From positions 1 through 64,000 of the forward strand of contig JBBHKE010002600.1 of assembly GCA_037447655.1 (NCBI GenBank): 64,000 nt of DNA. Reading direction: 5' to 3'. Of this stretch, positions 1 to 64,000 are shown piece by piece. The DNA is from Zygnema cylindricum. Lineage: Eukaryota > Streptophyta > Zygnematophyceae > Zygnematales > Zygnemataceae. A program made the translations under genes and the position numbers. The stretch's first letter is position 1, and every line of letters starts with the position of its first letter. The notes beneath the pieces were generated by a model. It did not search any database, had not been told where the DNA came from, and worked only from the letters and a program-made list of their open reading frames with translations.

Positions 1-1305
1 GAAATAAGTTTTTTTTGGTTTGGCGGCGCATGTATACCAGAAATTTCAACGAAGACTTCTTGGAAAACATGGATGAAACTCACATGATCGTCAATATCGA
101 TAATGGAAAGACTTTGGGGTTTCGAGGGGATGATGTGGTGAAATACGCTGACGTCGCTGGAGGAGGTGAATCCATGACTCTCATGGTGTGAATCAGTGGA
201 GGGGTGAATGCTCGTATCGAGAACCCGATGATATTTTTTGCAAATCTTGGCAGAAATTTCCCGATACAAGGTTTATCGCACAATGTCCTGGGTGTGTTTT
301 TTCTTCCTCATTTAATGTTTTCATTTTTTTTTGATGTCTTTTTGTGTTTTATGACGGTTTCTCTATTTCTTTCCATCTATGTTTTTGTGTTTCAATTTTT
401 TATCTATATCTCTCTACCTTATCCTCTCACGTCTCCTCTCCCCTTCTCTTACTACAAAATAAGGAAATTTTTGTTTTTTAACTCTCTAACTTCTCTTATC
501 TCAAACAATGACTCCTACTAAAAGCTACTCATGGTATACGTAGCTTGCTTTCCCTCTAATGTAAATGTAAGCAAACACTAAAAAATGTTGTTTTTTTTCC
601 TTTTTTTGCCTATTATATATATTTGCAGGTGTTTGTTACCAGACCGGTCCAAAGGGTTGGAATGATAAAACGGTGTTCCCACAATGGGTCGAAGGGGCAA
701 GGTCTTACCAAGGGGATCGAGATGGACATAAAAAAAATCTCTTCCTAGACAACTACGGTGGTCACAATACGTCCGATGAGTTGGAGCGAGTTCTAGAGGC
801 CAAAAACATCGCGTTACACTATTTTTCATCTAATGCAACCCATCTTGTTCAACTTGCCGACTCTTGCGTGATTTCTAAAATCAAGGACGTGTGGAGTCGC
901 ATTTGGGACAGTTGGAAGGCGAAAGGAATTAAGAACGGTCAATGGGCAAAACCTTCGAGCCGTGGATGGTCCGAGAAATTGGTTGGACCCGGTAAAGCAT
1001 TTTTTGTAAAATTGGCAAGGAACTCTATCCGAGAGGTTAATGCGATGAGAGAAAAAAACGGGATGAGTTATGCGAGAAAAGCAATGATTCAATGTGGCTT
1101 GTCTTTACGTGACGGAAGGTGGGAAGAAGACATGCTCACACAACATTTGCGAGGCATAATCAGCAAATATCGCAACCACTTCGAAGGCGAGGTTGTGGAA
1201 CCTCCTTGCCTGAGGGCAAGGGAATTCCTCCAAAATTTTGAAGATGCCGACAGTCAACAAGATAACATTTTCAACGAGGAAGGGATGAGCCGCAACAAGT
1301 TTTAA
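1..1305 (+). pseudogene. Broken DDE-superfamily (pogo/Tigger-like, DDE_1) transposase, 5' truncated by window edge
   Basis: Transposase catalytic region of a Tc1/mariner-pogo type DNA transposon. The frame is open from the window edge to 188 (motifs ENMDETH and NGKTLGFRGD) and continues to 291. A GT-AG intron at 292-628 then leads to a second exon, 629-1305, which starts GVCYQTGPKGW and carries LDNYGGH at about 747, the usual second catalytic Asp region, then HLVQLADS. The join keeps frame (G|GT codon). An in-frame TGA at 189-191 interrupts exon 1 where related proteins usually have Arg, so CGA to TGA is likely. The N-terminal DNA-binding part lies outside the window. No inverted repeats were recognised. 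The family match is from remembered DDE_1 motifs; the subfamily is not certain. Confidence 0.75.
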
Positions 1306-2860
1306 AGATATTATATAACTTGCCTATTGTTTTTTGTTTTTATATATTAGTTTGGGAATGGTAGTTTAATTATAGAGTGGGAATATCAGCTAAACTTGTG
1401 CCAAACTAGTGTAGACAGTTCATGGAGTCTAGTATTCATTGACTTCATAAGATAAAACATATTTCGTATGTGTATGGTTTTTTTATGGGATAATATAATT
1501 TCGGTTTTTATGAAGTTCTCGTGTATTGTATATCGTGGAATTTGATATATTTTTAAAAATTCTTATGTATCTACCTTCAGATGTTGTTAATATCGTGTTC
1601 AAAATTTGAGTGTGCTTCTAATATGGAATTATATATTTTGTTGCAATGTACATCCTACCCTAATCAGCGACGATTATGCTTCGTCGTTTGTTCATCATCC
1701 TTCTCGGAAATTGATAAGTTGTACAATATATTCATTGCACTAACTAATGGTTGCCCTTTCAGCGACAAGAATTTGTCATCGTTGGATTTAAATTCAGCGG
1801 GGAAAAAACCTCTTATCATATCCGACAAAGTAGAGGCTGTGTCGTTGCTAAATTGAAACAGCTTCATCATCATCTCCGAGAAAACTAAGGGTGTTTTGTG
1901 GCTAGACGGAAATCCAGCGACAAAACAATTTTCTCATCATCTCCGACAAAGCAAAAGTTTAAAGTCGCTATACTCAAATCATATAAGCCTTTGTTACTAT
2001 GTTTTTGTCTCTTTGATTAGCCTTTCAACGCCGAGGTTGTTTCGTCGCTGGTTCATGAAGTTTCAGTTTTCATATTACATGGATATCATTATATTTATGA
2101 CCAAATAAGAGGTTTTTTCCTATATAAAAAAAAAACAATTTAGCTAGACCAAAACCATTAAAACAGTAGTGAAAAATGAAACCAAACACAACAATTTGAT
2201 TTCAGAAAAAACATCTAAACATTATAAGCAAAGATCAAGAAAGATTCGCGGTGAGAAGTAAAATAAAAGAAGTCATATTTCCATCATATACAGATGATTC
2301 ACAAACGAAAAAATATCAAGTACATTTAATAAGTATAAATGCGATAATGTCATTGAACCAACATGACAACAATTAAAAAAACACACAATTAATTAAAAAT
2401 ATATAAAAAGTTGACACAAATAAAATGATTCATTAACAACAATGGGAAAAGAAGTAGAAAATTTATATATTTCATGATAAACTCTTTTTACAACGTTAAA
2501 CTAAAAAAAAAATTATCTAAGGCCTATTAATCTACAATAGTCAACAAAGCTCTAAATAGTATTGAATTCTTAACGTTTATGCTTCTAGCTCGGAAATCCT
2601 CTTTACAAAATTCTAAAACCTTCCTATTTTACACACACTAACTAAGTATCAACGATCTGTGATGACAAATATAGATCCATGAGAAGCTCCTCACGGTATA
2701 CTCCATGCTCTTTCGTACGGTCCAATACCTTTAAGCTGATATTTTCTTCTTCCCTAGGATCGTATGTTTCCGTAGGGTGCTCTCCAATACAACAGGTCGT
2801 CGGATATAAGTTCATCATTGATGACAATTTAAAATACAAAAAAGAGACAAAGATAACGGG
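1306..2860. other. AT-rich intergenic stretch with AGCGAC/GTCGCT motif cluster
   Basis: No gene recognised. From about 1660 to 2055 there are scattered AGCGAC and TCGTCGCT motifs, including TTTCGTCGCTGGTTCATGAA near 2038, which resembles the hairpin segment of the Copia-1 LTR (TTTCGTCGCTGG then ATATTTGAAG). This may be a decayed relative of that LTR or another element with the same subterminal motif. 2110-2640 is plain AT-rich sequence and 2640-2860 shows nothing recognisable. Confidence 0.4.
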
Positions 2861-3495
2861 TTAGTAGGGGGTATATGGGCTTGACAAATATAACGTGAAA
2901 AAGAGGGACACAGAGAGAGAGACTAAAGGAGAATGTCATATTTGGAGATTGCAATGAAATATATGGAGACATAACGACAAAATGATGTTGGATGGCTAAC
3001 GACCAGGGAGATAAATAAGGCGGAGGGGCGAGAAGGGAGATATAATGTGGAAGAGGGAGTGTCAAAAATCCAGGGAGGGCACTAGAGATAAAAGTGCGGG
3101 AAAATGATAAATGATAGATTGAAAGAGTTAGATAACAGGATGGAGAGCAATGATGAGAGGGAAACAAGTGTGGAAGATGAACAAATAATTAAGAGGGAAG
3201 AAGGGAAGAATTACCGATGAGGTAGTGAGAGACGAACTGAGAGAGACACAGAACGAAAAAGAGTGTAAAATGGGGAAATGGCGAGTCATAAAGAAAAATA
3301 GAAAAAGGATATGAGACAGAAAGAGGAAGAGAGAGAGGGTGGGAAGAAGAGAGTGAGAGAGAAGAATAAGGAAAGGGAATGGGAAAAAATATGGGAGATG
3401 GACAATTTGTAGAGGGAGAGGTTAAGGGATAAAGAGATAGAGAATGAAAGAGGAAGAATATGGAGGTAGAGAGCGTAAGAGAGATGAATAAGCAT
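2860..3495. repeat. Purine-rich (GA-rich) strand-asymmetric tract
   Basis: About 630 bp in which the plus strand is strongly enriched in G and A with many GAGAGA and AGAGGG runs. The minus strand is therefore CT-rich and gives long spurious Ser/Leu-rich reading frames. No protein domain is seen. It reads as simple-sequence DNA. Confidence 0.7.
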
Positions 3496-4532
3496 GCTGA
3501 GCTACGCACTTACCAATGATTTCCTAATAACCCCGGAAAAATATAGCGCCGATGTTGGCTCGGACTTCCTTGTTGTTTCGCCATATTACAGTCTACCCTA
3601 CTACTGCTGTAAACCCTAAAAAGAGGTATAGATTACTGGATGCTGCAAGCATAAGTGAGGCGGCGGGGCGATGATCTGCACCCTGCCCAAAAAATGGCGA
3701 TGTCGTGTAAAAATGGATCTGCGAGATTCAAAAGCCCGCCACCAGGAAATGAGGATGTGGTTGGGATTTGTCTGACCACAAAATCTTTTTTTTTTGTTTT
3801 GTCCGCATATGCCGTTGGTTTGTTATCAATTCTCAGTTTCAAGGCGCCGCGTTTTTTCAGTTTTAAATTCTGTAACTTCACTCTAATATTTACACAATAT
3901 GACACTAATTTGTTGTCGTTTTGTGAAACATAACCCATTTTAAAGTCAAATTTAACTCTAATAAAAGTCTCTTTCGTTTAAAGATCTGGTATTACCGTTA
4001 TGTTTCCTTTTGACCCTTTAATAGTGTAAATATACTCTATTAATCTCGCAGGATCTCAAATAGAGTAAAAAGGGCATCGTATTAGACTTAACTTTCCGCG
4101 ACTATCAACATGTGTAAGTATGCAACACTACGTTTACGTAATATGGACAGTTTTTAGCATGTGCACATGTTATCCGTTCACACTATCACACACAAAAACG
4201 TCAAAAAAACGAACGTCTGAATGTATGCGAACGCCTATTTTACAAACTCGACTCCACTATTTTTTCTAAACGCAGCTTTGTATGCGACCGACATAAGTTA
4301 ACCACAATTTTCGGTCGGATTTGGGTAACGAAGTACACTGTTGTACGAACAAACTACTTCCGTACACCACACTATTCATGAATCCAGTACGGTCATACGA
4401 TTAACGCTAATTTACTAGAACCATAATTAACGTCAAAGATAAATTATATTCATTCATTGTATTTAGGTATCAATGTCAAAATTTTGGGGTGCCGATATAG
4501 CGTACATAAGGCTAATAACGATTCACGGTGTA
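3496..4532. other. Intergenic, ending in a MITE-B type terminus
   Basis: No gene recognised. The sequence is AT-rich with short runs. The end, AACGATTCACGGTGTA (4517-4532), matches the terminal repeat of the MITE-B family defined at 42687-43242 and recurs before 51752. The left end of this copy was not found, so only the right terminus is supported. Confidence 0.4.
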
Positions 4533-5289
4533 GTGTTGGGTATCGGGTAAATTCATATCGCGATAATTTCGATATTCGATATATCGAATATCGATCGAGC
4601 AAAATCCGCGATATATTGTACCGAGGCCAACATAAATCATCGCGATATATATTGCGATATATAGTATTTTCTAAATTTAATATTTTGTATTTTTATATAA
4701 TATGTTATTTTAGCGAAAAAGACATATTGTCTGATACGCCACGCACGACGTGATTTTCATTCCGTGACTTAAAGTTAGACGCCGCAAAATGTAACCGACA
4801 AAAAAGTACCAATTATATAATGGTACGGACAAAAAAATTTATGTCATCGCGTAACGTCTGTAAACAAGTTTTTACATACGTGTTTTGATTTGAGTGGTTC
4901 CTTAAGTTGACGATCAAATCTCTAAAATCGTCAAAAAATTGAAAACCGACCATTTTCTTATGGATATCCGTACTTTCGTATTATGTGCTTGTACTTCGCA
5001 AGTGTACCGTATCAATGTACCTCAAAGATCTCCTTCACTCCGCAGACTTTCAAAACCGTATTTCTTTTCGGCAAAGATTTTACGGTCACTTTGTTTGAAG
5101 GCACGTGACTTGGATGACCTGTCAATTTTTTTTTTGTTTTTTTTTATGCTTCGATATATTGGCAATACGATATATTGGAGATATATCGGTAATGTATTGC
5201 GATATTTTCATTCTTCGATATATTTAATATCGGGTATCTGAAATTCGATATATATTGAATATCGGCAAATGGTCCTCGATACCCAACAC
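4533..5289. mobile_element. MITE family A, 757 bp, TA target duplication
   Basis: Left end GTGTTGGGTATCG (4533) and right end CGATACCCAACAC (5277-5289) are perfect 13-bp inverted repeats flanked by TA on both sides (4531-4532, 5290-5291). The interior is rich in TATCGCGATAT and TCGATATATCGA palindromes. There is no coding capacity. TA duplication with short terminal repeats fits a Tc1/mariner-type (Stowaway-like) non-autonomous element. Related copies lie at 46720-47101, 11940-12023 and up to 11355. Confidence 0.75.
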
Positions 5290-5703
5290 TATCGTCTACA
5301 ACCGTCACAAATTACACCCACGTCTACATCCCTCACAATTTAAAGTAACGACTCATTGCGTTACAGCGGAACACTTTGGAAGTAGTACGAATCATCTTCC
5401 CTAAAAAACAAATTAACGGGACTAAGTTTCGGCTACAGGGGAAAGTGCCTTTAGAAGATGCATTTTACCATATCGTACTTCTTAGATGTACGAAATGCTG
5501 TCATCTGTCTTTTTATGTACGTTTATGCAATGTTGCACGAACCCGCAAAAACATTTGAAATTTATATATGAACTAGAAAAGGGGTCGTCGTCTAACGTCA
5601 AAATGGCCTCCACATCAATTACCTTTTCCGATCGGACGGTCCGTGTCGCTCAGGCGTTCCACTATATTTGTATAGTGTGATCAGCTGTCGTTCTCTTTCG
5701 GCG
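5290..5703. other. Intergenic region upstream of the eL38 gene
   Basis: Probably contains the promoter of the downstream ribosomal protein gene. No TATA box is obvious. The GC-rich part after 5590 is consistent with a core promoter and 5' UTR. Confidence 0.4.
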
Positions 5704-5713
5704 TTTAGGGTTT
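5704..5713 (+). promoter_or_regulatory. Telo-box upstream of eL38
   Basis: TTTAGGGTTT is the reverse orientation of the plant telo-box (AAACCCTAA), a common element of plant ribosomal-protein promoters. It lies about 50 bp before the ATG, probably near the transcription start or in the 5' UTR. Confidence 0.55.
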
Positions 5714-5761
5714 CTGGACCTTCCTCCATCAGCGCCCCTTGCCTTGAAAAAGCTTGTAACC

Positions 5762-7890
<2,129 letters not shown>

Positions 7891-10800
7891 CTTTGTAGCA
7901 AGGAGATATTTGTTTTTGTAATCCCCTGGTTATGATGTTGCAAAGGCGCTTTTCTGTTGTAAGCTTTTCTTTCAAAAAAGGCTGTTACTTCAGCTGAAGA
8001 AAAAGGCGAGTCTCTTTAGGGCTGCATTTTTGCATGAAAGTTGATTCAAGAATGGTGCTGAAATCAAAGCATCTAAAATTTGCCTGTCATAGTTGCCACA
8101 ATGTGAAAGGTTGACAAGTAATGAAGCATTTTGTCCCATTTTGTTCAGTTGTTGAGTGAACTGTGTTGACTTCTCCTAAATATTCACGTCTGTAGGTTCA
8201 CTGATGGAAATGGTGGGGAGAGGTGGTGAATTGCACTGGGTTTATGTTTTTTCTGTCCATTAGTTTCATTTTTCCACCTGCATTTGTGGGATTATCAGTT
8301 TGATGGTTGCGACGGAAAGCTAAGACCCTTACCTTCAGATTGGACATTTGCGCACAGAGAAACGTTGATTTAAAGTGCAAGACAAACATGGAACTAATAA
8401 AGATAAATGTAGTCAGGACTAATCACTGAATCTGGAAATATGGGTAGCGAGTAACCAATGACCGTATGGCTATAAGGCCTATGTATTGTGTGTCCTTAAG
8501 GTCGATATCATTTTCAAAAACCAATTAAAAATAACCTTGTCCCCTACCTTTTCTCGACTATTATTACACAGCTGGACAGTGATGTGTTTATACCTGAAAG
8601 ACAATAAACCGGTCGAAGTTTAGCTGATGTTACAAAGAGATGTTTGCACTTTAATTTGGCATGTGGGGCACATTTTGATTTGTATCCTAGTGGACCTCAT
8701 GTTATTAGGCAGCAGTGGAAATGGAAGATGTACTTATTCTACTGGGCGATATGTTGCCGGGACTTTGTGGTCTAAACATTGATTTTCCTACTTTGTGTGA
8801 TATTGCACATCCTTCTAAGAGGACCAGAAGTTTTGCAGTGAATAGCATTTTAGTTAAGAGTGCTTACCGTTGCAGCTTCAAGTATAGCTTATTTTTGAGC
8901 TGCTAGGTATATTATTTTTTAGTGTTGTTGTTTATGGGGGCTGGAAAGAGAGTTGAAAAATATCAATTCATGGTCTCTATTAGTGAATTCTGAAACGCTA
9001 AGTGGTCCAGTGTAAAAAGTGGATGAGAACAGGATGTCGACAAATAGGGGGGTGATGAACAGCTGTTCACTTGGTACTAGTCCCGTGTTTGGTTTATTTT
9101 GGTGGTTTTAAAGAACTATTGATGTGTCCACGCATTAGTGAGTTGGTTCGAACTGTGTGAAGAGCAGGTGGAAACAGAATGCTGATGAATATGGCGTTGA
9201 TTGCCAGCTGATTGTACTCGGTATTACTTGGACATGATCTGGTCCAGTTCTGTCACTATTTGTGTCAAACCGGATAATTGGTTTAAAACTGGTAATCAAA
9301 TGTTCTAAGCATACAGAGTGGTTCAAGTGGCTGAGGTGAATGGCTAGACTCTGTCGCAGTGTTTGGTTTTAGCATACATCCTTTGACTGCTATTGCACAC
9401 CGGCTGGGTTCACCCTTTTACCACACCTTCTCTCTTCGTGTGCAACCATGGTTGCACTTCTACTTTCCTCATGTCTCATTCACTGTAAACCCGTACATCT
9501 TAACTGGGTGGGAGTGTCAAACAAAACCATTTGGCTTTTGTCACTGTGCAGATGGGATGAAATTGGTTCTAACTGTTAATGAACTTCTCATACTGAAACC
9601 TCACTATTGCGGTTTAATTTGGTTTGAACGGTTGGTCTCAGACTGGGCTAAGTTGTATCGGGTACAGGAGAAACTGACCTCTACTGGGGAAGATAGTACT
9701 CGACAAGTATATTACCTGAATTTTGGAAATGAATAGTTTAGTTGAAAATGAAATGAACGTCGAATGTCGGTATCTGCCCCGACCATCACTATCCTAGTTA
9801 TCGAATAATCAGCAATAACGAATTAACGAAATAATCCACAGAACATAGTGTTGTAAAACATGGTTTCCCATGGGGCAATTAAATGGAGTTATTGAAAATC
9901 ATAAGACATTTATAGCGAAGAGTAATAGTAGATTATCTCAATACAACAAAAGAAAGACGAATGTGCACACAAAAAAAAGCAGAAAAAGAGTGTACCCAAA
10001 AAAAAAAATCACCTCACCTAACTTAACGACAGATAAAAATCTACTATACGCATCCCTTAAATCCCCTAGGCATGGTGGAGCACGCTAAGGTCGATAACCC
10101 ATAGCACGAATGGTTGATTGAAAGGGACAGAAGTCGACACTCATTGTAGACCCATTGGCAAATGTTGACTACACAAAGACATTAGGACAAAAGCACGAGG
10201 GGCCCTCAAGGCCCCAACTTTCAAAAGAACGCTGACCACAAGTATTGAGGAACTCATCCAAAGGAACTCCTCAACAACCAGTTTACCTCCACTGTCAACA
10301 TATAAACCATCAGCGGCATCACAACGTGTACACTCACGATCCTTCTTTCGAGCCCGTTACGAGCAGCTACTCAACGAACAATTGTAACAGAGGCAGTGTA
10401 TGAAACAACGACGTCATAAATACATCGGTCACAATCGAGCGAAACAATATCAATCCGTCGCTGTGGAATAATCTACCTAACAAAAAAACTATCCCCACTC
10501 ATTTTTTTTTGTGATAGTAGTACAGCCGATAGTGTCATAGGTTTGAATCAACTCTCCCCAATGGTAGAAAATGGACGCCATTTGGTTGAAGGACAGCGTC
10601 GCACGAGCAAATAGGAGAATTGCGCACAGGTGGACGAGGGAGGGCAAACTTGAACCTGAGGCTAGTGGCGAATTGCGAAAACGTGAAACCTAGGGTGGAG
10701 AATAGGTCTTATCAACAGGTTGAAATCTGTGTAGGAGAGAAAGCATGCAAGTGAAGAATCGAAGGGCAGTGCATCGAGAAGCCCATACTAAATCGTGGTG

Positions 10801-11220
10801 ACAACCTCATTAGAAACTAAAGCTTAGACACGCATAGGCGTAGGCGTAGGTAGTGCCCGCCACACATGTCGTAGATATTAAACCCAACTCTCATGTAGAG
10901 ACACGAAGGGATAATTGAATGTGAGCCGTAAGCCCGAACTTGGGATCGAAAGCCCTACGAACCAATGAAGTGTGGATGACCCCTATGACGCCAAAGAGAA
11001 ATAGGGTTGGGAGCGGAAATGTGTGGGAGGTAGGAGAGGTGGTGGGTGAAACTCGTCAGAAGAGCAAAGGCCAATTTTAGGTTAGGTAGAATGAGGAGGT
11101 CTTCCATGTAGGACAAATCCGTCTGAAGAGCAGAAAGCAAGAGAACGGGTCACAAATATCCCGAGCTATGGGGGGCCCTTAGCAGAAGAATGCCCATCAG
11201 GTTGGATGGGGAACTGAAAA
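7891..11220. other. eL38 3' flank and intergenic DNA, no gene recognised
   Basis: The first part is the eL38 3' UTR; TGTAA at 7916 could be part of a poly(A) signal. The rest shows no recognisable domain. The longest frame, 9359-9736 (125 codons), has no family resemblance, no convincing start context and no splice partners. 10100-11200 is more GC-balanced but has only short frames. Confidence 0.5.
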
Positions 11221-11355
11221 CTATGGGAGTGAGTATAAATCGTAATTTAATCGCGATATTAGCAGTATCGACATACTTGACGGATATATCGATTATCGAT
11301 ATGCCAAAAAAACCTATGTATTGATTATCGAAAAGAGGCTCTTGATACACAACAC
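11221..11355. mobile_element. MITE family A fragment (right end)
   Basis: Contains the family-A interior style (ATCGCGATATTAG, TATATCGATTATCGATA) and ends TTGATACACAACAC followed by TA at 11356-11357, a mutated form of the family-A right terminus CGATACCCAACAC. The left end is not clear. Confidence 0.5.
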
Positions 11356-11939
11356 TACACCACTCATTCTTACTAGTGTTAAAAAGTGTAAACGCCAATT
11401 TAGTGTTAATAACACCATTTTATGTATGTGTAAAAATAATTAAAATAATTTCGGTACTTAAAGACGATTTGTGTGTCGACTTTGTGGCGGACTACGCTGA
11501 GTTGCCCTCAACACTAATTAAAGTCCAATTGTACCACCCTGAAAACATTCTCGGCAATACGTACTTTTGGGCTTTGGAAATTGTACAAAACATATAAATT
11601 AAAGTAAAACTAAACATTATTTCCGATTACTTAACGCTATTTTATGGTTTATATTTAGTGTTGTTCTAGCTCTTTCCGACGGCTTATAGGAATGGAAATA
11701 TAGCTTTGAATCTTAAATCTACATGAGCGCACTTAGCTTTGTAGAAATGGAATGTCACGTGGACGTTTTGAACTAAAAAGGACATGCGTACTAAAAGCTA
11801 ATTTTTACGAACATTATGCAAAATGGTTAACACTAAATGGAAACTTTCCATAGTAATATGTTAATGGTAATAACATTAATTTATGATTTTGGGCCAAAAT
11901 GAGCCTCTACTAAATGAATGTTACTAACACTAAAAAGTA
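11356..11939. mobile_element. Putative MITE-B-like element
   Basis: Starts TACACCACTCATTC and then TTACTAGTGTTAA, resembling the MITE-B terminus (TACACCGTCAATCGC then TATTAG), and ends TTACTAACACTAAAAAGTA. The interior has repeated GTGTTAATAACAC and CACTAATT motifs like other family-B copies. Boundaries are inferred from abutting family-A pieces on both sides. Confidence 0.35.
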
Positions 11940-12023
11940 GTATTGTGTATTGGTAGCCATTTGCTGATAACCGATATGTACCTTTTATTGACCTAGAGAT
12001 AATCGATATATTGGTCTAGTATA
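11940..12023. mobile_element. MITE family A fragment, cut by Copia-1
   Basis: Starts GTATTGTGTATTGGTAGCC then ATTTGCTGATAACCGATATG, matching the reverse complement of the right end of the copy at 4533-5289 (GTGTTGGGTATCGAGG then CCATTTGCCGATATTC). It ends abruptly at the Copia-1 5' LTR, so Copia-1 probably inserted into it. Confidence 0.5.
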
Positions 12024-12607
12024 TGTTAGGATATGGTACTGAGAACTCTTTTAGCGACGAGTCATTCTCGTAGCTAAAGTAGCGACGACCAGCGACGAAG
12101 TTGTTTCGTCGCTGGATATTTGAAGTACCAGCGACGAAGAAGTTTCGTCACTGGATATTTGAAGTGACGTAGAAATAAAATGTTCATTTCGTTTCACGTA
12201 TGTTTGAATAGTACTATAGAAGTGACGTGGAAATTGTTTGGTAGTTTCAGTTCACGTAAGTTCAAGTCGTACCGTATGATTCAATTTGGTTCGCGGTTGA
12301 CTTTCCTAGTCGTACCATGTTGTTCAAGTCGAGTCAACTTTGTCAAGCTCATGTGCTTCACATGCACCCCTTTTATCTTACCAAGGATTCCCCGGCCTTT
12401 TTCCTCTGTACGGTCATTAAAGTACGAGGAAAGGAGCGCACTCAGCCTATTATCTTTTGGAGGAGTAGCTTGTTAAGGAGGCGTAGAAAGGTCACAAGTA
12501 AAAGAAAGGAAGAAAAGAAGTTGTATTTGCATTGTGCTTAATATATTGAATGTTTTTGGAGGAATACCATTGTTGTGTGTGTATTTTAATTGGTTTGTAA
12601 TCTTTCA
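12024..12607 (+). repeat. Copia-1 5' LTR (584 bp)
   Basis: Begins TGTTAGGATATGGTACTGAG and ends TTTCA just before the primer site. It aligns closely with 22349-22771. It contains two adjacent hairpins, 12089-12115 (CCAGCGACGAA, 4-bp loop, perfect complement) and 12128-12154 (same stem, one mismatch), plus a weaker TAGCGACGAG/CTCGTAGCTA palindrome just upstream. Confidence 0.9.
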
Positions 12608-12609
12608 AT

Positions 12610-12621
12610 TGGTATCAGAGC
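12610..12621 (+). promoter_or_regulatory. Copia-1 primer-binding site (initiator tRNA-Met 3' end)
   Basis: TGGTATCAGAGC is complementary to the 3' end of plant initiator tRNA-Met, the standard plant Copia primer. It lies two bases after the LTR. Confidence 0.9.
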
Positions 12622-12645
12622 GGGTTACTGGCAACACTTGCCGGT

Positions 12646-12918
12646 ATGGCGGAGAAAGGGAAATCCCCAGCGGAACCTAGTGGAGGAGCTAGTGGGGGAG
12701 TTAGTGGAGGAGGAGTTACAAGGACACAATATGATGAGTATGACAAATGGGGGGAGAAAAATGTGAAGATGGACGAAGGACTGTTTCAACACTTTCAAGA
12801 GTTTCTCAAAACACAAGAAGATGATGGAGATGGAGGAGTAAGTGGAGACTCACGCAACTCTAAGAAAATAAAGAAAAAGAAGGGGAAATCTAAACTTTAT
12901 GAGGAAGATGTAAAAGAG
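12646..12918 (+). pseudogene. Copia-1 gag, N-terminal part
   Basis: Starts at ATG 12646 (MAEKGKSPAEPSGG), Gly-rich then acidic and Lys-rich. Reading continues to codons for EEDVKE, where the chromovirus interrupts it. The same frame resumes at 18095 (KESEDDDFKV), so both parts were one gag ORF. Confidence 0.7.
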
Positions 12919-12924
12919 ACAAAA

Positions 12925-13468
12925 TGCCACAGTGCACAGCAGAAGATACCCAGAACCTCCTCGTAGCAACAACAAGTTCACACCACAAAGACAAAGAGTA
13001 GCACTTTATTACTCAGGAGAAGATTACAACATCCAGCGCTCGCTGCGAAGGTCTACTCGAAGAATCTGTCCCTTAACTAAGTCTGCCTGACTATTTAAAC
13101 TCACTAGCTGCTAGTCACTCTTGTACTGTACAGGTGCACACGTGGACCTTCAAGGTCTTCCTAGATCAATCTCAAGACATCCTTCTAGAACTATAAAATT
13201 CAAACTACATTCCGCGGCGTTGCTATACTGCTACGCTGCGATGCTATGTTGCGCTCCTACACTGCCTTGCTATGCTGCTACGCTACTTAGTTGCTACGCC
13301 GCTAAGTTGCTACACTACTTAGTTGCTACGCCGCTAAGTTGCTACGTTGCTATGTTGCTACGCTGCTATGTTGCGCTGGTCTGGAATCGGAGCTGCGCTG
13401 CTCTGACACCGCAACTGTAGCAGCCTAGTTACTAGCTACTAAGTACTCAACTCTGTAACCCTGTTACA
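12925..13468 (-). repeat. Chromovirus 3' LTR (complete copy)
   Basis: On the minus strand it begins TGTAACAGGGTTACAGAG and ends about CTGTGGCA. It is preceded inside by a purine stretch, GTGGGAGGCAC. It contains tandem GTTGCTACGCCGCTAA-like units at about 13215-13375. The segment at 13355-13468 aligns with 17980-18094. Confidence 0.75.
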
Positions 13469-14784
13469 GTGCCTCCCACTAGGGCTTCAGCGTCCCGCTG
13501 AACCATACTGACTCGGGGAAACTGCAATTGCTGGAGTATGTCGTACGTCTCTCCACGGTACTCTTCGAATTCTTGTTCTAGGGTGTAGAGTTGGTTTTGG
13601 AGCTGCTCACATCTTGTCTCCAGCAGCGCAATACGATGGTCCGCCGCTCCCAATTGTCTCCGAGTGATTCGCTCCCGTACCTGGTCCGCCCCTTCCTCCG
13701 GTACAGCCTCTGGTCCCTCGGGTTGCGGCGGAATGGTTGCCGTTACAGGCTCCTCGGGTGTCGGAATATGGGGCGCTTCGGGTTCTGCAAGTTGCTGTTC
13801 CTCTTCCGCCTCTTCTTCAACCAGTTCCCATCGGGGTACGTTCGTTAGCTTGAAGGACGTATGTTTCTTGGCCGCTCGAGCCCCCTGCAGAGCGTTCTTC
13901 CGGGCCAGCTTGAGTGCCCGTACCTCAGGTGTAACCTCTGCCCGAGAGATGATATCATAGAGGCGGACATCCCACGGGTGATAATGGCAAAGCAACCTGG
14001 AAACATCCACCTTGTACCGGTAGTTAGCCTCAACTACTTCCACAAACGAAAAGGCATGAGGGTTTAGCTGCACATAACCCTTGTGGTTGTTCCCGAGGTC
14101 CTTTGTCCTCATAAAATTCCAAGCCGGGTGGGACGGTACGTTGGCGGGGATAAAGATAGGATCCCAAGGCTTTCCCGTACGCCACTCCTCAGGCCACTCC
14201 GTTGGATCCCAATAGAAGCGCTTCGCGAAACTGAAGGTGAGATCCGGATGCCGTGTGTCGACAAGGAGTGGAAAGAGGTAATCGGGAATTTCCTCTCCCT
14301 GTTCACTCTCCTCGGACGTCTCCCTTTGACTTTCCCGAAGGAGAAACACATCCTCTCCACTGGGGTATTGTGCTTTCGCTCTCTTTTACGCGCTTTCACA
14401 GGACTGCTCGTCTGCGGTACTCTCCTTGTTGGGGTCCCACATCACCTCCAGATCCGAGGCGCGCTCCTCAATTGGCGGAGGCGTTGGATCTCGTTCTGGT
14501 TCCTCCGCCTGCGAGAGCTCCTTATATTCGTGATCCCCTTCCCGGTTTGGGGTGTATTCGGGGTCTTGTGAGTTTTCCGACCCCTCCCATCCACTGGTTT
14601 CTACCGGCCCTACCTCGCTACTGGCAATTTCTTCTGGTTTCAGCTTTGCTTCTACCTCTCTTCTCCGATCTGCCTCTACCATGGCCTCTGCTGCCACTAA
14701 CAATCTATCAATAGGGGGCACATCCTCTTGCCCCACCCGTACCAGTCTCCTTTTTTTTGGTAGTGGGGAAGATGACGACGCCAT
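13447..14784 (-). pseudogene. Chromovirus additional 3' ORF, unknown function, coiled coil
   Basis: Downstream of integrase and in the same sense. A Met at 14784 in good context (ATCCATGGCG) opens a frame of about 446 codons interrupted once by TAA at 14386-14388 (CAA is a likely ancestor). The N-terminus is Ser-rich followed by basic PKKRRLVRVG, which resembles a nuclear localisation signal. A long acidic Glu/Pro region follows, then a segment with WDPTEWPEEW, then a C-terminal coiled coil around RIALLETRCEQLQNQL. No family is recognised. Extra ORFs after integrase are known in some plant Gypsy elements; whether this one is related is unknown. Confidence 0.6.
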
Positions 14785-16263
14785 GGATACCGTCGTGTAT
14801 GACAATTCACGGAATTCCAGAAGCGATGGTAAGGTGGCTGTGCGGAGGGAAACACTCTCTAAACTGCCTATACTGGTTTGGTCGCGAGGGCGGATGGCGA
14901 CTTTATCAAAGAGGGTTGAGGGTTTCACATTTGGACTTTGCGAAGCGTCGCAGCGTGCGAGGGTATCGCGGGGTCCAATATTTGTAAAACTGCGTTGCTG
15001 CGGCGAACTCGAGGGTTCGTTGTCACCAACGTGGTGGAACACAATTGCGCTGTTGCGCCTTCCTGTGAGCGCAGCGGTGGCGCTGCGATCATCTGGCGAT
15101 ATCGTGACCGTGCTGCGCTGCGATGGCTGCGTAGCTGTAGCGCTGTAGTGTGGTAACATCGCCGCTGCGTTTCTTCGCCGCGTCCCCAATATTATTGCAA
15201 TGGTTGCGAAGGTGCGATTCAATCTTTTTCCATGGCTGCTGCAATTGCCCCTCCGGTGAAGCCGAGTGTCCGCACTCTGCTGAAATCGGCTCAGCAACTC
15301 AGGCGAATGTAGATCCTCCTCGTCCACCCAAGAGTCGTCCTCAGCTCCGTAGCCTTTCCAACGCACCAAATTTTGGGTGGAGGTGGAATCCCGAGAGCGC
15401 TGCGACTGAAGGATCTCTTCCACCTCATATTCATCCGAAGTACCGTTGACGGACGGTAAAGGAGCATTTTGTCGTCGACCAGGAAATATTGAATCTGGAT
15501 CGCGAAATGGTTTGAGAAGGGAAACATGGAACACTTTGTGGATATGCCAGTCGTCGGAGATATCCAACTTATATTCCACCTCTCCCACCCGCGAAAGAAC
15601 TGTGAACGTGTGCATGAATTTCGATGCTAATTTCCTCGAGAGTGCAACCGGCAAGGATAAATTTACCATATTAAGGCGGACCTTATCACCCACGCTGAAA
15701 ACGACGTTTTTCTGATGAGTGTCGGCTTGCAACTTTTGGCGATCCTTGGTCAACTGGAGCGCCTTTGTGGCTTTTTCCAGGTTCCCTTGCAGCGTTTGGG
15801 CAAAATCCAGAGCTGCGGGTGTAGGACAGTTTGCCACCAATAGATTTTGGGGTAGGGTGGGCTGTCGACCATTGAGGGAGAAGGGCGTAGCATTCGTGGA
15901 CGAGTGTACCGCACTGTTGTACGCCACCTCTATCGCCGTTAAATGTTTCACCCAATCCGTTTGGTGGACTGAGACGTACGCTCGCAAAGCCTCCTCCAAA
16001 GTCTGATTCACCCTTTCAGCCTGACCATCAGTCTGAGGGTGATAAGTTGTGGACATGGCCAACTGTGTGCCACAAAGCTCAAATAGGTTTCTCCAAAACT
16101 GGCTCACAAATTTCTGATCTCGGTCGCTGACGATCTTCTTTGGAAGTCCATGATGGCGATATATCTCCCGAAAGAACAAGTGCGCGACATCCCGCGCAGT
16201 GGCTGAAGTTGACGTGGGTAGGAAATGAGCCATTTTTGTAAGATAGTCCACGACGACGAAGAT
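14785..16263 (-). pseudogene. Chromovirus integrase core and chromodomain
   Basis: DDE integrase core: Asp region in VVVDYLTKMAHF, SDRDQKF, and HPQTDGQAERVNQT with the catalytic Glu. The C-terminus carries a chromodomain around 15290-15450 (EYEVEEILQSQ, LVRWKGYG, DDSWVDEEDL), which places the element in the chromoviruses. A TGA at 16264-16266 separates this part from upstream pol in the same frame, in a position where related integrases have Trp. After the chromodomain the frame stays open through a low-complexity stretch into the additional ORF. Confidence 0.85.
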
Positions 16264-17304
16264 TCAGTCATAGTCCTCCTTAGTCATCAGGAGAGCCATG
16301 ATGAAATCCATCGAGATCGCCTCCCAAGGAACAGATGGTATCGGGAGGGGCTGTAACAGACCTTGGTGTCGCGATTCTAATTTATTCCTATTACACGACT
16401 CATACGTCCAAACATACTCCGCAATATCGCGAGTCATGTTTGGCCAATAATACGCCTCAGCGACACGTGCGGTCTTTTTATCCCGCCCAAAATGTCCATT
16501 GAGTGGCTCGTCGTGACTCATTTTAAGTATTACATGATGTAACTTCGGATTTGTCGGAACATAAAGTCGAGTTGTTTGACTCGGTCTGTACCGCCACATA
16601 CCATTAGCGGTTCGAATAAATACCTTCCGTTTAATGAGTTCCTTCATTGTCTCGTCTTCGTCGTAAGCGACTTTGATCCTACTTAACCACTGCTTGTCCA
16701 CTTGCACTGTACTGGTGACTGGGCTGAGCATCGGATCCTGCGCTGCGTCCGACGTTGCGGTGTTTGTCTTCGCAGAGCTTCCATTGACATCATGCGATGT
16801 GTGAGATCGTTGCTTCGCCGCTGGCGCAGCGACTCCGGGTCTTCTTGACAGCGCATCCGCCGGGTTCGTCTTGCCCGACTTATACTCAATAACTAGTTCA
16901 AGCTCGAAGGTCTGAAGAAATGTCATCCACCTCACTTGTTTCGTAGACAACTTCGGCTGTGTTTGTAGGTACTGTAGGGCGTGATGATCCGTGATGACTG
17001 TGATCCGCTTCCCTTGAACGTAACATTTCCAAACCTCCACCGCATTGATGATCGCAATTGTCTCTTTTTCATGGGTGGCCCAGTTAAGCTCCGCTGCCTT
17101 TAGTTTTCGACTGTCGTAGGCAATGGGCTGTAGGCCATTTCCTTGATCCTGCATAAGGATTGCTCCAATAGCCGTATCGTTGGCATTTGTGATTATTGTC
17201 CAAGGTAAGTCCGGGTCGGGAACAGCTAACACAGGGGTGGTAACCAACCGCTCCTTTAGCGTGTTAAACGATGCCCCTTGCGCCGTTTTCCACTCATAGG
17301 GCAC
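16264..17304 (-). pseudogene. Chromovirus RNase H and integrase zinc region
   Basis: RNase H signatures TNANDTAIGAILMQ, ATHEKE and ITDHHALQYLQ, then NPADALSRRPG, then the integrase H2C2 zinc region (HVILKMSHDEPLNGHFG to CNRNK). The same reading frame as the RT part upstream and the integrase part downstream. Normally the third codon of the DAS/DDA motif is conserved; here it reads NANDTA. Confidence 0.85.
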
Positions 17305-17934
17305 GTCATTCTTGAGTAATTCCGTGAGTGGTGCAGCATTTTTTGCGAAACCTTCGACAAAACGTTGATACTAGGAGAGTAATCTTAGAAAGCTTCGTAG
17401 TTCTGTAATATTCGCCGGCTGCGGCCATTCCTTCATTACCATTGTTTTGTTCGGATCCACTGCGATTTCGTCCCGGCTCACCACATGGCCTAGAAAATCA
17501 ATTCTCTCCTTCAAGAAGTCACATTTACTCCTCTTTGCATACAACTTGTTTTCCCGAAAGACTTGTAGGACCGTCTGTAGATGATTCATATGATCCTCCA
17601 GCGTTCGGCTATACACCAAGATGTCGTCTAGAAAGACGATTACAAACGCATCCAGATATTGTCGAAAGATGGAGTTCATCAGATGCATAAAAGTCGCCGA
17701 TGCATTAGTCAACCCGAACAGCATCACCCGAAACTGAAAATGGCCATACCGAGTTCTAAACGTCGTCTTTTCCACATCCTCCTCGGCATTTCTGATATGG
17801 TGATAACCGCTCCGCAAATCTATCTTCGAGAAATATTTAGCACCTCGAAGTTGATCCAACAATTCATCTATTCTCGGTAATGGGTGCGCATTCTTCACCG
17901 TTAACTTGTTTAGCGCTCGGTAGTCCACACACAT
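17305..17934 (-). pseudogene. Chromovirus reverse transcriptase, N-terminally truncated
   Basis: Starts inside the RT palm ([11 protein letters not shown]) directly next to an LTR fragment. Contains [36 protein letters not shown] and the catalytic [13 protein letters not shown] at 17371-17373 interrupts the C-terminal part (Trp or Gln codon ancestor). Gag, protease and the RT fingers are missing. Confidence 0.88.
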
Positions 17935-18094
17935 ACTGCGCTGCTATGCTGCTACGCTACTTAGTTGCTACGCCGCTAAGTTGCTATGCTGCTTTGTTGC
18001 GCTGGTCTGGAATCGGCGTTGCGCTGCTCCGACACCGCAACTGTAGCAGCCTAGTTACTAGCTACTAAGTACTCAACTCTGTAACTCTGTTACA
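17935..18094 (-). repeat. Chromovirus 5' LTR remnant (about 160 bp)
   Basis: Matches the outer end of 12925-13468, including the GCTACGCCGCTAAGTTGC repeats and the terminal CTCTGTTACA. It is joined without spacer to RT coding sequence, marking an internal deletion. Confidence 0.8.
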
Positions 18095-18966
18095 AAAGAG
18101 AAGGAGAGCGAAGATGATGATTTTAAAGTGTTAATAAAACCATCGTCTTCACGGGTTCAAACTATGCAATTTGGAAGAGATACATTCGAGGAGCATTCAC
18201 ACCGAAAAAACTTTGGGACATCGTTATCGGGGAAGAAACACGACCGGATCCTTCCGTGGATCCAACCGGAGCACATAAGTGGGACAAGAAACATATGGCG
18301 GCCTCTACCGCACTTATACAAAGTTGTGCTAGTTTTATGCATGAACACCTTCTAACTCATGATAGGGCTTTTGATTGTTGTACCGCTTTGCAAAATGCCT
18401 TTGAAAAAGGGATTGAGGCAAATGAAAATTATCTCGTTGAAGAATATATTGGGTTTAGAATGAAGGAGAATGAGTCCATTGATGATGGAGTTAAAAGGTT
18501 TAACGTCATCATAGAACAACTTAACTCACTCAATAACTTTCCTACAGAAAAAGAAAGGTTGTTTACCTTTATGAGGAGCCTTCCAAGCAAGTTTGCGGTA
18601 GCAAAAGAGGTTATCAAGGGGCGAGAGAAACCAACAATGGCATACGCTATCAATCACTTGAAGAGTATGGAGAAGGAGAAAGCAACATCAAAAGAGGAAA
18701 ACAAGGGGTCATCCTATCAGAGTTATTAGGAGGAGGATGACGGAGGAGCTTACAGCTTTAGGGGATCTAGGGGGAGAGGAGGTGGACATCGTGGACGAGG
18801 AGGCAGGTCACAGGGCCCAGGGAGAGGCTCATATCAACGTGATACCTCTCAGATGACTTGTTACAATTGTAACGAGATTGGGCATGGCTCTTTTGAATGC
18901 CCAGACAAAAGCAAGCAGTGTAACGTTTGTCATAAACGGGGACACACTGGTCGCGGTTGTTATTAA
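18095..18966 (+). pseudogene. Copia-1 gag, C-terminal part with two zinc knuckles
   Basis: Resumes the frame broken at 12918. A frameshift near 18170-18190 moves to the frame reading TPKKLWDIVIGEE and then a gag helical region (HDRAFDCCTALQNAFEKG to LPSKFAVAKEVI). A TAG at 18727-18729 is followed in frame by an RGG-rich stretch and two CCHC knuckles, CYNCNEIGHGSFEC and CNVCHKRGHTGRGC. Confidence 0.75.
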
Positions 18967-20898
18967 AACAAGGGAAATAATCGCGGAGGGGGACAGTTTA
19001 GAGGCGGAGGAAGTGGAGGAATTGGTTCATCTGGTAGAGAAGATTTTGTTGGGGATGGGCCAATGGGACAGGATCAAGAATTTTTCGTTTCACTTATCGA
19101 GGAATCAGAGGAAAAGAAGGAGGATATCCTATTTCACACACAAGGCAAGGAGAGTAAGTGAAAATTTTACAGTTGGATCATAGATTCAGGTGCTACACAT
19201 CACATGTGTTCAGACCTAGGACTATTCAGTGACATTAGAAAACTCACTATACCAAAATCCATCATAGTGGCTAATGGTTCGACGATGGTCATCGATACAG
19301 TGGGAACAGTACGGTTGGATCTACTGACACAAGATAGGGAAGAGAAAACTAGAGTCAATAGAGTACGCTTTAACAATGTGCTTTATAATCCGAGGGGGTG
19401 CATTAATCTCTTAAGTGTCCCACAACTTCAAAAGAAAGGAGGAAGAGCCACATGCTTGGAAGGAGGTAGAATCATTTTGAGTAGTAAAGCAGGGCCATTT
19501 GCAGAAGGCATTGTGACTGAAAATATGCAAAGTAGGTTGATTTGGAGAAAACCTGAAAATAGGACGGCGGATGAAGAAGGTCATCTCCATTTAGCAGAGG
19601 TCAACAAGGAGGACCTCACGTTGTGGCACCATCGTATGTGTCACACTTCACAGAGTAACATTAAGGAGATGATTCGTTATGGGGCGGTTCGAGGACTAGA
19701 TGTGGCAACATGAGAGAAGGTTATTCGATGTGTTGGATGCACAAAAGGGAAGCATAAAAGGAAGCCTCATCCGGTGAAATATTTGCAATTCAAAGCGAAT
19801 GACCCTCTAGATCTAGTCCATGTAGATCTTTGTGGGGACACACATCTAGAAACCATTGGAAAAAATAAATACATTATGGTGATAGTTGATGATTTCAGCA
19901 GGAAGACATGGGTATATCTTTTAAAAGCTAAGTCAGACGCTCTTGAAACATTTAAAGACTTTGTGGTTATGGCTAAGAGGGAAAGTGGGAGGCAGGAAAA
20001 GGCGGTACGCTCGGACCGCGGAGGTGAATTTCTTGCTTTCGCTGATTATTGTAAAGAGAAGGGGATTAAGCACCAGTTCACGGCTTCTTATTCCCCACAA
20101 CCAAATGGAATTGCTGAAAGGAAGAACCAGATATTGCAAGAGATGGTGTGAGCAATGCTCCATACGACGAAACTCACACATCGTCTTTGGGGAGAAGCAA
20201 TCAGGGCAGCTAACCATATTACCAACAGGAGAACAAACTTTGTTTTTGGCAACAAAACACCGGAGGAACTTTGGAGTGGACAAATATCTACGGTAAAACA
20301 CTTAAGGATTTGGGGATGTGAGGCTATGGGATACATAGAGAAAAGAAATCGGGAGGGAAAGTTTGCTGCACGGTCATGGGAAGGATACTTTGTGGGATAT
20401 AGTGAGAACTCAATGCAGTATAGGATTTACAACCCAGTTACTAGGAGGGTTAAAGAGTCTAGAAATGTGGAGTTTAATGAGAACTTGGAATCGATGGTGA
20501 AAGGAGCTAATGAGTCCAAACGAGCTCAAGATTATGAGAAGGAGAGTCATTATGAGAAGTTCACTGGAGAGGAAGAGGAAGAGGACGAAGTTTTGATAGA
20601 GGTTGGGACGAAGAAAAAGGTGCGATTTGTAGAGAAACCTTTAGAGAAAGTTTCGACACCTAAGCTTAGCGGCACCGCATCACAAGGAGACAAGGTCATC
20701 AGAGAATCATCCACCGGCACTGACAACGTGATATCAAAAGAGACACCCCTAGAGAAGGAGGATGATGACAAGATTGAAAGCAGTGATTCAGATAAAGAAT
20801 TTGCAGAAGACGTACGGAGAAGTAAGAGATCCACAAAAGGGAAGGCACCGGAACGATTCTCACCTGGACAATCATATAAAAAACAAAATAGCTACTAG
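18967..20898 (+). pseudogene. Copia-1 protease and integrase
   Basis: Protease signature WIIDSGATHHMC near 19170. Then pre-integrase zinc finger (LWHHRMCHTS ... CVGCTKGKHKRKPH) and integrase core VHVDLCGD, VRSDRGGEF and SPQPNGIAERKN. Premature stops include TAA at 18964, TGA at 19711 and TGA at 20149; the last sits where Copia integrases read M-A/V-R-S/A-M-L, so it is a clear CGA to TGA change. The tail 20450-20898 is the acidic linker before RT. Confidence 0.82.
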
Positions 20899-20938
20899 AG
20901 GGCAATTTCTGAAATTAGAGAAGGAAGGGCGCTATCTT

Positions 20939-22313
20939 TTCTCTTATGAAAGGTAATTACAGAAAATTATCCGGCGGATCCCCAATCTTATCAAGAGACT
21001 CGAGACTCGGACGAATGGGAGGAGAAGTGGAAACCGACGTTTATCAAAGAATTTAATTATGTAAAATCAAATAGGTGTTTTGAAAAGGTAGATTTACCGG
21101 TTGGTAAGAAAGCGATAGACTCAAAGTGGGTTTTTAAGACAAAGACGGGAGCTTCAGGAGAAAATCTTAAGTGTAAGGCACGGTTGGTATGTAAAGGCTT
21201 CCAACAGTAGGAAGGTATTGACTATTCGGAGGCATTTGCTCCTGTAGTTAAGTTCGATTCATTGTGCGCAATTATTGCAATGGCGGCGGCGGGAGGAATG
21301 CACATCCAACAGATGGATGTAGAGACGGCCTTTTTAAATGGTGAATTGGAGGAGGAGGTGTATATGAAAATTCCAGAAGGAGTTCCTGGAAAGAATGGTA
21401 AGGTATGGAGGTTGTGGAAGGCTTTGTATGGTTTGAAGCAGGCACCAAGAACATGGAACCATAAACTTCACAAAGTTTTATTAATTTTGGGATTTAAGAG
21501 GCTTACTGCAGATTGTGGAGTGTATATTCGGGGAGAAGGTTGGGACATGATAATATTTAGTGTATACGTCGATGACTTTATTTCCATCTCTCACAACTTA
21601 GAGTTACTTGGAGAATTAAAAATTGAATTTCGAAAGCACTTTAGAATTACAGATTTAGGGGATGCACAATACATTGTGGGAATTCAGATTCAGAGGAGGG
21701 GGAACGGAGACATTAAGTTGAGCCAAGAGCAATATGCAAAAGAGGTACTAGAAAGGTTTAAAAAATACATTTGGAGGCAGTGAAGAGAATCTTTAGATAT
21801 TTGGCTGGAGCACTTAGTCTTGGAATTGTTTACAAGAAAGGTGAGAGCTTGAATTGTTATGGATATTGTGATGCCGACTATGGAGGGGACCATGATACAG
21901 AAAGGTCTACTTCAGGATATGTGTTTTTACTTACAGGGGGAGCTATCTCGTGGAATTCCCGTTTGCAACCTACTGTGGCACTTTCATCTATTGAGGCCGA
22001 GTATATGGCTGCATGTCATGCTGCGAAGAATGCTGTGTGGATTAAAGAATTTCTATCGGAGGTTGGAGTGGAAAAAGAATGCATGGAAATACTAAGTGAT
22101 AATATGTCTTCCATTGCACTTAGTAAAAATCCTATTTTGCATAAGCGCACTAAACACATTAAAATTCAGTGGCATTTTGTTCGAGATTTGGTTGCGGAAA
22201 AAGAAGTTGAATTTGTGTTTGTACCTACAGAAGAACAAGCTGCTGATATGTTAACCAAAGCAGCATTGAAGGAAGTCTATGAAATGGGAAAGAAGTTAGT
22301 GGGCATGGAGTAA
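20939..22313 (+). pseudogene. Copia-1 reverse transcriptase and RNase H, internally deleted
   Basis: RT motifs KWVFKTKTG, KARLVCKGFQ, a TAG at 21208-21210, FAPVVKF, MDVETAFLNGELEEE, LYGLKQAPRTWN and catalytic YVDDFISIS. The frame breaks near 21770-21782: LERFKKY is followed almost directly by EAVKRIFRYLAG, so roughly 80 residues between the RT thumb and RNase H are missing. RNase H follows with CDADYGGDHD, SSIEAEYMA and ILHKRTKHI, ending at TAA 22311-22313. Confidence 0.85.
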
Positions 22314-22348
22314 GAGAGGGCTTTGAGTATCTCAGTAAGAGGGGGAAT

Positions 22349-22771
22349 GTTAGGATATAGTACTGAGAACTCTTTTAGCGACGAGTCATTCTCGTAGCTA
22401 AAGTAGCGACGACCAGTGACGAAGTTGTTTCGTCGCTGGATATTTGAAGTACCAGCGACGAAGAAGTTTCGTCACTGGATATTTGAAGTGACGCAGAAAT
22501 AAAATGCTCATTTCGTTTCACGTATGTTTGAATAGTACTATAGAAGTGACGTGGAAATTGTTTGGTAGTTTCAGTTCACGTAAGTTCAAGTCGTACCGTA
22601 TGATTCAATTTGGTTCGCGGTTGACTTTCCTAGTCGTACCATGTTGTTCAAGTCGAGTCAACTTTGTCAAGCTCATGTGCTTCACATGCACCCCTTTTAT
22701 CTTACCAAGGATTCCCCGGCCTTTTTCCTCTGTACGGTCATTAAAGTACGAGGAAAGGAGCGCACTCAGCC
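22349..22771 (+). repeat. Copia-1 3' LTR, truncated
   Basis: Follows the purine tract AAGAGGGGGAA and aligns with 12024-12447. It ends after GCGCACTCAGCC, losing about 160 bp of LTR. The next base begins unrelated sequence belonging to the Gypsy-DNMT leader. The missing LTR end was not found after that element. Confidence 0.85.
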
Positions 22772-23964
22772 GGACCAGATTCTTCTATTTTCCTAACTGA
22801 ACGGAACGCAATTTATTTCGCGTCTAACGGAGGCCGGACGACAAAGTTACTCCGTTCCAAAGATTACCATCGTGTTACATGTGACCAGTTGCCAACTGTC
22901 CCGTTGGGGGCTACATTGTGGAACGCCACGTAACTTTCGGGATAGTCTTGTAGATTTTGCTGTTGGCTATCAGTAGGACGTTAGTTCAGGTCCACCAGCC
23001 GGGTAGAGCATTTATAAATGTGAGTCAAAGTTAGGCGTTTCACGTGAATTTAGAACTTTGTTGCTCAGGATTCTGTCATAATAAAAAACCACGTGGCTTC
23101 TAATCTAGCCGGAGATAGTCGCCTAACTTTTTGCCCTGAGTGTAGTACAACATGTTTTGTCTTGTGTCCGTACGATAACAATTCCTGGCCGGTGATTGGC
23201 TCCTGGTATTGCTTTGACTTTGGTACTATGGATAGGACAAACTTTGCTTGTATAAGGCACTTCGGGCCGAGGGAGATAGGTTGCTGTTTCAGTACTGTCT
23301 CTTGAGAAAAACCCTAGAAATTCCAGCAAACTTTCTTGTGGAGAAATTTTGTTTTGCTTGTGATTGAAACCCTATTGCCATCTTGGTTTGCATCCGTCCT
23401 TTGTGGAAATCGTAGTCCGGTTGGGTGGTTGGCACCATCTTTCCTGTTTTGGGCGGTCTGGGGACTAGTGTTTGTTGGAAACCAAGAAGGGTCTTGCCGG
23501 TTTCGGGTCGCGGAAATCGAGGAGTTAAGGAGGCCTTACCTGTTCCGAGGTTTCAGGGGGATATTTCGTCTCCTTTTGGTTGTCCACGTTACGTTTTGGG
23601 GGTAGGTTGAGCTCGCTTGCTATTATTCCACATTCTAACTTTATATCTCTATTCTTTTCTAAGGGCAAGGTGATATTGTTAATTCTAAGACATGATTTTT
23701 ATATTTATATCCTTTCATTTTTCTGAGTGGAAGCATATGGGTTCTCTCTTTGGTAGTCCTTTTTGGGGCTGTGGTTGGGTTTCTTCCGGGTCGATTACCA
23801 GAATCTTTTCTACCAGAATAGCGGATTTTGAGAGGATTTTTGTTAGGCTTCCAACAGATAGTCACAGTACTGAAACAGCAACCTGTCTCTTTAGGTTAAA
23901 GAGGATAGGTGCTCACATCGGAGTACTTTTATAAGGGGATTTAGATCTTCTTTTCCAGTAAGCT
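22772..23964 (+). other. Gypsy-DNMT 5' leader, possibly including LTR
   Basis: Non-coding. It has a TATA-like TTGTATAAGG near 23248 and a short inverted repeat: AGGTTGCTGTTTCAGTACTG (23278-23297) pairs perfectly with 23865-23884. No confident primer-binding site or TG...CA boundary was found. Confidence 0.45.
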
Positions 23965-26900
23965 ATGGGGGGAGGAGAAGTCCAGGATAAGGATCTTCCG
24001 GGGGTCAGATCGGACGAGCAGGAGAGGCAGGAAGCGGTGGCCCAAGAGGAAGAGTCACAGGTGCCCGAGGGAGCACCCTCCTTTGGCTCACCTGTACACA
24101 TAGAGCTGTTTCTTAAGGGAGAGATGCCCCGGGGGGTTGCGGTCGACACTCCTCCTATGCACCCAGAGGGGAGACCCTCCCCTCCACCTCCCTTGTCTTT
24201 TCCCCCCGAGAATTTCCCAACGTTGTCCGAGTCAGTCAGAGCTATGGCTTCGGAGAAGGCAGAGGTTGCCCCTATCCCCTAAAAGCCGTAGAAAGGGGTA
24301 GGGCCACAAGGAAGCAGTCCCTGGTCACCTTCCCGAGGTCGGTCGCTATACCCGATCTAAGGCACCGATAGCAGAAATGTACATGGATCCTACGATCCTG
24401 ACCGATCCTAACCGGCCGGGTCGCAAAGAAATCTTAGCCATTCATGATCTCCATGAGTTGAAGGTTAAGAAGGAGTTGGTGCAGAGGGTAGCCAGGTCAG
24501 ATCGAGCCAGAGTGGTACGCCCAGTGGGAGGTGTAGTGGAGATACTCAGTAGTTCATCCGAGAGTGGCTCCCCAACCTCCGTACCGGAGCAACCGGGAGG
24601 ACCATCAACTTCCTACCAGCAACCCACCCCATCTCAAGACCCCGCAACCAGCAGGCCGGCTCACGGCGGGGCGGTCCCTCGGACACGGGACGGGGAAGGG
24701 ACCAGCAAGTGAGGGTTACCCGAGCCAAATAAGGGGTACAGGTTCGATCATCTGGACCGCAAGGGCAAGTTCGCTCCCCGACCAAAAGCGGAACCGTTCT
24801 TCCCTTCCGATTCCATCTCTCCTAGCTCAAAATCTCCTTCTACTCTGGTGGTTCGACCATCAGAGGGGTTGTGGCGTTCTAGACCCACCGATCCCGAGGT
24901 ACAGGGTTTGGGGATTGCTTATCTCTCAGGGGTGGTGAGCAGTAGACAAAAACTGGTTGATATCTTGCGATCCCAAAGTCAGGCTACGGCGGGGGCTGGA
25001 CCCGTCACTATCGATTGGGAAGCTTTTGAAGAAGAGAGGAAGAGGCCCCTCGAACAGGAATTGCTCCTCATAAGGGAGGCTAGACGAATATCAGGAGGGA
25101 TCCTTAGTGGACAGGTAGCTCCTCTTAGAGAGACAGGTCCCTCGGTTGGGAGACAACCTACAGTGCAGACAACCCCTACGGAGATGCCAGCTCCCGGGAT
25201 TTCTTCGGAACTTAGACCGGAGTCTCCTCTTCAGCGGGAATGGGGGGAAACAACATGACCTAACAAACAGGGGATGGGTGCAGATTTACCGGATAACGTT
25301 GCAGCCGCCTCCACTGAGCGTCCTACTTTGTCTTAGTGGCTGGGTCTTCAACTGCGGAGGCCGTGGTATTATTACAACCCGACCAGAGACAACACATCTC
25401 CCTTGGGCTTTCCACTCCTCCTCCATCTCCACCTCAGGCATCCTCTCCTTCGCCTTCTGTTTCTCCGGCCGCTGCAGTCCGTGGGTCACCGGGACCACCT
25501 GTCTTACCCTACAAGTACGACGTTCCTGCCTACTCTCCTCCTCACCGACGTTCTCCCGATTCCAGCGAAGGAACTCCTCCACCAGAAACCTCCAGAAGGC
25601 GTACACGGAGACAGACACCTTTCCCTCGTAGTCCTCGGTCATCTCCATCCCCTTCTCCACCAATCCCTCAAGGACCATCGGTGACTAAACCTATTCTCCA
25701 CATTCTCTCGGTGGAAACATTTCGCCGAGAGGAACGGGCCTCTTTTGGGTATAGAGGAGCAAGACTTCAGGCAGTTTTTCCCAAGATGATAAGCTCCTCG
25801 TTTCCCAAGGGCCAACTCCAGGGAGATACAGGCCATCTCACTATCCCACTAGTACCCGGAACTTCCTCAGTGGAGGGGAGTGCCATCTCTCGTCAGACAG
25901 CTCCCTCTACCGGAGAAGGAGGCGGGCCCGAGCCTGACAACGCAGATCCACGGGTAATTTCACCGGTTCAATTTGTTAGCCCAACCGGACCATCCTCTTC
26001 ACAGTTCACCAACCTTGTAGAGGAGGAAAAAGAAATGGGGGACGCAAGGATCTTTACAGGAGATAGCTCGGGAATCGCTTTCTCTGATTTCGAATTGCTG
26101 TGGAAGTCGTTCACCCAATCTGAAATTAACAAATACAGGGGCGGAGCCATTCCGGATGACTTCGAGACCACGCTTTTCCCCATGATAGTGAACTATCTGG
26201 CTGGGGGCGCTTTGGAAGACTGCAAGGAGCGACAACCCTTTCTGATGGCTCCGAGCATCAAAATATCAGACCCTATCCTTGATGAGGCAGTCTTGCAAGC
26301 GGAAGCAGACTTGGCTGCCGCTGCAGCCGCTCCTGTCACCGCCCTCTTCACAGAGGACATGAAACTGCAGGCACAAGGACGATCCTATATCGCTCAGGTT
26401 CAAGCCATCCAGGAGGCCAAGGCAACCACTCGGATGGTTGCAGACCCAACCCCCTGTACCACTCTTTTGAATGCCTGGAGACTCTTTTACACCGAGAGGA
26501 ATGAATCTGCTATCAAGGAATTCACGAAATTCCGTTGCCAAAAGAGTGAAACACCCCAGACTCTTTCTAACAGATTGTCCAGCCTCTGTCAAAAGACCAA
26601 ACTCTCAACCATTGATCTTCCGGCCATGGCAACCAAATATTTCATCGCCGTCCGAAATTCGTTCGGACCGACGGGGCAGGCCGCCCTCAATAATTGGATT
26701 GCGGGACAGGCCATCCAGGACGTCAATCCAACCGCCAAAGAAATATCTCTGGCGCAATGAAGCTTTATGATCACTTTGTCCACCGAGAGGCCCAGGAAAA
26801 AGCGGTAACCGGAAAAACCCGAGGGAACTTTGCAGGATTTGCCGGAGAAATGCCTCCCGAAAATGAAGAGTCGGCCGAGCTCTTAGCCTTGCGGAAGCTC

Positions 26901-27472
26901 AAGGGGAAACAGGTGGTGGATAGCGGATCCGAACCTGCCATGGGGCCGATGAGAGTTTTTTCCTCTTTAACTGTTTAAACTGTCAACAAACAGGTCATGG
27001 ATGGAAGCGATGCCCCGGGAAGCTCAAACCGGAATTACCTCTTAAGCAGAAGGAATGGGAGAAGGAGAGAGCTGAAAGGACAAAGAGGCAACAAGAAAGG
27101 AAGCAAGGAGGAGGGTCAGACAATAAAACACCGGTGAACAAAGACAATTACCGGCCGACGCCACGATCTGAGACTGCAAAGATGTCGCAAGCCCAGTTGT
27201 GACAGATAAAACTTCTAAAATTTGATGACGCGTAAATCTCCAATGAATTGAGGGGCAAATATACTACCGAGGGCTCCAAGTGTGAGGCTTGCGGTTTCAT
27301 GGGTCACAAGGAAGGGCAGTGCTTCCGAAAGAATGGAGTCCCTAAAGAGATTATGCAATATGCACTGTTCACCGGAGAAGGTGAAACTGCCGTGAATCCT
27401 CTACCGCTGAAGCTTCTTTACCCTTGGGGACGCCGCACCCCGGAGAACCCAGAACGACAGCCAACAGGTTAA
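23965..27472 (+). pseudogene. Gypsy-DNMT gag (frameshifted), proline-rich, two zinc knuckles
   Basis: Likely start ATG 23965 (MGGGEVQDKD). The frame breaks several times: 23965-24282, 24377-24712, 24848-25258, then 25336-26760, the best-preserved part. That part has a Pro/Ser-rich arm followed by a helical gag core (LLNAWRLFYTERNESAIKEF, LSNRLSSLCQKTKL). Downstream are two CCHC knuckles: CLNCQQTGHGWKRC from about 26972 and CEACGFMGHKEGQC from about 27287. The long proline-rich N-terminus is unusual. Which breaks are real and which were programmed shifts cannot be told from one copy. Confidence 0.7.
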
Positions 27473-28212
27473 GCCCGATTTACACCGGAGGTTATCATCC
27501 AACAGCAGAGCCAGCAAATGGCAGCCATGGCCGTAGAATTGGCATCTCTGCGATTAGGATCGCCCTCCAGGACTCCCGCTATGACGGCCGCCCAAAAACT
27601 CCACCGGAGAAAACATGAAGTACTACAAATACTGGCAGAGCTTGAACAGGAAACCGCAGCGGGCGAAGACGATGACGAGGTGATGGGATGGGACATGGAT
27701 CCTCCGAAAGCACATCACACACATACCTTCCTTTCTGGAGCCTGGAATGTCGGGGTGGGGGACAATCGCATGCATCTCCGCAACTCAACCTTGGCGCAGC
27801 GAATGGACATGTAGAAGCTCGCTCCACGAGACCACAACAGGAACGCTACTGGACCTCTGTCCTTCACCCCCAGGGCCGTCATCCTCAACGACAACATACG
27901 CCTCGGAATAAAATCTACAAACCCACCTCCACCAGGCGCAACAAAACTGCCTCCGGGATTTGAAAATTATAGAACAACGAAAACAAGGAAGATGGAGGAA
28001 CAAGCAAAGGAGGAAGAGACGCGTGACAACCAAGACTGGTTCGAAAAATATTTGGCAGAACGCCCGGAGGATAACACGCCAGAAACGCCGCCTGCGCCAG
28101 AATCCGACCAAGAAATTGAGGAAGCAGGAGGGGGGGAGAAGAATCAACCGGTGGAACCAATAGATTCCTCCATTTCGTCACCAAAAATTCAACCTCCTCC
28201 TCCAAACCAGCA
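27473..28212 (+). pseudogene. Gypsy-DNMT gag-protease linker
   Basis: Two short frames, 27518-27814 (helical, LHRRKHEVLQILAELEQE) and 27992-28216 (acidic, Pro-rich, DNQDWFEKYLAERPEDN), in different registers. They probably form the decayed connection between gag zinc knuckles and protease. No recognised domain. Confidence 0.5.
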
Positions 28213-28953
28213 GTGATGTTAGTAAAGCAACTAATGCCTTACGCTCTCACACGCGTGAAAACACTGGCCTCTTCTCATAACTTGCCGGAGGAAGTTCTCA
28301 TCCAGGCCCTCAGAGAGGAAATCCATTCAGGAGGGGAGAAACACCTGGCCGATCAGGCCAGATCCGTTTTTTGGTCAGCCGACCCAAAAACACCTATGAT
28401 GGATAAGGACTACAAAACGCTATCTGTGGCTCTAATTCTCAACCGGATTGGGAATTTCAAACTCAACGGATACGGCGGGTATCAAGACGTAGTGGTCGAC
28501 ACAGGAGCACTCCCAAATCTAATCACCACATCGGCTCTGCAGCAAATGCCGGAAGAACTTCGACCGGAAATCTTCCCCAGTGACATCTGTCTAAGTACTG
28601 TTAGCAATGTGAGCCAACCGGTCCACGGAATAATCAAAGCTATGTTAATAGAGTTTGCCGACGACGCAGGTCAAAAGGTCCGAATTCAACTTCCCTTCCT
28701 GGTGGTGGAAGGTAAGCAGTTTGAGATTTTATTGGGAATGGCCACCTGGACAAGGGTGAATATGGGATTAAGTGTGTGGAAAGAGCAGTTTACTGTTAGG
28801 GATCCTGAGGATCCAGAAGGAGTCAAGGTGATGGTTCCCTGGATCTATGGAATAAGGGGAAAGATAATGCTCCCGTCGCAGGATGTTATCCCGTCTATGC
28901 CACTCACACACCCACGGAACTGCTTGCCAGCGCCACCGATATCGCAGACATAA
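28213..28953 (+). CDS. Gypsy-DNMT aspartic protease domain
   Basis: Open frame of 246 codons. The retropepsin active-site motif VVVDTGALPNLI has D-T-G at 28498-28506, and FEILLGMATW matches the conserved flap/ILG motif near the C-terminal end. It would cleave the polyprotein. The frame ends at TAA after PPISQT; a short out-of-frame stretch (28954-29033) separates it from the DNMT. Confidence 0.78.
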   Translation: MMLVKQLMPYALTRVKTLASSHNLPEEVLIQALREEIHSGGEKHLADQARSVFWSADPKTPMMDKDYKTLSVALILNRIGNFKLNGYGGYQDVVVDTGALPNLITTSALQQMPEELRPEIFPSDICLSTVSNVSQPVHGIIKAMLIEFADDAGQKVRIQLPFLVVEGKQFEILLGMATWTRVNMGLSVWKEQFTVRDPEDPEGVKVMVPWIYGIRGKIMLPSQDVIPSMPLTHPRNCLPAPPISQT

Positions 28954-29033
28954 TATAGCAATTCCCTATTTCCAAGCGGTGGGAAGAAGGATACCAGAAC
29001 AGATTATTACAAATAACAAAACTTCGGCAGGAA

Positions 29034-29284
29034 GTGGACAAATCCTTGACAGCAGTTTTTGTAAAGGAAGAAGAACCTCGGTTGGAATCTTCGAAAATTC
29101 CGCCCGAAAATCAAAAAATCGATCGACAAGTGGTGTCATTATCTATCCCAGACTCTGGACTCCGGATATTATCCCTATTTTCTGGAATTAGCTCGGACCT
29201 CGAAGCTGTCTTAAAAGCTGGGCACAAAGTGGAGTCATATGTGGCCGTGGAAATTTCACCGGATGCTCGGGCCGTCAGTGAATA
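29034..29284 (+). pseudogene. Gypsy-DNMT cytosine-5 methyltransferase, N-terminal part (motifs I-II)
   Basis: Motif I, RILSLFSGISSDLEAVLKAG (from 29163), is the S-adenosylmethionine-binding FxGxG-type loop of C5 methyltransferases. Motif II follows as VAVEISPDARA with the acidic residue at 29250-29252. The order and spacing (K-V-x-x-Y-x-A-x-E) resemble DNMT3-like enzymes. The frame is cut by Copia-2 after SEY. Skipping Copia-2 and one copy of GAATA, the next codon continues in frame at 35727. Confidence 0.85.
29280..29284 (+). repeat. Copia-2 target-site duplication, left copy
   Basis: GAATA, repeated at 35722-35726 directly after the 3' LTR. A 5-bp duplication is normal for Copia integration. 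Confidence 0.9.
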
Positions 29285-30331
29285 TGTTGAAATTTATAGA
29301 TTTCTAGAGTATTTTCTAGGTTTAAATATGTTTTTACAAAAGGAAAAAGGAAAGGACGGACAGCCTGCCTCCACCTCCGCTCTCTAGCCCCCATACTTGT
29401 TGTAGTCACTGAAGGAAAGAGAGAGAGGTTGATCCATGGCTGCCTTAGTTCAACAGAAAGCTATTTTTAGTAGGTTACTAAAAATATACTTGACGGACCA
29501 GAGATTTGATCTCGGTACCTGCGGTTCGTCAAGTCGACCGGTAGCGGTCAACTTTATCCTAATAGACTAGGACCAATGCTAAGTGCTATGGTATGTGATA
29601 GATATATATTTAGTTCGAAAGGATAAAGTTCATTTAACTAAAACTGTTTACGGCGTACATATATACAGTTTTATAAAGTACGTCGTACGACGCTAATTCA
29701 AAACGGATACCACGCATTTTATTTCTACATCGGAACAAATATCGCGCAAGCATTTATTCCGGCCAAGATTACGTTTCGCATATAATCCAACGGCGCACAT
29801 CATCGCCAAAATCCCGGAGTGGTCACTTTGGCATTTAGTGACGTGGCATCACCTGGCGCCACGTGGGGAGACATCATTCGGTCGCGGGAATTCCGAGGAA
29901 CGTACGGATGAGTGGAAAGTATACACGCGTCCACTTATGGCCTTGTCGTACAGAGGCCGTACAGAAAGTACATCGGCAGTAGTACTTTCTAGTACTATAC
30001 AGTTTTGTGATTGGTTCGTACAGGCAGTAGATAGGAGCTGTGAGAGGGAATTAGGAAAAACTAGGACTTAGGAAAATTTAGGTAGATAGTCCTCTCTCTC
30101 AGAGAGTTTGTATAAATTGGCATCTTTGCCACCCTATAACTTATCGCCTGGTTGGCCTTTTTCAGTGATTCTTTTTTCTACGGACTCAGGGGAGTCCAGG
30201 CTACACAGGGGTGTAGTCAAATTGTCAGTTTGCCTTCTTGGGCAGCAGTGGTTGTGGCTTAAAGTAGGTTAGTTTAATACTATCTAGAGGCTTCCTGTAT
30301 TCTGTGGTCCAATGGAGGACACAGAATTGCA
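29285..30331 (+). repeat. Copia-2 5' LTR (1047 bp)
   Basis: TGTTGAAATTTATAG ... GAATTGCA. Contains the TATA box at 30111 and, unusually, the gag ATG at 30312 twenty bases before its end. Confidence 0.95.
30111..30117 (+). promoter_or_regulatory. Copia-2 LTR TATA box
   Basis: TATAAAT preceded by a CT-rich stretch, about 200 bp before the gag ATG. The same sequence is at 35501-35507 in the 3' LTR. Likely core promoter for the genomic RNA. Confidence 0.65.
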
Positions 30332-33300
30332 GGTTATGGGCCCACCCTCTAGGGTGCCCACCTTCAATGGATCTGGGTTCATCTATTGGGAAGCCATGAT
30401 GATGGGAGCTTTGTGTGAAAAACGATACTGGGGTATCGTCAGTGGACAAGTGAAACGTCCACCTTCAGGAACTCCACCAGGATTTGGGGGAGTAAGGTTT
30501 CCTGCAACAACGGCTGCCTCGGCGGAGGAGGCAGATGATAAGGATAGCAGTGTGTCCGAAAAGGGGAAAGGGAAAGAGACACCCCTTACTCCTATTGCCA
30601 CAGTATCGGGAGCGGCAATCGTGAAGACCGTGGAGAACGATACTCAAATGTGGGAGGATGTAAACATGGCTGCCAAGAACTTCATTCTGAGGCACCTCAC
30701 TCAAGGTTTGGCCACTCCTCATCTTCACATTTACAAGGCCGAGGAGTTGTGGGTGAGTTTGGTGGAAATTTATAGAGCTGGAACTATTCAGGAGCTCCAG
30801 TTGGCTGAGCAAAAGCTATTGAGTTACACTTACAAAGGAGGAAAGATGTTAGATTACTGTAATGATCTTTCTTGTTTGTATACAGAAATGGAAAGTGCCG
30901 GGTGGATAGGTACAATGAAAATGAAAGTTAACACCCTTATCATGAAATTACCAAATGAGTTCGAAAACTTAGTGTACTGAGTACAGGGAATGCCTGATAG
31001 TTCATGGAAATGGAACACAGTAGTCAGGATGATACTTGTGCAGGAAAACACAATGGAGATTAGGAGAGGAGGAAAGAGCATTCAAGCTCTAGCAGTAGGA
31101 GGGGACCGATGGGGAAAGGACCCGAAGAAACCTTATAGAGGGGAAAGAGATCATTCAGGGGGACAAAGGCCCCCAAAGGGTCTTTGTCATTATTGCAAAA
31201 AGCCGGGGCACTTTATTGCAGATTGTGTCAAGCTATCAGAGCTGAGGCTCCAAGAGAACCGTGGAGGGGGTTCTTCCGGAGGGAAGAAAAAGGCACTTGT
31301 GGATACAAAGGTGTCAGGAGAAACCGAGGATGAGTCCTCTGAGGAGGATGGGGAGCTTCTTCTTGACGAGAGTTTGGAGGAGAAGGATATTCCTCGGAGG
31401 CAGAAGTGTGCCCTTGGAGCCATCCGGGAAGCTCCACAGGAAGGATGGATCATCGACTCAGGTGCATCCATGCATATGTGTCGTGATAAAGAACTCTTTA
31501 CTAAGTTAAGAAAGATTCCTACTGTAGAGATAGAGTATGGGGATGGGAGAGTGGTTACTACAGATCTAGTGGGATCAGTAGATCTGAAAGTCTTAGTGGA
31601 GGGTAAGACTTCTATACTTACATTCTCAGATGTACTTTACATTCCACAGCTGAGTAAAAACCTTGTCTCTACGTCTGTGTTAGATGACAAAGAGTTTGAT
31701 ACCTTCACCAGAAAGGGAGTCTTTACAGCTAAGTATGGGGATGAAGTTTACTTCACAGCAGATAAGGGTAGCCAAGGAATGTTTAGGCTTAACTTGAGTA
31801 ATGAAAAGAAGAATGCTTACTATGTTGGTGTTCCTAAGGTGATGATTTGGCATAAGCGGTTGGGGCATGTACATTTTGATAGGTTAAGGGAAATGAAAAA
31901 ACTTGGGGTAGTAGATGGCATTGAGTTTGGGGATAATGAAATAATGGATGATTGTAGTGGTTGTGCTCAAGGTAAGGCTCACAGACTTCCCTTTCCCAAA
32001 GCCGCCACATATAGAGGTGAGAAAGTATTAGATTTAGTCCACACAGATATTTGGGGGCCTGCAAAAGTACCTTCGGTTGGAGGAAAGAGGTTTATGATGA
32101 CAATAACTGATGACTGGTCTAGATACTCTAGAGTCTACTTTTTGAAAACAAAGTCTGAAGCATCAACTTACTTCAAAGAATATAAAGCTTGGAGTGAGAA
32201 GTTGCATGAAACCCCCATTAAAAGGATAAGGAGTGATAATGGGGGGGAATATACCTCTAACGAGTTTGAGGAATATTTGAGAGATGAGGGAGTGCAGCAC
32301 CAGAAAACTGTACCATATAACCCAGAACAAAATGGGGTAGCTGAGAGGTTGAATAGAACACTAGGAGATAGTGCATGCAGTATGTTGGCAGACAAGAAAA
32401 TAGGAAAGAGATTTTGGGCAGAGGCAATGAACTGTGCCAACTATATTAAAAATAGAGTCCTTACCTCAGCTGTAAAGGGAGTGACACCTTATGAGAGATG
32501 GGTTGGAAGGAAACCAGATATCTCACACCTTAAAGTATTTGGTAGCCAAGTTTACAGTCTTGACACGGATAGGAAAAACTGGAAACTAGATGCTAAGGGA
32601 AAACCTGGATACTTTGTGGGATATGATGAGGATGTTAAGGGATATAGAGTCTATGACTTAGCAAAGAAAGATATCATTCTGGTCAAACACTTAGTTGTCA
32701 TGGATGAAGGGAAGTCATTTGACCCCTTCAAATATACAAAGAAGATAAGGATCAGATTTGAGTCCGAAAGTGAGGAGAACTCAGTCGTTCCCGAAAAAGA
32801 CATGAGTGAAACTGTGATTACAGATTCAGGGGAGATCGAAGATACAGGAGACTCACCGGAATCCTCACATACCCCTATGGACTTCGAGGAGATGGAAGAA
32901 ACGGGACAAGATACGGTTTTTATGGACAGGGGAGCCGATGAGACAGTGAGAAGAAATCCAAGACTTCCATCCATTCCAGCTTCGGAGTTTGAGGGAGGAA
33001 GGAGGAGCAGCAAAAGGATACAGGAAAAACAAGCTGCCCATAAGGTAACTAAGCTATCTCACCCAGATGAGCCTCAGTCTTACTTAGAGGCAGTGAATAG
33101 TCCAGAGAAAGAAAGATGGATTAGAGCCATAAATGATGAGATGGCTTCTATCATGGAAGCAAATACTTGGGAACTAGCGGATTGCCCTCCAGACAGAAAA
33201 CCTATTGGATGTAAATGGGTATTTAAACTAAAACTGAACCCAGATAATACAATTGAGAGGTATAAGGCTCGATTGGTAGCAAAGGGGTTCACCCAAAAAG

Positions 33301-34661
33301 AGGGGATTGACTATGAGGAGACCTTTGCTCCAGTTGTTCGGTTCCCGTCGGTAAGGATTCTCCTCAGTCTGGCCGCAGCGGAAGACATGGAAATTCACCA
33401 GATGGATATTAAGACTGCTTTTCTTAATGGTGAGTTAGAGGAAGAAATTTTTATGAGGCAACCCGAGGGGTTTGTGGAAGAAGAAGAAGAGAGCAAAGTG
33501 TGCAGGCTCATAAAATCCTTATACGGACTGAAACAGGCTCCCCGACAGTGGAATAAGAAACTAGATGAGTTTCTCACCGATCTGGGATACATCCGGATCA
33601 GCTCTGACCATTCTATCTATATGTTTGAAGATGAGAATGGTGTCATTTTTATTGCAATTTATGTGGATGATCTGCTTGTGTTAAGTAAGTCTTTAGATAA
33701 TATCAATAGGCTAAAGAAAGATCTTAGGGGCAGATTTGATATGAAGGATTTAGGGGAGGCAAAATATATTTTGGGGATCCAAATGGAGAGAGATAGAGGG
33801 AAGAAGATTATCAGACTTACTCAGAAAGAAGCAATAGGTAATATGCTTGAGAAATTCCAGATGGAAAATGCTAACAGTTGTACCACTCCCATGGACTTGA
33901 AAAAAGTAAGTGATGGGAGTGTAGAAGGAGGAGTGATGATCTTAGACGATCAGATGAGTCTAGAGGAGAGAGAGTTCATGAAGTCTATTCCTTATAGACA
34001 GGTCGTAGGAAGCTTAATCTATTTTATGAACTGTACCAGGCCGGACATAGCGGCAGCAGTTGGAGTACTCAGTAGGAGTCTTAATGATCCTAGGAAGAGA
34101 GATTGGGAGGCAGCCAAGAGAGTCATGAGATATCTGGTGGGAACTAGAGAGTTATGGTTGCATTTGGGAGGGGAGCATACTGATATCACCACTTGGAGTG
34201 ACGCCAGTTATGGGGATGCACCTATGAGAAGATGCACTTCTGGATATGTTTTGTATGTGGGGGAAGGTGCTTGCTGTTGGAGCAGTAAGCAACAAAAGGT
34301 GGTTGCTCAGTCTACTATGGAGGCTGAGTATATGGCGTCGTGTTCTGCTGTAAAAGAACTAATGTGGGTGAAATCATTGTTACAAGAACTGGGATTTATG
34401 AAGGAGGGAGTGCATGAAATCTTTTGCGATAACCAAGCTGCAATTGCAATTGCAGCCAATCCAAAACACCATTTCAAAGCAAAACATATGGACATAAGAT
34501 TAAGCTTCGTAAGAGAAAAAGTTGAAAATAAAATTCTAAATCTTGTGTAAAGACCTGATGAAGAAATGGTGGCTGACATGATGACCAAACCTGTGCCCTC
34601 TCCTAAACTAAAATATTGTCGGGAAAAATGCGGGTTGAAAGAAAAATTAAAATTAGACTAG
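30312..34661 (+). pseudogene. Copia-2 gag-pol polyprotein (two nonsense codons)
   Basis: One frame of about 1450 codons from ATG 30312. Gag core runs to TGA 30978-30980 (CGA likely ancestor), continuing in frame at QGMPDSSWKW. Zinc knuckle CHYCKKPGHFIADC (from 31185); protease WIIDSGASMHMC; integrase zinc finger (WHKRLGHVHF to CSGCAQGKAH) and core VHTDIWGP, RSDNGGEY, NGVAERLNRT; RT KWVFKLKLNPDN, FAPVVRF, MDIKTAFLNGELEEE and catalytic YVDD at 33660-33671; RNase H WSDASYGDAP and STMEAEYMA. TAA at 34548-34550 precedes the usual C-terminal ADMMTK motif, and the frame ends at TAG 34659-34661. No frameshift is needed anywhere. Confidence 0.95.
30332..30346 (+). promoter_or_regulatory. Copia-2 primer-binding site for the anticodon stem-loop of initiator tRNA-Met
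   Basis: GGTTATGGGCCCACC directly follows the LTR and is the exact complement of GGUGGGCCCAUAACC, the anticodon stem-loop segment of plant initiator tRNA-Met. This implies priming by a cleaved half-tRNA, as known for Drosophila copia. The site is also coding sequence, within the gag frame (V-M-G-P). Confidence 0.85.
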
Positions 34662-34674
34662 AAAATAAGGGGAG

Positions 34675-35721
34675 TGTTGAAATTTATAGATTTCTAGAGT
34701 ATTTTCTAGGTTTAAATATGTTTTTACAAAAGGAAAAAGGAAAGGACGGACAGCCTGCCTCCACCTCCGCTCTCTAGCCCCCATACTTGTTGTAGTCACT
34801 AAAGGAAAGAGAGAGAGGTTGATCCATGGCTGCCTTAGTTCAACAGAAAGCTATTTTTAGTAGGTTACTAAAAATATACTTGACGGACCAGAGATTTGAT
34901 CCCGGTACCTGCGGTTCGTCAAGTCGACCGGTAGCGGTAAGCTTTATCCTAATAGACTAGGACCAATGCTAAGTGCTATGGTATGTGATAGATATATATT
35001 TAGTTCGAAAGGATAAAGTTCATTTAACTAAAACTGTTTACGGCGTACATATATACAGTTTTATAAAGTACGTCGTACGACGCTAATTCAAAACGGATAC
35101 CACGCATTTTATTTCTACATCGGAACAAATATCGCGCAAGCATTTATTCCGGCCAAGATTACGTTTCGCATATAATCCAACGGCGCACATCATCGCCAAA
35201 ATCCCGGAGTGGTCACTTTGGCATTTAGTGACGTGGCATCACCTGGCGCCACGTGGGGAGACATCATTCGGTCGCGGGAATTCCGAGGAACGTACGGATG
35301 AGTGGAAAGTATACACGCGTCCACTTATGGCCTTGTCGTACAGAGGCCGTACAGAAAGTACATCGGCAGTAGTACTTTCTAGTACTATACAGTTTTGTGA
35401 TTGGTTCGTACAGGCAGTAGATAGGAGCTGTGAGAGGGAATTAGGAAAAACTAGGACTTAGGAAAATTTAGGTAGATAGTCCTCTCTCTCAGAGAGTTTG
35501 TATAAATTGGCATCTTTGCCACCCTATAACTTATCGCCTGGTTGGCCTTTTTCAGTGATTCTTTTTTCTACGGACTCAGGGGAGTCCAGGCTACACAGGG
35601 GTGCAGTCAAATTGTCAGTTTGCCTTCTTGGGCAGCAGTGGTTGTGGCTTAAAGTGGGTTAGTTAAATATTATCTAGAGGCTTCCTGTATTCTGTGGTCC
35701 AATGGAGGACACAGAATTGCA
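34675..35721 (+). repeat. Copia-2 3' LTR (1047 bp)
   Basis: Same length as the 5' LTR and about 99% identical. It ends GAATTGCA followed by the duplicated GAATA. It also carries the ATG at 35701, here reading into the flanking methyltransferase sequence in another frame. Confidence 0.95.
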
Positions 35722-35726
35722 GAATA

Positions 35727-36560
35727 CCGACTACAACAACTCCACCAATTGTATCCCCAACAACTCCCGGTATCCGCCATCTGCAGATCTCACCGAAGTG
35801 TTCCGCAAAATATAGACCAGATCCTGAAGCCACATCTTGCTATGCTGGAGCGAGTGGATTTGCTGATTGCAGGATGGCCATGTCAAGGATACTCTCTAGC
35901 CGGGAAAGGCGAGGGACATCAAAATAGTAGAAGTCGAACCTTCTTCCAGATGATCAAATTACTTTCCTGGCTGCAGCAATCCTAAGACCAACCAGTGGGG
36001 TACGTTTTGGAGTGTGTCTATCCGGGAGATGATAAGAGAAAACAAGTTGCAAATAGATGGAATAAAGTCAAGCAGATTCTAGGAGCTCCACTTGTTTTCG
36101 ATGCGGCGCAACTGGGATCCAGGGCTCACAGAGTTCGGGTGTATTGGACCAATTTGATACCTCTGTCAGTCCTGAACAAGCTCTTACAAAACTACAAAAC
36201 AGATCCCCAGATTACCCTGTAACAAATTTTAGGGAAAGGGCGGATGGCTACTCCCGTAACTAAGGCTGATCGTCCTCCGTTGGTCCAGTGGAACCAACCA
36301 AGAGCACCACGGCGAGCACTGCCAACATTGGTTTCCTTCCCCAATAGCCATGCGTATCAAAAGGGAGCGGCAGGAATGATATTTGACAGCAAAAGTGGAG
36401 TTTGGACAACGCCAACGGTGGAAGAACGAGAACAAGCCATGGGATTCAAACCAGCAAGTACCGCGGCACCAGGTATATCAGACCTCCAGAGGTGCAGCCT
36501 ACTCGGACAAAGCATGGATCTAAATGCAATAATATGGGTGATAAATCATTCCCTAGCCTT
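35727..36560 (+). pseudogene. Gypsy-DNMT cytosine-5 methyltransferase, C-terminal part (motifs IV-X)
   Basis: Motif IV LIAGWPCQGYSLAGKGEG has the catalytic Cys codon at 35881-35883. After FFQMIKLLSW an in-frame TAA (35983) occurs; then motif VI-like YVLECVYPGDD, where the usual ENV is ECV; then DAAQLGSRAHRVRVYWTNL, motif VIII with R-x-H-R-x-R (36121). A second TAA lies at 36220. Motif IX (EEREQAMGF, 36421) and motif X (RCSLLGQSMDLN, 36490) follow. All parts share one frame with 29034-29284 once Copia-2 is skipped. The AHR-x-R-x-YW-x-NL context suggests DNMT3-like ancestry over DNMT1; that is inference. Confidence 0.88.
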
Positions 36561-37854
36561 CTCTAGCCTACAGTCTCCGCAATCAAGGGATCGTTACCTT
36601 CAAGCTCCAAAGTTGTTAGCGGTGCAGGCCCACTTGCAGCTTGAGGGGGGTAGGGAGGCAAGAAAACAGTTTTTATCATCAAAATTTTCCAGTCCCAGCA
36701 TTTTACCGAAATTGAGGGATTCCTTGGTGAGGGGGAGCGGAGACTCGGAGAGAGACAGCTTAGCGGAAGTTGTTAGCAGCAGCCTTCTAACAGGAGGAGC
36801 TGAAGTAGACCCGCAGGTAGGGATGATATTCGATATCTCTCGATGGGGTAGACCCCCAGAGGCCTGGGCAGGGGTGGAACCCGGAAAGATGGATTGGACC
36901 TTAGGGGAGCAGTTGGACCCTCAACAAAAGACCCAGCTCTCCAACCTATTGGAGAAGAACAAACAAGTGTTCTCTTGGTTAGATACCGACGTAGGCATCT
37001 ACAAAGGAACCCCTTTTCGAATCGGTTTAATAGACGAGACGTTTACTGTTTGGCAGAAGCAGTACCCTCTCAGTTTCAAGGAAAAGGAGTTCATCACGGC
37101 AAAGGTACAAACTCTGGTAGAAGCAAGATTGGTTCAAAAACGTACCGGACTCCATGGATTTAAGTCTCCAACTGTTCTCCCACCCAAGAAGGACTCATCT
37201 GGGAAAACGGTAGACTTTCGGATGTGTGGAGATTACCAGATGCTTAAAACGGCAACTGTACCTGACCGATACCCAATGCCTACCCCGGAAGAGATTTTTG
37301 ACTCGCTGGCCGGGGCCACCATTTTCTCCACCCTAGACATGAAGAATGGGATCCACCAGATTGCGATGGAGCCAAAGCACCGGGAAATGACAACTTTTTG
37401 GGCAGGGTCCAGGTTGTATGAATGGCCCTACATGCCATCCGGGTTGAAGAATGCGCCAGCCAAATTCCAACGTGCCATGGACGAGGCACTCCGAGGAATT
37501 GACTGTGCACTGTGCTATATAAACGATGTGATTATCTTCTCGAAGACCTTCGAGGAACACTTGGAGCACATACAGATTGTACTTCGAGCTCTCCAAGCAG
37601 CGGGCTTGAAATGTCACCCGGGTAAGGGAATTTTTGGGGTGCACAAAATTATTTACCTGGGACACAAAGTTACACCCGGGACAGTGGGTCCCCATATGGT
37701 CAAAGTTGCGGCCCTTGATGCCCTACCCCCTCCTCAGGACGTCTCTGCACTCCGCACATTTTTAGGCCTGGCTAACTATTATCGAAGATTCATCCCTGAA
37801 TTTAGCAACCACGCTCAGCCTCTAAACCAATTGCTGCGGAAAGACCAAGAGTAG
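36244..37854 (+). CDS. Fused ORF: DNMT motifs IX-X, linker, and Gypsy reverse transcriptase
   Basis: A single 536-codon open frame. Residues about 1-105 are the end of the methyltransferase (motifs IX and X), about 106-215 a Ser-rich linker, and the rest a Ty3/Gypsy RT: FRIGLIDETF, VDFRMCGDYQMLKT, YPMPTPEEIFDSLAGA, FSTLDMKNGIHQIAM, MPSGLKNAPAKFQRAM, then CYINDVIIFS where the catalytic YIDD or YVDD should be. The first Asp codon of the pair is AAC (37522-37524), so RT is probably dead by a G-to-A change. The C-terminal LRTFLGLANYYRRFI connects to RNase H. The frame ends at TAG 37852. Confidence 0.9.
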   Translation: MATPVTKADRPPLVQWNQPRAPRRALPTLVSFPNSHAYQKGAAGMIFDSKSGVWTTPTVEEREQAMGFKPASTAAPGISDLQRCSLLGQSMDLNAIIWVINHSLAFSSLQSPQSRDRYLQAPKLLAVQAHLQLEGGREARKQFLSSKFSSPSILPKLRDSLVRGSGDSERDSLAEVVSSSLLTGGAEVDPQVGMIFDISRWGRPPEAWAGVEPGKMDWTLGEQLDPQQKTQLSNLLEKNKQVFSWLDTDVGIYKGTPFRIGLIDETFTVWQKQYPLSFKEKEFITAKVQTLVEARLVQKRTGLHGFKSPTVLPPKKDSSGKTVDFRMCGDYQMLKTATVPDRYPMPTPEEIFDSLAGATIFSTLDMKNGIHQIAMEPKHREMTTFWAGSRLYEWPYMPSGLKNAPAKFQRAMDEALRGIDCALCYINDVIIFSKTFEEHLEHIQIVLRALQAAGLKCHPGKGIFGVHKIIYLGHKVTPGTVGPHMVKVAALDALPPPQDVSALRTFLGLANYYRRFIPEFSNHAQPLNQLLRKDQE

Positions 37855-38523
37855 TAGTGGACGGAGGAGCAACAGATTGCCTTCCAATTCCTCAAGGATT
37901 CCTTGAAGCAACACCCAGTGCTCCGAATGCCTGATCACCAAAGACCATTCCTCCTTTACAGTGATTAGAGCCGGTTTGGATTGGGAGCTGTTTTAGCCCA
38001 ACTGGATGATGCTGGTGCCGAATATGTGGTAGCTTACGCCAGCAGGAGTAATAACCGAGAGGAGGGGAACTACAGCAGCTATCACGGGGAATTACCGGCG
38101 GCGGTATGGGCCATCCAACACTTCAGACCATACCTATACGGAGTCCATTTCACTCTGATCACGGATCACCAGCCTCTCAAGTGGATTATGGAGAACAGCA
38201 AGCTCACTGGCAAGCTCGCCAGGTGGGTGTTAATACTGCAGGAATATGACTTCAACATAATCCACCGGGCCGGAGTGATTCATGGGAATGCCGACGGACT
38301 TAGCAGAAATCCTGACCCTTCCACTAGAGATTCCACCGGGGCCCGCCATGATGAGGACCCTGAAATCAGTTTGGGACTCATTCGAGCTTCCTCTGCCTTT
38401 ATTTGGCTTCCTCAATCTGGGGGGGGGATGTCCACTTTCTCTGCAGAACTGGAGGGGCAGGCGCCAATAGGGGCCGGACGGAAAGATATTTGGAATGATC
38501 CCGATGCACTCCAATCTGTCTAA
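37855..38523 (+). pseudogene. Gypsy-DNMT RNase H
   Basis: Continues the RT frame after two consecutive TAG codons (37852, 37855) in a W-rich context (ahead of WTEEQQ) and a third TAG at 37966 between YSD and SRFGLGAVL. Then YASRSNNREEGNYSSYHGE, ITDHQPLKWIM and HGNADGLSRNP, the standard end of Ty3/Gypsy RNase H. TGG to TAG explains these stops. Confidence 0.83.
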
Positions 38524-39490
38524 CAAGGTTTCCCTCTTCCGCATTTGTTAAGAGTGCAGTTATCTCGGGTGCAAACACGAATGGCGGCATACGAGTGGGA
38601 AAGGGGCATCTTAATCCGGAAGTGGGCAGATGGGACGAGGAAAGTGATTCCTCCCCCGGCCGACAAGGAGACTCTTATTTTTAACATTCACCAGCAGTGT
38701 GGCCATTTTGGGCAGAACGGACCACCTCCTTGGTCGCGGGATCGTACTGGTGGCACGGGTTGCGGACCCAAGTCAACCGGATTGTGCAGACGTGTTCCTC
38801 CTGTGAGCGAGTCAAAGCAGCTTTCGACAAAAAAGGAGGTGCTCAGCTTCATTCCCTTCCCATCGGGGGATGTTTTATCGGTGGTCTCTAGATCTGCTGG
38901 GTCCTCACCCCACTAGTAGACGAGGGAACCGCTTTGTGTTGGTAATGATAGAGCATTTTCCCAAGTGGATCGAATTGGTGGTCTTACCCAGGAAGGAGTC
39001 CAAGGCGATTGTGGACGCATTCTTGCAGAGAGTGCTTTCCCAATTTGGGGCACCAGCCGAAGTTCTGACCGACCAGGGCTCCCAATTTGCGGGAGAATTC
39101 TCCAACTTGTTGGAATTGTGTCTCATCGACCACTGCTTGACCAGCCGAGACCATCCACAAGCCGACGGTTTGGCCGAAAGGTGCGTGGTGACAGTGAAGC
39201 GGTCACTGCGTAAATATGCTGTGGAATAGGATCTAGGAGAGTGGGATAGAAGGGTGCCTTGGATCGCCATGGGGTACCGATTCAGTCGGCAAGCATCCCT
39301 CCACTCCCACAGTCCATATTTCCTTTTGTTCGGACGGCACCCCATCCTCCCCGGCGCTGCCTCGGCCCAAGCAGTGGTCCTTCCGGAGATGGGCAGCAAG
39401 GGAACGGTCGAAAATTGATTGCCGACAGGGCCAAGGTATTTCACCGGGAAATGCCTCTGGCCATGGGGAATTTACAAGCAGCTCAGCACT
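38524..39490 (+). pseudogene. Gypsy-DNMT integrase (frameshifted, 3' truncated)
   Basis: Zinc region HQQCGHFGQN then, after a frameshift near 38715, CSSCERVKAAFDKKG. A second frameshift near 38870 leads to the core: WSLDLLGPHP, VLTDQGSQFAGEF and HPQADGLAERCVV with catalytic Asp, Asp, Glu. TAG at 39227 sits in VE-stop-DLGEWDRRVPW where Trp is expected. Homology fades after LLFGRHPILPG and a short basic stretch to about 39560. No 3' LTR was found. Confidence 0.8.
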
Positions 39491-41029
39491 GAGATCAACT
39501 CTGGTATTCGCAACGCCGGAGCGAGAATTTTGTCTCGCGGCAACGGCAACGAATGAAAAACAACCCACGCACGCGCCACACAAGTGGAAAATTTTAGGAA
39601 GATGAAAGAGTATTCCTTATTTTACTCGGTCCCTGCTCGTCATGCGCATGTACGGAAAAGACAAGCATATACGGAAAAAAAATCTACATGGGTCTCGACC
39701 CTCCACTTTCATTCATGGGTCTTATGCAAAATTTTGCGTCGTCGTCGCCTCTCCCCTCTCCCTCTTACAGTGCTCTTAACTCACACGTTTGCACGAAAAT
39801 AGTGGTATGAAATGAAAGGTATTTGAAAAATAATTATTTTGACTGCCTTTACGTATATTTTTATGACAAGTCGAATGGGAAATGTCGAAAAAACGAAATC
39901 AGGTAGCCATGGCGGAAAGTTTTTAAATGTGTGACGTTAACGTTGTCACAAGTGAGTATGGCGTCACCAATCGTTGGAAGTTTCGTAGTCCTCTTCAACC
40001 GTTGCAAAGTTGTACCTACGTACACAACCATCACAAGTCAAAGTTTCGATTTCATTTTCGCACATTGGGACGCTCTTCAGAGTAGTACGGAGATTCTTCA
40101 CTACAGTCCAAAATACTTTATCAAAGTATTGATTACATGGGACACCCCCTTAAACATGTGTCACCATTTCAAAGTGGTTAGAGAAGCTCAAAATCAGAAT
40201 AATTATGGGCTGACAATGCTTGTGACGGTTATAAACATTTAGAATCTATGATATAGCACCTTATTTTTTGAAACTGTTTGTGACGTCGCGTGTCTTTGCG
40301 TGACATTGTAAACGTAAAGCTTTCCATCACTGTGTTATTCTTGGTTGAAAAAAATACCCTTGCCTTTGTCTTTCATATCCTTTTGAACTGAAATGACATC
40401 GAATTCTTACGACAGCTGCAAAAACAAAATTCGTACTAGATGCAACACACAAAAACTAAAAATATTGTTTGACATATGCAAAAATAAATTTGTACGAGAC
40501 TGAAACTGACAAAAAAAGGAAAAAAGTGGTGTACTTCTTTTCGTTGAAAACTTTTGACATCGTATGAAACGTGCGACGTTGTTTTCCTATTTGTGATCCA
40601 ATGATACTTTCTTCAAAATTTTAAAGGTAACGTTTGAAATGACATGGCCATAAGTTGAGAAACACAAGATAACAAAGTGTAGTACATACTAAGATTAAAG
40701 CTGACGCAAATTCTACTTTAGTGTTTGTACTTCGTTTTATTCACTTTCTTTGCACAATTGTAGATTTCATCTATGCAGTGCTAAGTTGTAGAGGAAAATG
40801 AAAGAAAAAACCCCTTATTTTGGCGCATGAAATCGAACCCCTACTAAAGAACTCTTTGTTCCAAACGGTTCACTTTGTTGTTTGTATCGTAAATTCAACG
40901 AACGAAATGTCGTGTAATTTTCGCATGGCGATGTTCTGATCCGAATTCTTCGAGAAGATGGCGTTATAATTGGAATATGCATTCTGAAAGACTCCATACA
41001 CAACAAAGTATTTTGGAAATGCCGAAGTC
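39491..41029. other. Intergenic AT-rich DNA, no gene recognised
   Basis: The first 100 bp may still be the tail of the Gypsy integrase C-terminus. Beyond that there are only short frames and no repeats with clear termini. Confidence 0.4.
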
Positions 41030-42387
41030 TAGTGCACTTAACGGTGGCTAGCCACGTCTTTAGCTTAAAAGGAGATTTAGGTTTCTGGCATCCTCGAATG
41101 TGCCACACGTACGAAGAAAATTTAACGAGAATGATTAAAATTCACGCATACACGCTTGGACGATGCATCCAAAGATTAGATCCAATGTATGTGAAGGATG
41201 TAGCGAAGCCCGACAGATATGATTGCCACACCAGTTCAAAGGCAATATATATCAAACTTGTCATCTTTTACATTAATTTATATGGACATAATACACCCGA
41301 AAACATCAGACGCGATTAATACATTTTGGTAGTTGTGGATGATTATCACCAATTAATTTACACTTATCATTCAAAGAAGGAATTCGACATATTCGAGATA
41401 TTCAAAGTATGGCATGTCATGGTGAAATGACAATGTCACCAAAAATTAAAATTCGACCTGTAGGATGATAGAGGAGAATTTTCATTATATCGACAATCCA
41501 TCATCTTCGGACTTGGGGTTATTATGCTATGGTTTGTGTTGAAAAACTAAAAGAAAAGGAGATTTTTTCACCAACGAGAGGGGTAATATTTTTTCTGGGC
41601 TACATCCCTCTATGGGATTTGTACTATGCACATGATCCGGTAAGCACATTGTGGAGGAATAACGCAATGAAGACATTGACAAGTATTCGAAAATTGCAAT
41701 TTGAACATCGAATAAATTACAAAAGAATTTGGATTCCGAAAAATACATGAAATTATGGCATTCCTAGACATTGAGGATTGAGATACGGACATTGGACCGC
41801 ATTGAATGTCAATTTCTATAAATTGAAAATTGGATTGAAAGAAATGTTTGACATAGAGATTGATGGTCAAAGTAATGCCTCTCACAGTTCCTAAATGTCT
41901 TCGTACACTTGGAAATGGGAGAGTTTCAAATCGAGTCTTCCAAGTTTAAGATAGGAAGTGATTTAGAAGGAAACTGAAACCGTAGAGGCAATCAAAAATA
42001 TAAGGAAAAAACTTACCCGACAATCAGTTCTTTGAAAAATTTCATATTACAAATTCAGATTACATTAATGTCGATGTGAAAAAACCAGATGTTATATTAT
42101 AGCAATGATTGTTCAATAAATTAGTCTAGGATTCTCAATCATAATCCAAAGCAAAAAGCTCTTGCGATTGGGAGTCCAAATGGAACTGGCTAAAGTACAA
42201 GAATTTAAATCAATTGCTGAGAAAAAGAGTTTTGACGAGGTGAAATTATCGCGTGAGGAAAGGAAACAATGAATACGCGAATCGAAATCTTATATGTGTT
42301 CGTTATTGTGCGAATTGTCAAAGAGGACGAAATCGCGTGGAGTTTTGTTTTGAGGAGTTTTGGCGATTCTGCCAATAAGAGGGGGAT
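41030..42387 (+). pseudogene. Copia-3: strongly decayed Copia pol remnant
   Basis: Pre-integrase resemblance LGFWHPRMCHTYEENLTRM (41079-41136) and integrase core resemblance YILVVVDDYHQL then SKKEFDIFEIFKVW (about 41320-41410), with stops and frame changes throughout. The segment to 42376 is AT-rich and barely recognisable. It ends in a purine tract, AAGAGGGGGAT, just before an LTR start. Confidence 0.6.
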
Positions 42388-42686
42388 TGTTAGATTCATT
42401 GTTGAATCGCCATAGTGAGGCTTTAGTGAACTGCAATGTATATCGCGTTCGCGGACAAAGCGCTCGACTTCGGTTCGCATCTATGTATTGGTATAGAGAT
42501 ATTTGATGCGAGTACTTTGCACGGGTGGATTTGTGACGGTTTGAGTTGGACGTCACTTATATATCGGGTTGGCGTTTGAATCGTTCGGCTTCAGTTCGCA
42601 AGTACATATTTTGTGTACGTTTGGAGTTTGGTACCTTTGGAGTATTGATGTTTGGCAACGAAACGTACGCCTTTGTTTCCCGTCAG

Positions 42687-43242
42687 TACACCGTCAATCG
42701 CTATTAGAGTATATAACACCAATTCGGTGCCCTTTTTTCAAAAAAAAAAACCCGAAATACAATCCATAATTCTATTTTTTCCATTATTCTAATTAGGTTT
42801 TTTTTTCAATTAGCGTTAATAATGAAAGTACACTTAGATGGAAATAGTGTGGCGTACGGACAGAACAATTTCGTACGAAATTGTACTTTTTGAATTACAA
42901 AGGCATAAAATGGCACTTAACATTATTGCGCACACATGTGAATGTGCACTGGAAGAAAGAGACACAAACTCGACAACAAAAATCACGTTCTCATATGTTC
43001 ATCCGTCGACCGTGTGAACAGCGCGACGGCGTACGAATTGTCAGATTTTGTACAGAAAACACATATTACTGTAGATATCGAAAGGGCGGGTATTTATTAT
43101 TTAGGACAACCCAAATTACAGTTAGGGATTAATTAGTATATATGTTTTTTTTCAAAAAAAAAAAATTCCCGATTAGTGTTAATAACACTAATTGTTTTTT
43201 TACGCTATTTATTCCTTTACTCTAATAGCGATTGACGGTGTA
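42687..43242. mobile_element. MITE family B, 556 bp, perfect 25-bp terminal inverted repeats
   Basis: 42687-42711 (starting TACACCGTCAATCGCTATTA) is the exact reverse complement of 43218-43242. The outer TA on each side is probably the target duplication. The interior contains TTCTCATATGTTCATCCGTC-type sequence also found at 51318, 51591 and, inverted, at 44290. No coding capacity. It lies inside the Copia-3 LTR. Confidence 0.85.
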
Positions 43243-43568
43243 GTTGTTGAGCCAGCGAACAAAATGTACGATTTTGTTTCGCGTCACTTTTTGTTTCGTG
43301 TGCAGGTGTTTTAGTTTCGTGCCTACACGGCACACGCACGAAACTTCTCATTCTACAGTTTCGCGTTTCGAAAGAAAAGGCGTGTACGCCTTTTGTCGTA
43401 GAAGCTTCCTTTCAGTGTGCCCCAGCCAAGAAGGAGACTGGAGTTTACCGACTTGCTACTTTGCTTGCTATGCTTTGTAAGCTAGTTAGAGAGGCTATTT
43501 AGGCAGCAGAGTTCAGTTGCATAATTATCCTTGCATTAGCTTTGGATCAATTAATGGGTAAAGATGTA

Positions 43569-43695
43569 GATCCTTTGTGGTTGATTAAGAGAGAGGGGAA
43601 AGATCCTTCGTGGTCAATTAAGAGAGAGGTGAAGATCCTTTGTGGTCAATTAAGAGGCGTTGCGGATCCTTAGTGATCCTTTTGGAAAATGAGGT
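43569..43695 (+). repeat. 33-bp tandem repeat in Copia-3 LTR
   Basis: Units beginning GATCCTTTGTGGTCAATTAA start at 43569, 43602, 43634 and 43665 (spacing 33, 32, 31); the fourth is partial. Confidence 0.8.
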
Positions 43696-43916
43696 TTTAA
43701 GGAGTATGATCATTCTTGAGTGATCTTTTAAGAGTGCAGAGTTTATCTTTGAAGAGAGATGAAGAGGAGAGAAGAGTTGTTGTAAAGAGGCTTCGGCCAA
43801 AACACTTATTAATTTGTTGGCCGACTATCCTCTTGCCTTTTACCAGCTTCCGTTGTGTAATGTTTTATGTTTTTGAGCATTTAATTTGAGTGGGTTATTT
43901 ATTTTAAGATCCAACA

Positions 43917-44289
43917 ACATGTGACCACACGCTAAGGTAAATGACTTTGGAGAGTTCCCTTACATACTTGGGATTTAAAAAAAAATTAAGTGAATGGTGA
44001 TTTTATTATAATTCAAGTACAATATTGTTGTGAATGGTTTTTCCTGTTTGCCGTGTTTGATACTAAGTTGGTGAGAACTCCTTCGAATTCCCAAGTACAG
44101 TTTTGGGAATTTCAAGAAGGAATTAATGTTGACTTCCCATATCGAGAAGCGATTAGGTGTCTAGAATTATTAATTCTATATTGGTTTCAACGGGTTAACG
44201 CGAACAAAACATTAATGCTAATTTATTTATTTAACACTAATTAAGATACTCATTCTCATATTATAGCGCCTATAGTTTGTGGTCACATG
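43917..44289. other. Short intergenic stretch, nothing recognised
   Basis: AT-rich with no coding or repeat signature, except possible family-B interior toward the right edge. Confidence 0.4.
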
Positions 44290-44636
44290 GTCGAGGTTTG
44301 GACATGCGAGAGCAGGTTCGTGTTATTTTCCCATGTCTTGATTAGTAGGAATAAAATCTCAATGCGCTTCCGTGTTAATCGCACTCACTTTTCCATGTCG
44401 ACGCCGTTATCGGATATTTTTTCTCTACATTTGTACCAAAAAACAAACAGTTTTTGTACGATTGGCACATTTTACGCACTACACTATTTAAAAATCGACT
44501 AAATTAGAGTCATTAAAGTTTCGTAAATGTATCAATGCAAAAAATATTAGTATAATTATTTCTATTGTAGGTTCGCTGGTCAAAATTTGAAGGCGCAGAT
44601 TTATTGTTATTAACACTATAAGCGATTCATAGTGAG
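44290..44636 (-). mobile_element. MITE family B related copy (inverted)
   Basis: Reads as the reverse complement of the unit at 51362-51630: CATGTCGACGCCGTTATC matches CGTGTCGACGCCGTTATC, and CACTACACTATTTAA is shared. The right end AGCGATTCATAGTGAG resembles the family-B terminus. The left end is not defined. Confidence 0.5.
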
Positions 44637-45230
44637 CCTTTTTAAGCTACCATGGCTTTCAAACCAACCAATATCTATTGACCTTACGAAGGAGACGACA
44701 AAGTACCAAATATAAGGTACTGCAACGTCAACATACAGATTCGAAACCATATTGTACTCCACAAATCGAAACATTGTGGACATTCGCGGACGCTTGATTC
44801 TCAAGAGTAAATCCAACAATCTCTTTCTCAATGTGAGACAAATCTCACAACAACCCTAATTCAGGTCGCCCCCTCAAAATTTAATCATGTACGGCCGCCT
44901 TTGTCAACGTATCGGCAGCTTCTTCCAAAGTCGTCACATAACGAAACTCGACTCCTTTAGACTTTCGAGTCACCATATCTCACACGAAATGCTATTGAAT
45001 GCGAATGTGTTATGTGAGCGTGTGGAAAACAATATCTTTCACAAGACCCATGAAACTCATGCTGTCCGTAAAAATGGTTAAACAGCCAACAAAATAGTTT
45101 AGCTCACCCAACATTTCTTTGATCCATATAGAAGCATTGGATACATGACCAAGGCGCTTAAGTTGAACTCAATATGACACTTGGCAAGAGACACGGGCTC
45201 CACGAAATTGCCCCCCCACAAAATATATTA
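44637..45230 (-). pseudogene. Copia-4: decayed Copia RNase H and LTR start, minus strand
   Basis: On the minus strand SNASIWIKEMLGEL, IFTDSMSFMGLVKDIVFHTR, then a stop-rich stretch resembling the A-D-x-x-TK motif and a short tail ending KF. A purine tract (TTGAGGGGG) and a possible LTR start, TGTTGTGAGATTTGTCTCAC, follow near 44850. It is a Ty1/Copia C-terminal remnant. Confidence 0.6.
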
Positions 45231-45467
45231 CTTATCCAGTTTGTGGCCGGTTTTGTATTTCTTTCTGTTTTGTTCTGCAAAAAAATAGTTCTTTATTCTG
45301 CTTAGTGGGATAAATGGAGTGAGTGGGTGTGGGAAATATATCCTTTTTGTAATTGGGAAGCTTTGACTAAAGATAACACCTTCGCTGAATTATTTTTGTC
45401 TTTTGTTTTTGTTATGCTTCTGCTACTTTTACTTTTTTTTATCAACCTTATCACCTTGGGCATGCAG
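45231..45467. other. Spacer before the duplicated exons
   Basis: No gene. The T-rich stretch 45390-45440 could be ancestral intron sequence of the duplicated fragment. Confidence 0.35.
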
Positions 45468-46719
45468 AACATGCACTGTTTTAAGAACCTACAATTCTGA
45501 TAGGCTGTGGGACTCATCCAGAAATGAGCGCCGCCCCGCTTTCTACGACCCTCGAGCTACCAGCCTCACCTTCTTTAATACGAGTGGAAAATAAGATTTT
45601 GGCTTCAATAACGGTGAGCAAGGTTGCATGAGAGGTGACACCCAAGTCTTAAGCAAAAAAAGGAAAAATAATGCATCTAAGTATAGTATGATTTTGACAC
45701 ATGCAAGCATACGCTGAAAAGGCATGGAATTGAAGCTGGCTCAATTCTGATCTTAACTACTGACATGAGGAAGATGTTGAATGGCTTTCAAGTGGAGTCC
45801 TTATCTAGTAAGTCAGTTATCCCACACAAAATATAATCACCATTTGTCGCAGTTGTATTATGATTTGGTTCACTAACATTTGTTCTTTTAGCGAATGAAT
45901 GCAGTTTTTACCGAACTCAATACCAGCTTGCCAAAACCTTCAGCCACACGTGTTACATACTATTTCCGGAGAAACTTTACTTTGCTTAACACCACATGTT
46001 TCAGTTCATTGAAATTCCAAATATATTCTGGACGGAATAATTGTCTACCTTAAAGGCAAAGAGATCATCCGTAACAATATGCCGAATGGATTAATTACGA
46101 CTTATACCTTTGTATGTGTCTATCTACTTCCTCTTTGGTGCAAAACCTAATGTAAACAAAACATGGGCTCAGTTGTTTATGTCATGTGAAGTATTCGGTC
46201 TTCTTTACCCGGAAGAGTCTTTTCAAACTGCATGTGAGCTGCCTTCAAGTTACTGGCATGCGCATCTCTGAGCAGAAAATAAGGGTTATTTCCATGTTGG
46301 CGACATTTTGTTCCATCGAAGAATGAGTTTTGGATATTTTTTTTCGCGTCATTTCATATTACTTAGCAGCCGGCGAAACCGCTAGGAAAATTTAGTGTCT
46401 GATGAAATTAGACGGAAATCTTTGGCGTGTAGTTTGACCGACCAGGTTGTGGCGGTTTGCAGCGAGAAGAATGCGTGTTTAGTTTGGTATGGTTTAGTTG
46501 GACATTTGAACCCCTCTCCGCAACACATCTTCCCCTCTCTCTCAAACCATGCATCTGAAATATTTACCGATACGACAAGAATCAAACGTCAAACTTGTGA
46601 TCTCGTGGCAGCGGTTGGCGCATGAAATTTACTGTAAGCGAACTCATAAAACTTCCGGTGATTCTGCGGGTGCAATTTAACCTCTCAATAATCCCTTATT
46701 TTAAATGACACGCGTAGTA

Positions 46720-47101
46720 ATGTTGGTATCGGTAAAATCATATCGCGATAAGTTGATATTCGATATCACTATCGATTGGTCAAGGGCCGATATATCATGC
46801 CGGGACCAACATGCTATATCGCGATATATTTGGTAAGGTGGGTATCGTACAGATCAATGCAGATACGTGCGAAAAATGATGCGGAAAACCCCCCCCTCCC
46901 CCGATGTCGCCAGACCCGTCTGAAATTTTGACTAAGCGTCGCCTAATATATTGCGATTAAAATGTATAGTGATATGGGCGATATATCACAGAAGTATCGC
47001 GATATTAAGCTCCTCGGTATATCGAAACGATATATCGATTATCGGATACCTAAATTTCGGTACATATCGAATATCGGCAAAGGGCCCTCAATACCCAACA
47101 T
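46720..47101. mobile_element. MITE family A, 382 bp copy
   Basis: Left end ATGTTGGTATCGG and right end CAATACCCAACAT, flanked by TA (46718-46719, 47102-47103). The interior has the same TATCGCGATA palindromes as the 757-bp copy at 4533. It lies within the duplicated-gene intron. Confidence 0.65.
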
Positions 47102-47716
47102 TACCACGTAGACTTGTGTTAAGAGTGAAAGTTGTTAAAGATTTTCCAAGCGTACAATCCGAATGTATGTAAGATTTGTACGAGCGTACCATCTCATTGG
47201 AAGGACAAACATTTCAAACAACCTGAAAGCAATAAAAAAAAGCGGAAAGCGAACGGTCAATGTTTACTCTTGGAGAATCTTGATGTTTTTAACAAAACAT
47301 TAACGCTAATTAAGACACATTACACTAATTTATTTAAGCATTCCTATAGTGCAGCCGCTATAGCCACTGTTCACATAGTCAGCCTCTAAACATATAACTA
47401 CAATTTTGCGCTATTTCACCCCCTCTTTATCAAATCTGGGTGCGTTCAACGTGTCGACGCCACTTCGTTTCTCGGGTGGGGGATTTTGTCTGCCATTTTT
47501 TTTTTAACTTTAGTAAAAATATCGAGCAATTTGTTGTACAAAATGACACACACACACATTACACTATTTGAATACATTGTGAATTATTGTGGGTGACACT
47601 AATTAAACCGTACCGATATTAGTATAAAAAAAAAATAGCATTATTAATTATACTTTAGGTATCGTAATTAAGGGGTGCCGCTATAGTGTTTTTAACACTA
47701 ATAGCTCCATGGTGTA
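47102..47716. mobile_element. MITE family B-like copy
   Basis: Right end AATAGCTCCATGGTGTA (47700-47716) resembles the family-B terminus. The interior has GTGTCGACGCCACTT and TTACACTATTTGAA as in other copies. It begins where the family-A copy ends, at the shared TA. The left terminus is weak. Confidence 0.45.
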
Positions 47717-48292
47717 CTAAACTTTTTAGCTGATGGAGGTTCACCCTAAAAAGGAGGAAAGTACCTTTGACGGCGATATATCAGTTGGCGTTTCTCCACG
47801 CCTAACTATGAAAATATTTCATGTTCACCTATAAATGTCCACAGTGTTCCAAACCCGTAGAGATGTATCCATCAACATATCTATAAATCCACATAGTTTT
47901 TCCCCCAATAAAGCGTCGAAGTTACCATGCTCTCGTTTGCTATTTGAATTTTTTTGTTTTGCATGCTTTTCAAAAGTTTATAAAAGTCTCTCTTTTATTT
48001 GTGTCTTGTCGTTTGTGGCAAGTTTTGCTTAATAGCACAACATTGCAATGCTCGTTTTTTTTGTTGTGTAGTTTTTTCGGTTTCTCTTTATTTTAACTTT
48101 CAAATGACCCCTTTTGAGGGTAGTTATATGAAGAGATTAAACGTATTTTTTTGTACGTAGGTGTTTTGGTTAACTTTGGTCATTCATAAACATTTTTGTT
48201 ACTTTTACAAGAGATGTTTTTAGAATTCTTAGCAATTTTTGTTTTTATTGCACTTTTTTTAAATGGTAGACGTTTTTGCTACTTTTGGTCAA

Positions 48293-48297
48293 AATAT

Positions 48298-48329
<32 letters not shown>

Positions 48330-48330
48330 T
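48293..48330 (+). repeat. (TA)n microsatellite
   Basis: Alternating ATATAT run of about 38 bp with two interruptions, inside the swollen intron copy. Confidence 0.9.
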
Positions 48331-49190
48331 ACTTTCCTTGGTTTTTGAAATGTAGAAAAAAATCTTTATTTTTATATGTTTTTTTTTATTTTGTTCCAGC
48401 TTGTCTATGTAGCGTTTTCCTATGCCGTTTTTGTTTTTTTGGTTTGGGGCGCATACCTCTTATCTACACATATGGTAATTGGTTTTGTAAAATAATTAGC
48501 CCAAGGTGGTTTTATTTGTCACTTTTTCATATAAATTCTTCAATTTTCAGAAATCGAAAGAATGTCTTAAATTTGAAAGGTCAATTTGGGGGGTAAAAAA
48601 TAAACGGATTTCAGTATTGTTTTTTTTGTTGTGTCGGTAATGGAGTCGATTCAAAAAATTTGTTTAAAAACTCGATTTTTTATATAGTGGTCAATAGTGA
48701 CTGTTGCTTATGAAAGTGTTAATGCTACGGGCTACCGCTGTCTTTTGCAGGCATTGATCAAACAATCCCAATGGTTTGTATTCCGAAACTATATTGTGAC
48801 GTTTCCATCACTTAAAAATGCATATGGCCTAGTTGAGGGGAACAATAATGTGGCTGCGGAGGTCCATGTTTACAATAGGGGCGTAAAACGAGTTTTATTC
48901 GACATACAGATTTTCGGCGTCCGGAAGTAAGTTTCGGTCCGAAAAACATTTTTCCTGTCATTTGCTTTCTTGTCATTAGTAGTGGTGAATGTTTTTTCTG
49001 TTTACATAAAGTGTCTTAGATACAAAACTGGTGGAACCACTATTCAATTCCTAAAATCAGAAGGGACTTAATATAAAGAAAGTGAAATTGTGCAGAGTGG
49101 ATTTTTATACAAATCCGTGCAAGTCCCTTTAATTGATCTTGTCTAGCTTTCTTGTGCAGAAAAGTCAAATGCGGAGCCTCTATAATCAAC

Positions 49191-50902
49191 AATTCAAAGG
49201 CAAACTCTTTAGTCGTCCAACTTTTTGGTTGTTGTCTGTCATATAGTTAAAATGTGAAAAAAATGGAAACTATACTTGGTTTATCCATATCCGGTACGTA
49301 TTATATTGCATACCTGTATAGTATAGAGATACTACATATAGTGTTTCCAAATGTATATTTGAACTGTGGTTTGGCTTGTTGGTTATGAAGGGTGTCGCTG
49401 GGTTGATATTTGTTCGTAAGGGAACTAATATATTACAGAGTACTTTTGCGTCTACGAACGAGAATCTATTGAATTCCCACTCTCAAAGCTTAAAGGCGAG
49501 TCTTTAGGAATATGAGATTGGTAAACAAGACCAGGGATGTTAGATTTTATAAGGTTATAATAACATGGGCCGAAGGGGTAGGGGAGGTAACAATAGAGGA
49601 GTATGGGTAGGGCATAGATGACCTAGATTTGGATTAGGGAGATAGTCTTATTCACAGTCGCCTATAAGTTTAGCCACTTTTGATGTGAAGACTTAGCCAT
49701 AGTGCTCACATGAAAACAAATATGGTTGATTTGCTTCAATTATGATTGCTGACATGTTTTTTTTTTTTTTTAAGGCATAGCCGGTCAACTCATTTTATGG
49801 ACACTGCATTTGCTCTGTGCGAATGTTCATTTGTTTTGAGTTGTTTTATCATGTTTTTCATGTGCATAAGACGTCTTTCGAAGTAATGAATGTCCAGTCG
49901 ATGTCATGGAGGTGTGGGAATCGATGAAAGATACGATTGCGAAGTTGAAACCAAAAAATCACTATATGAACAGGAAATATCCATATAAGTGAATACCGCC
50001 ACTCCAAGGCCTTAAAGCCAAATGTATAAAATTTGGTTGGACTTTTCTTGATATCTTAGACGTTTTGACTAAATCCCATCGGATGGATTAACAAGAGATT
50101 TTCATGGTGCTCATGGCGAGCAAAAATCCCAAGAACGAGGTGGTTGCCGCTTCGGAAGTGGTAAAAACGGGTCGCCGTGGATCCCCTTCCACTCGGTCTA
50201 CACCAAGGGTGCCTTCATTATCCACCTCCACGAACCGCTTTCATGGAGCGAAATTAACACAAGCTTTCTATGGCACAAATTCATAACATCACTGGATATT
50301 TGCACTTGAACAAATGGAGCTGGTTTTGGCATGCTATTATCGACACCAGAGCCTTACCTAATATGATTTTCGATACGACATAGAGGAATCTCCGTGAAGA
50401 ACCGGCCTAAAATTGAGAACTGTTAGCCTATACAAGCGCTATAGGATAATAGCATGTGATGCAAGTCTTTACATAAGACAAGCTTAACAAAGAGCTCTCC
50501 GTTAAAATGGACATTTGAAGTGAATTGAACAAGCATCACTGCCAAAGTTTGCAAATTGTCCCACGGTGTTTGGTTCTTGTCCATGTTGAACCTTGCGATT
50601 TTAGCGCTACAGACAACGTGCGGGACTTTTACGGAAGAAGTCCACACTCATTTCGTTTTACGACGCGCCGCGCCGCGCTGACGTCGTGTGTATAAATATG
50701 TTTAGGGTTTTTTTCTCATTTGCGTTTTATTTATTAAAAAAACGCAACCAATAACCCTATGACCCTAAAATCGCAAGGTACCCAGGCAGTACTTTGCAAA
50801 GTGTGGGACTAACACGTTTTTTGAATATGTGTCACTATGTCCACACGGTCCACACCGCGGGCCAAAATTTAAGTAACCTAGTCTGTACTTAGGGCTCGGC
50901 TC
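49191..50902. other. Intergenic, no gene recognised
   Basis: A weakly coding-like patch at about 49895-50290 (DVMEVWESMKDTIAKLKPK, then stops, then KNPKNEVVAASE) hints at a decayed ORF of unknown family; its frame is broken by TGA and TAA. Otherwise nothing. Confidence 0.35.
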
Positions 50903-51899
50903 ATAGATGTCTCATGCGCATAAAACGCACGCATGAAACGCCCAAAAAATAACGAATATGCGCATGAAACAAACAAAAATTTATAAAATGCGTTGACCGA
51001 CTTTTGACTTTATAATTATAGAAAAAATATAAAAACATTTAATAAAAAATACTACTACAACTTAATCAAACTTATTCTTGTTTTACGGTAATATGAGTAC
51101 TTTTTAATTAGCGTTAGCTACTCTAATTTCATTTTTTTTTTTAAAGTGCAATGTACGAATTGCCTCTGTTTGTACTAGAATATTTGTTATTTTGTACAAG
51201 CGTACAAAATAAGTGTCAGGTAATAGCGTCGACAAGGGAAATTGAGTGCGTCCCCACGGAATATCGTACTCAGATTTGATTCCAAGTCATAACGACGAAG
51301 GAAAATCACGAAAACCTGTTCTCACATGTTTAATTGTCGAACATGTGAGCACAGACTAAAGTTACTGTATAATTAGCGTTAATTGCTTTTCTTTCACCTT
51401 TTTGAAGAAATTAAATAGTGTAGTATAAAGAATGAATCGGTTCGTACGCAAACTGCTCATTATTTTGTATAGACGTACAGAATAAGTGTCAGATAACGGC
51501 GTCGACACGAGAAATTGAGTGCGTCGCCACGAAAAAGCGCACTCAGATTTGATTCTCAATCATAAAGACGAGGGAGAATCGCGGGAATCTGTTCTCACAT
51601 GTTCAAGCGTCGAACATGTGAACAAAGACTTTCGCGGCTACATCCAAATAACTGTTAGGTCTATAAATTAACGTTAGTTTTTGACATTTTGTTGGCGTTA
51701 GGCCTTGAACCCAAAATATTGTTTAGCGCTAATAACGATTCACGGTGTACGTTCAACCCCTTATTTGAATATTTACGTACATTATATCCGTACATATTTT
51801 CCGTACGAAAAGTATACGCATTTTACGAAAGGTTCAAAATCTAAAAAAATTAACGAAATTTCGTAAAAATGCCAGAATCCGTACGAATGAGACATCTAT
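50903..51899. mobile_element. MULE-like non-autonomous element, 997 bp, 10-bp target duplication
   Basis: Left end ATAGATGTCTCATGCG and right end CGAATGAGACATCTAT are inverted repeats (one mismatch), and GGCTCGGCTC occurs exactly on both sides (50893-50902, 51900-51909). A 9-10 bp duplication fits Mutator-like elements. No transposase. It contains a family-B end (51734-51752) and a tandem duplication. Confidence 0.8.
51105..51640 (+). repeat. Imperfect tandem duplication, period about 270 bp
   Basis: Anchors repeat at 265-273 bp spacing: TAATTAGCGTTA (51105, 51370), GTGTCAG...GCGTCGACA (51213, 51486) and GTTCTCACATGTT (51318, 51591). The units have the family-B interior, so this may be two family-B cores in tandem. 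Confidence 0.75.
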
Positions 51900-51909
51900 G
51901 GCTCGGCTC

Positions 51910-52262
51910 CATCATCCAACTTTTCGGTTAAATGTCGCGTCGTACTGCAAAATTTAGATGAACTGCAAAAGTATACCCCATTAAGCTCAATGATTGTCAT
52001 AGTTTTGGGAAATATAGCGGGCCAAATATGTTGTTACGCGTTATAATTTTTTTCCTATTCACGAAAATAGCTCTTGAAATTTATGAGAAACGGTTTTCGG
52101 CTTCATAAGTAGTAAATGAATGGTCCAAATCTCTGAATTGATCCAAGAAAAAATTTGAGACGCTTAAAATAGCCGTCAAAAAATATTCTCAAATGTTTTT
52201 ATTCTTCCCGTATTTTTGACTCGACTTTGGACTGGAAAGATCCTGATTGATCCGAGCCCTTA
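51910..52262. other. Intergenic, nothing recognised
   Basis: AT-rich, only short frames. Confidence 0.4.
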
Positions 52263-52960
52263 ACTTTTACATTTAATTTTTGACTTTACCGCGGACGGTA
52301 CATCAGCGGACGTTATTTACCGCGGACGGTAAGATCCAGCTTCCATAAATAGCCCAATCCTTGAGGACGACCGCTTTGGGCCCATGATAGAGGGCCGTTA
52401 TGTCATTGACGGTCACGGCATGACGGTTTCAATGGATGGTCGGTTTGTGTCCGTAAGATTATGATTTGGACGGCTAATTCTCCCACAAATTGACAACTGT
52501 CATGCAAATTGCTTGAGGTGCTCCAACCTATATTCGGAAAACCAGCCTGTCATGGTTTGCGTTGTTAGAATCTCAGGACCAGAATGAAGGTAAGGGTTTA
52601 TACTTTATACCCTAATTTACCAACGGACGGTATATTAGCGGACATTATTTGCCGCGGACGGTAGTATTTCACTTTCAAAAATAGCCCAATCATTGAAGCC
52701 GACCTTGAAATGACGACTTTTGACTTTCATGTCAAAGCCCTAAGGAGCCGTTAGGTTTCGAAGTCATAGCTTGACCGATTTTCAATGATTGGGCAATTTT
52801 TGACCGTAAATTATGATCTCGACGGTTTAAATTTATCCACGAATTGAAACCTGTCATGCAAATGACCTGATGCGCCGCAAATATAAAAACCAATTGTCAT
52901 GGCCAGGGTTCAGAATTGCTGGGATGGTAAGGGCTTATACCCATTAGCGCACTTTCCGGC
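52263..52960 (+). repeat. Tandem duplication, period about 330 bp, with GCGGACGGTA motifs
   Basis: Unit 1 (from about 52288, CCGCGGACGGTACATCAGCG) and unit 2 (from about 52618, CAACGGACGGTATATTAGCG) share the following AATAGCCCAATC, TGTCATGCAAAT and AAGGGNTTATA blocks in order. A third partial start is seen at 52930. No coding potential. Confidence 0.75.
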
Positions 52961-54150
52961 GGAAAGTAAGGTCGTAAAGGGCACCGACAGTAGGCTCCAT
53001 GGGATGACTCGGTCCAAGTTTTCATCCACTCATGGCTCGCCACGTCGACAAAACAAGCGATAGAGAAAAAATAAGCGAATTGTTTATCCACTCACCTTCT
53101 ATCCCGAAAGACACACTCAGTGAGCCCTATTTCCGAGCTAGTTTTTTTTTGCGGTCCATCGCCCTTTGTTGTAGGACCGAAAAGTGCACCTAATGGGGAT
53201 AAAGCCCTAAGATATTATGACAATATGGGGTCACATAACAAAATCGTGGTGTCCGTACAGAATCTAGGGTTTGACTAATTGTTTCCCCAATGTTCTGATT
53301 TGCTCAAAGCTGATGCGGTGACTACAATCAAAGAAGATTTACCCTCGATTTGAGGTTAGGTCGTACAGTCCGTACTTTTCTGGATGGATTTGCTTACAAT
53401 TAACGCGAAAACGGTACGGTTTACCCTTGAAAAAGCAAATTTCTTCAACGCAATTATATTTTGACCAACAGAAAAATTACAGTTTCGACAACCAGTTGTT
53501 TTGTCATTCCCGACCACCGTAAAAGAAGAAGCGCAGAAATTTCCATCGGAACCATTCCAAGATATTATCTTGTCGGGACTATAAAAGCCAAATTTCCCGC
53601 CGAAAAAGTTGTTACGTTCCTAGAAGGCTAGAAGTTAATATCCAACGACAAAAAAATCCAATTGCAATTTGCCTCATGAAAATTTCCGCGAACATTTAAT
53701 ACCGAATGACCCATCGACCGACCGACCGACCAACCGACTCATCGACCGACATACTAACCGACCGACCGTTAGTGACGAAGCACTTCTTGGACGATAACCG
53801 TTGCAGTACCTTTTCTCCTAGTCGGCGGGATTCTCGACACGTAACAACAAGAAAGGAGAAAAGGGACGACCGTTAGCGAGAAATTAATGAAGGGTCGAAC
53901 CAGGACCGGAACCTTCCCGTCGTCTCCTAACACTTCATTAAAGTGGAGTGCCCGTTAGTGTCTCCAAGAAAATAAATAAATAGAGAGAGAGAAAGTGAAA
54001 GAGAGACGGATAAATAGAGATAATTTGACTGTTGGGAAGACAAATTATTGGATTTCTTATTGAGTGAGAGAGAAAAAAAGACAGGAAGCGCGAGAGTGAC
54101 AGGGAGAGAAAATTGAGAGGGTGAACTCAGCAAAAGGGATAGAACGAGCC
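52961..54150 (+). other. Upstream region and 5' UTR of the G8-domain gene
   Basis: Contains a CGAC/CCGA microsatellite (53715-53770) and, close to the gene, a purine-rich leader (53970-54120) with GAGAGAGAGAAAG runs. No clear TATA box. A short frame upstream in the same register (from GTG 54121) lacks an ATG. Confidence 0.45.
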
Positions 54151-57100
54151 ATGTCTTTGAGATACGATGGCTTTATATTGGCTTTATTTTTCACACTTTC
54201 TCAATTCTTTGAGCTTGGAGAGAGTGCGCCAGCACTTGCCACTGATGTATTCGTTTCGCCCTGCCCTCAGATTACGAACCCAGGTATTCTTCACTTCTCT
54301 CTCTCTCTCTCTCTCTCTCTCGCTTTCTCTCTCTCTCTCTCTCGCTTTCGCTCTCTTGACTAGAATTCCTACCCACATCTGAGTCTTTTCCAGCTGCTTC
54401 GGTTCCCTCCAGAAAACTTCTCACATTTCCTCTCACATTTTTGCTTCCCCCCCCCCTCTGTGTTTTTCCACGTGGCAGTGTACAAGCGGTGGAGCTCCAG
54501 TGCCACGTGGCCGGACCTGATTGTCCCCGGCAAGAACCCCAGCGAGGTGCGAGACGTGACAATTCCCTGCGGCGTGGCGGTTCTTTTGGACATTGCCAAC
54601 ATCACCATCAATGGGGTTCTCAAGATTCAAGGCCTCCTCAGGTAACCGTCTTCTCCTGAATTATTTCTTAATTTCTATACAACTTTACATCAATATATAA
54701 TGTATGTATGTATTTGTGTATGTATTTTTTTTTGTTTGTTTTCCCTCGTGTTTTGGAGCTCATTGGTGGTAGATTTGTGTTTTTTGTGACTGGGCAGTGT
54801 ACTGGACAGCGCCACTATTCCCAAGTTCTATGTGAAGGTGCAGCACGTGCTGGTGGAGGGACAGCTCGTCATCGGATCTTTTGCGAAGCAATTCGGGCGA
54901 AAAATTACTTTTGAACTCATTCCTCACCCGGAGAGAGAGGAATTGCAGTTCTCCAGCTTTTTACCGGCCGACCCTGATAATCCGCGTTTCCTCGGAGAGA
55001 AGGCCTTCGTAGTTGTACGTCTCCTTCAATTTATTCCAGAAAAAATACCGCTCTAAGACTACCCATCAGTTTGCAAGTTGACGGAAACGGAGCGGGAAAC
55101 TGACTTGCCCATGGGAACTGGCAATGTATGCAGGTCGGTGGTCAGGTGGATCTGCACGGAATGCCAGGTGGCAAAGATACTCCTTCTTGGTGTTTTCTGG
55201 CGGCCACAGCCATGCCTGGAGCAACCAGTATATTGGTGGATTCTCCTCTGGCAATCCACTGGCCAATCGGAGGCGAGATTGTGGTTGCCACCACAGACTA
55301 TGATTATTTGCAATCGGAAAATGTCATCATCACCAAGGGTAAGTCAAGAGCTCTTTCGGTTTTTGGAGATTTCATAGCTGAGGTTATGGAAAGAGTTCGC
55401 TGACACGTGTGGGTGTTTCATTGGCTGTTGGCAGTGAGCTTAACCGGAGATAAAAAAGTGCTCGTCAATTTCAGTAAGCCTCTGAAATATATGCACAACG
55501 GAGTCAAAGTGAGCGATGGCATGGGAGGGTGGGTGGACGAGAGAGGAGAGGTGGCGCTTGTTTCTCGCAACATCGTCATTACTGGATCAGAAGAGCCAGC
55601 ACCCTATAACCTCCGAGGTCTTGCCCACCCTTGCAAGGATGCATTGCTAATTTTTTTTTATTATTTTTATTCTTTATTTTTGTTTTTTTTTTCTCTATTC
55701 TTTGTTTTTTCTTCGTTATCTTTTTTTCTTGTATTTATCCTTTGTTATTTATTAATTTTTCTTTGATCTTTGTCCTTTGTTGTTCTTTGTTCTTTGTTCT
55801 TTGTTCATTGTTCTTTGTTTCATTGTTAATAGTTCTTTGTTCTTTGTTCTTTATTCCTTGTTCTTTCTTCTTTATTATTTGTTCTTTGTTCTTTTTTCCT
55901 TGTTCTCTGTTCCTTGTTCCTTGTTCCTTGATCTTTAGTCTTTTTTCTTGTCTTTTTTCTTTTTGTTCTTTTCTCTTTTTTCAAGCCAGCATGTGGTTTT
56001 TCATACGATTTGGCCAATTTATGGTTTGAAAGTGTTCTAAATTTTCTACATTTGTTTACCATGTGCAGGTGGACATTTCATGATCTTTATGACTCCTGTA
56101 CCGCAATACATCGAGGGAGTGGAGTTTTATAAGATGGGTCAGCAGGGTCTTTTGGGTCGCTACAGTCTCCATTTCCATGTTGCTGGGAACAGTCCAAAGA
56201 CAATAGCTCTTAAAAATGCCATCCATCAAAGCAAACAAGTAAGTTGCAATCCACTGTATAAGTGTAGCTCAAATATTGAAACTATCAAACAAAGACCAAA
56301 TATCTTCCTTATGGAGTTCAAAGATCAGTTAGCAATACTGAAAATGTTGTTGTTTTTGGACTTTGCCTTTAAATTCCATACACTAGTGGCTGACTCATTT
56401 AGCGTTCCTTTAATTTTTATGTTAAAGCTATTTCAAGTTTTGTAATTTGTGCCAAAAACTGACTCGCTTTTATGAATTTCAGCGCTGTATTGTGGTCCAC
56501 GCAACTCACAACATAACCGTGAAACAAAATGTGGCGTTCAACTCAACGGGTCACTGCTTTTCTTTGGAAGAAGGAGGGGAGCAAAACAACACTTTTGACA
56601 CCAACATTGCAATTACTGGGGTCAGAGGTGCGTGAAAAAACACACTTTGGCATTTGAAGGATGGATTGCAGTTGCCTGTGGTGATGAAATGTTCCATTAT
56701 TACTGATAAATAGGGTTTATTTGACAGTTTCACGGAAGCTCGTTACGGCCAACATGCGTTTGTTGTTAAGCTGTTTGGCTGCCATAAAAAGAAGAAAATG
56801 AACCTCAGATGAATAAGGTCTCTAATTGCATAGCAAGTTAAACTATTGTTCTAAAACTAGCTAAGACGTTTTTGAAAAACACTTCCCATATTTTTTACAA
56901 TTAGCGTCTTCTGAGAGTACACTCTGTTGTTTGTGTTCAGCATTGAAACTGATTCCCCACGAGACAGACTTCAATCCGGCTCAATACTGGATTTCTGCGC
57001 CCTCAAATAATCACTTCAACAATAGGGCTGTGGGCTCCCTCGATTCTGGGTGAGTTCAATGATGTTAAACAGTGATTTCCAAAAACTCGACTTCTTTTCA

Positions 57101-60100
57101 AACACCTACTTGTCTTATACCAGCAACATCATCCATCAAGATCGTCCCACTGACTTCCTGTCCTTTGGTATCATACTTTCAGGTTTTGGTGGGAAACGAG
57201 GAAGACAGTCCGAGGAATGTCCCTCCAAATACCTTCATTAAAAAAACTCGTCCCCGATGAAACTGTCATCAGAGCTTTCAAAGGCAATGTTGCCCACTCG
57301 TGCCATAATGTGGGCATGAAGACTTATCCCGATGGCTTTAAGCCAGTTATTGGAAATTCTGCGGTTAGTAACTCGAAACCTCAAAACTTTCAGAATCAAT
57401 GCTGGGTAAATTTTTATCTAAGATGACAGTAGCCACTTCATCTACTGAATCATTGGGCGGTTGTATTTATGCTTATGACGCAGTCCATAGATTTTTCCCG
57501 AGGAGATGCTGGACACTGAAACTCCACTTATGTTGCATTTCTTTTGGGGGAAAATTATTTGGATAGATAGTCCACATTTAGCGTATTATAGAGTGATAAA
57601 ATAGTAAATGGCCAAGCAAAAGCACTGACACTCCAGTTTGGATGTACTTTCAGGGGCTAGGTAGTAAAATCGAGAATATTCTCATCTACAAACAGGCCAA
57701 CCGTGGGTGAGTAGAGCAACGGACTTACTACATGACGTATGTGAATATTGATGCAGTTTTTGCACAGACTCACATGCGAATGTAATTTATTGCTGATTCT
57801 AGTGTTGTTTGTATCAGTCTCCATTCATTTGGACTGTAATTCAATTCCATAAGCTGTAGGTGTTTCTCCTATTCTTCTGTGCAGATTTTTCCTTCACCGA
57901 TCACAATTTCTCACTATCTCTGGCACCTTCGCGGACTGCGGAATTGGAATTTTACTTCTTGAAAATCGTGCAGTTTACGTAACAAACTCAAGATTTGTCG
58001 GTTTTACCTCCAACTACGGAAACCCCAAAGGCTGTTATACCCGAGACGTCCGCCAGCAGTTCCCCTATTGCACAACTACCGAACCCGGGGTGTGCACGTG
58101 AGTATATTTTCATTGGGATGCCATACTTTATTATAAGTTGCCTTGTCTATGTTGCGTGGCAATCCTAATCAGTGTATCCTGCTAGAGGTACATTTTATCC
58201 TTTATAATTTTGGTTTCAAAGGGAAAATAAAATTTTATGACATGGGATCCTTGTCGGATTGGTGATGCAGGATGCCTTTGCCGCCGACTGCCGTTGGACG
58301 TACTCACCCTGGTTTTTATAAGGATGGGATCTACGGTATTCAAATCAGCCAAGAAATAAGAATCACTGGACATACTTTCCCATGCAAAGTTATAAACACA
58401 TCGTATGTCACGCTCCTTCCCCTTTTTTGGTGTTGTTATTTTTTCTGAACAAGCATGCAGATTTTTAATAAACTTTGTTTTTTTTTTTTCCCCGTCGGCA
58501 ACTGTAGATTCTCACTTTTCAACTACACATGCACCAATCCTGGCTTCTCAGCAGGAATTACCACTGTTCAGGGATCAACTTTTGGATCCTCGTTCAACCC
58601 CCATTTTAGTCTCCAGGTCAGTTCATTAATCAGAGCTGGTCCGACATGCTGATTCTTTTTCCACCAACTATTGGCTAACTTTTGTTCTTCTCTTTTTTGC
58701 TAAATCTATTTGTGAAGATTATATAGTGAAATTAGAAGTTGAGTCCATCGCTAGCTTTCATACTTAAGCACTGATAATGAGGTTATTCCCTCTCTCCAAC
58801 GTGAAATGCTACCTGTTTATTGCAGGGCATCAAGAGTTTTACCAATTCCCTACCAGTCTATCTCTCTCCTCGGACGGCGTATTACCAGGTAACAGCTCAT
58901 TTCCAAAAATAATATAGAACTTGGAAAATTCATTTATTGCTCACTTCGGATCTCTCCACGTGATTCTGTCAAACACCCGATGGACCATTTTTTGCGTTTA
59001 AAATGTGAAGTGTGAAGCATAGCTATGTGCATCACTTTTTGTTCACGAAACCTTCTGATTATGAGTTTTCTTTCTGCAGCAATTGAGAGGTTCCACAAAT
59101 ATGGGCCAAGTATCAGATTTTACTGTAATGAAGGACCAGGACGGGAGCCTTATCGGCAAGCCAGGATCTCTTGTATCTAACAACACAGCGTTGACTATTC
59201 GCACCTGCACTTACCTCCCTAAGTACAACGCCTATGGCTGTCCTGGAACTTGCTACCGTACACTTAGGATGGAATACCCTGAACCAGGCTTTCAGTTAAG
59301 CAATAAGAAGACCGACTTACCTGGGAAATGGAGGTAGGTCTTATTTGGAAGTGCTTCTCATTGGTGCAGAATTTGCTGCTTGAAAGTAAATCATGAAGTT
59401 GATGTGGATAAGAGGAGTTCGAAATGTTTCTTTGCTTTCTTTCAGTTGCTGAACAGAAGTTTGATTGATAACCTAATCCCAAAGACTTTCAGAGCAACTA
59501 CTGTAATGTTGGTACTGTCTTCCCTCTTGTTTCCGTACAGTTCTGTGCAAGTGAGGCGCGTGAGCGACAACAAAACGTATGTGAACGACGGAAACCTTAA
59601 CGATCCGACGAGTACGAAATCGTATGCGATACGTGCCTATTTCCTCATCCTCCTGGCCAATGAAACGTACGACATCACAATACTGGGCCCTAATGCCAAC
59701 CGCACCTGGTTTCCCTCTGGGATGAAGTTTAACTACCATGATGACCTGGGTGCGTGCAACACATCCGTACGGGTGCGAATCACACCTCCCTCGGATGCAA
59801 ACCTACAGTGGATCCAGGATACAAGCAATAGCCCCGTCATGTTCAGGTAGGACCTCTACGTTGATCTTTTTATTCCGAAAAAACTGGAAACTGTTGTTCG
59901 CTGTCAGGATGGATTCGTTAAGCCGGCGGTTTCTATGACGTTTTCGTACAGGCTTTATATGTACGACCTCGAAACAGATTTGAATTAATGGAACACCGCC
60001 CCCCAAGTGGGCCGAAGCCTGCCGTATTCCGTTAGGAATATATCGTAATCTGTTTCGCTGTGAGGACGTAAGCGTTTCTTTTACGCTTTCGCAAAAGGTT

Positions 60101-62790
60101 TAGCTCGAAAGCTAAAAATACGAGAGGGGGGAATTTCCTTCGGAACATATTACAATATGTTGCGCTGGCGTATCGTATAGGTAAGCGTAACGAAACGACG
60201 CTCAGCGTTTTCGGCTGAACGCCTAACTTTTAGCTTCGCGACAGCGTAGCACATTCCCCTACAAATTCTACAGTTTTTATAGCCGTTTTAATATCAAAAT
60301 AAAGTTATGAATTGGGTCGAATGCGAACGCAAGTAATCGTCAACTTTGTCACCTAAAACGACGAGCAAAAAGTATTTTTTTGGAGGAAATGGAGCGAATA
60401 TGGGAAGACTCCCTAATTGGCAAAATCAACCACTTGACTGTTGGTTTTTGTGACTGTCGTTTGTGTGACAGGACATGTGACGGGGGAGCTCCTGAATCAC
60501 CGACTGATTACTTCGCACAGTACAACTACACGTGTGTCAATAATACGAATACGTTTGATGTGGAACTAACACCGTTCTATCCACGCTCAATATTTCTAAA
60601 TGCAGGAATTGGCGAACGAACCTGTCGACTTAACCAGTAAGTATGGCGTCTCTTTAATAAAAATGTCACCATTTAAAAATGTCAAATGCGAACGTAGATT
60701 GTGGTTACGGATCCCTCCGTACATGCATCAATTTTGACTTTTGTACGGTACTCGGCGCGCAGCACATGCACTGTTTTCCGAAACTACAAGTCCGATTGGC
60801 TGTGGGACGCATCCGGAGTCGAGCGCCGCCCCGCTTTCTACGACCCGCGAGCCACCAACCTCACCTTCTTCAATACGAGAGGAGCAGCAGCTTTTGGCTT
60901 CAATAACGGTAAGCAAAGGTTGCACGAGAGAAAAGATCCTGGTTTTAGGATAAAACAATGCAACTGAATGTAGCGTGATTTTTGGCAAATGCAAGAATAC
61001 ATAGAAACTACATACATGTTTAGGTACATCAATGATGTTGAAATTTCTGTGAAGAATGGAGAAAGAGTTAGAACCTTTCAGATATTGATTCTGTTGAGGA
61101 CAAGAAGCTGGTGTTGAATGCCATGGCTTTAAATGGCCTACGCAGTGTAGCCCTTGTCTGATAAATCAGTATGTCCCTTTTGCAAAGCAGTTGCATTATC
61201 ATTTGCCGCACTGACATTTGTTCTTTGTACGGATGAAACCAGTTCCTTTAGGACTCAACACCTCTTTGGCAAAAGCTTCAAAAACGCGTGTTTCATACTT
61301 ATTCCGGAGAAACTTTACTTTGAGGAACTCATCATGTTTCTCTTCATTGCTCTTCCAAATACAATTTGAGGATGCAATAGTTGTCTACCTCAATGGCAAA
61401 GAGGTCATCCGTAACAACATGCCAAATGGAACAATTACCAACTCTACCTTAGTAAGTTTTTATCCACTTTCTCTCTGGTGCGAAACCTTATGAAAAAAAG
61501 GGCTAAGCTGCCTATGTTCTGTGAAATATCTGGCCCACTTTACCAGAAAAGACTATGTTTAAACTTACCTGAGTTTACTAGCCTGTGAATCTCTAAGTTG
61601 GAAATAGACGTAGCCATGGGGGAGGTTTTGGGTGGCACTCATTCAGTAGCCATAATTAAAGCATCTAGAATATAACCATGATGTCTTGTGAAATGCCTTC
61701 TTTGTCTGTGTTCAAGTGGCCAAGTATTTTCTGAGTGTGACTGGTTGAATTCAATATTTTATTTTTTCCTGTTAATACAAGACTACATTTCATAGCAAAC
61801 TCTGAGAAGACGCCTCTGTGACCTTCTGAGGGCCACGTACTTAAAGACTCTATACGTTCTTATATTAAGTGGCAGTTTCCTTACTCTAGCAAATCATTAA
61901 TGTTGCGGCTGGTGTTAACTTTTGATAGGCATTGGTGAAACAACGCCAGTGGATGATGTTCCAAAGCTATTCAATACCATTTCCTGCAATTAATAATACC
62001 TACGCCTTATTGGACGGGATCAATACTGTGGCTGCGGAGGTCCATGTCTTCGATTTCGGCGCAAAAAGAATGATGTTTGACATGCAAATGAGTGGCATCC
62101 GGAGGTAAGCTCTCGTTGGAAGAACCTGTTTCACCTTTTGTTGCGTTGAACGTTTTTTTTTTGTTGTCAATTAAAATCTTGAACAAACTGGTGGAACTAC
62201 TTCTTTAACTTTGAAGTCTAAAATATGAATCAATATGAGAAAGTGATTTCATGCAAATCCTTGCAAGTGTTCTCACACTTGATCGTGTCTTTCGTGTCTG
62301 ATCTTGTGCAGAAACATCCAATGCGGAACCCCCACAAGGTACATCTCAAAGACCTCTTTAACCGTCTAGCGTTCCAAATTTGTGGCTGATGTCTGGCTTT
62401 TTGTGATGATTATGAAGGGTTTTCCTGGTCTGGTTTTGCTGCACAGCAATTTTTTATGGTGGTGGTGGTGTTGTTGGTGGTAGTAACCATGATGGTGATG
62501 TTGTTGACGATGATGATGGTTTGTCCTAAGAGATGTTTGTATGAAAGTTTGAATTTCTCAACTGTATTCAACTGTATGAATTTCTCATGGTATGGTTCCA
62601 TGCGTATAATTTGTGGTGATGACATGAAATTTCCACCTCTGGGAAATTTTTTGTTCCATCAGCATGTCCGTTTGAAGTTTTCGCATGTTGGTGAAAACTT
62701 ATCACAGTGGTGAAGATGATGGCGTTGTCAGGCAAGTTTTCTGACGACATTATTTTCTGGCTTTGCCTCTTTTGCAGGAGACCTAGGTAA
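54151..62790 (+). CDS. Secreted G8-domain, beta-helix protein related to CEMIP/TMEM2
   Basis: Twenty-two exons: 54151-54283, 54479-54641, 54798-55014, 55134-55338, 55435-55617, 56069-56238, 56483-56627, 56941-57049, 57183-57363, 57654-57706, 57885-58097, 58271-58402, 58508-58616, 58826-58888, 59080-59333, 59541-59846, 60472-60636, 60763-60908, 61252-61451, 61929-62104, 62312-62338, 62778-62790. All introns are GT-AG and phases agree; the total is 1120 residues. Residues 1-28 look like a signal peptide (FILALFFTLSQFF). G8 domain at about 45-170 (SSSATWPDLIVPGKNP, VAVLLDIANITINGVLKIQG). Family motifs EVALVSRNIVITG (about 290) and GGHFMIFMTP to FYKMGQQGLLGRYSLHFHV (about 301-340) match CEMIP, TMEM2 and PKHD1-like proteins; a beta-helix region follows. 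Near the C-terminus YLNGKEVIRNNMPNG (about 1025-1045) is a jelly-roll-type motif. No membrane segment, so probably secreted or wall-associated. Animal relatives degrade or bind hyaluronan; the substrate here is unknown. Confidence 0.88.
54294..54352 (+). repeat. (CT)n microsatellite in intron 1
   Basis: TCTCTCTCTC run interrupted by CGCTTT, between exons 1 and 2 of the G8 gene. Confidence 0.9.
55640..55990 (+). repeat. TTCTTTG minisatellite in intron 5
   Basis: About 350 bp of nearly pure pyrimidine plus G with 7-bp units TTCTTTG and TTCCTTG, within the intron between exons 5 and 6. It reads as repetitive, not coding. Confidence 0.85.
59855..60265. other. Palindrome-rich insertion-like segment in intron 16
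   Basis: GC-richer than neighbouring introns, with many short inverted repeats such as CGAAACAGATT (59970) and AATCTGTTTCG (60046), TTAGCTCGAAAGCTAA and ACATATTACAATATGT. Looks like a small inserted element; ends not resolved. Confidence 0.35.
62451..62520 (+). repeat. GGT/GAT trinucleotide repeat in intron 21
   Basis: GGTGGTGGTGGTGTTGTTGG followed by GATGGTGATGTTGTTGACGA-type units. Confidence 0.85.
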
Positions 62791-64000
62791 ACACTTTTTA
62801 TGGAAGTCTCACACTTGTAATCTGTTGGGCGTGTTCACATAACTTGGTCGGGGTCCAAGTTTCTAATTGATTATTTATAACCCGTGTGATTGGATAAGCG
62901 CGTTTCATGCCTATCCAATTTGTAGTCTTTAGTACATTTTAGCCTCATAGTGTAGATCCCATCAATTTTTGACCCAGTCTGGGGAATTTGTGCTTTGTTC
63001 TTTTCCCCAATAGGAGTACATGTACAGCTTCGAGCTGTGCAAAGGGAGTTATAACGTTTAAACTTTAAACTTGAGTGTAATTTATATGTTGTTTGGGCTC
63101 CTATGAGTAATAAGAAAATAGTTCAAATTCTGACCAGATTTCGATTTCCTTGTCATTGAGATTAATATGGAATGGAAGTCTTCTTATCCTGTTCATACAT
63201 GTGTTAGTTGTTATCCATTCTTGTCAATAGTGGTACGTATTTGCAAGTGAAGGGACCTAATGAGAATGTATTTGGCGGTTAGTGGATATGGGGCATGAAA
63301 ACTCTGTGCCGAGAATGTTTTTTCAACAATGTAGTCGGTATTAATCCCCTTAAAGGATGAGCTTCATGATGTCTAGAGAGAATAACAGCACAAGGAAAAA
63401 TAGGATGCTTGCAAATCTGGCAATATGAGAATACCCTTCAATTGACAGGCTGGGAACAGTAAATTGCTCTTTAAAAGATGGAACGAATTGAGTTTTAAGA
63501 ACAAATGCAGAAAAGCCAGTATTCTCAATGTATTTAGTGTGGATCTTACTATCAATGTTGAATGCCTTTCATGGAGTTTTTGAATCCCAATCTTTGTTTT
63601 GCACAAAAGATAATTCAACTTATTATTCAACTTAGTTTCGCTTCAGAACGACGCAGTACCGGTATTGCCCATGGCAACCATACAGTGATTTGGTGTATAG
63701 ACGTTTAACATTCAACCTCAAAACCGTTTAAACTTTCCCTTTGATGTTTGAAATGAATTCTGCCATTTTTAGGGTTTCGATCTTAGCCTAGAAGCGACTC
63801 GACTCTGGGGATAATCAAACTGTATACGTGACATGCCCACAGCCTTTCATTTGGAGTTGAATGGCGAGACAGAGTCGACCTAGTCTTTGAAGAATATTTG
63901 AAACACTTTGTTTCCCCCCACCAAGATGATCAAACAGAGGATTCCGTTTTCCAAATTTGTTGTGAACAAGGCATGTCCTCTGACAGCAGTCAAAATTTTG
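62791..64000 (+). other. 3' flank of the G8-domain gene
   Basis: Starts with the 3' UTR (TGTAA at 62816 and AATAAGAAAA near 63109 are possible poly(A) signals). No other gene is recognised to the window edge. Confidence 0.45.

Follow-up and report, generated by a model that had tools for sequence, protein, structure and literature searches.

A Ty3/gypsy retrotransposon family of Zygnema cylindricum with a DNMT3-like methyltransferase domain in Pol

The window analyzed here (the whole stretch of 64,000 nucleotides from Zygnema cylindricum) contained a dead copy of a Ty3/gypsy LTR retrotransposon family with its own DNA methyltransferase (DNMT). Calculation established the family, its domain order and fold class, the retention of catalytic residues, the selection, and the conserved stop. 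According to the overall reading, which we regard as probable, a DNMT of the DNMT3 class is a standing Pol domain of this Ty3/gypsy family, would be supplied by UAG readthrough, and may methylate the cDNA of the element.

Structure and decay of the window element

The window element had the Ty3/gypsy domain order PR-RT-RH-INT with an rve integrase, and the following features were assigned:

22766..39545, + strand: remains of the Ty3/gypsy DNMT element, with Copia inside at 29285-35721; truncated at the 3' end, ahead of the PHD region
25318..26760, + strand: gag-like ORF, an open frame of 480 aa
26972..27013, + strand: CCHC zinc knuckle (CLNCQQTGHGWKRC), read by eye
28120..28950, + strand: aspartic protease, DTG within 28495-28509; PF13650 E = 0.0045, under the curated cut-off
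28956..28958, + strand: conserved stop TAG at the protease/DNMT border, where readthrough is proposed; context TAG CAA TTC CC
28959..29284, + strand: DNMT, first part; motif I LSLFSG 29169-29186, motif II VEIS 29247-29258
29280..29284, + strand: target-site duplication GAATA, left copy
29285..35721, + strand: Ty1/Copia element; LTRs 29285-30331 and 34675-35721, Pol ORF 30981-34550
35722..35726, + strand: target-site duplication GAATA, right copy
35727..36630, + strand: DNMT, second part; PF00145 2.4e-9, best PDB match DNMT3A 6.3e-7; motifs IV GWPCQGYS 35872-35895, VI LECV within 36001-36018, VIII 36118-36156, IX EREQAMGF 36424-36447, X LLGQSM 36499-36516
35983..35985, + strand: in-frame TAA (decay) inside the DNMT second part
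36220..36222, + strand: in-frame TAA (decay) inside the DNMT second part
36901..37851, + strand: reverse transcriptase (RT), RVT_1 1.6e-22
37969..38520, + strand: RNase H, PF17917 6.8e-31
38647..39549, + strand: integrase (zinc binding and core), in more than one frame; rve 1.8e-11

A genomic copy (L029+L014+L030) matched the window at 22766-27781, 28103-29284, and 35722-39545 by blastn, and no LTR pair was found by blastn for the window Ty3/gypsy copy, which is truncated. The ORF at 25318..26760 had no Pfam match, and was labeled gag because of its position and the CCHC knuckle downstream. Protease homologues in other genomic copies showed 44-76% identity to the window protease, the frame of which shifted out shortly before the TAG, and its ORF ended in a frame other than that of the DNMT. 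The first part of the DNMT gave no Pfam match on its own, and ran on into the remaining DNMT in other genomic copies and in a relative (P0001). The catalytic motif of the window RT was YINDV (37516-37530), not the YIDDV of another copy, and the integrase matched that of L014 in pieces (78-91% identity by tblastn).

Motifs I-II were split from motifs IV-X by the 6.4-kb Copia element, the LTRs of which (1047 bp) had 8 differences between the pair and the Pol of which matched RVT_2 (8.8e-84) and rve (7.4e-13); at the related locus L020, the five bases GAATA were present once. The damage to the window copy consisted of this insertion together with stops, frameshifts, and the lost 3' end.

An earlier note on this DNA had located the C5 methyltransferase motifs and the protease DTG, all of which were found at the positions claimed, and the PF00145 check that it proposed was significant with the motif-IV ORF alone: 37.5 bits against a cut-off of 22. 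The DNMT start that it gave (29034) needs to be moved, since the frame with the DNMT begins at 28959, directly after the TAG. The claim that the DNMT shares the ORF of RT held for motifs IX and X, which lie in the uninterrupted ORF 36223-37854, but not for motifs I-VIII; motifs IV, VI, and VIII were in the RT frame, but were cut off by the TAA at 35983 and/or 36220. The Copia element inside the DNMT had been overlooked. The methylation of DNA envisaged for such an element does not apply to the window copy itself, which is split and decayed.

Copies in the same genome

The 353-Mb genome contained at least 68 DNMT-RT match rows to the window stretch (window included), and DNMT sequence was present just upstream of all 20 RT copies outside the listed DNMT matches. 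The complete order PR-DNMT-RT-RH-INT was found in 10 of 20 fetched loci, confirming that copies with the order described in the earlier note exist. DNMT and RT were encoded by a single ORF in L014 (1520 aa), L023 (2395 aa), and P0001, with PF00145 scores of 52.5 and 48.8 bits for L014 and L023, respectively (cut-off 22). Direct repeats of at least 533 identical bp flanked both ends of L023, which belongs to a subfamily different from that of the window; LTRs of the window's own subfamily were not found by blastn with the window and L014 copies. A PHD finger was located C-terminal to the integrase core in L023 (PF00628, 2e-10) and L014 (0.0019, below the cut-off), and also in proteins of another order, RH-DNMT-INT (type B). 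A type B query against this genome gave 42 matches, all within query residues 489-994 (integrase onward), among the 42 scored of 12,220 candidates.

The use of TAG or TAA as a sense codon in the host was rejected for these elements because the Copia ORF (1189 aa) and the DNMT-element ORFs (1520 and 2395 aa) were open in the standard code. An odd-looking open frame of 5743 aa was spurious and arose from consecutive N characters.

Properties of the DNMT domain

Among solved C5 methyltransferases, the DNMT was nearest to DNMT3 by sequence profile and fold, on which the predicted class is closest to DNMT3, and the motif order from I to X was unpermuted, unlike in DRM. The nearest solved structures, DNMT3A and DNMT3B, have the same motif order, and differ in that identity was approximately 27% over aligned residues (P0001 model) and that the domain here sits within a retroelement polyprotein. 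The Pfam scans made gave no hit to PWWP or ADD. A DNMT-RT relative matched the window with E = 4.9e-197 and 52% identity; this match and that to PF00145 place the motifs well outside chance expectation.

The catalytic residues were conserved in every row with letters: Cys (IV) in 36/36, Glu (VI) in 38/38, and Arg (VIII) in 40/40. The window DNMT also kept these C, E, and R residues, with ECV, not ENV, as motif VI, and Pro of the PC motif was replaced by Glu in 11 of 36 relatives. The median omega values of DNMT and RT were 0.20 and 0.22, respectively, indicating similar purifying selection; that of the first DNMT segment (D1) was 0.48, from 5 usable pairs only. At longer distances, the DNMT evolved faster than RT (e.g., dN of 0.23 vs 0.07 between the window and L010). 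We infer that the DNMT of the family has methyltransferase activity.

Conserved stop codon between protease and DNMT

Of 53 copies resembling the window's (a set that omits the stop-less subfamily and two unalignable junctions), 52 had a stop exactly at the protease/DNMT border, with TAG in 50, CAA in 49, and TTC in 51; these copies are related and, therefore, are not independent events. L025 had TAA GAA ATC instead. The codons adjoining the stop shared one frame on both sides in all 14 fetched loci read there and in the window (approximately 20 codons). The 50 codons upstream were in frame in 12 of the 14; the other two, L025 and L028, had a shift farther upstream. Conservation of the stop codon and those following it exceeded that of most neighbors, and no conserved ATG was found downstream among the junction copies compared. 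The position of this stop suggests that the Pol of the window's kind, starting with the DNMT, is probably produced by readthrough.

Leaky stops serve Gag/Pol expression in murine leukaemia virus (UAG), and the context in tobacco mosaic virus is UAG CAR YYA. The feature shared with these systems is a UAG that lies in frame ahead of Pol, with CAA UU after it; the differences are that the first Pol domain would be a DNMT in the window family and that the sixth base past the stop is C, not A. The conserved stop between protease and DNMT is the new feature here; neither the leaky stop nor the liverwort elements are claimed to be unpublished. The dosage logic is not universal, because a stop-less DNMT-Ty3 subfamily in the same genome (L023, L024, and L013) was open through in one frame, and seven predicted proteins of a liverwort-like clade ended 88-127 aa past DNMT motif X.

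Proposed mechanism and alternative explanations

In the window's lineage, the DNMT would be the first Pol domain. Gag-protease synthesis would terminate at the conserved UAG, and occasional readthrough, which we infer to take place, would yield Gag-protease-DNMT-RT-RNaseH-integrase-PHD. The DNMT would then enter the virus-like particle together with RT, at the low dose of Pol, and its substrate may be the element's own double-stranded cDNA, methylated before or at integration.

Alternatively, UAG may close a separate Gag-protease cistron, with DNMT-Pol made through reinitiation, internal entry, a spliced RNA, or a frameshift. The single-ORF subfamily, in which the stop is not obligatory, is compatible with this explanation; however, the single frame on both flanks, the conservation of the stop and following codons, and the lack of a conserved ATG after it make it rather unlikely. 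A somewhat better, but still minor, chance is given to action of the DNMT on host chromatin, whereby it would mark the insertion site together with the integrase PHD finger, helping the element to target methylated chromatin or to persist there. In DNMT3 enzymes, the methyltransferase is coupled to an ADD reader that is PHD-like, and the PHD finger lies past the integrase core in L023, L014 (below cut-off), and type B proteins; on the other hand, DNMT and PHD are at opposite ends of Pol, and proteolysis would probably part them.

The DNMT may also be a non-catalytic passenger or nucleic-acid-binding domain that is structurally retained, as its faster long-distance evolution than RT and the EC form of the PC motif (11/36) might indicate. 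We consider this improbable in view of the essentially invariant catalytic Cys, Glu, and Arg and the RT-like purifying selection at shorter distances. A host DNMT gene beside, or hit by, a transposon by chance could be imagined from the window, in which the DNMT is fragmented and only partly in the ORF of RT. This explanation, already dismissed in the earlier note, was refuted, and its probability is negligible: tens of copies had the same order, and the less damaged relatives hold both domains in single proteins.

Comparison with published elements and phylogeny

As pointed out in the earlier note, DNMT-bearing retroelements have been published; one is KnitGypsy-Dnmt3, a gypsy element from Klebsormidium nitens (de Mendoza et al., 2018, PMC5890265). 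According to the description there, both it and the window family have an intronless DNMT3-class domain without the DRM-type permutation in the gypsy Pol ORF, under purifying selection (Ka/Ks < 0.2, and a median of 0.20 here). Its repeats are DIRS-like in arrangement according to the figure legend, whereas those of L023 are plain direct repeats; the parts of PMC5890265 compared here mention neither a stop before the DNMT nor a PHD finger. When the gypsy DNMT of that report was assayed in yeast, no activity was seen, which its authors deemed inconclusive, and cDNA was also proposed there as a DNMT substrate for other elements. SymbioDIRS-Dnmt3 and SymbioLINE-Dnmt from dinoflagellates, as described in PMC5890265, likewise carry a DNMT in a retrotransposon (in the former, within the ORF of RT, as in the window family), but have DIRS (tyrosine recombinase) and LINE backbones, respectively, in place of one with an rve integrase.

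Relatives were found in liverworts, Closterium, and one chlorophyte, with two orders: PR-DNMT-RT and RH-DNMT-INT. No match was named as K. nitens among them, and 11 and 62 pattern matches in the viral and GTDB genome collections, respectively, included no relative. A single branch of the DNMT tree separated the two orders (the labels of P0011, P0014, and P0018 depend on visual recognition of a protease-like sequence, and the trees contained 13 further rows without a known order that were left uncounted). In the RT tree, the DNMT-bearing rows formed one side (89/93), but against only six rows without DNMT, one of which was a very long branch; in the integrase tree, they did not (2 changes, weak support). 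Identity of the window integrase was 50-55% with those of six type B members vs 28-30% with three from proteins or elements that have no DNMT, and the window RNase H was 53-66% identical to those of six DNMT-bearing relatives and 51% to that of P0003, which has no DNMT.

Biological significance

We tentatively propose, as a scenario more doubtful than the reading of the window family, an ancient Ty3 lineage that carried a DNMT3-type DNMT before green algae and land plants split, moved it once, and combined leaky-UAG dosing with self-methylation. If true, this lineage would still be alive in liverworts, charophyte algae, and chlorophytes; the DNMT would have moved once in Pol, between the PR/RT and RNase H/integrase gaps; some lineages would set its dose via a leaky UAG exactly before it; and self-methylation would be a built-in, dosed step in the life cycle of the element.

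Cytosine methylation is the main plant silencing mark on transposons. Here, a parasite carries the silencer's enzyme under purifying selection, apparently at the dose of Pol via a conserved leaky stop. The question of why a parasite carries a silencing enzyme thus becomes directly testable, with the dose, place, and substrate of the DNMT being measurable.

Structure and decay of the window copy

The remains of a Ty3/gypsy retrotransposon carrying a DNMT3-class cytosine-5 methyltransferase (DNMT) were found on the forward strand of the window. Each of the DNMT motifs cited in the earlier note, which had placed the domain between protease (PR) and reverse transcriptase (RT), was located in the sequence, and the ORF bearing motif IV matched PF00145 in a Pfam scan (E = 2.4e-9). 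RT (E = 1.6e-22), RNase H (RH; 6.8e-31) and integrase (INT; 1.8e-11) followed downstream on the same strand, and the aspartic protease upstream gave a weak match below the cut-off (E = 0.0045). The element was regarded as Ty3-like because integrase was positioned behind RT and RNase H. A Ty1/Copia element, unnoticed in the earlier note, was inserted within the DNMT.

Features of the window copy and its nested Copia
22766..39545 (+): remains of the DNMT element
28956-28958: TAG immediately 5' of the DNMT frame
29285-30331 and 34675-35721: nested Copia LTRs, 1047 bp each, 8 differences (6 transitions)
Flanking the nested Copia: 5-bp target duplication, GAATA
Between the LTRs: nested Copia Pol ORF, 1189 aa (ORF and Pfam scan)
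35983 and 36220: TAA

L020, a copy in the same genome with 93% DNA identity to the window copy, was uninterrupted across the insertion site: the left-flank match ended and the right-flank match started in the same five bases (L020 4845-4849), representing an empty site. Therefore, the DNMT motifs formed one domain before the Copia insertion. In addition to the two TAA codons, the window copy showed a frame change between protease and DNMT, YINDV in RT where another genomic copy reads YIDDV, an integrase spread over several frames, and loss of the sequence beyond about 39545; this copy is dead.

In the nested Copia (29285-35721), the gag ATG falls inside the LTR end, and GGTTATGGGCCCACC, directly after the LTR (from 30332), showed apparent complementarity to the anticodon region of initiator tRNA-Met, similar to the half-tRNA priming of Drosophila copia and Ty5. 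A second Copia spanned 12023-22771, its matched LTRs (12023-12447 and 22347-22771) being 99.1% identical. It had an exact match to the iMet primer-site pattern at 12610 and contained a nested minus-strand Ty3 at about 13.3-18.1 kb. The match to the 3' LTR of this second Copia ran to 22771, the point from which the sequence is homologous to the DNMT element. The region 40000-64000 was host-like, carrying diverged repeats (45464-46229, 60759-61565) and an ORF (56041-56445) resembling a CEMIP/G8-type protein by eye. Observed/expected CpG ratios were 0.54-0.71 for the DNMT element and the two Copias, 0.88-0.93 for the flanking DNA and 1.0 for the remaining Ty3, the pattern to be expected were some of them methylated in the host.

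DNMT as a standing component of the lineage

The genome (352,776,454 bases, 2689 contigs) contained at least 123 PF00145 matches, all above the cut-off. A search with the window DNMT-RT stretch, in which 63 of 4578 first-look candidates were scored, gave at least 68 match rows including the window's own, the others being 63-91% identical; 33 of the 68 spanned residue 1-2 to 707-708, three of these without an internal stop. When 10 kb around the best 20 of the PF00145 matches were compared with window and relative queries, 15 loci had a same-strand RT behind the DNMT and 16 a protease in front of it. The PR-DNMT-RT order claimed from the window alone recurred in these loci, with complete PR-DNMT-RT-RH-INT in 10 of the 20; L009, L011, L025 and L026 had no fitting RT, and L015 matched none of the queries. 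Single frames covered DNMT to PHD in L014 (1520 aa) and gag to PHD in L023 (2395 aa), the latter lying between direct repeats that agree at every base for 533 bp or more. The PHD finger was located at the integrase end (L023 8983-9117, PF00628, 2e-10; L014 about 8835-8969, 0.0019, below the cut-off). L012, L013, L023 and L024 represented a second DNMT-Ty3 subfamily, L023 having identical terminal repeats.

As a test of whether DNMT is optional, a search with RT alone (125 match rows, 3695 candidates) was used to select the 20 best-ranked RT copies outside the listed DNMT matches and fetched loci. DNMT sequence was present within 1 kb upstream in all 20; in nine of them a single match covered 290 or more of the 301 residues, and the shortest match covered 69. 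Within the sampled copies, DNMT is a standing part of this Ty3 lineage.

Pairwise omega (Nei-Gojobori; dS 0.1-1.0) was estimated for copies sharing 45% identity or more with the window, a threshold dropping L012, L013, L023 and L024 from the DNMT set. The median was 0.20 for DNMT (38 pairs, 16 copies) versus 0.217 for RT (33 pairs), and 0.175 for integrase (22), 0.29 for RNase H (34), 0.43 for protease (23) and 0.48 for the first DNMT segment (only five pairs); the pairs, which have copies in common, are not independent, and post-insertion decay raises omega. At longer distances (window versus L010, L027 and L028), DNMT dN was about three times RT dN.

Stop codon at the PR/DNMT junction

A stop was found at the junction in all 14 readable loci among the 20 fetched. 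In 53 copies of the window's kind (these 14, the window copy and those 38 of 40 additional junctions that could be aligned), it was present in 52, as TAG in 50, followed by CAA in 49 and then TTC in 51. The lone exception, L069, had TTG; by eye, its junction looks as though the terminus of the nested Copia's LTR had inserted at the proposed readthrough site. Codon identity at the stop was 0.94 (third of 53 codons), mean identity elsewhere 0.547 (stop and next two codons excluded), and identity remained at least 0.85 up to the ninth codon past the stop, except codon 3 (0.60). The stop was common to divergent subfamilies (window and L014 types, L011/L019/L026, and L025, which has TAA in a different context). 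There was no conserved ATG after it in the aligned junctions. L013, L023 and L024, of the other subfamily, had one open frame through the junction. UAG CAR YYA is a known readthrough context, and the simplest reading of these sequences is that the pre-DNMT stop would undergo programmed readthrough like that of other Gag/Pol systems.

Relatives with two domain orders

The DNMT part of P0001, a relative with DNMT and RT in one ORF, retrieved 38 proteins including itself, from sources such as the liverworts Calypogeia fissa (contigs up to 8.8 Mb) and Marchantia polymorpha (up to 1.9 Mb), Closterium NIES-53 and NIES-54, and the EukProt entry Chrzof1, presumably Chromochloris zofingiensis; these closest named relatives point to a host from the green lineage. 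P0010, a family DNMT labelled as an Obscuribacterales MAG, lies on a 2.4-kb contig and is probably eukaryotic contamination. Pfam scans of P0001, of 19 more proteins from this set of 38 and of P0002, together with blastp, revealed two orders, PR-DNMT-RT (A) and RNase H-DNMT-integrase-PHD (B, with PHD likewise terminal), many proteins displaying only part of either. The motif IV PC was EC in 11 of 36 DNMT relatives (P0020, P0028, P0033, P0039 and others), an unusual change adjoining the catalytic Cys.

In the DNMT tree, one branch divided A from B (support 94/90 with 40 rows; 99/97 with 49 rows, nine of them genome copies), and order changed once, 13 rows of unknown order being left out. The window RNase H shared 53-66% identity with six relatives drawn from both orders (51% with P0003, without DNMT), and its integrase was 50-55% to six order-B integrases versus 28-30% to three without DNMT. 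These identities favour a single backbone that would have borne DNMT before its position changed; the integrase tree does not resolve this. Seven predicted order-A proteins of a liverwort-like clade end 88-127 aa past motif X (protein predictions only), as if DNMT would there close the gag-protease ORF rather than open Pol.

Proposed role

The earlier note was correct that DNMT-bearing retroelements had been published: a DNMT3-class domain is described in the gypsy Pol of Klebsormidium nitens in PMC5890265, which proposes cDNA methylation and gives an inconclusive yeast assay. A leaky stop, two DNMT positions and liverwort elements were not met in the literature text covered. We regard the present element as a variant of an already published kind, and claim no priority. 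Its composition, domain order, selection and the conservation of its stop were obtained by computation; readthrough, activity and substrate are inferred. Most likely, DNMT would enter the particle together with RT and methylate the element cDNA either ahead of integration or as it occurs, and readthrough of the junction stop would set the dose.
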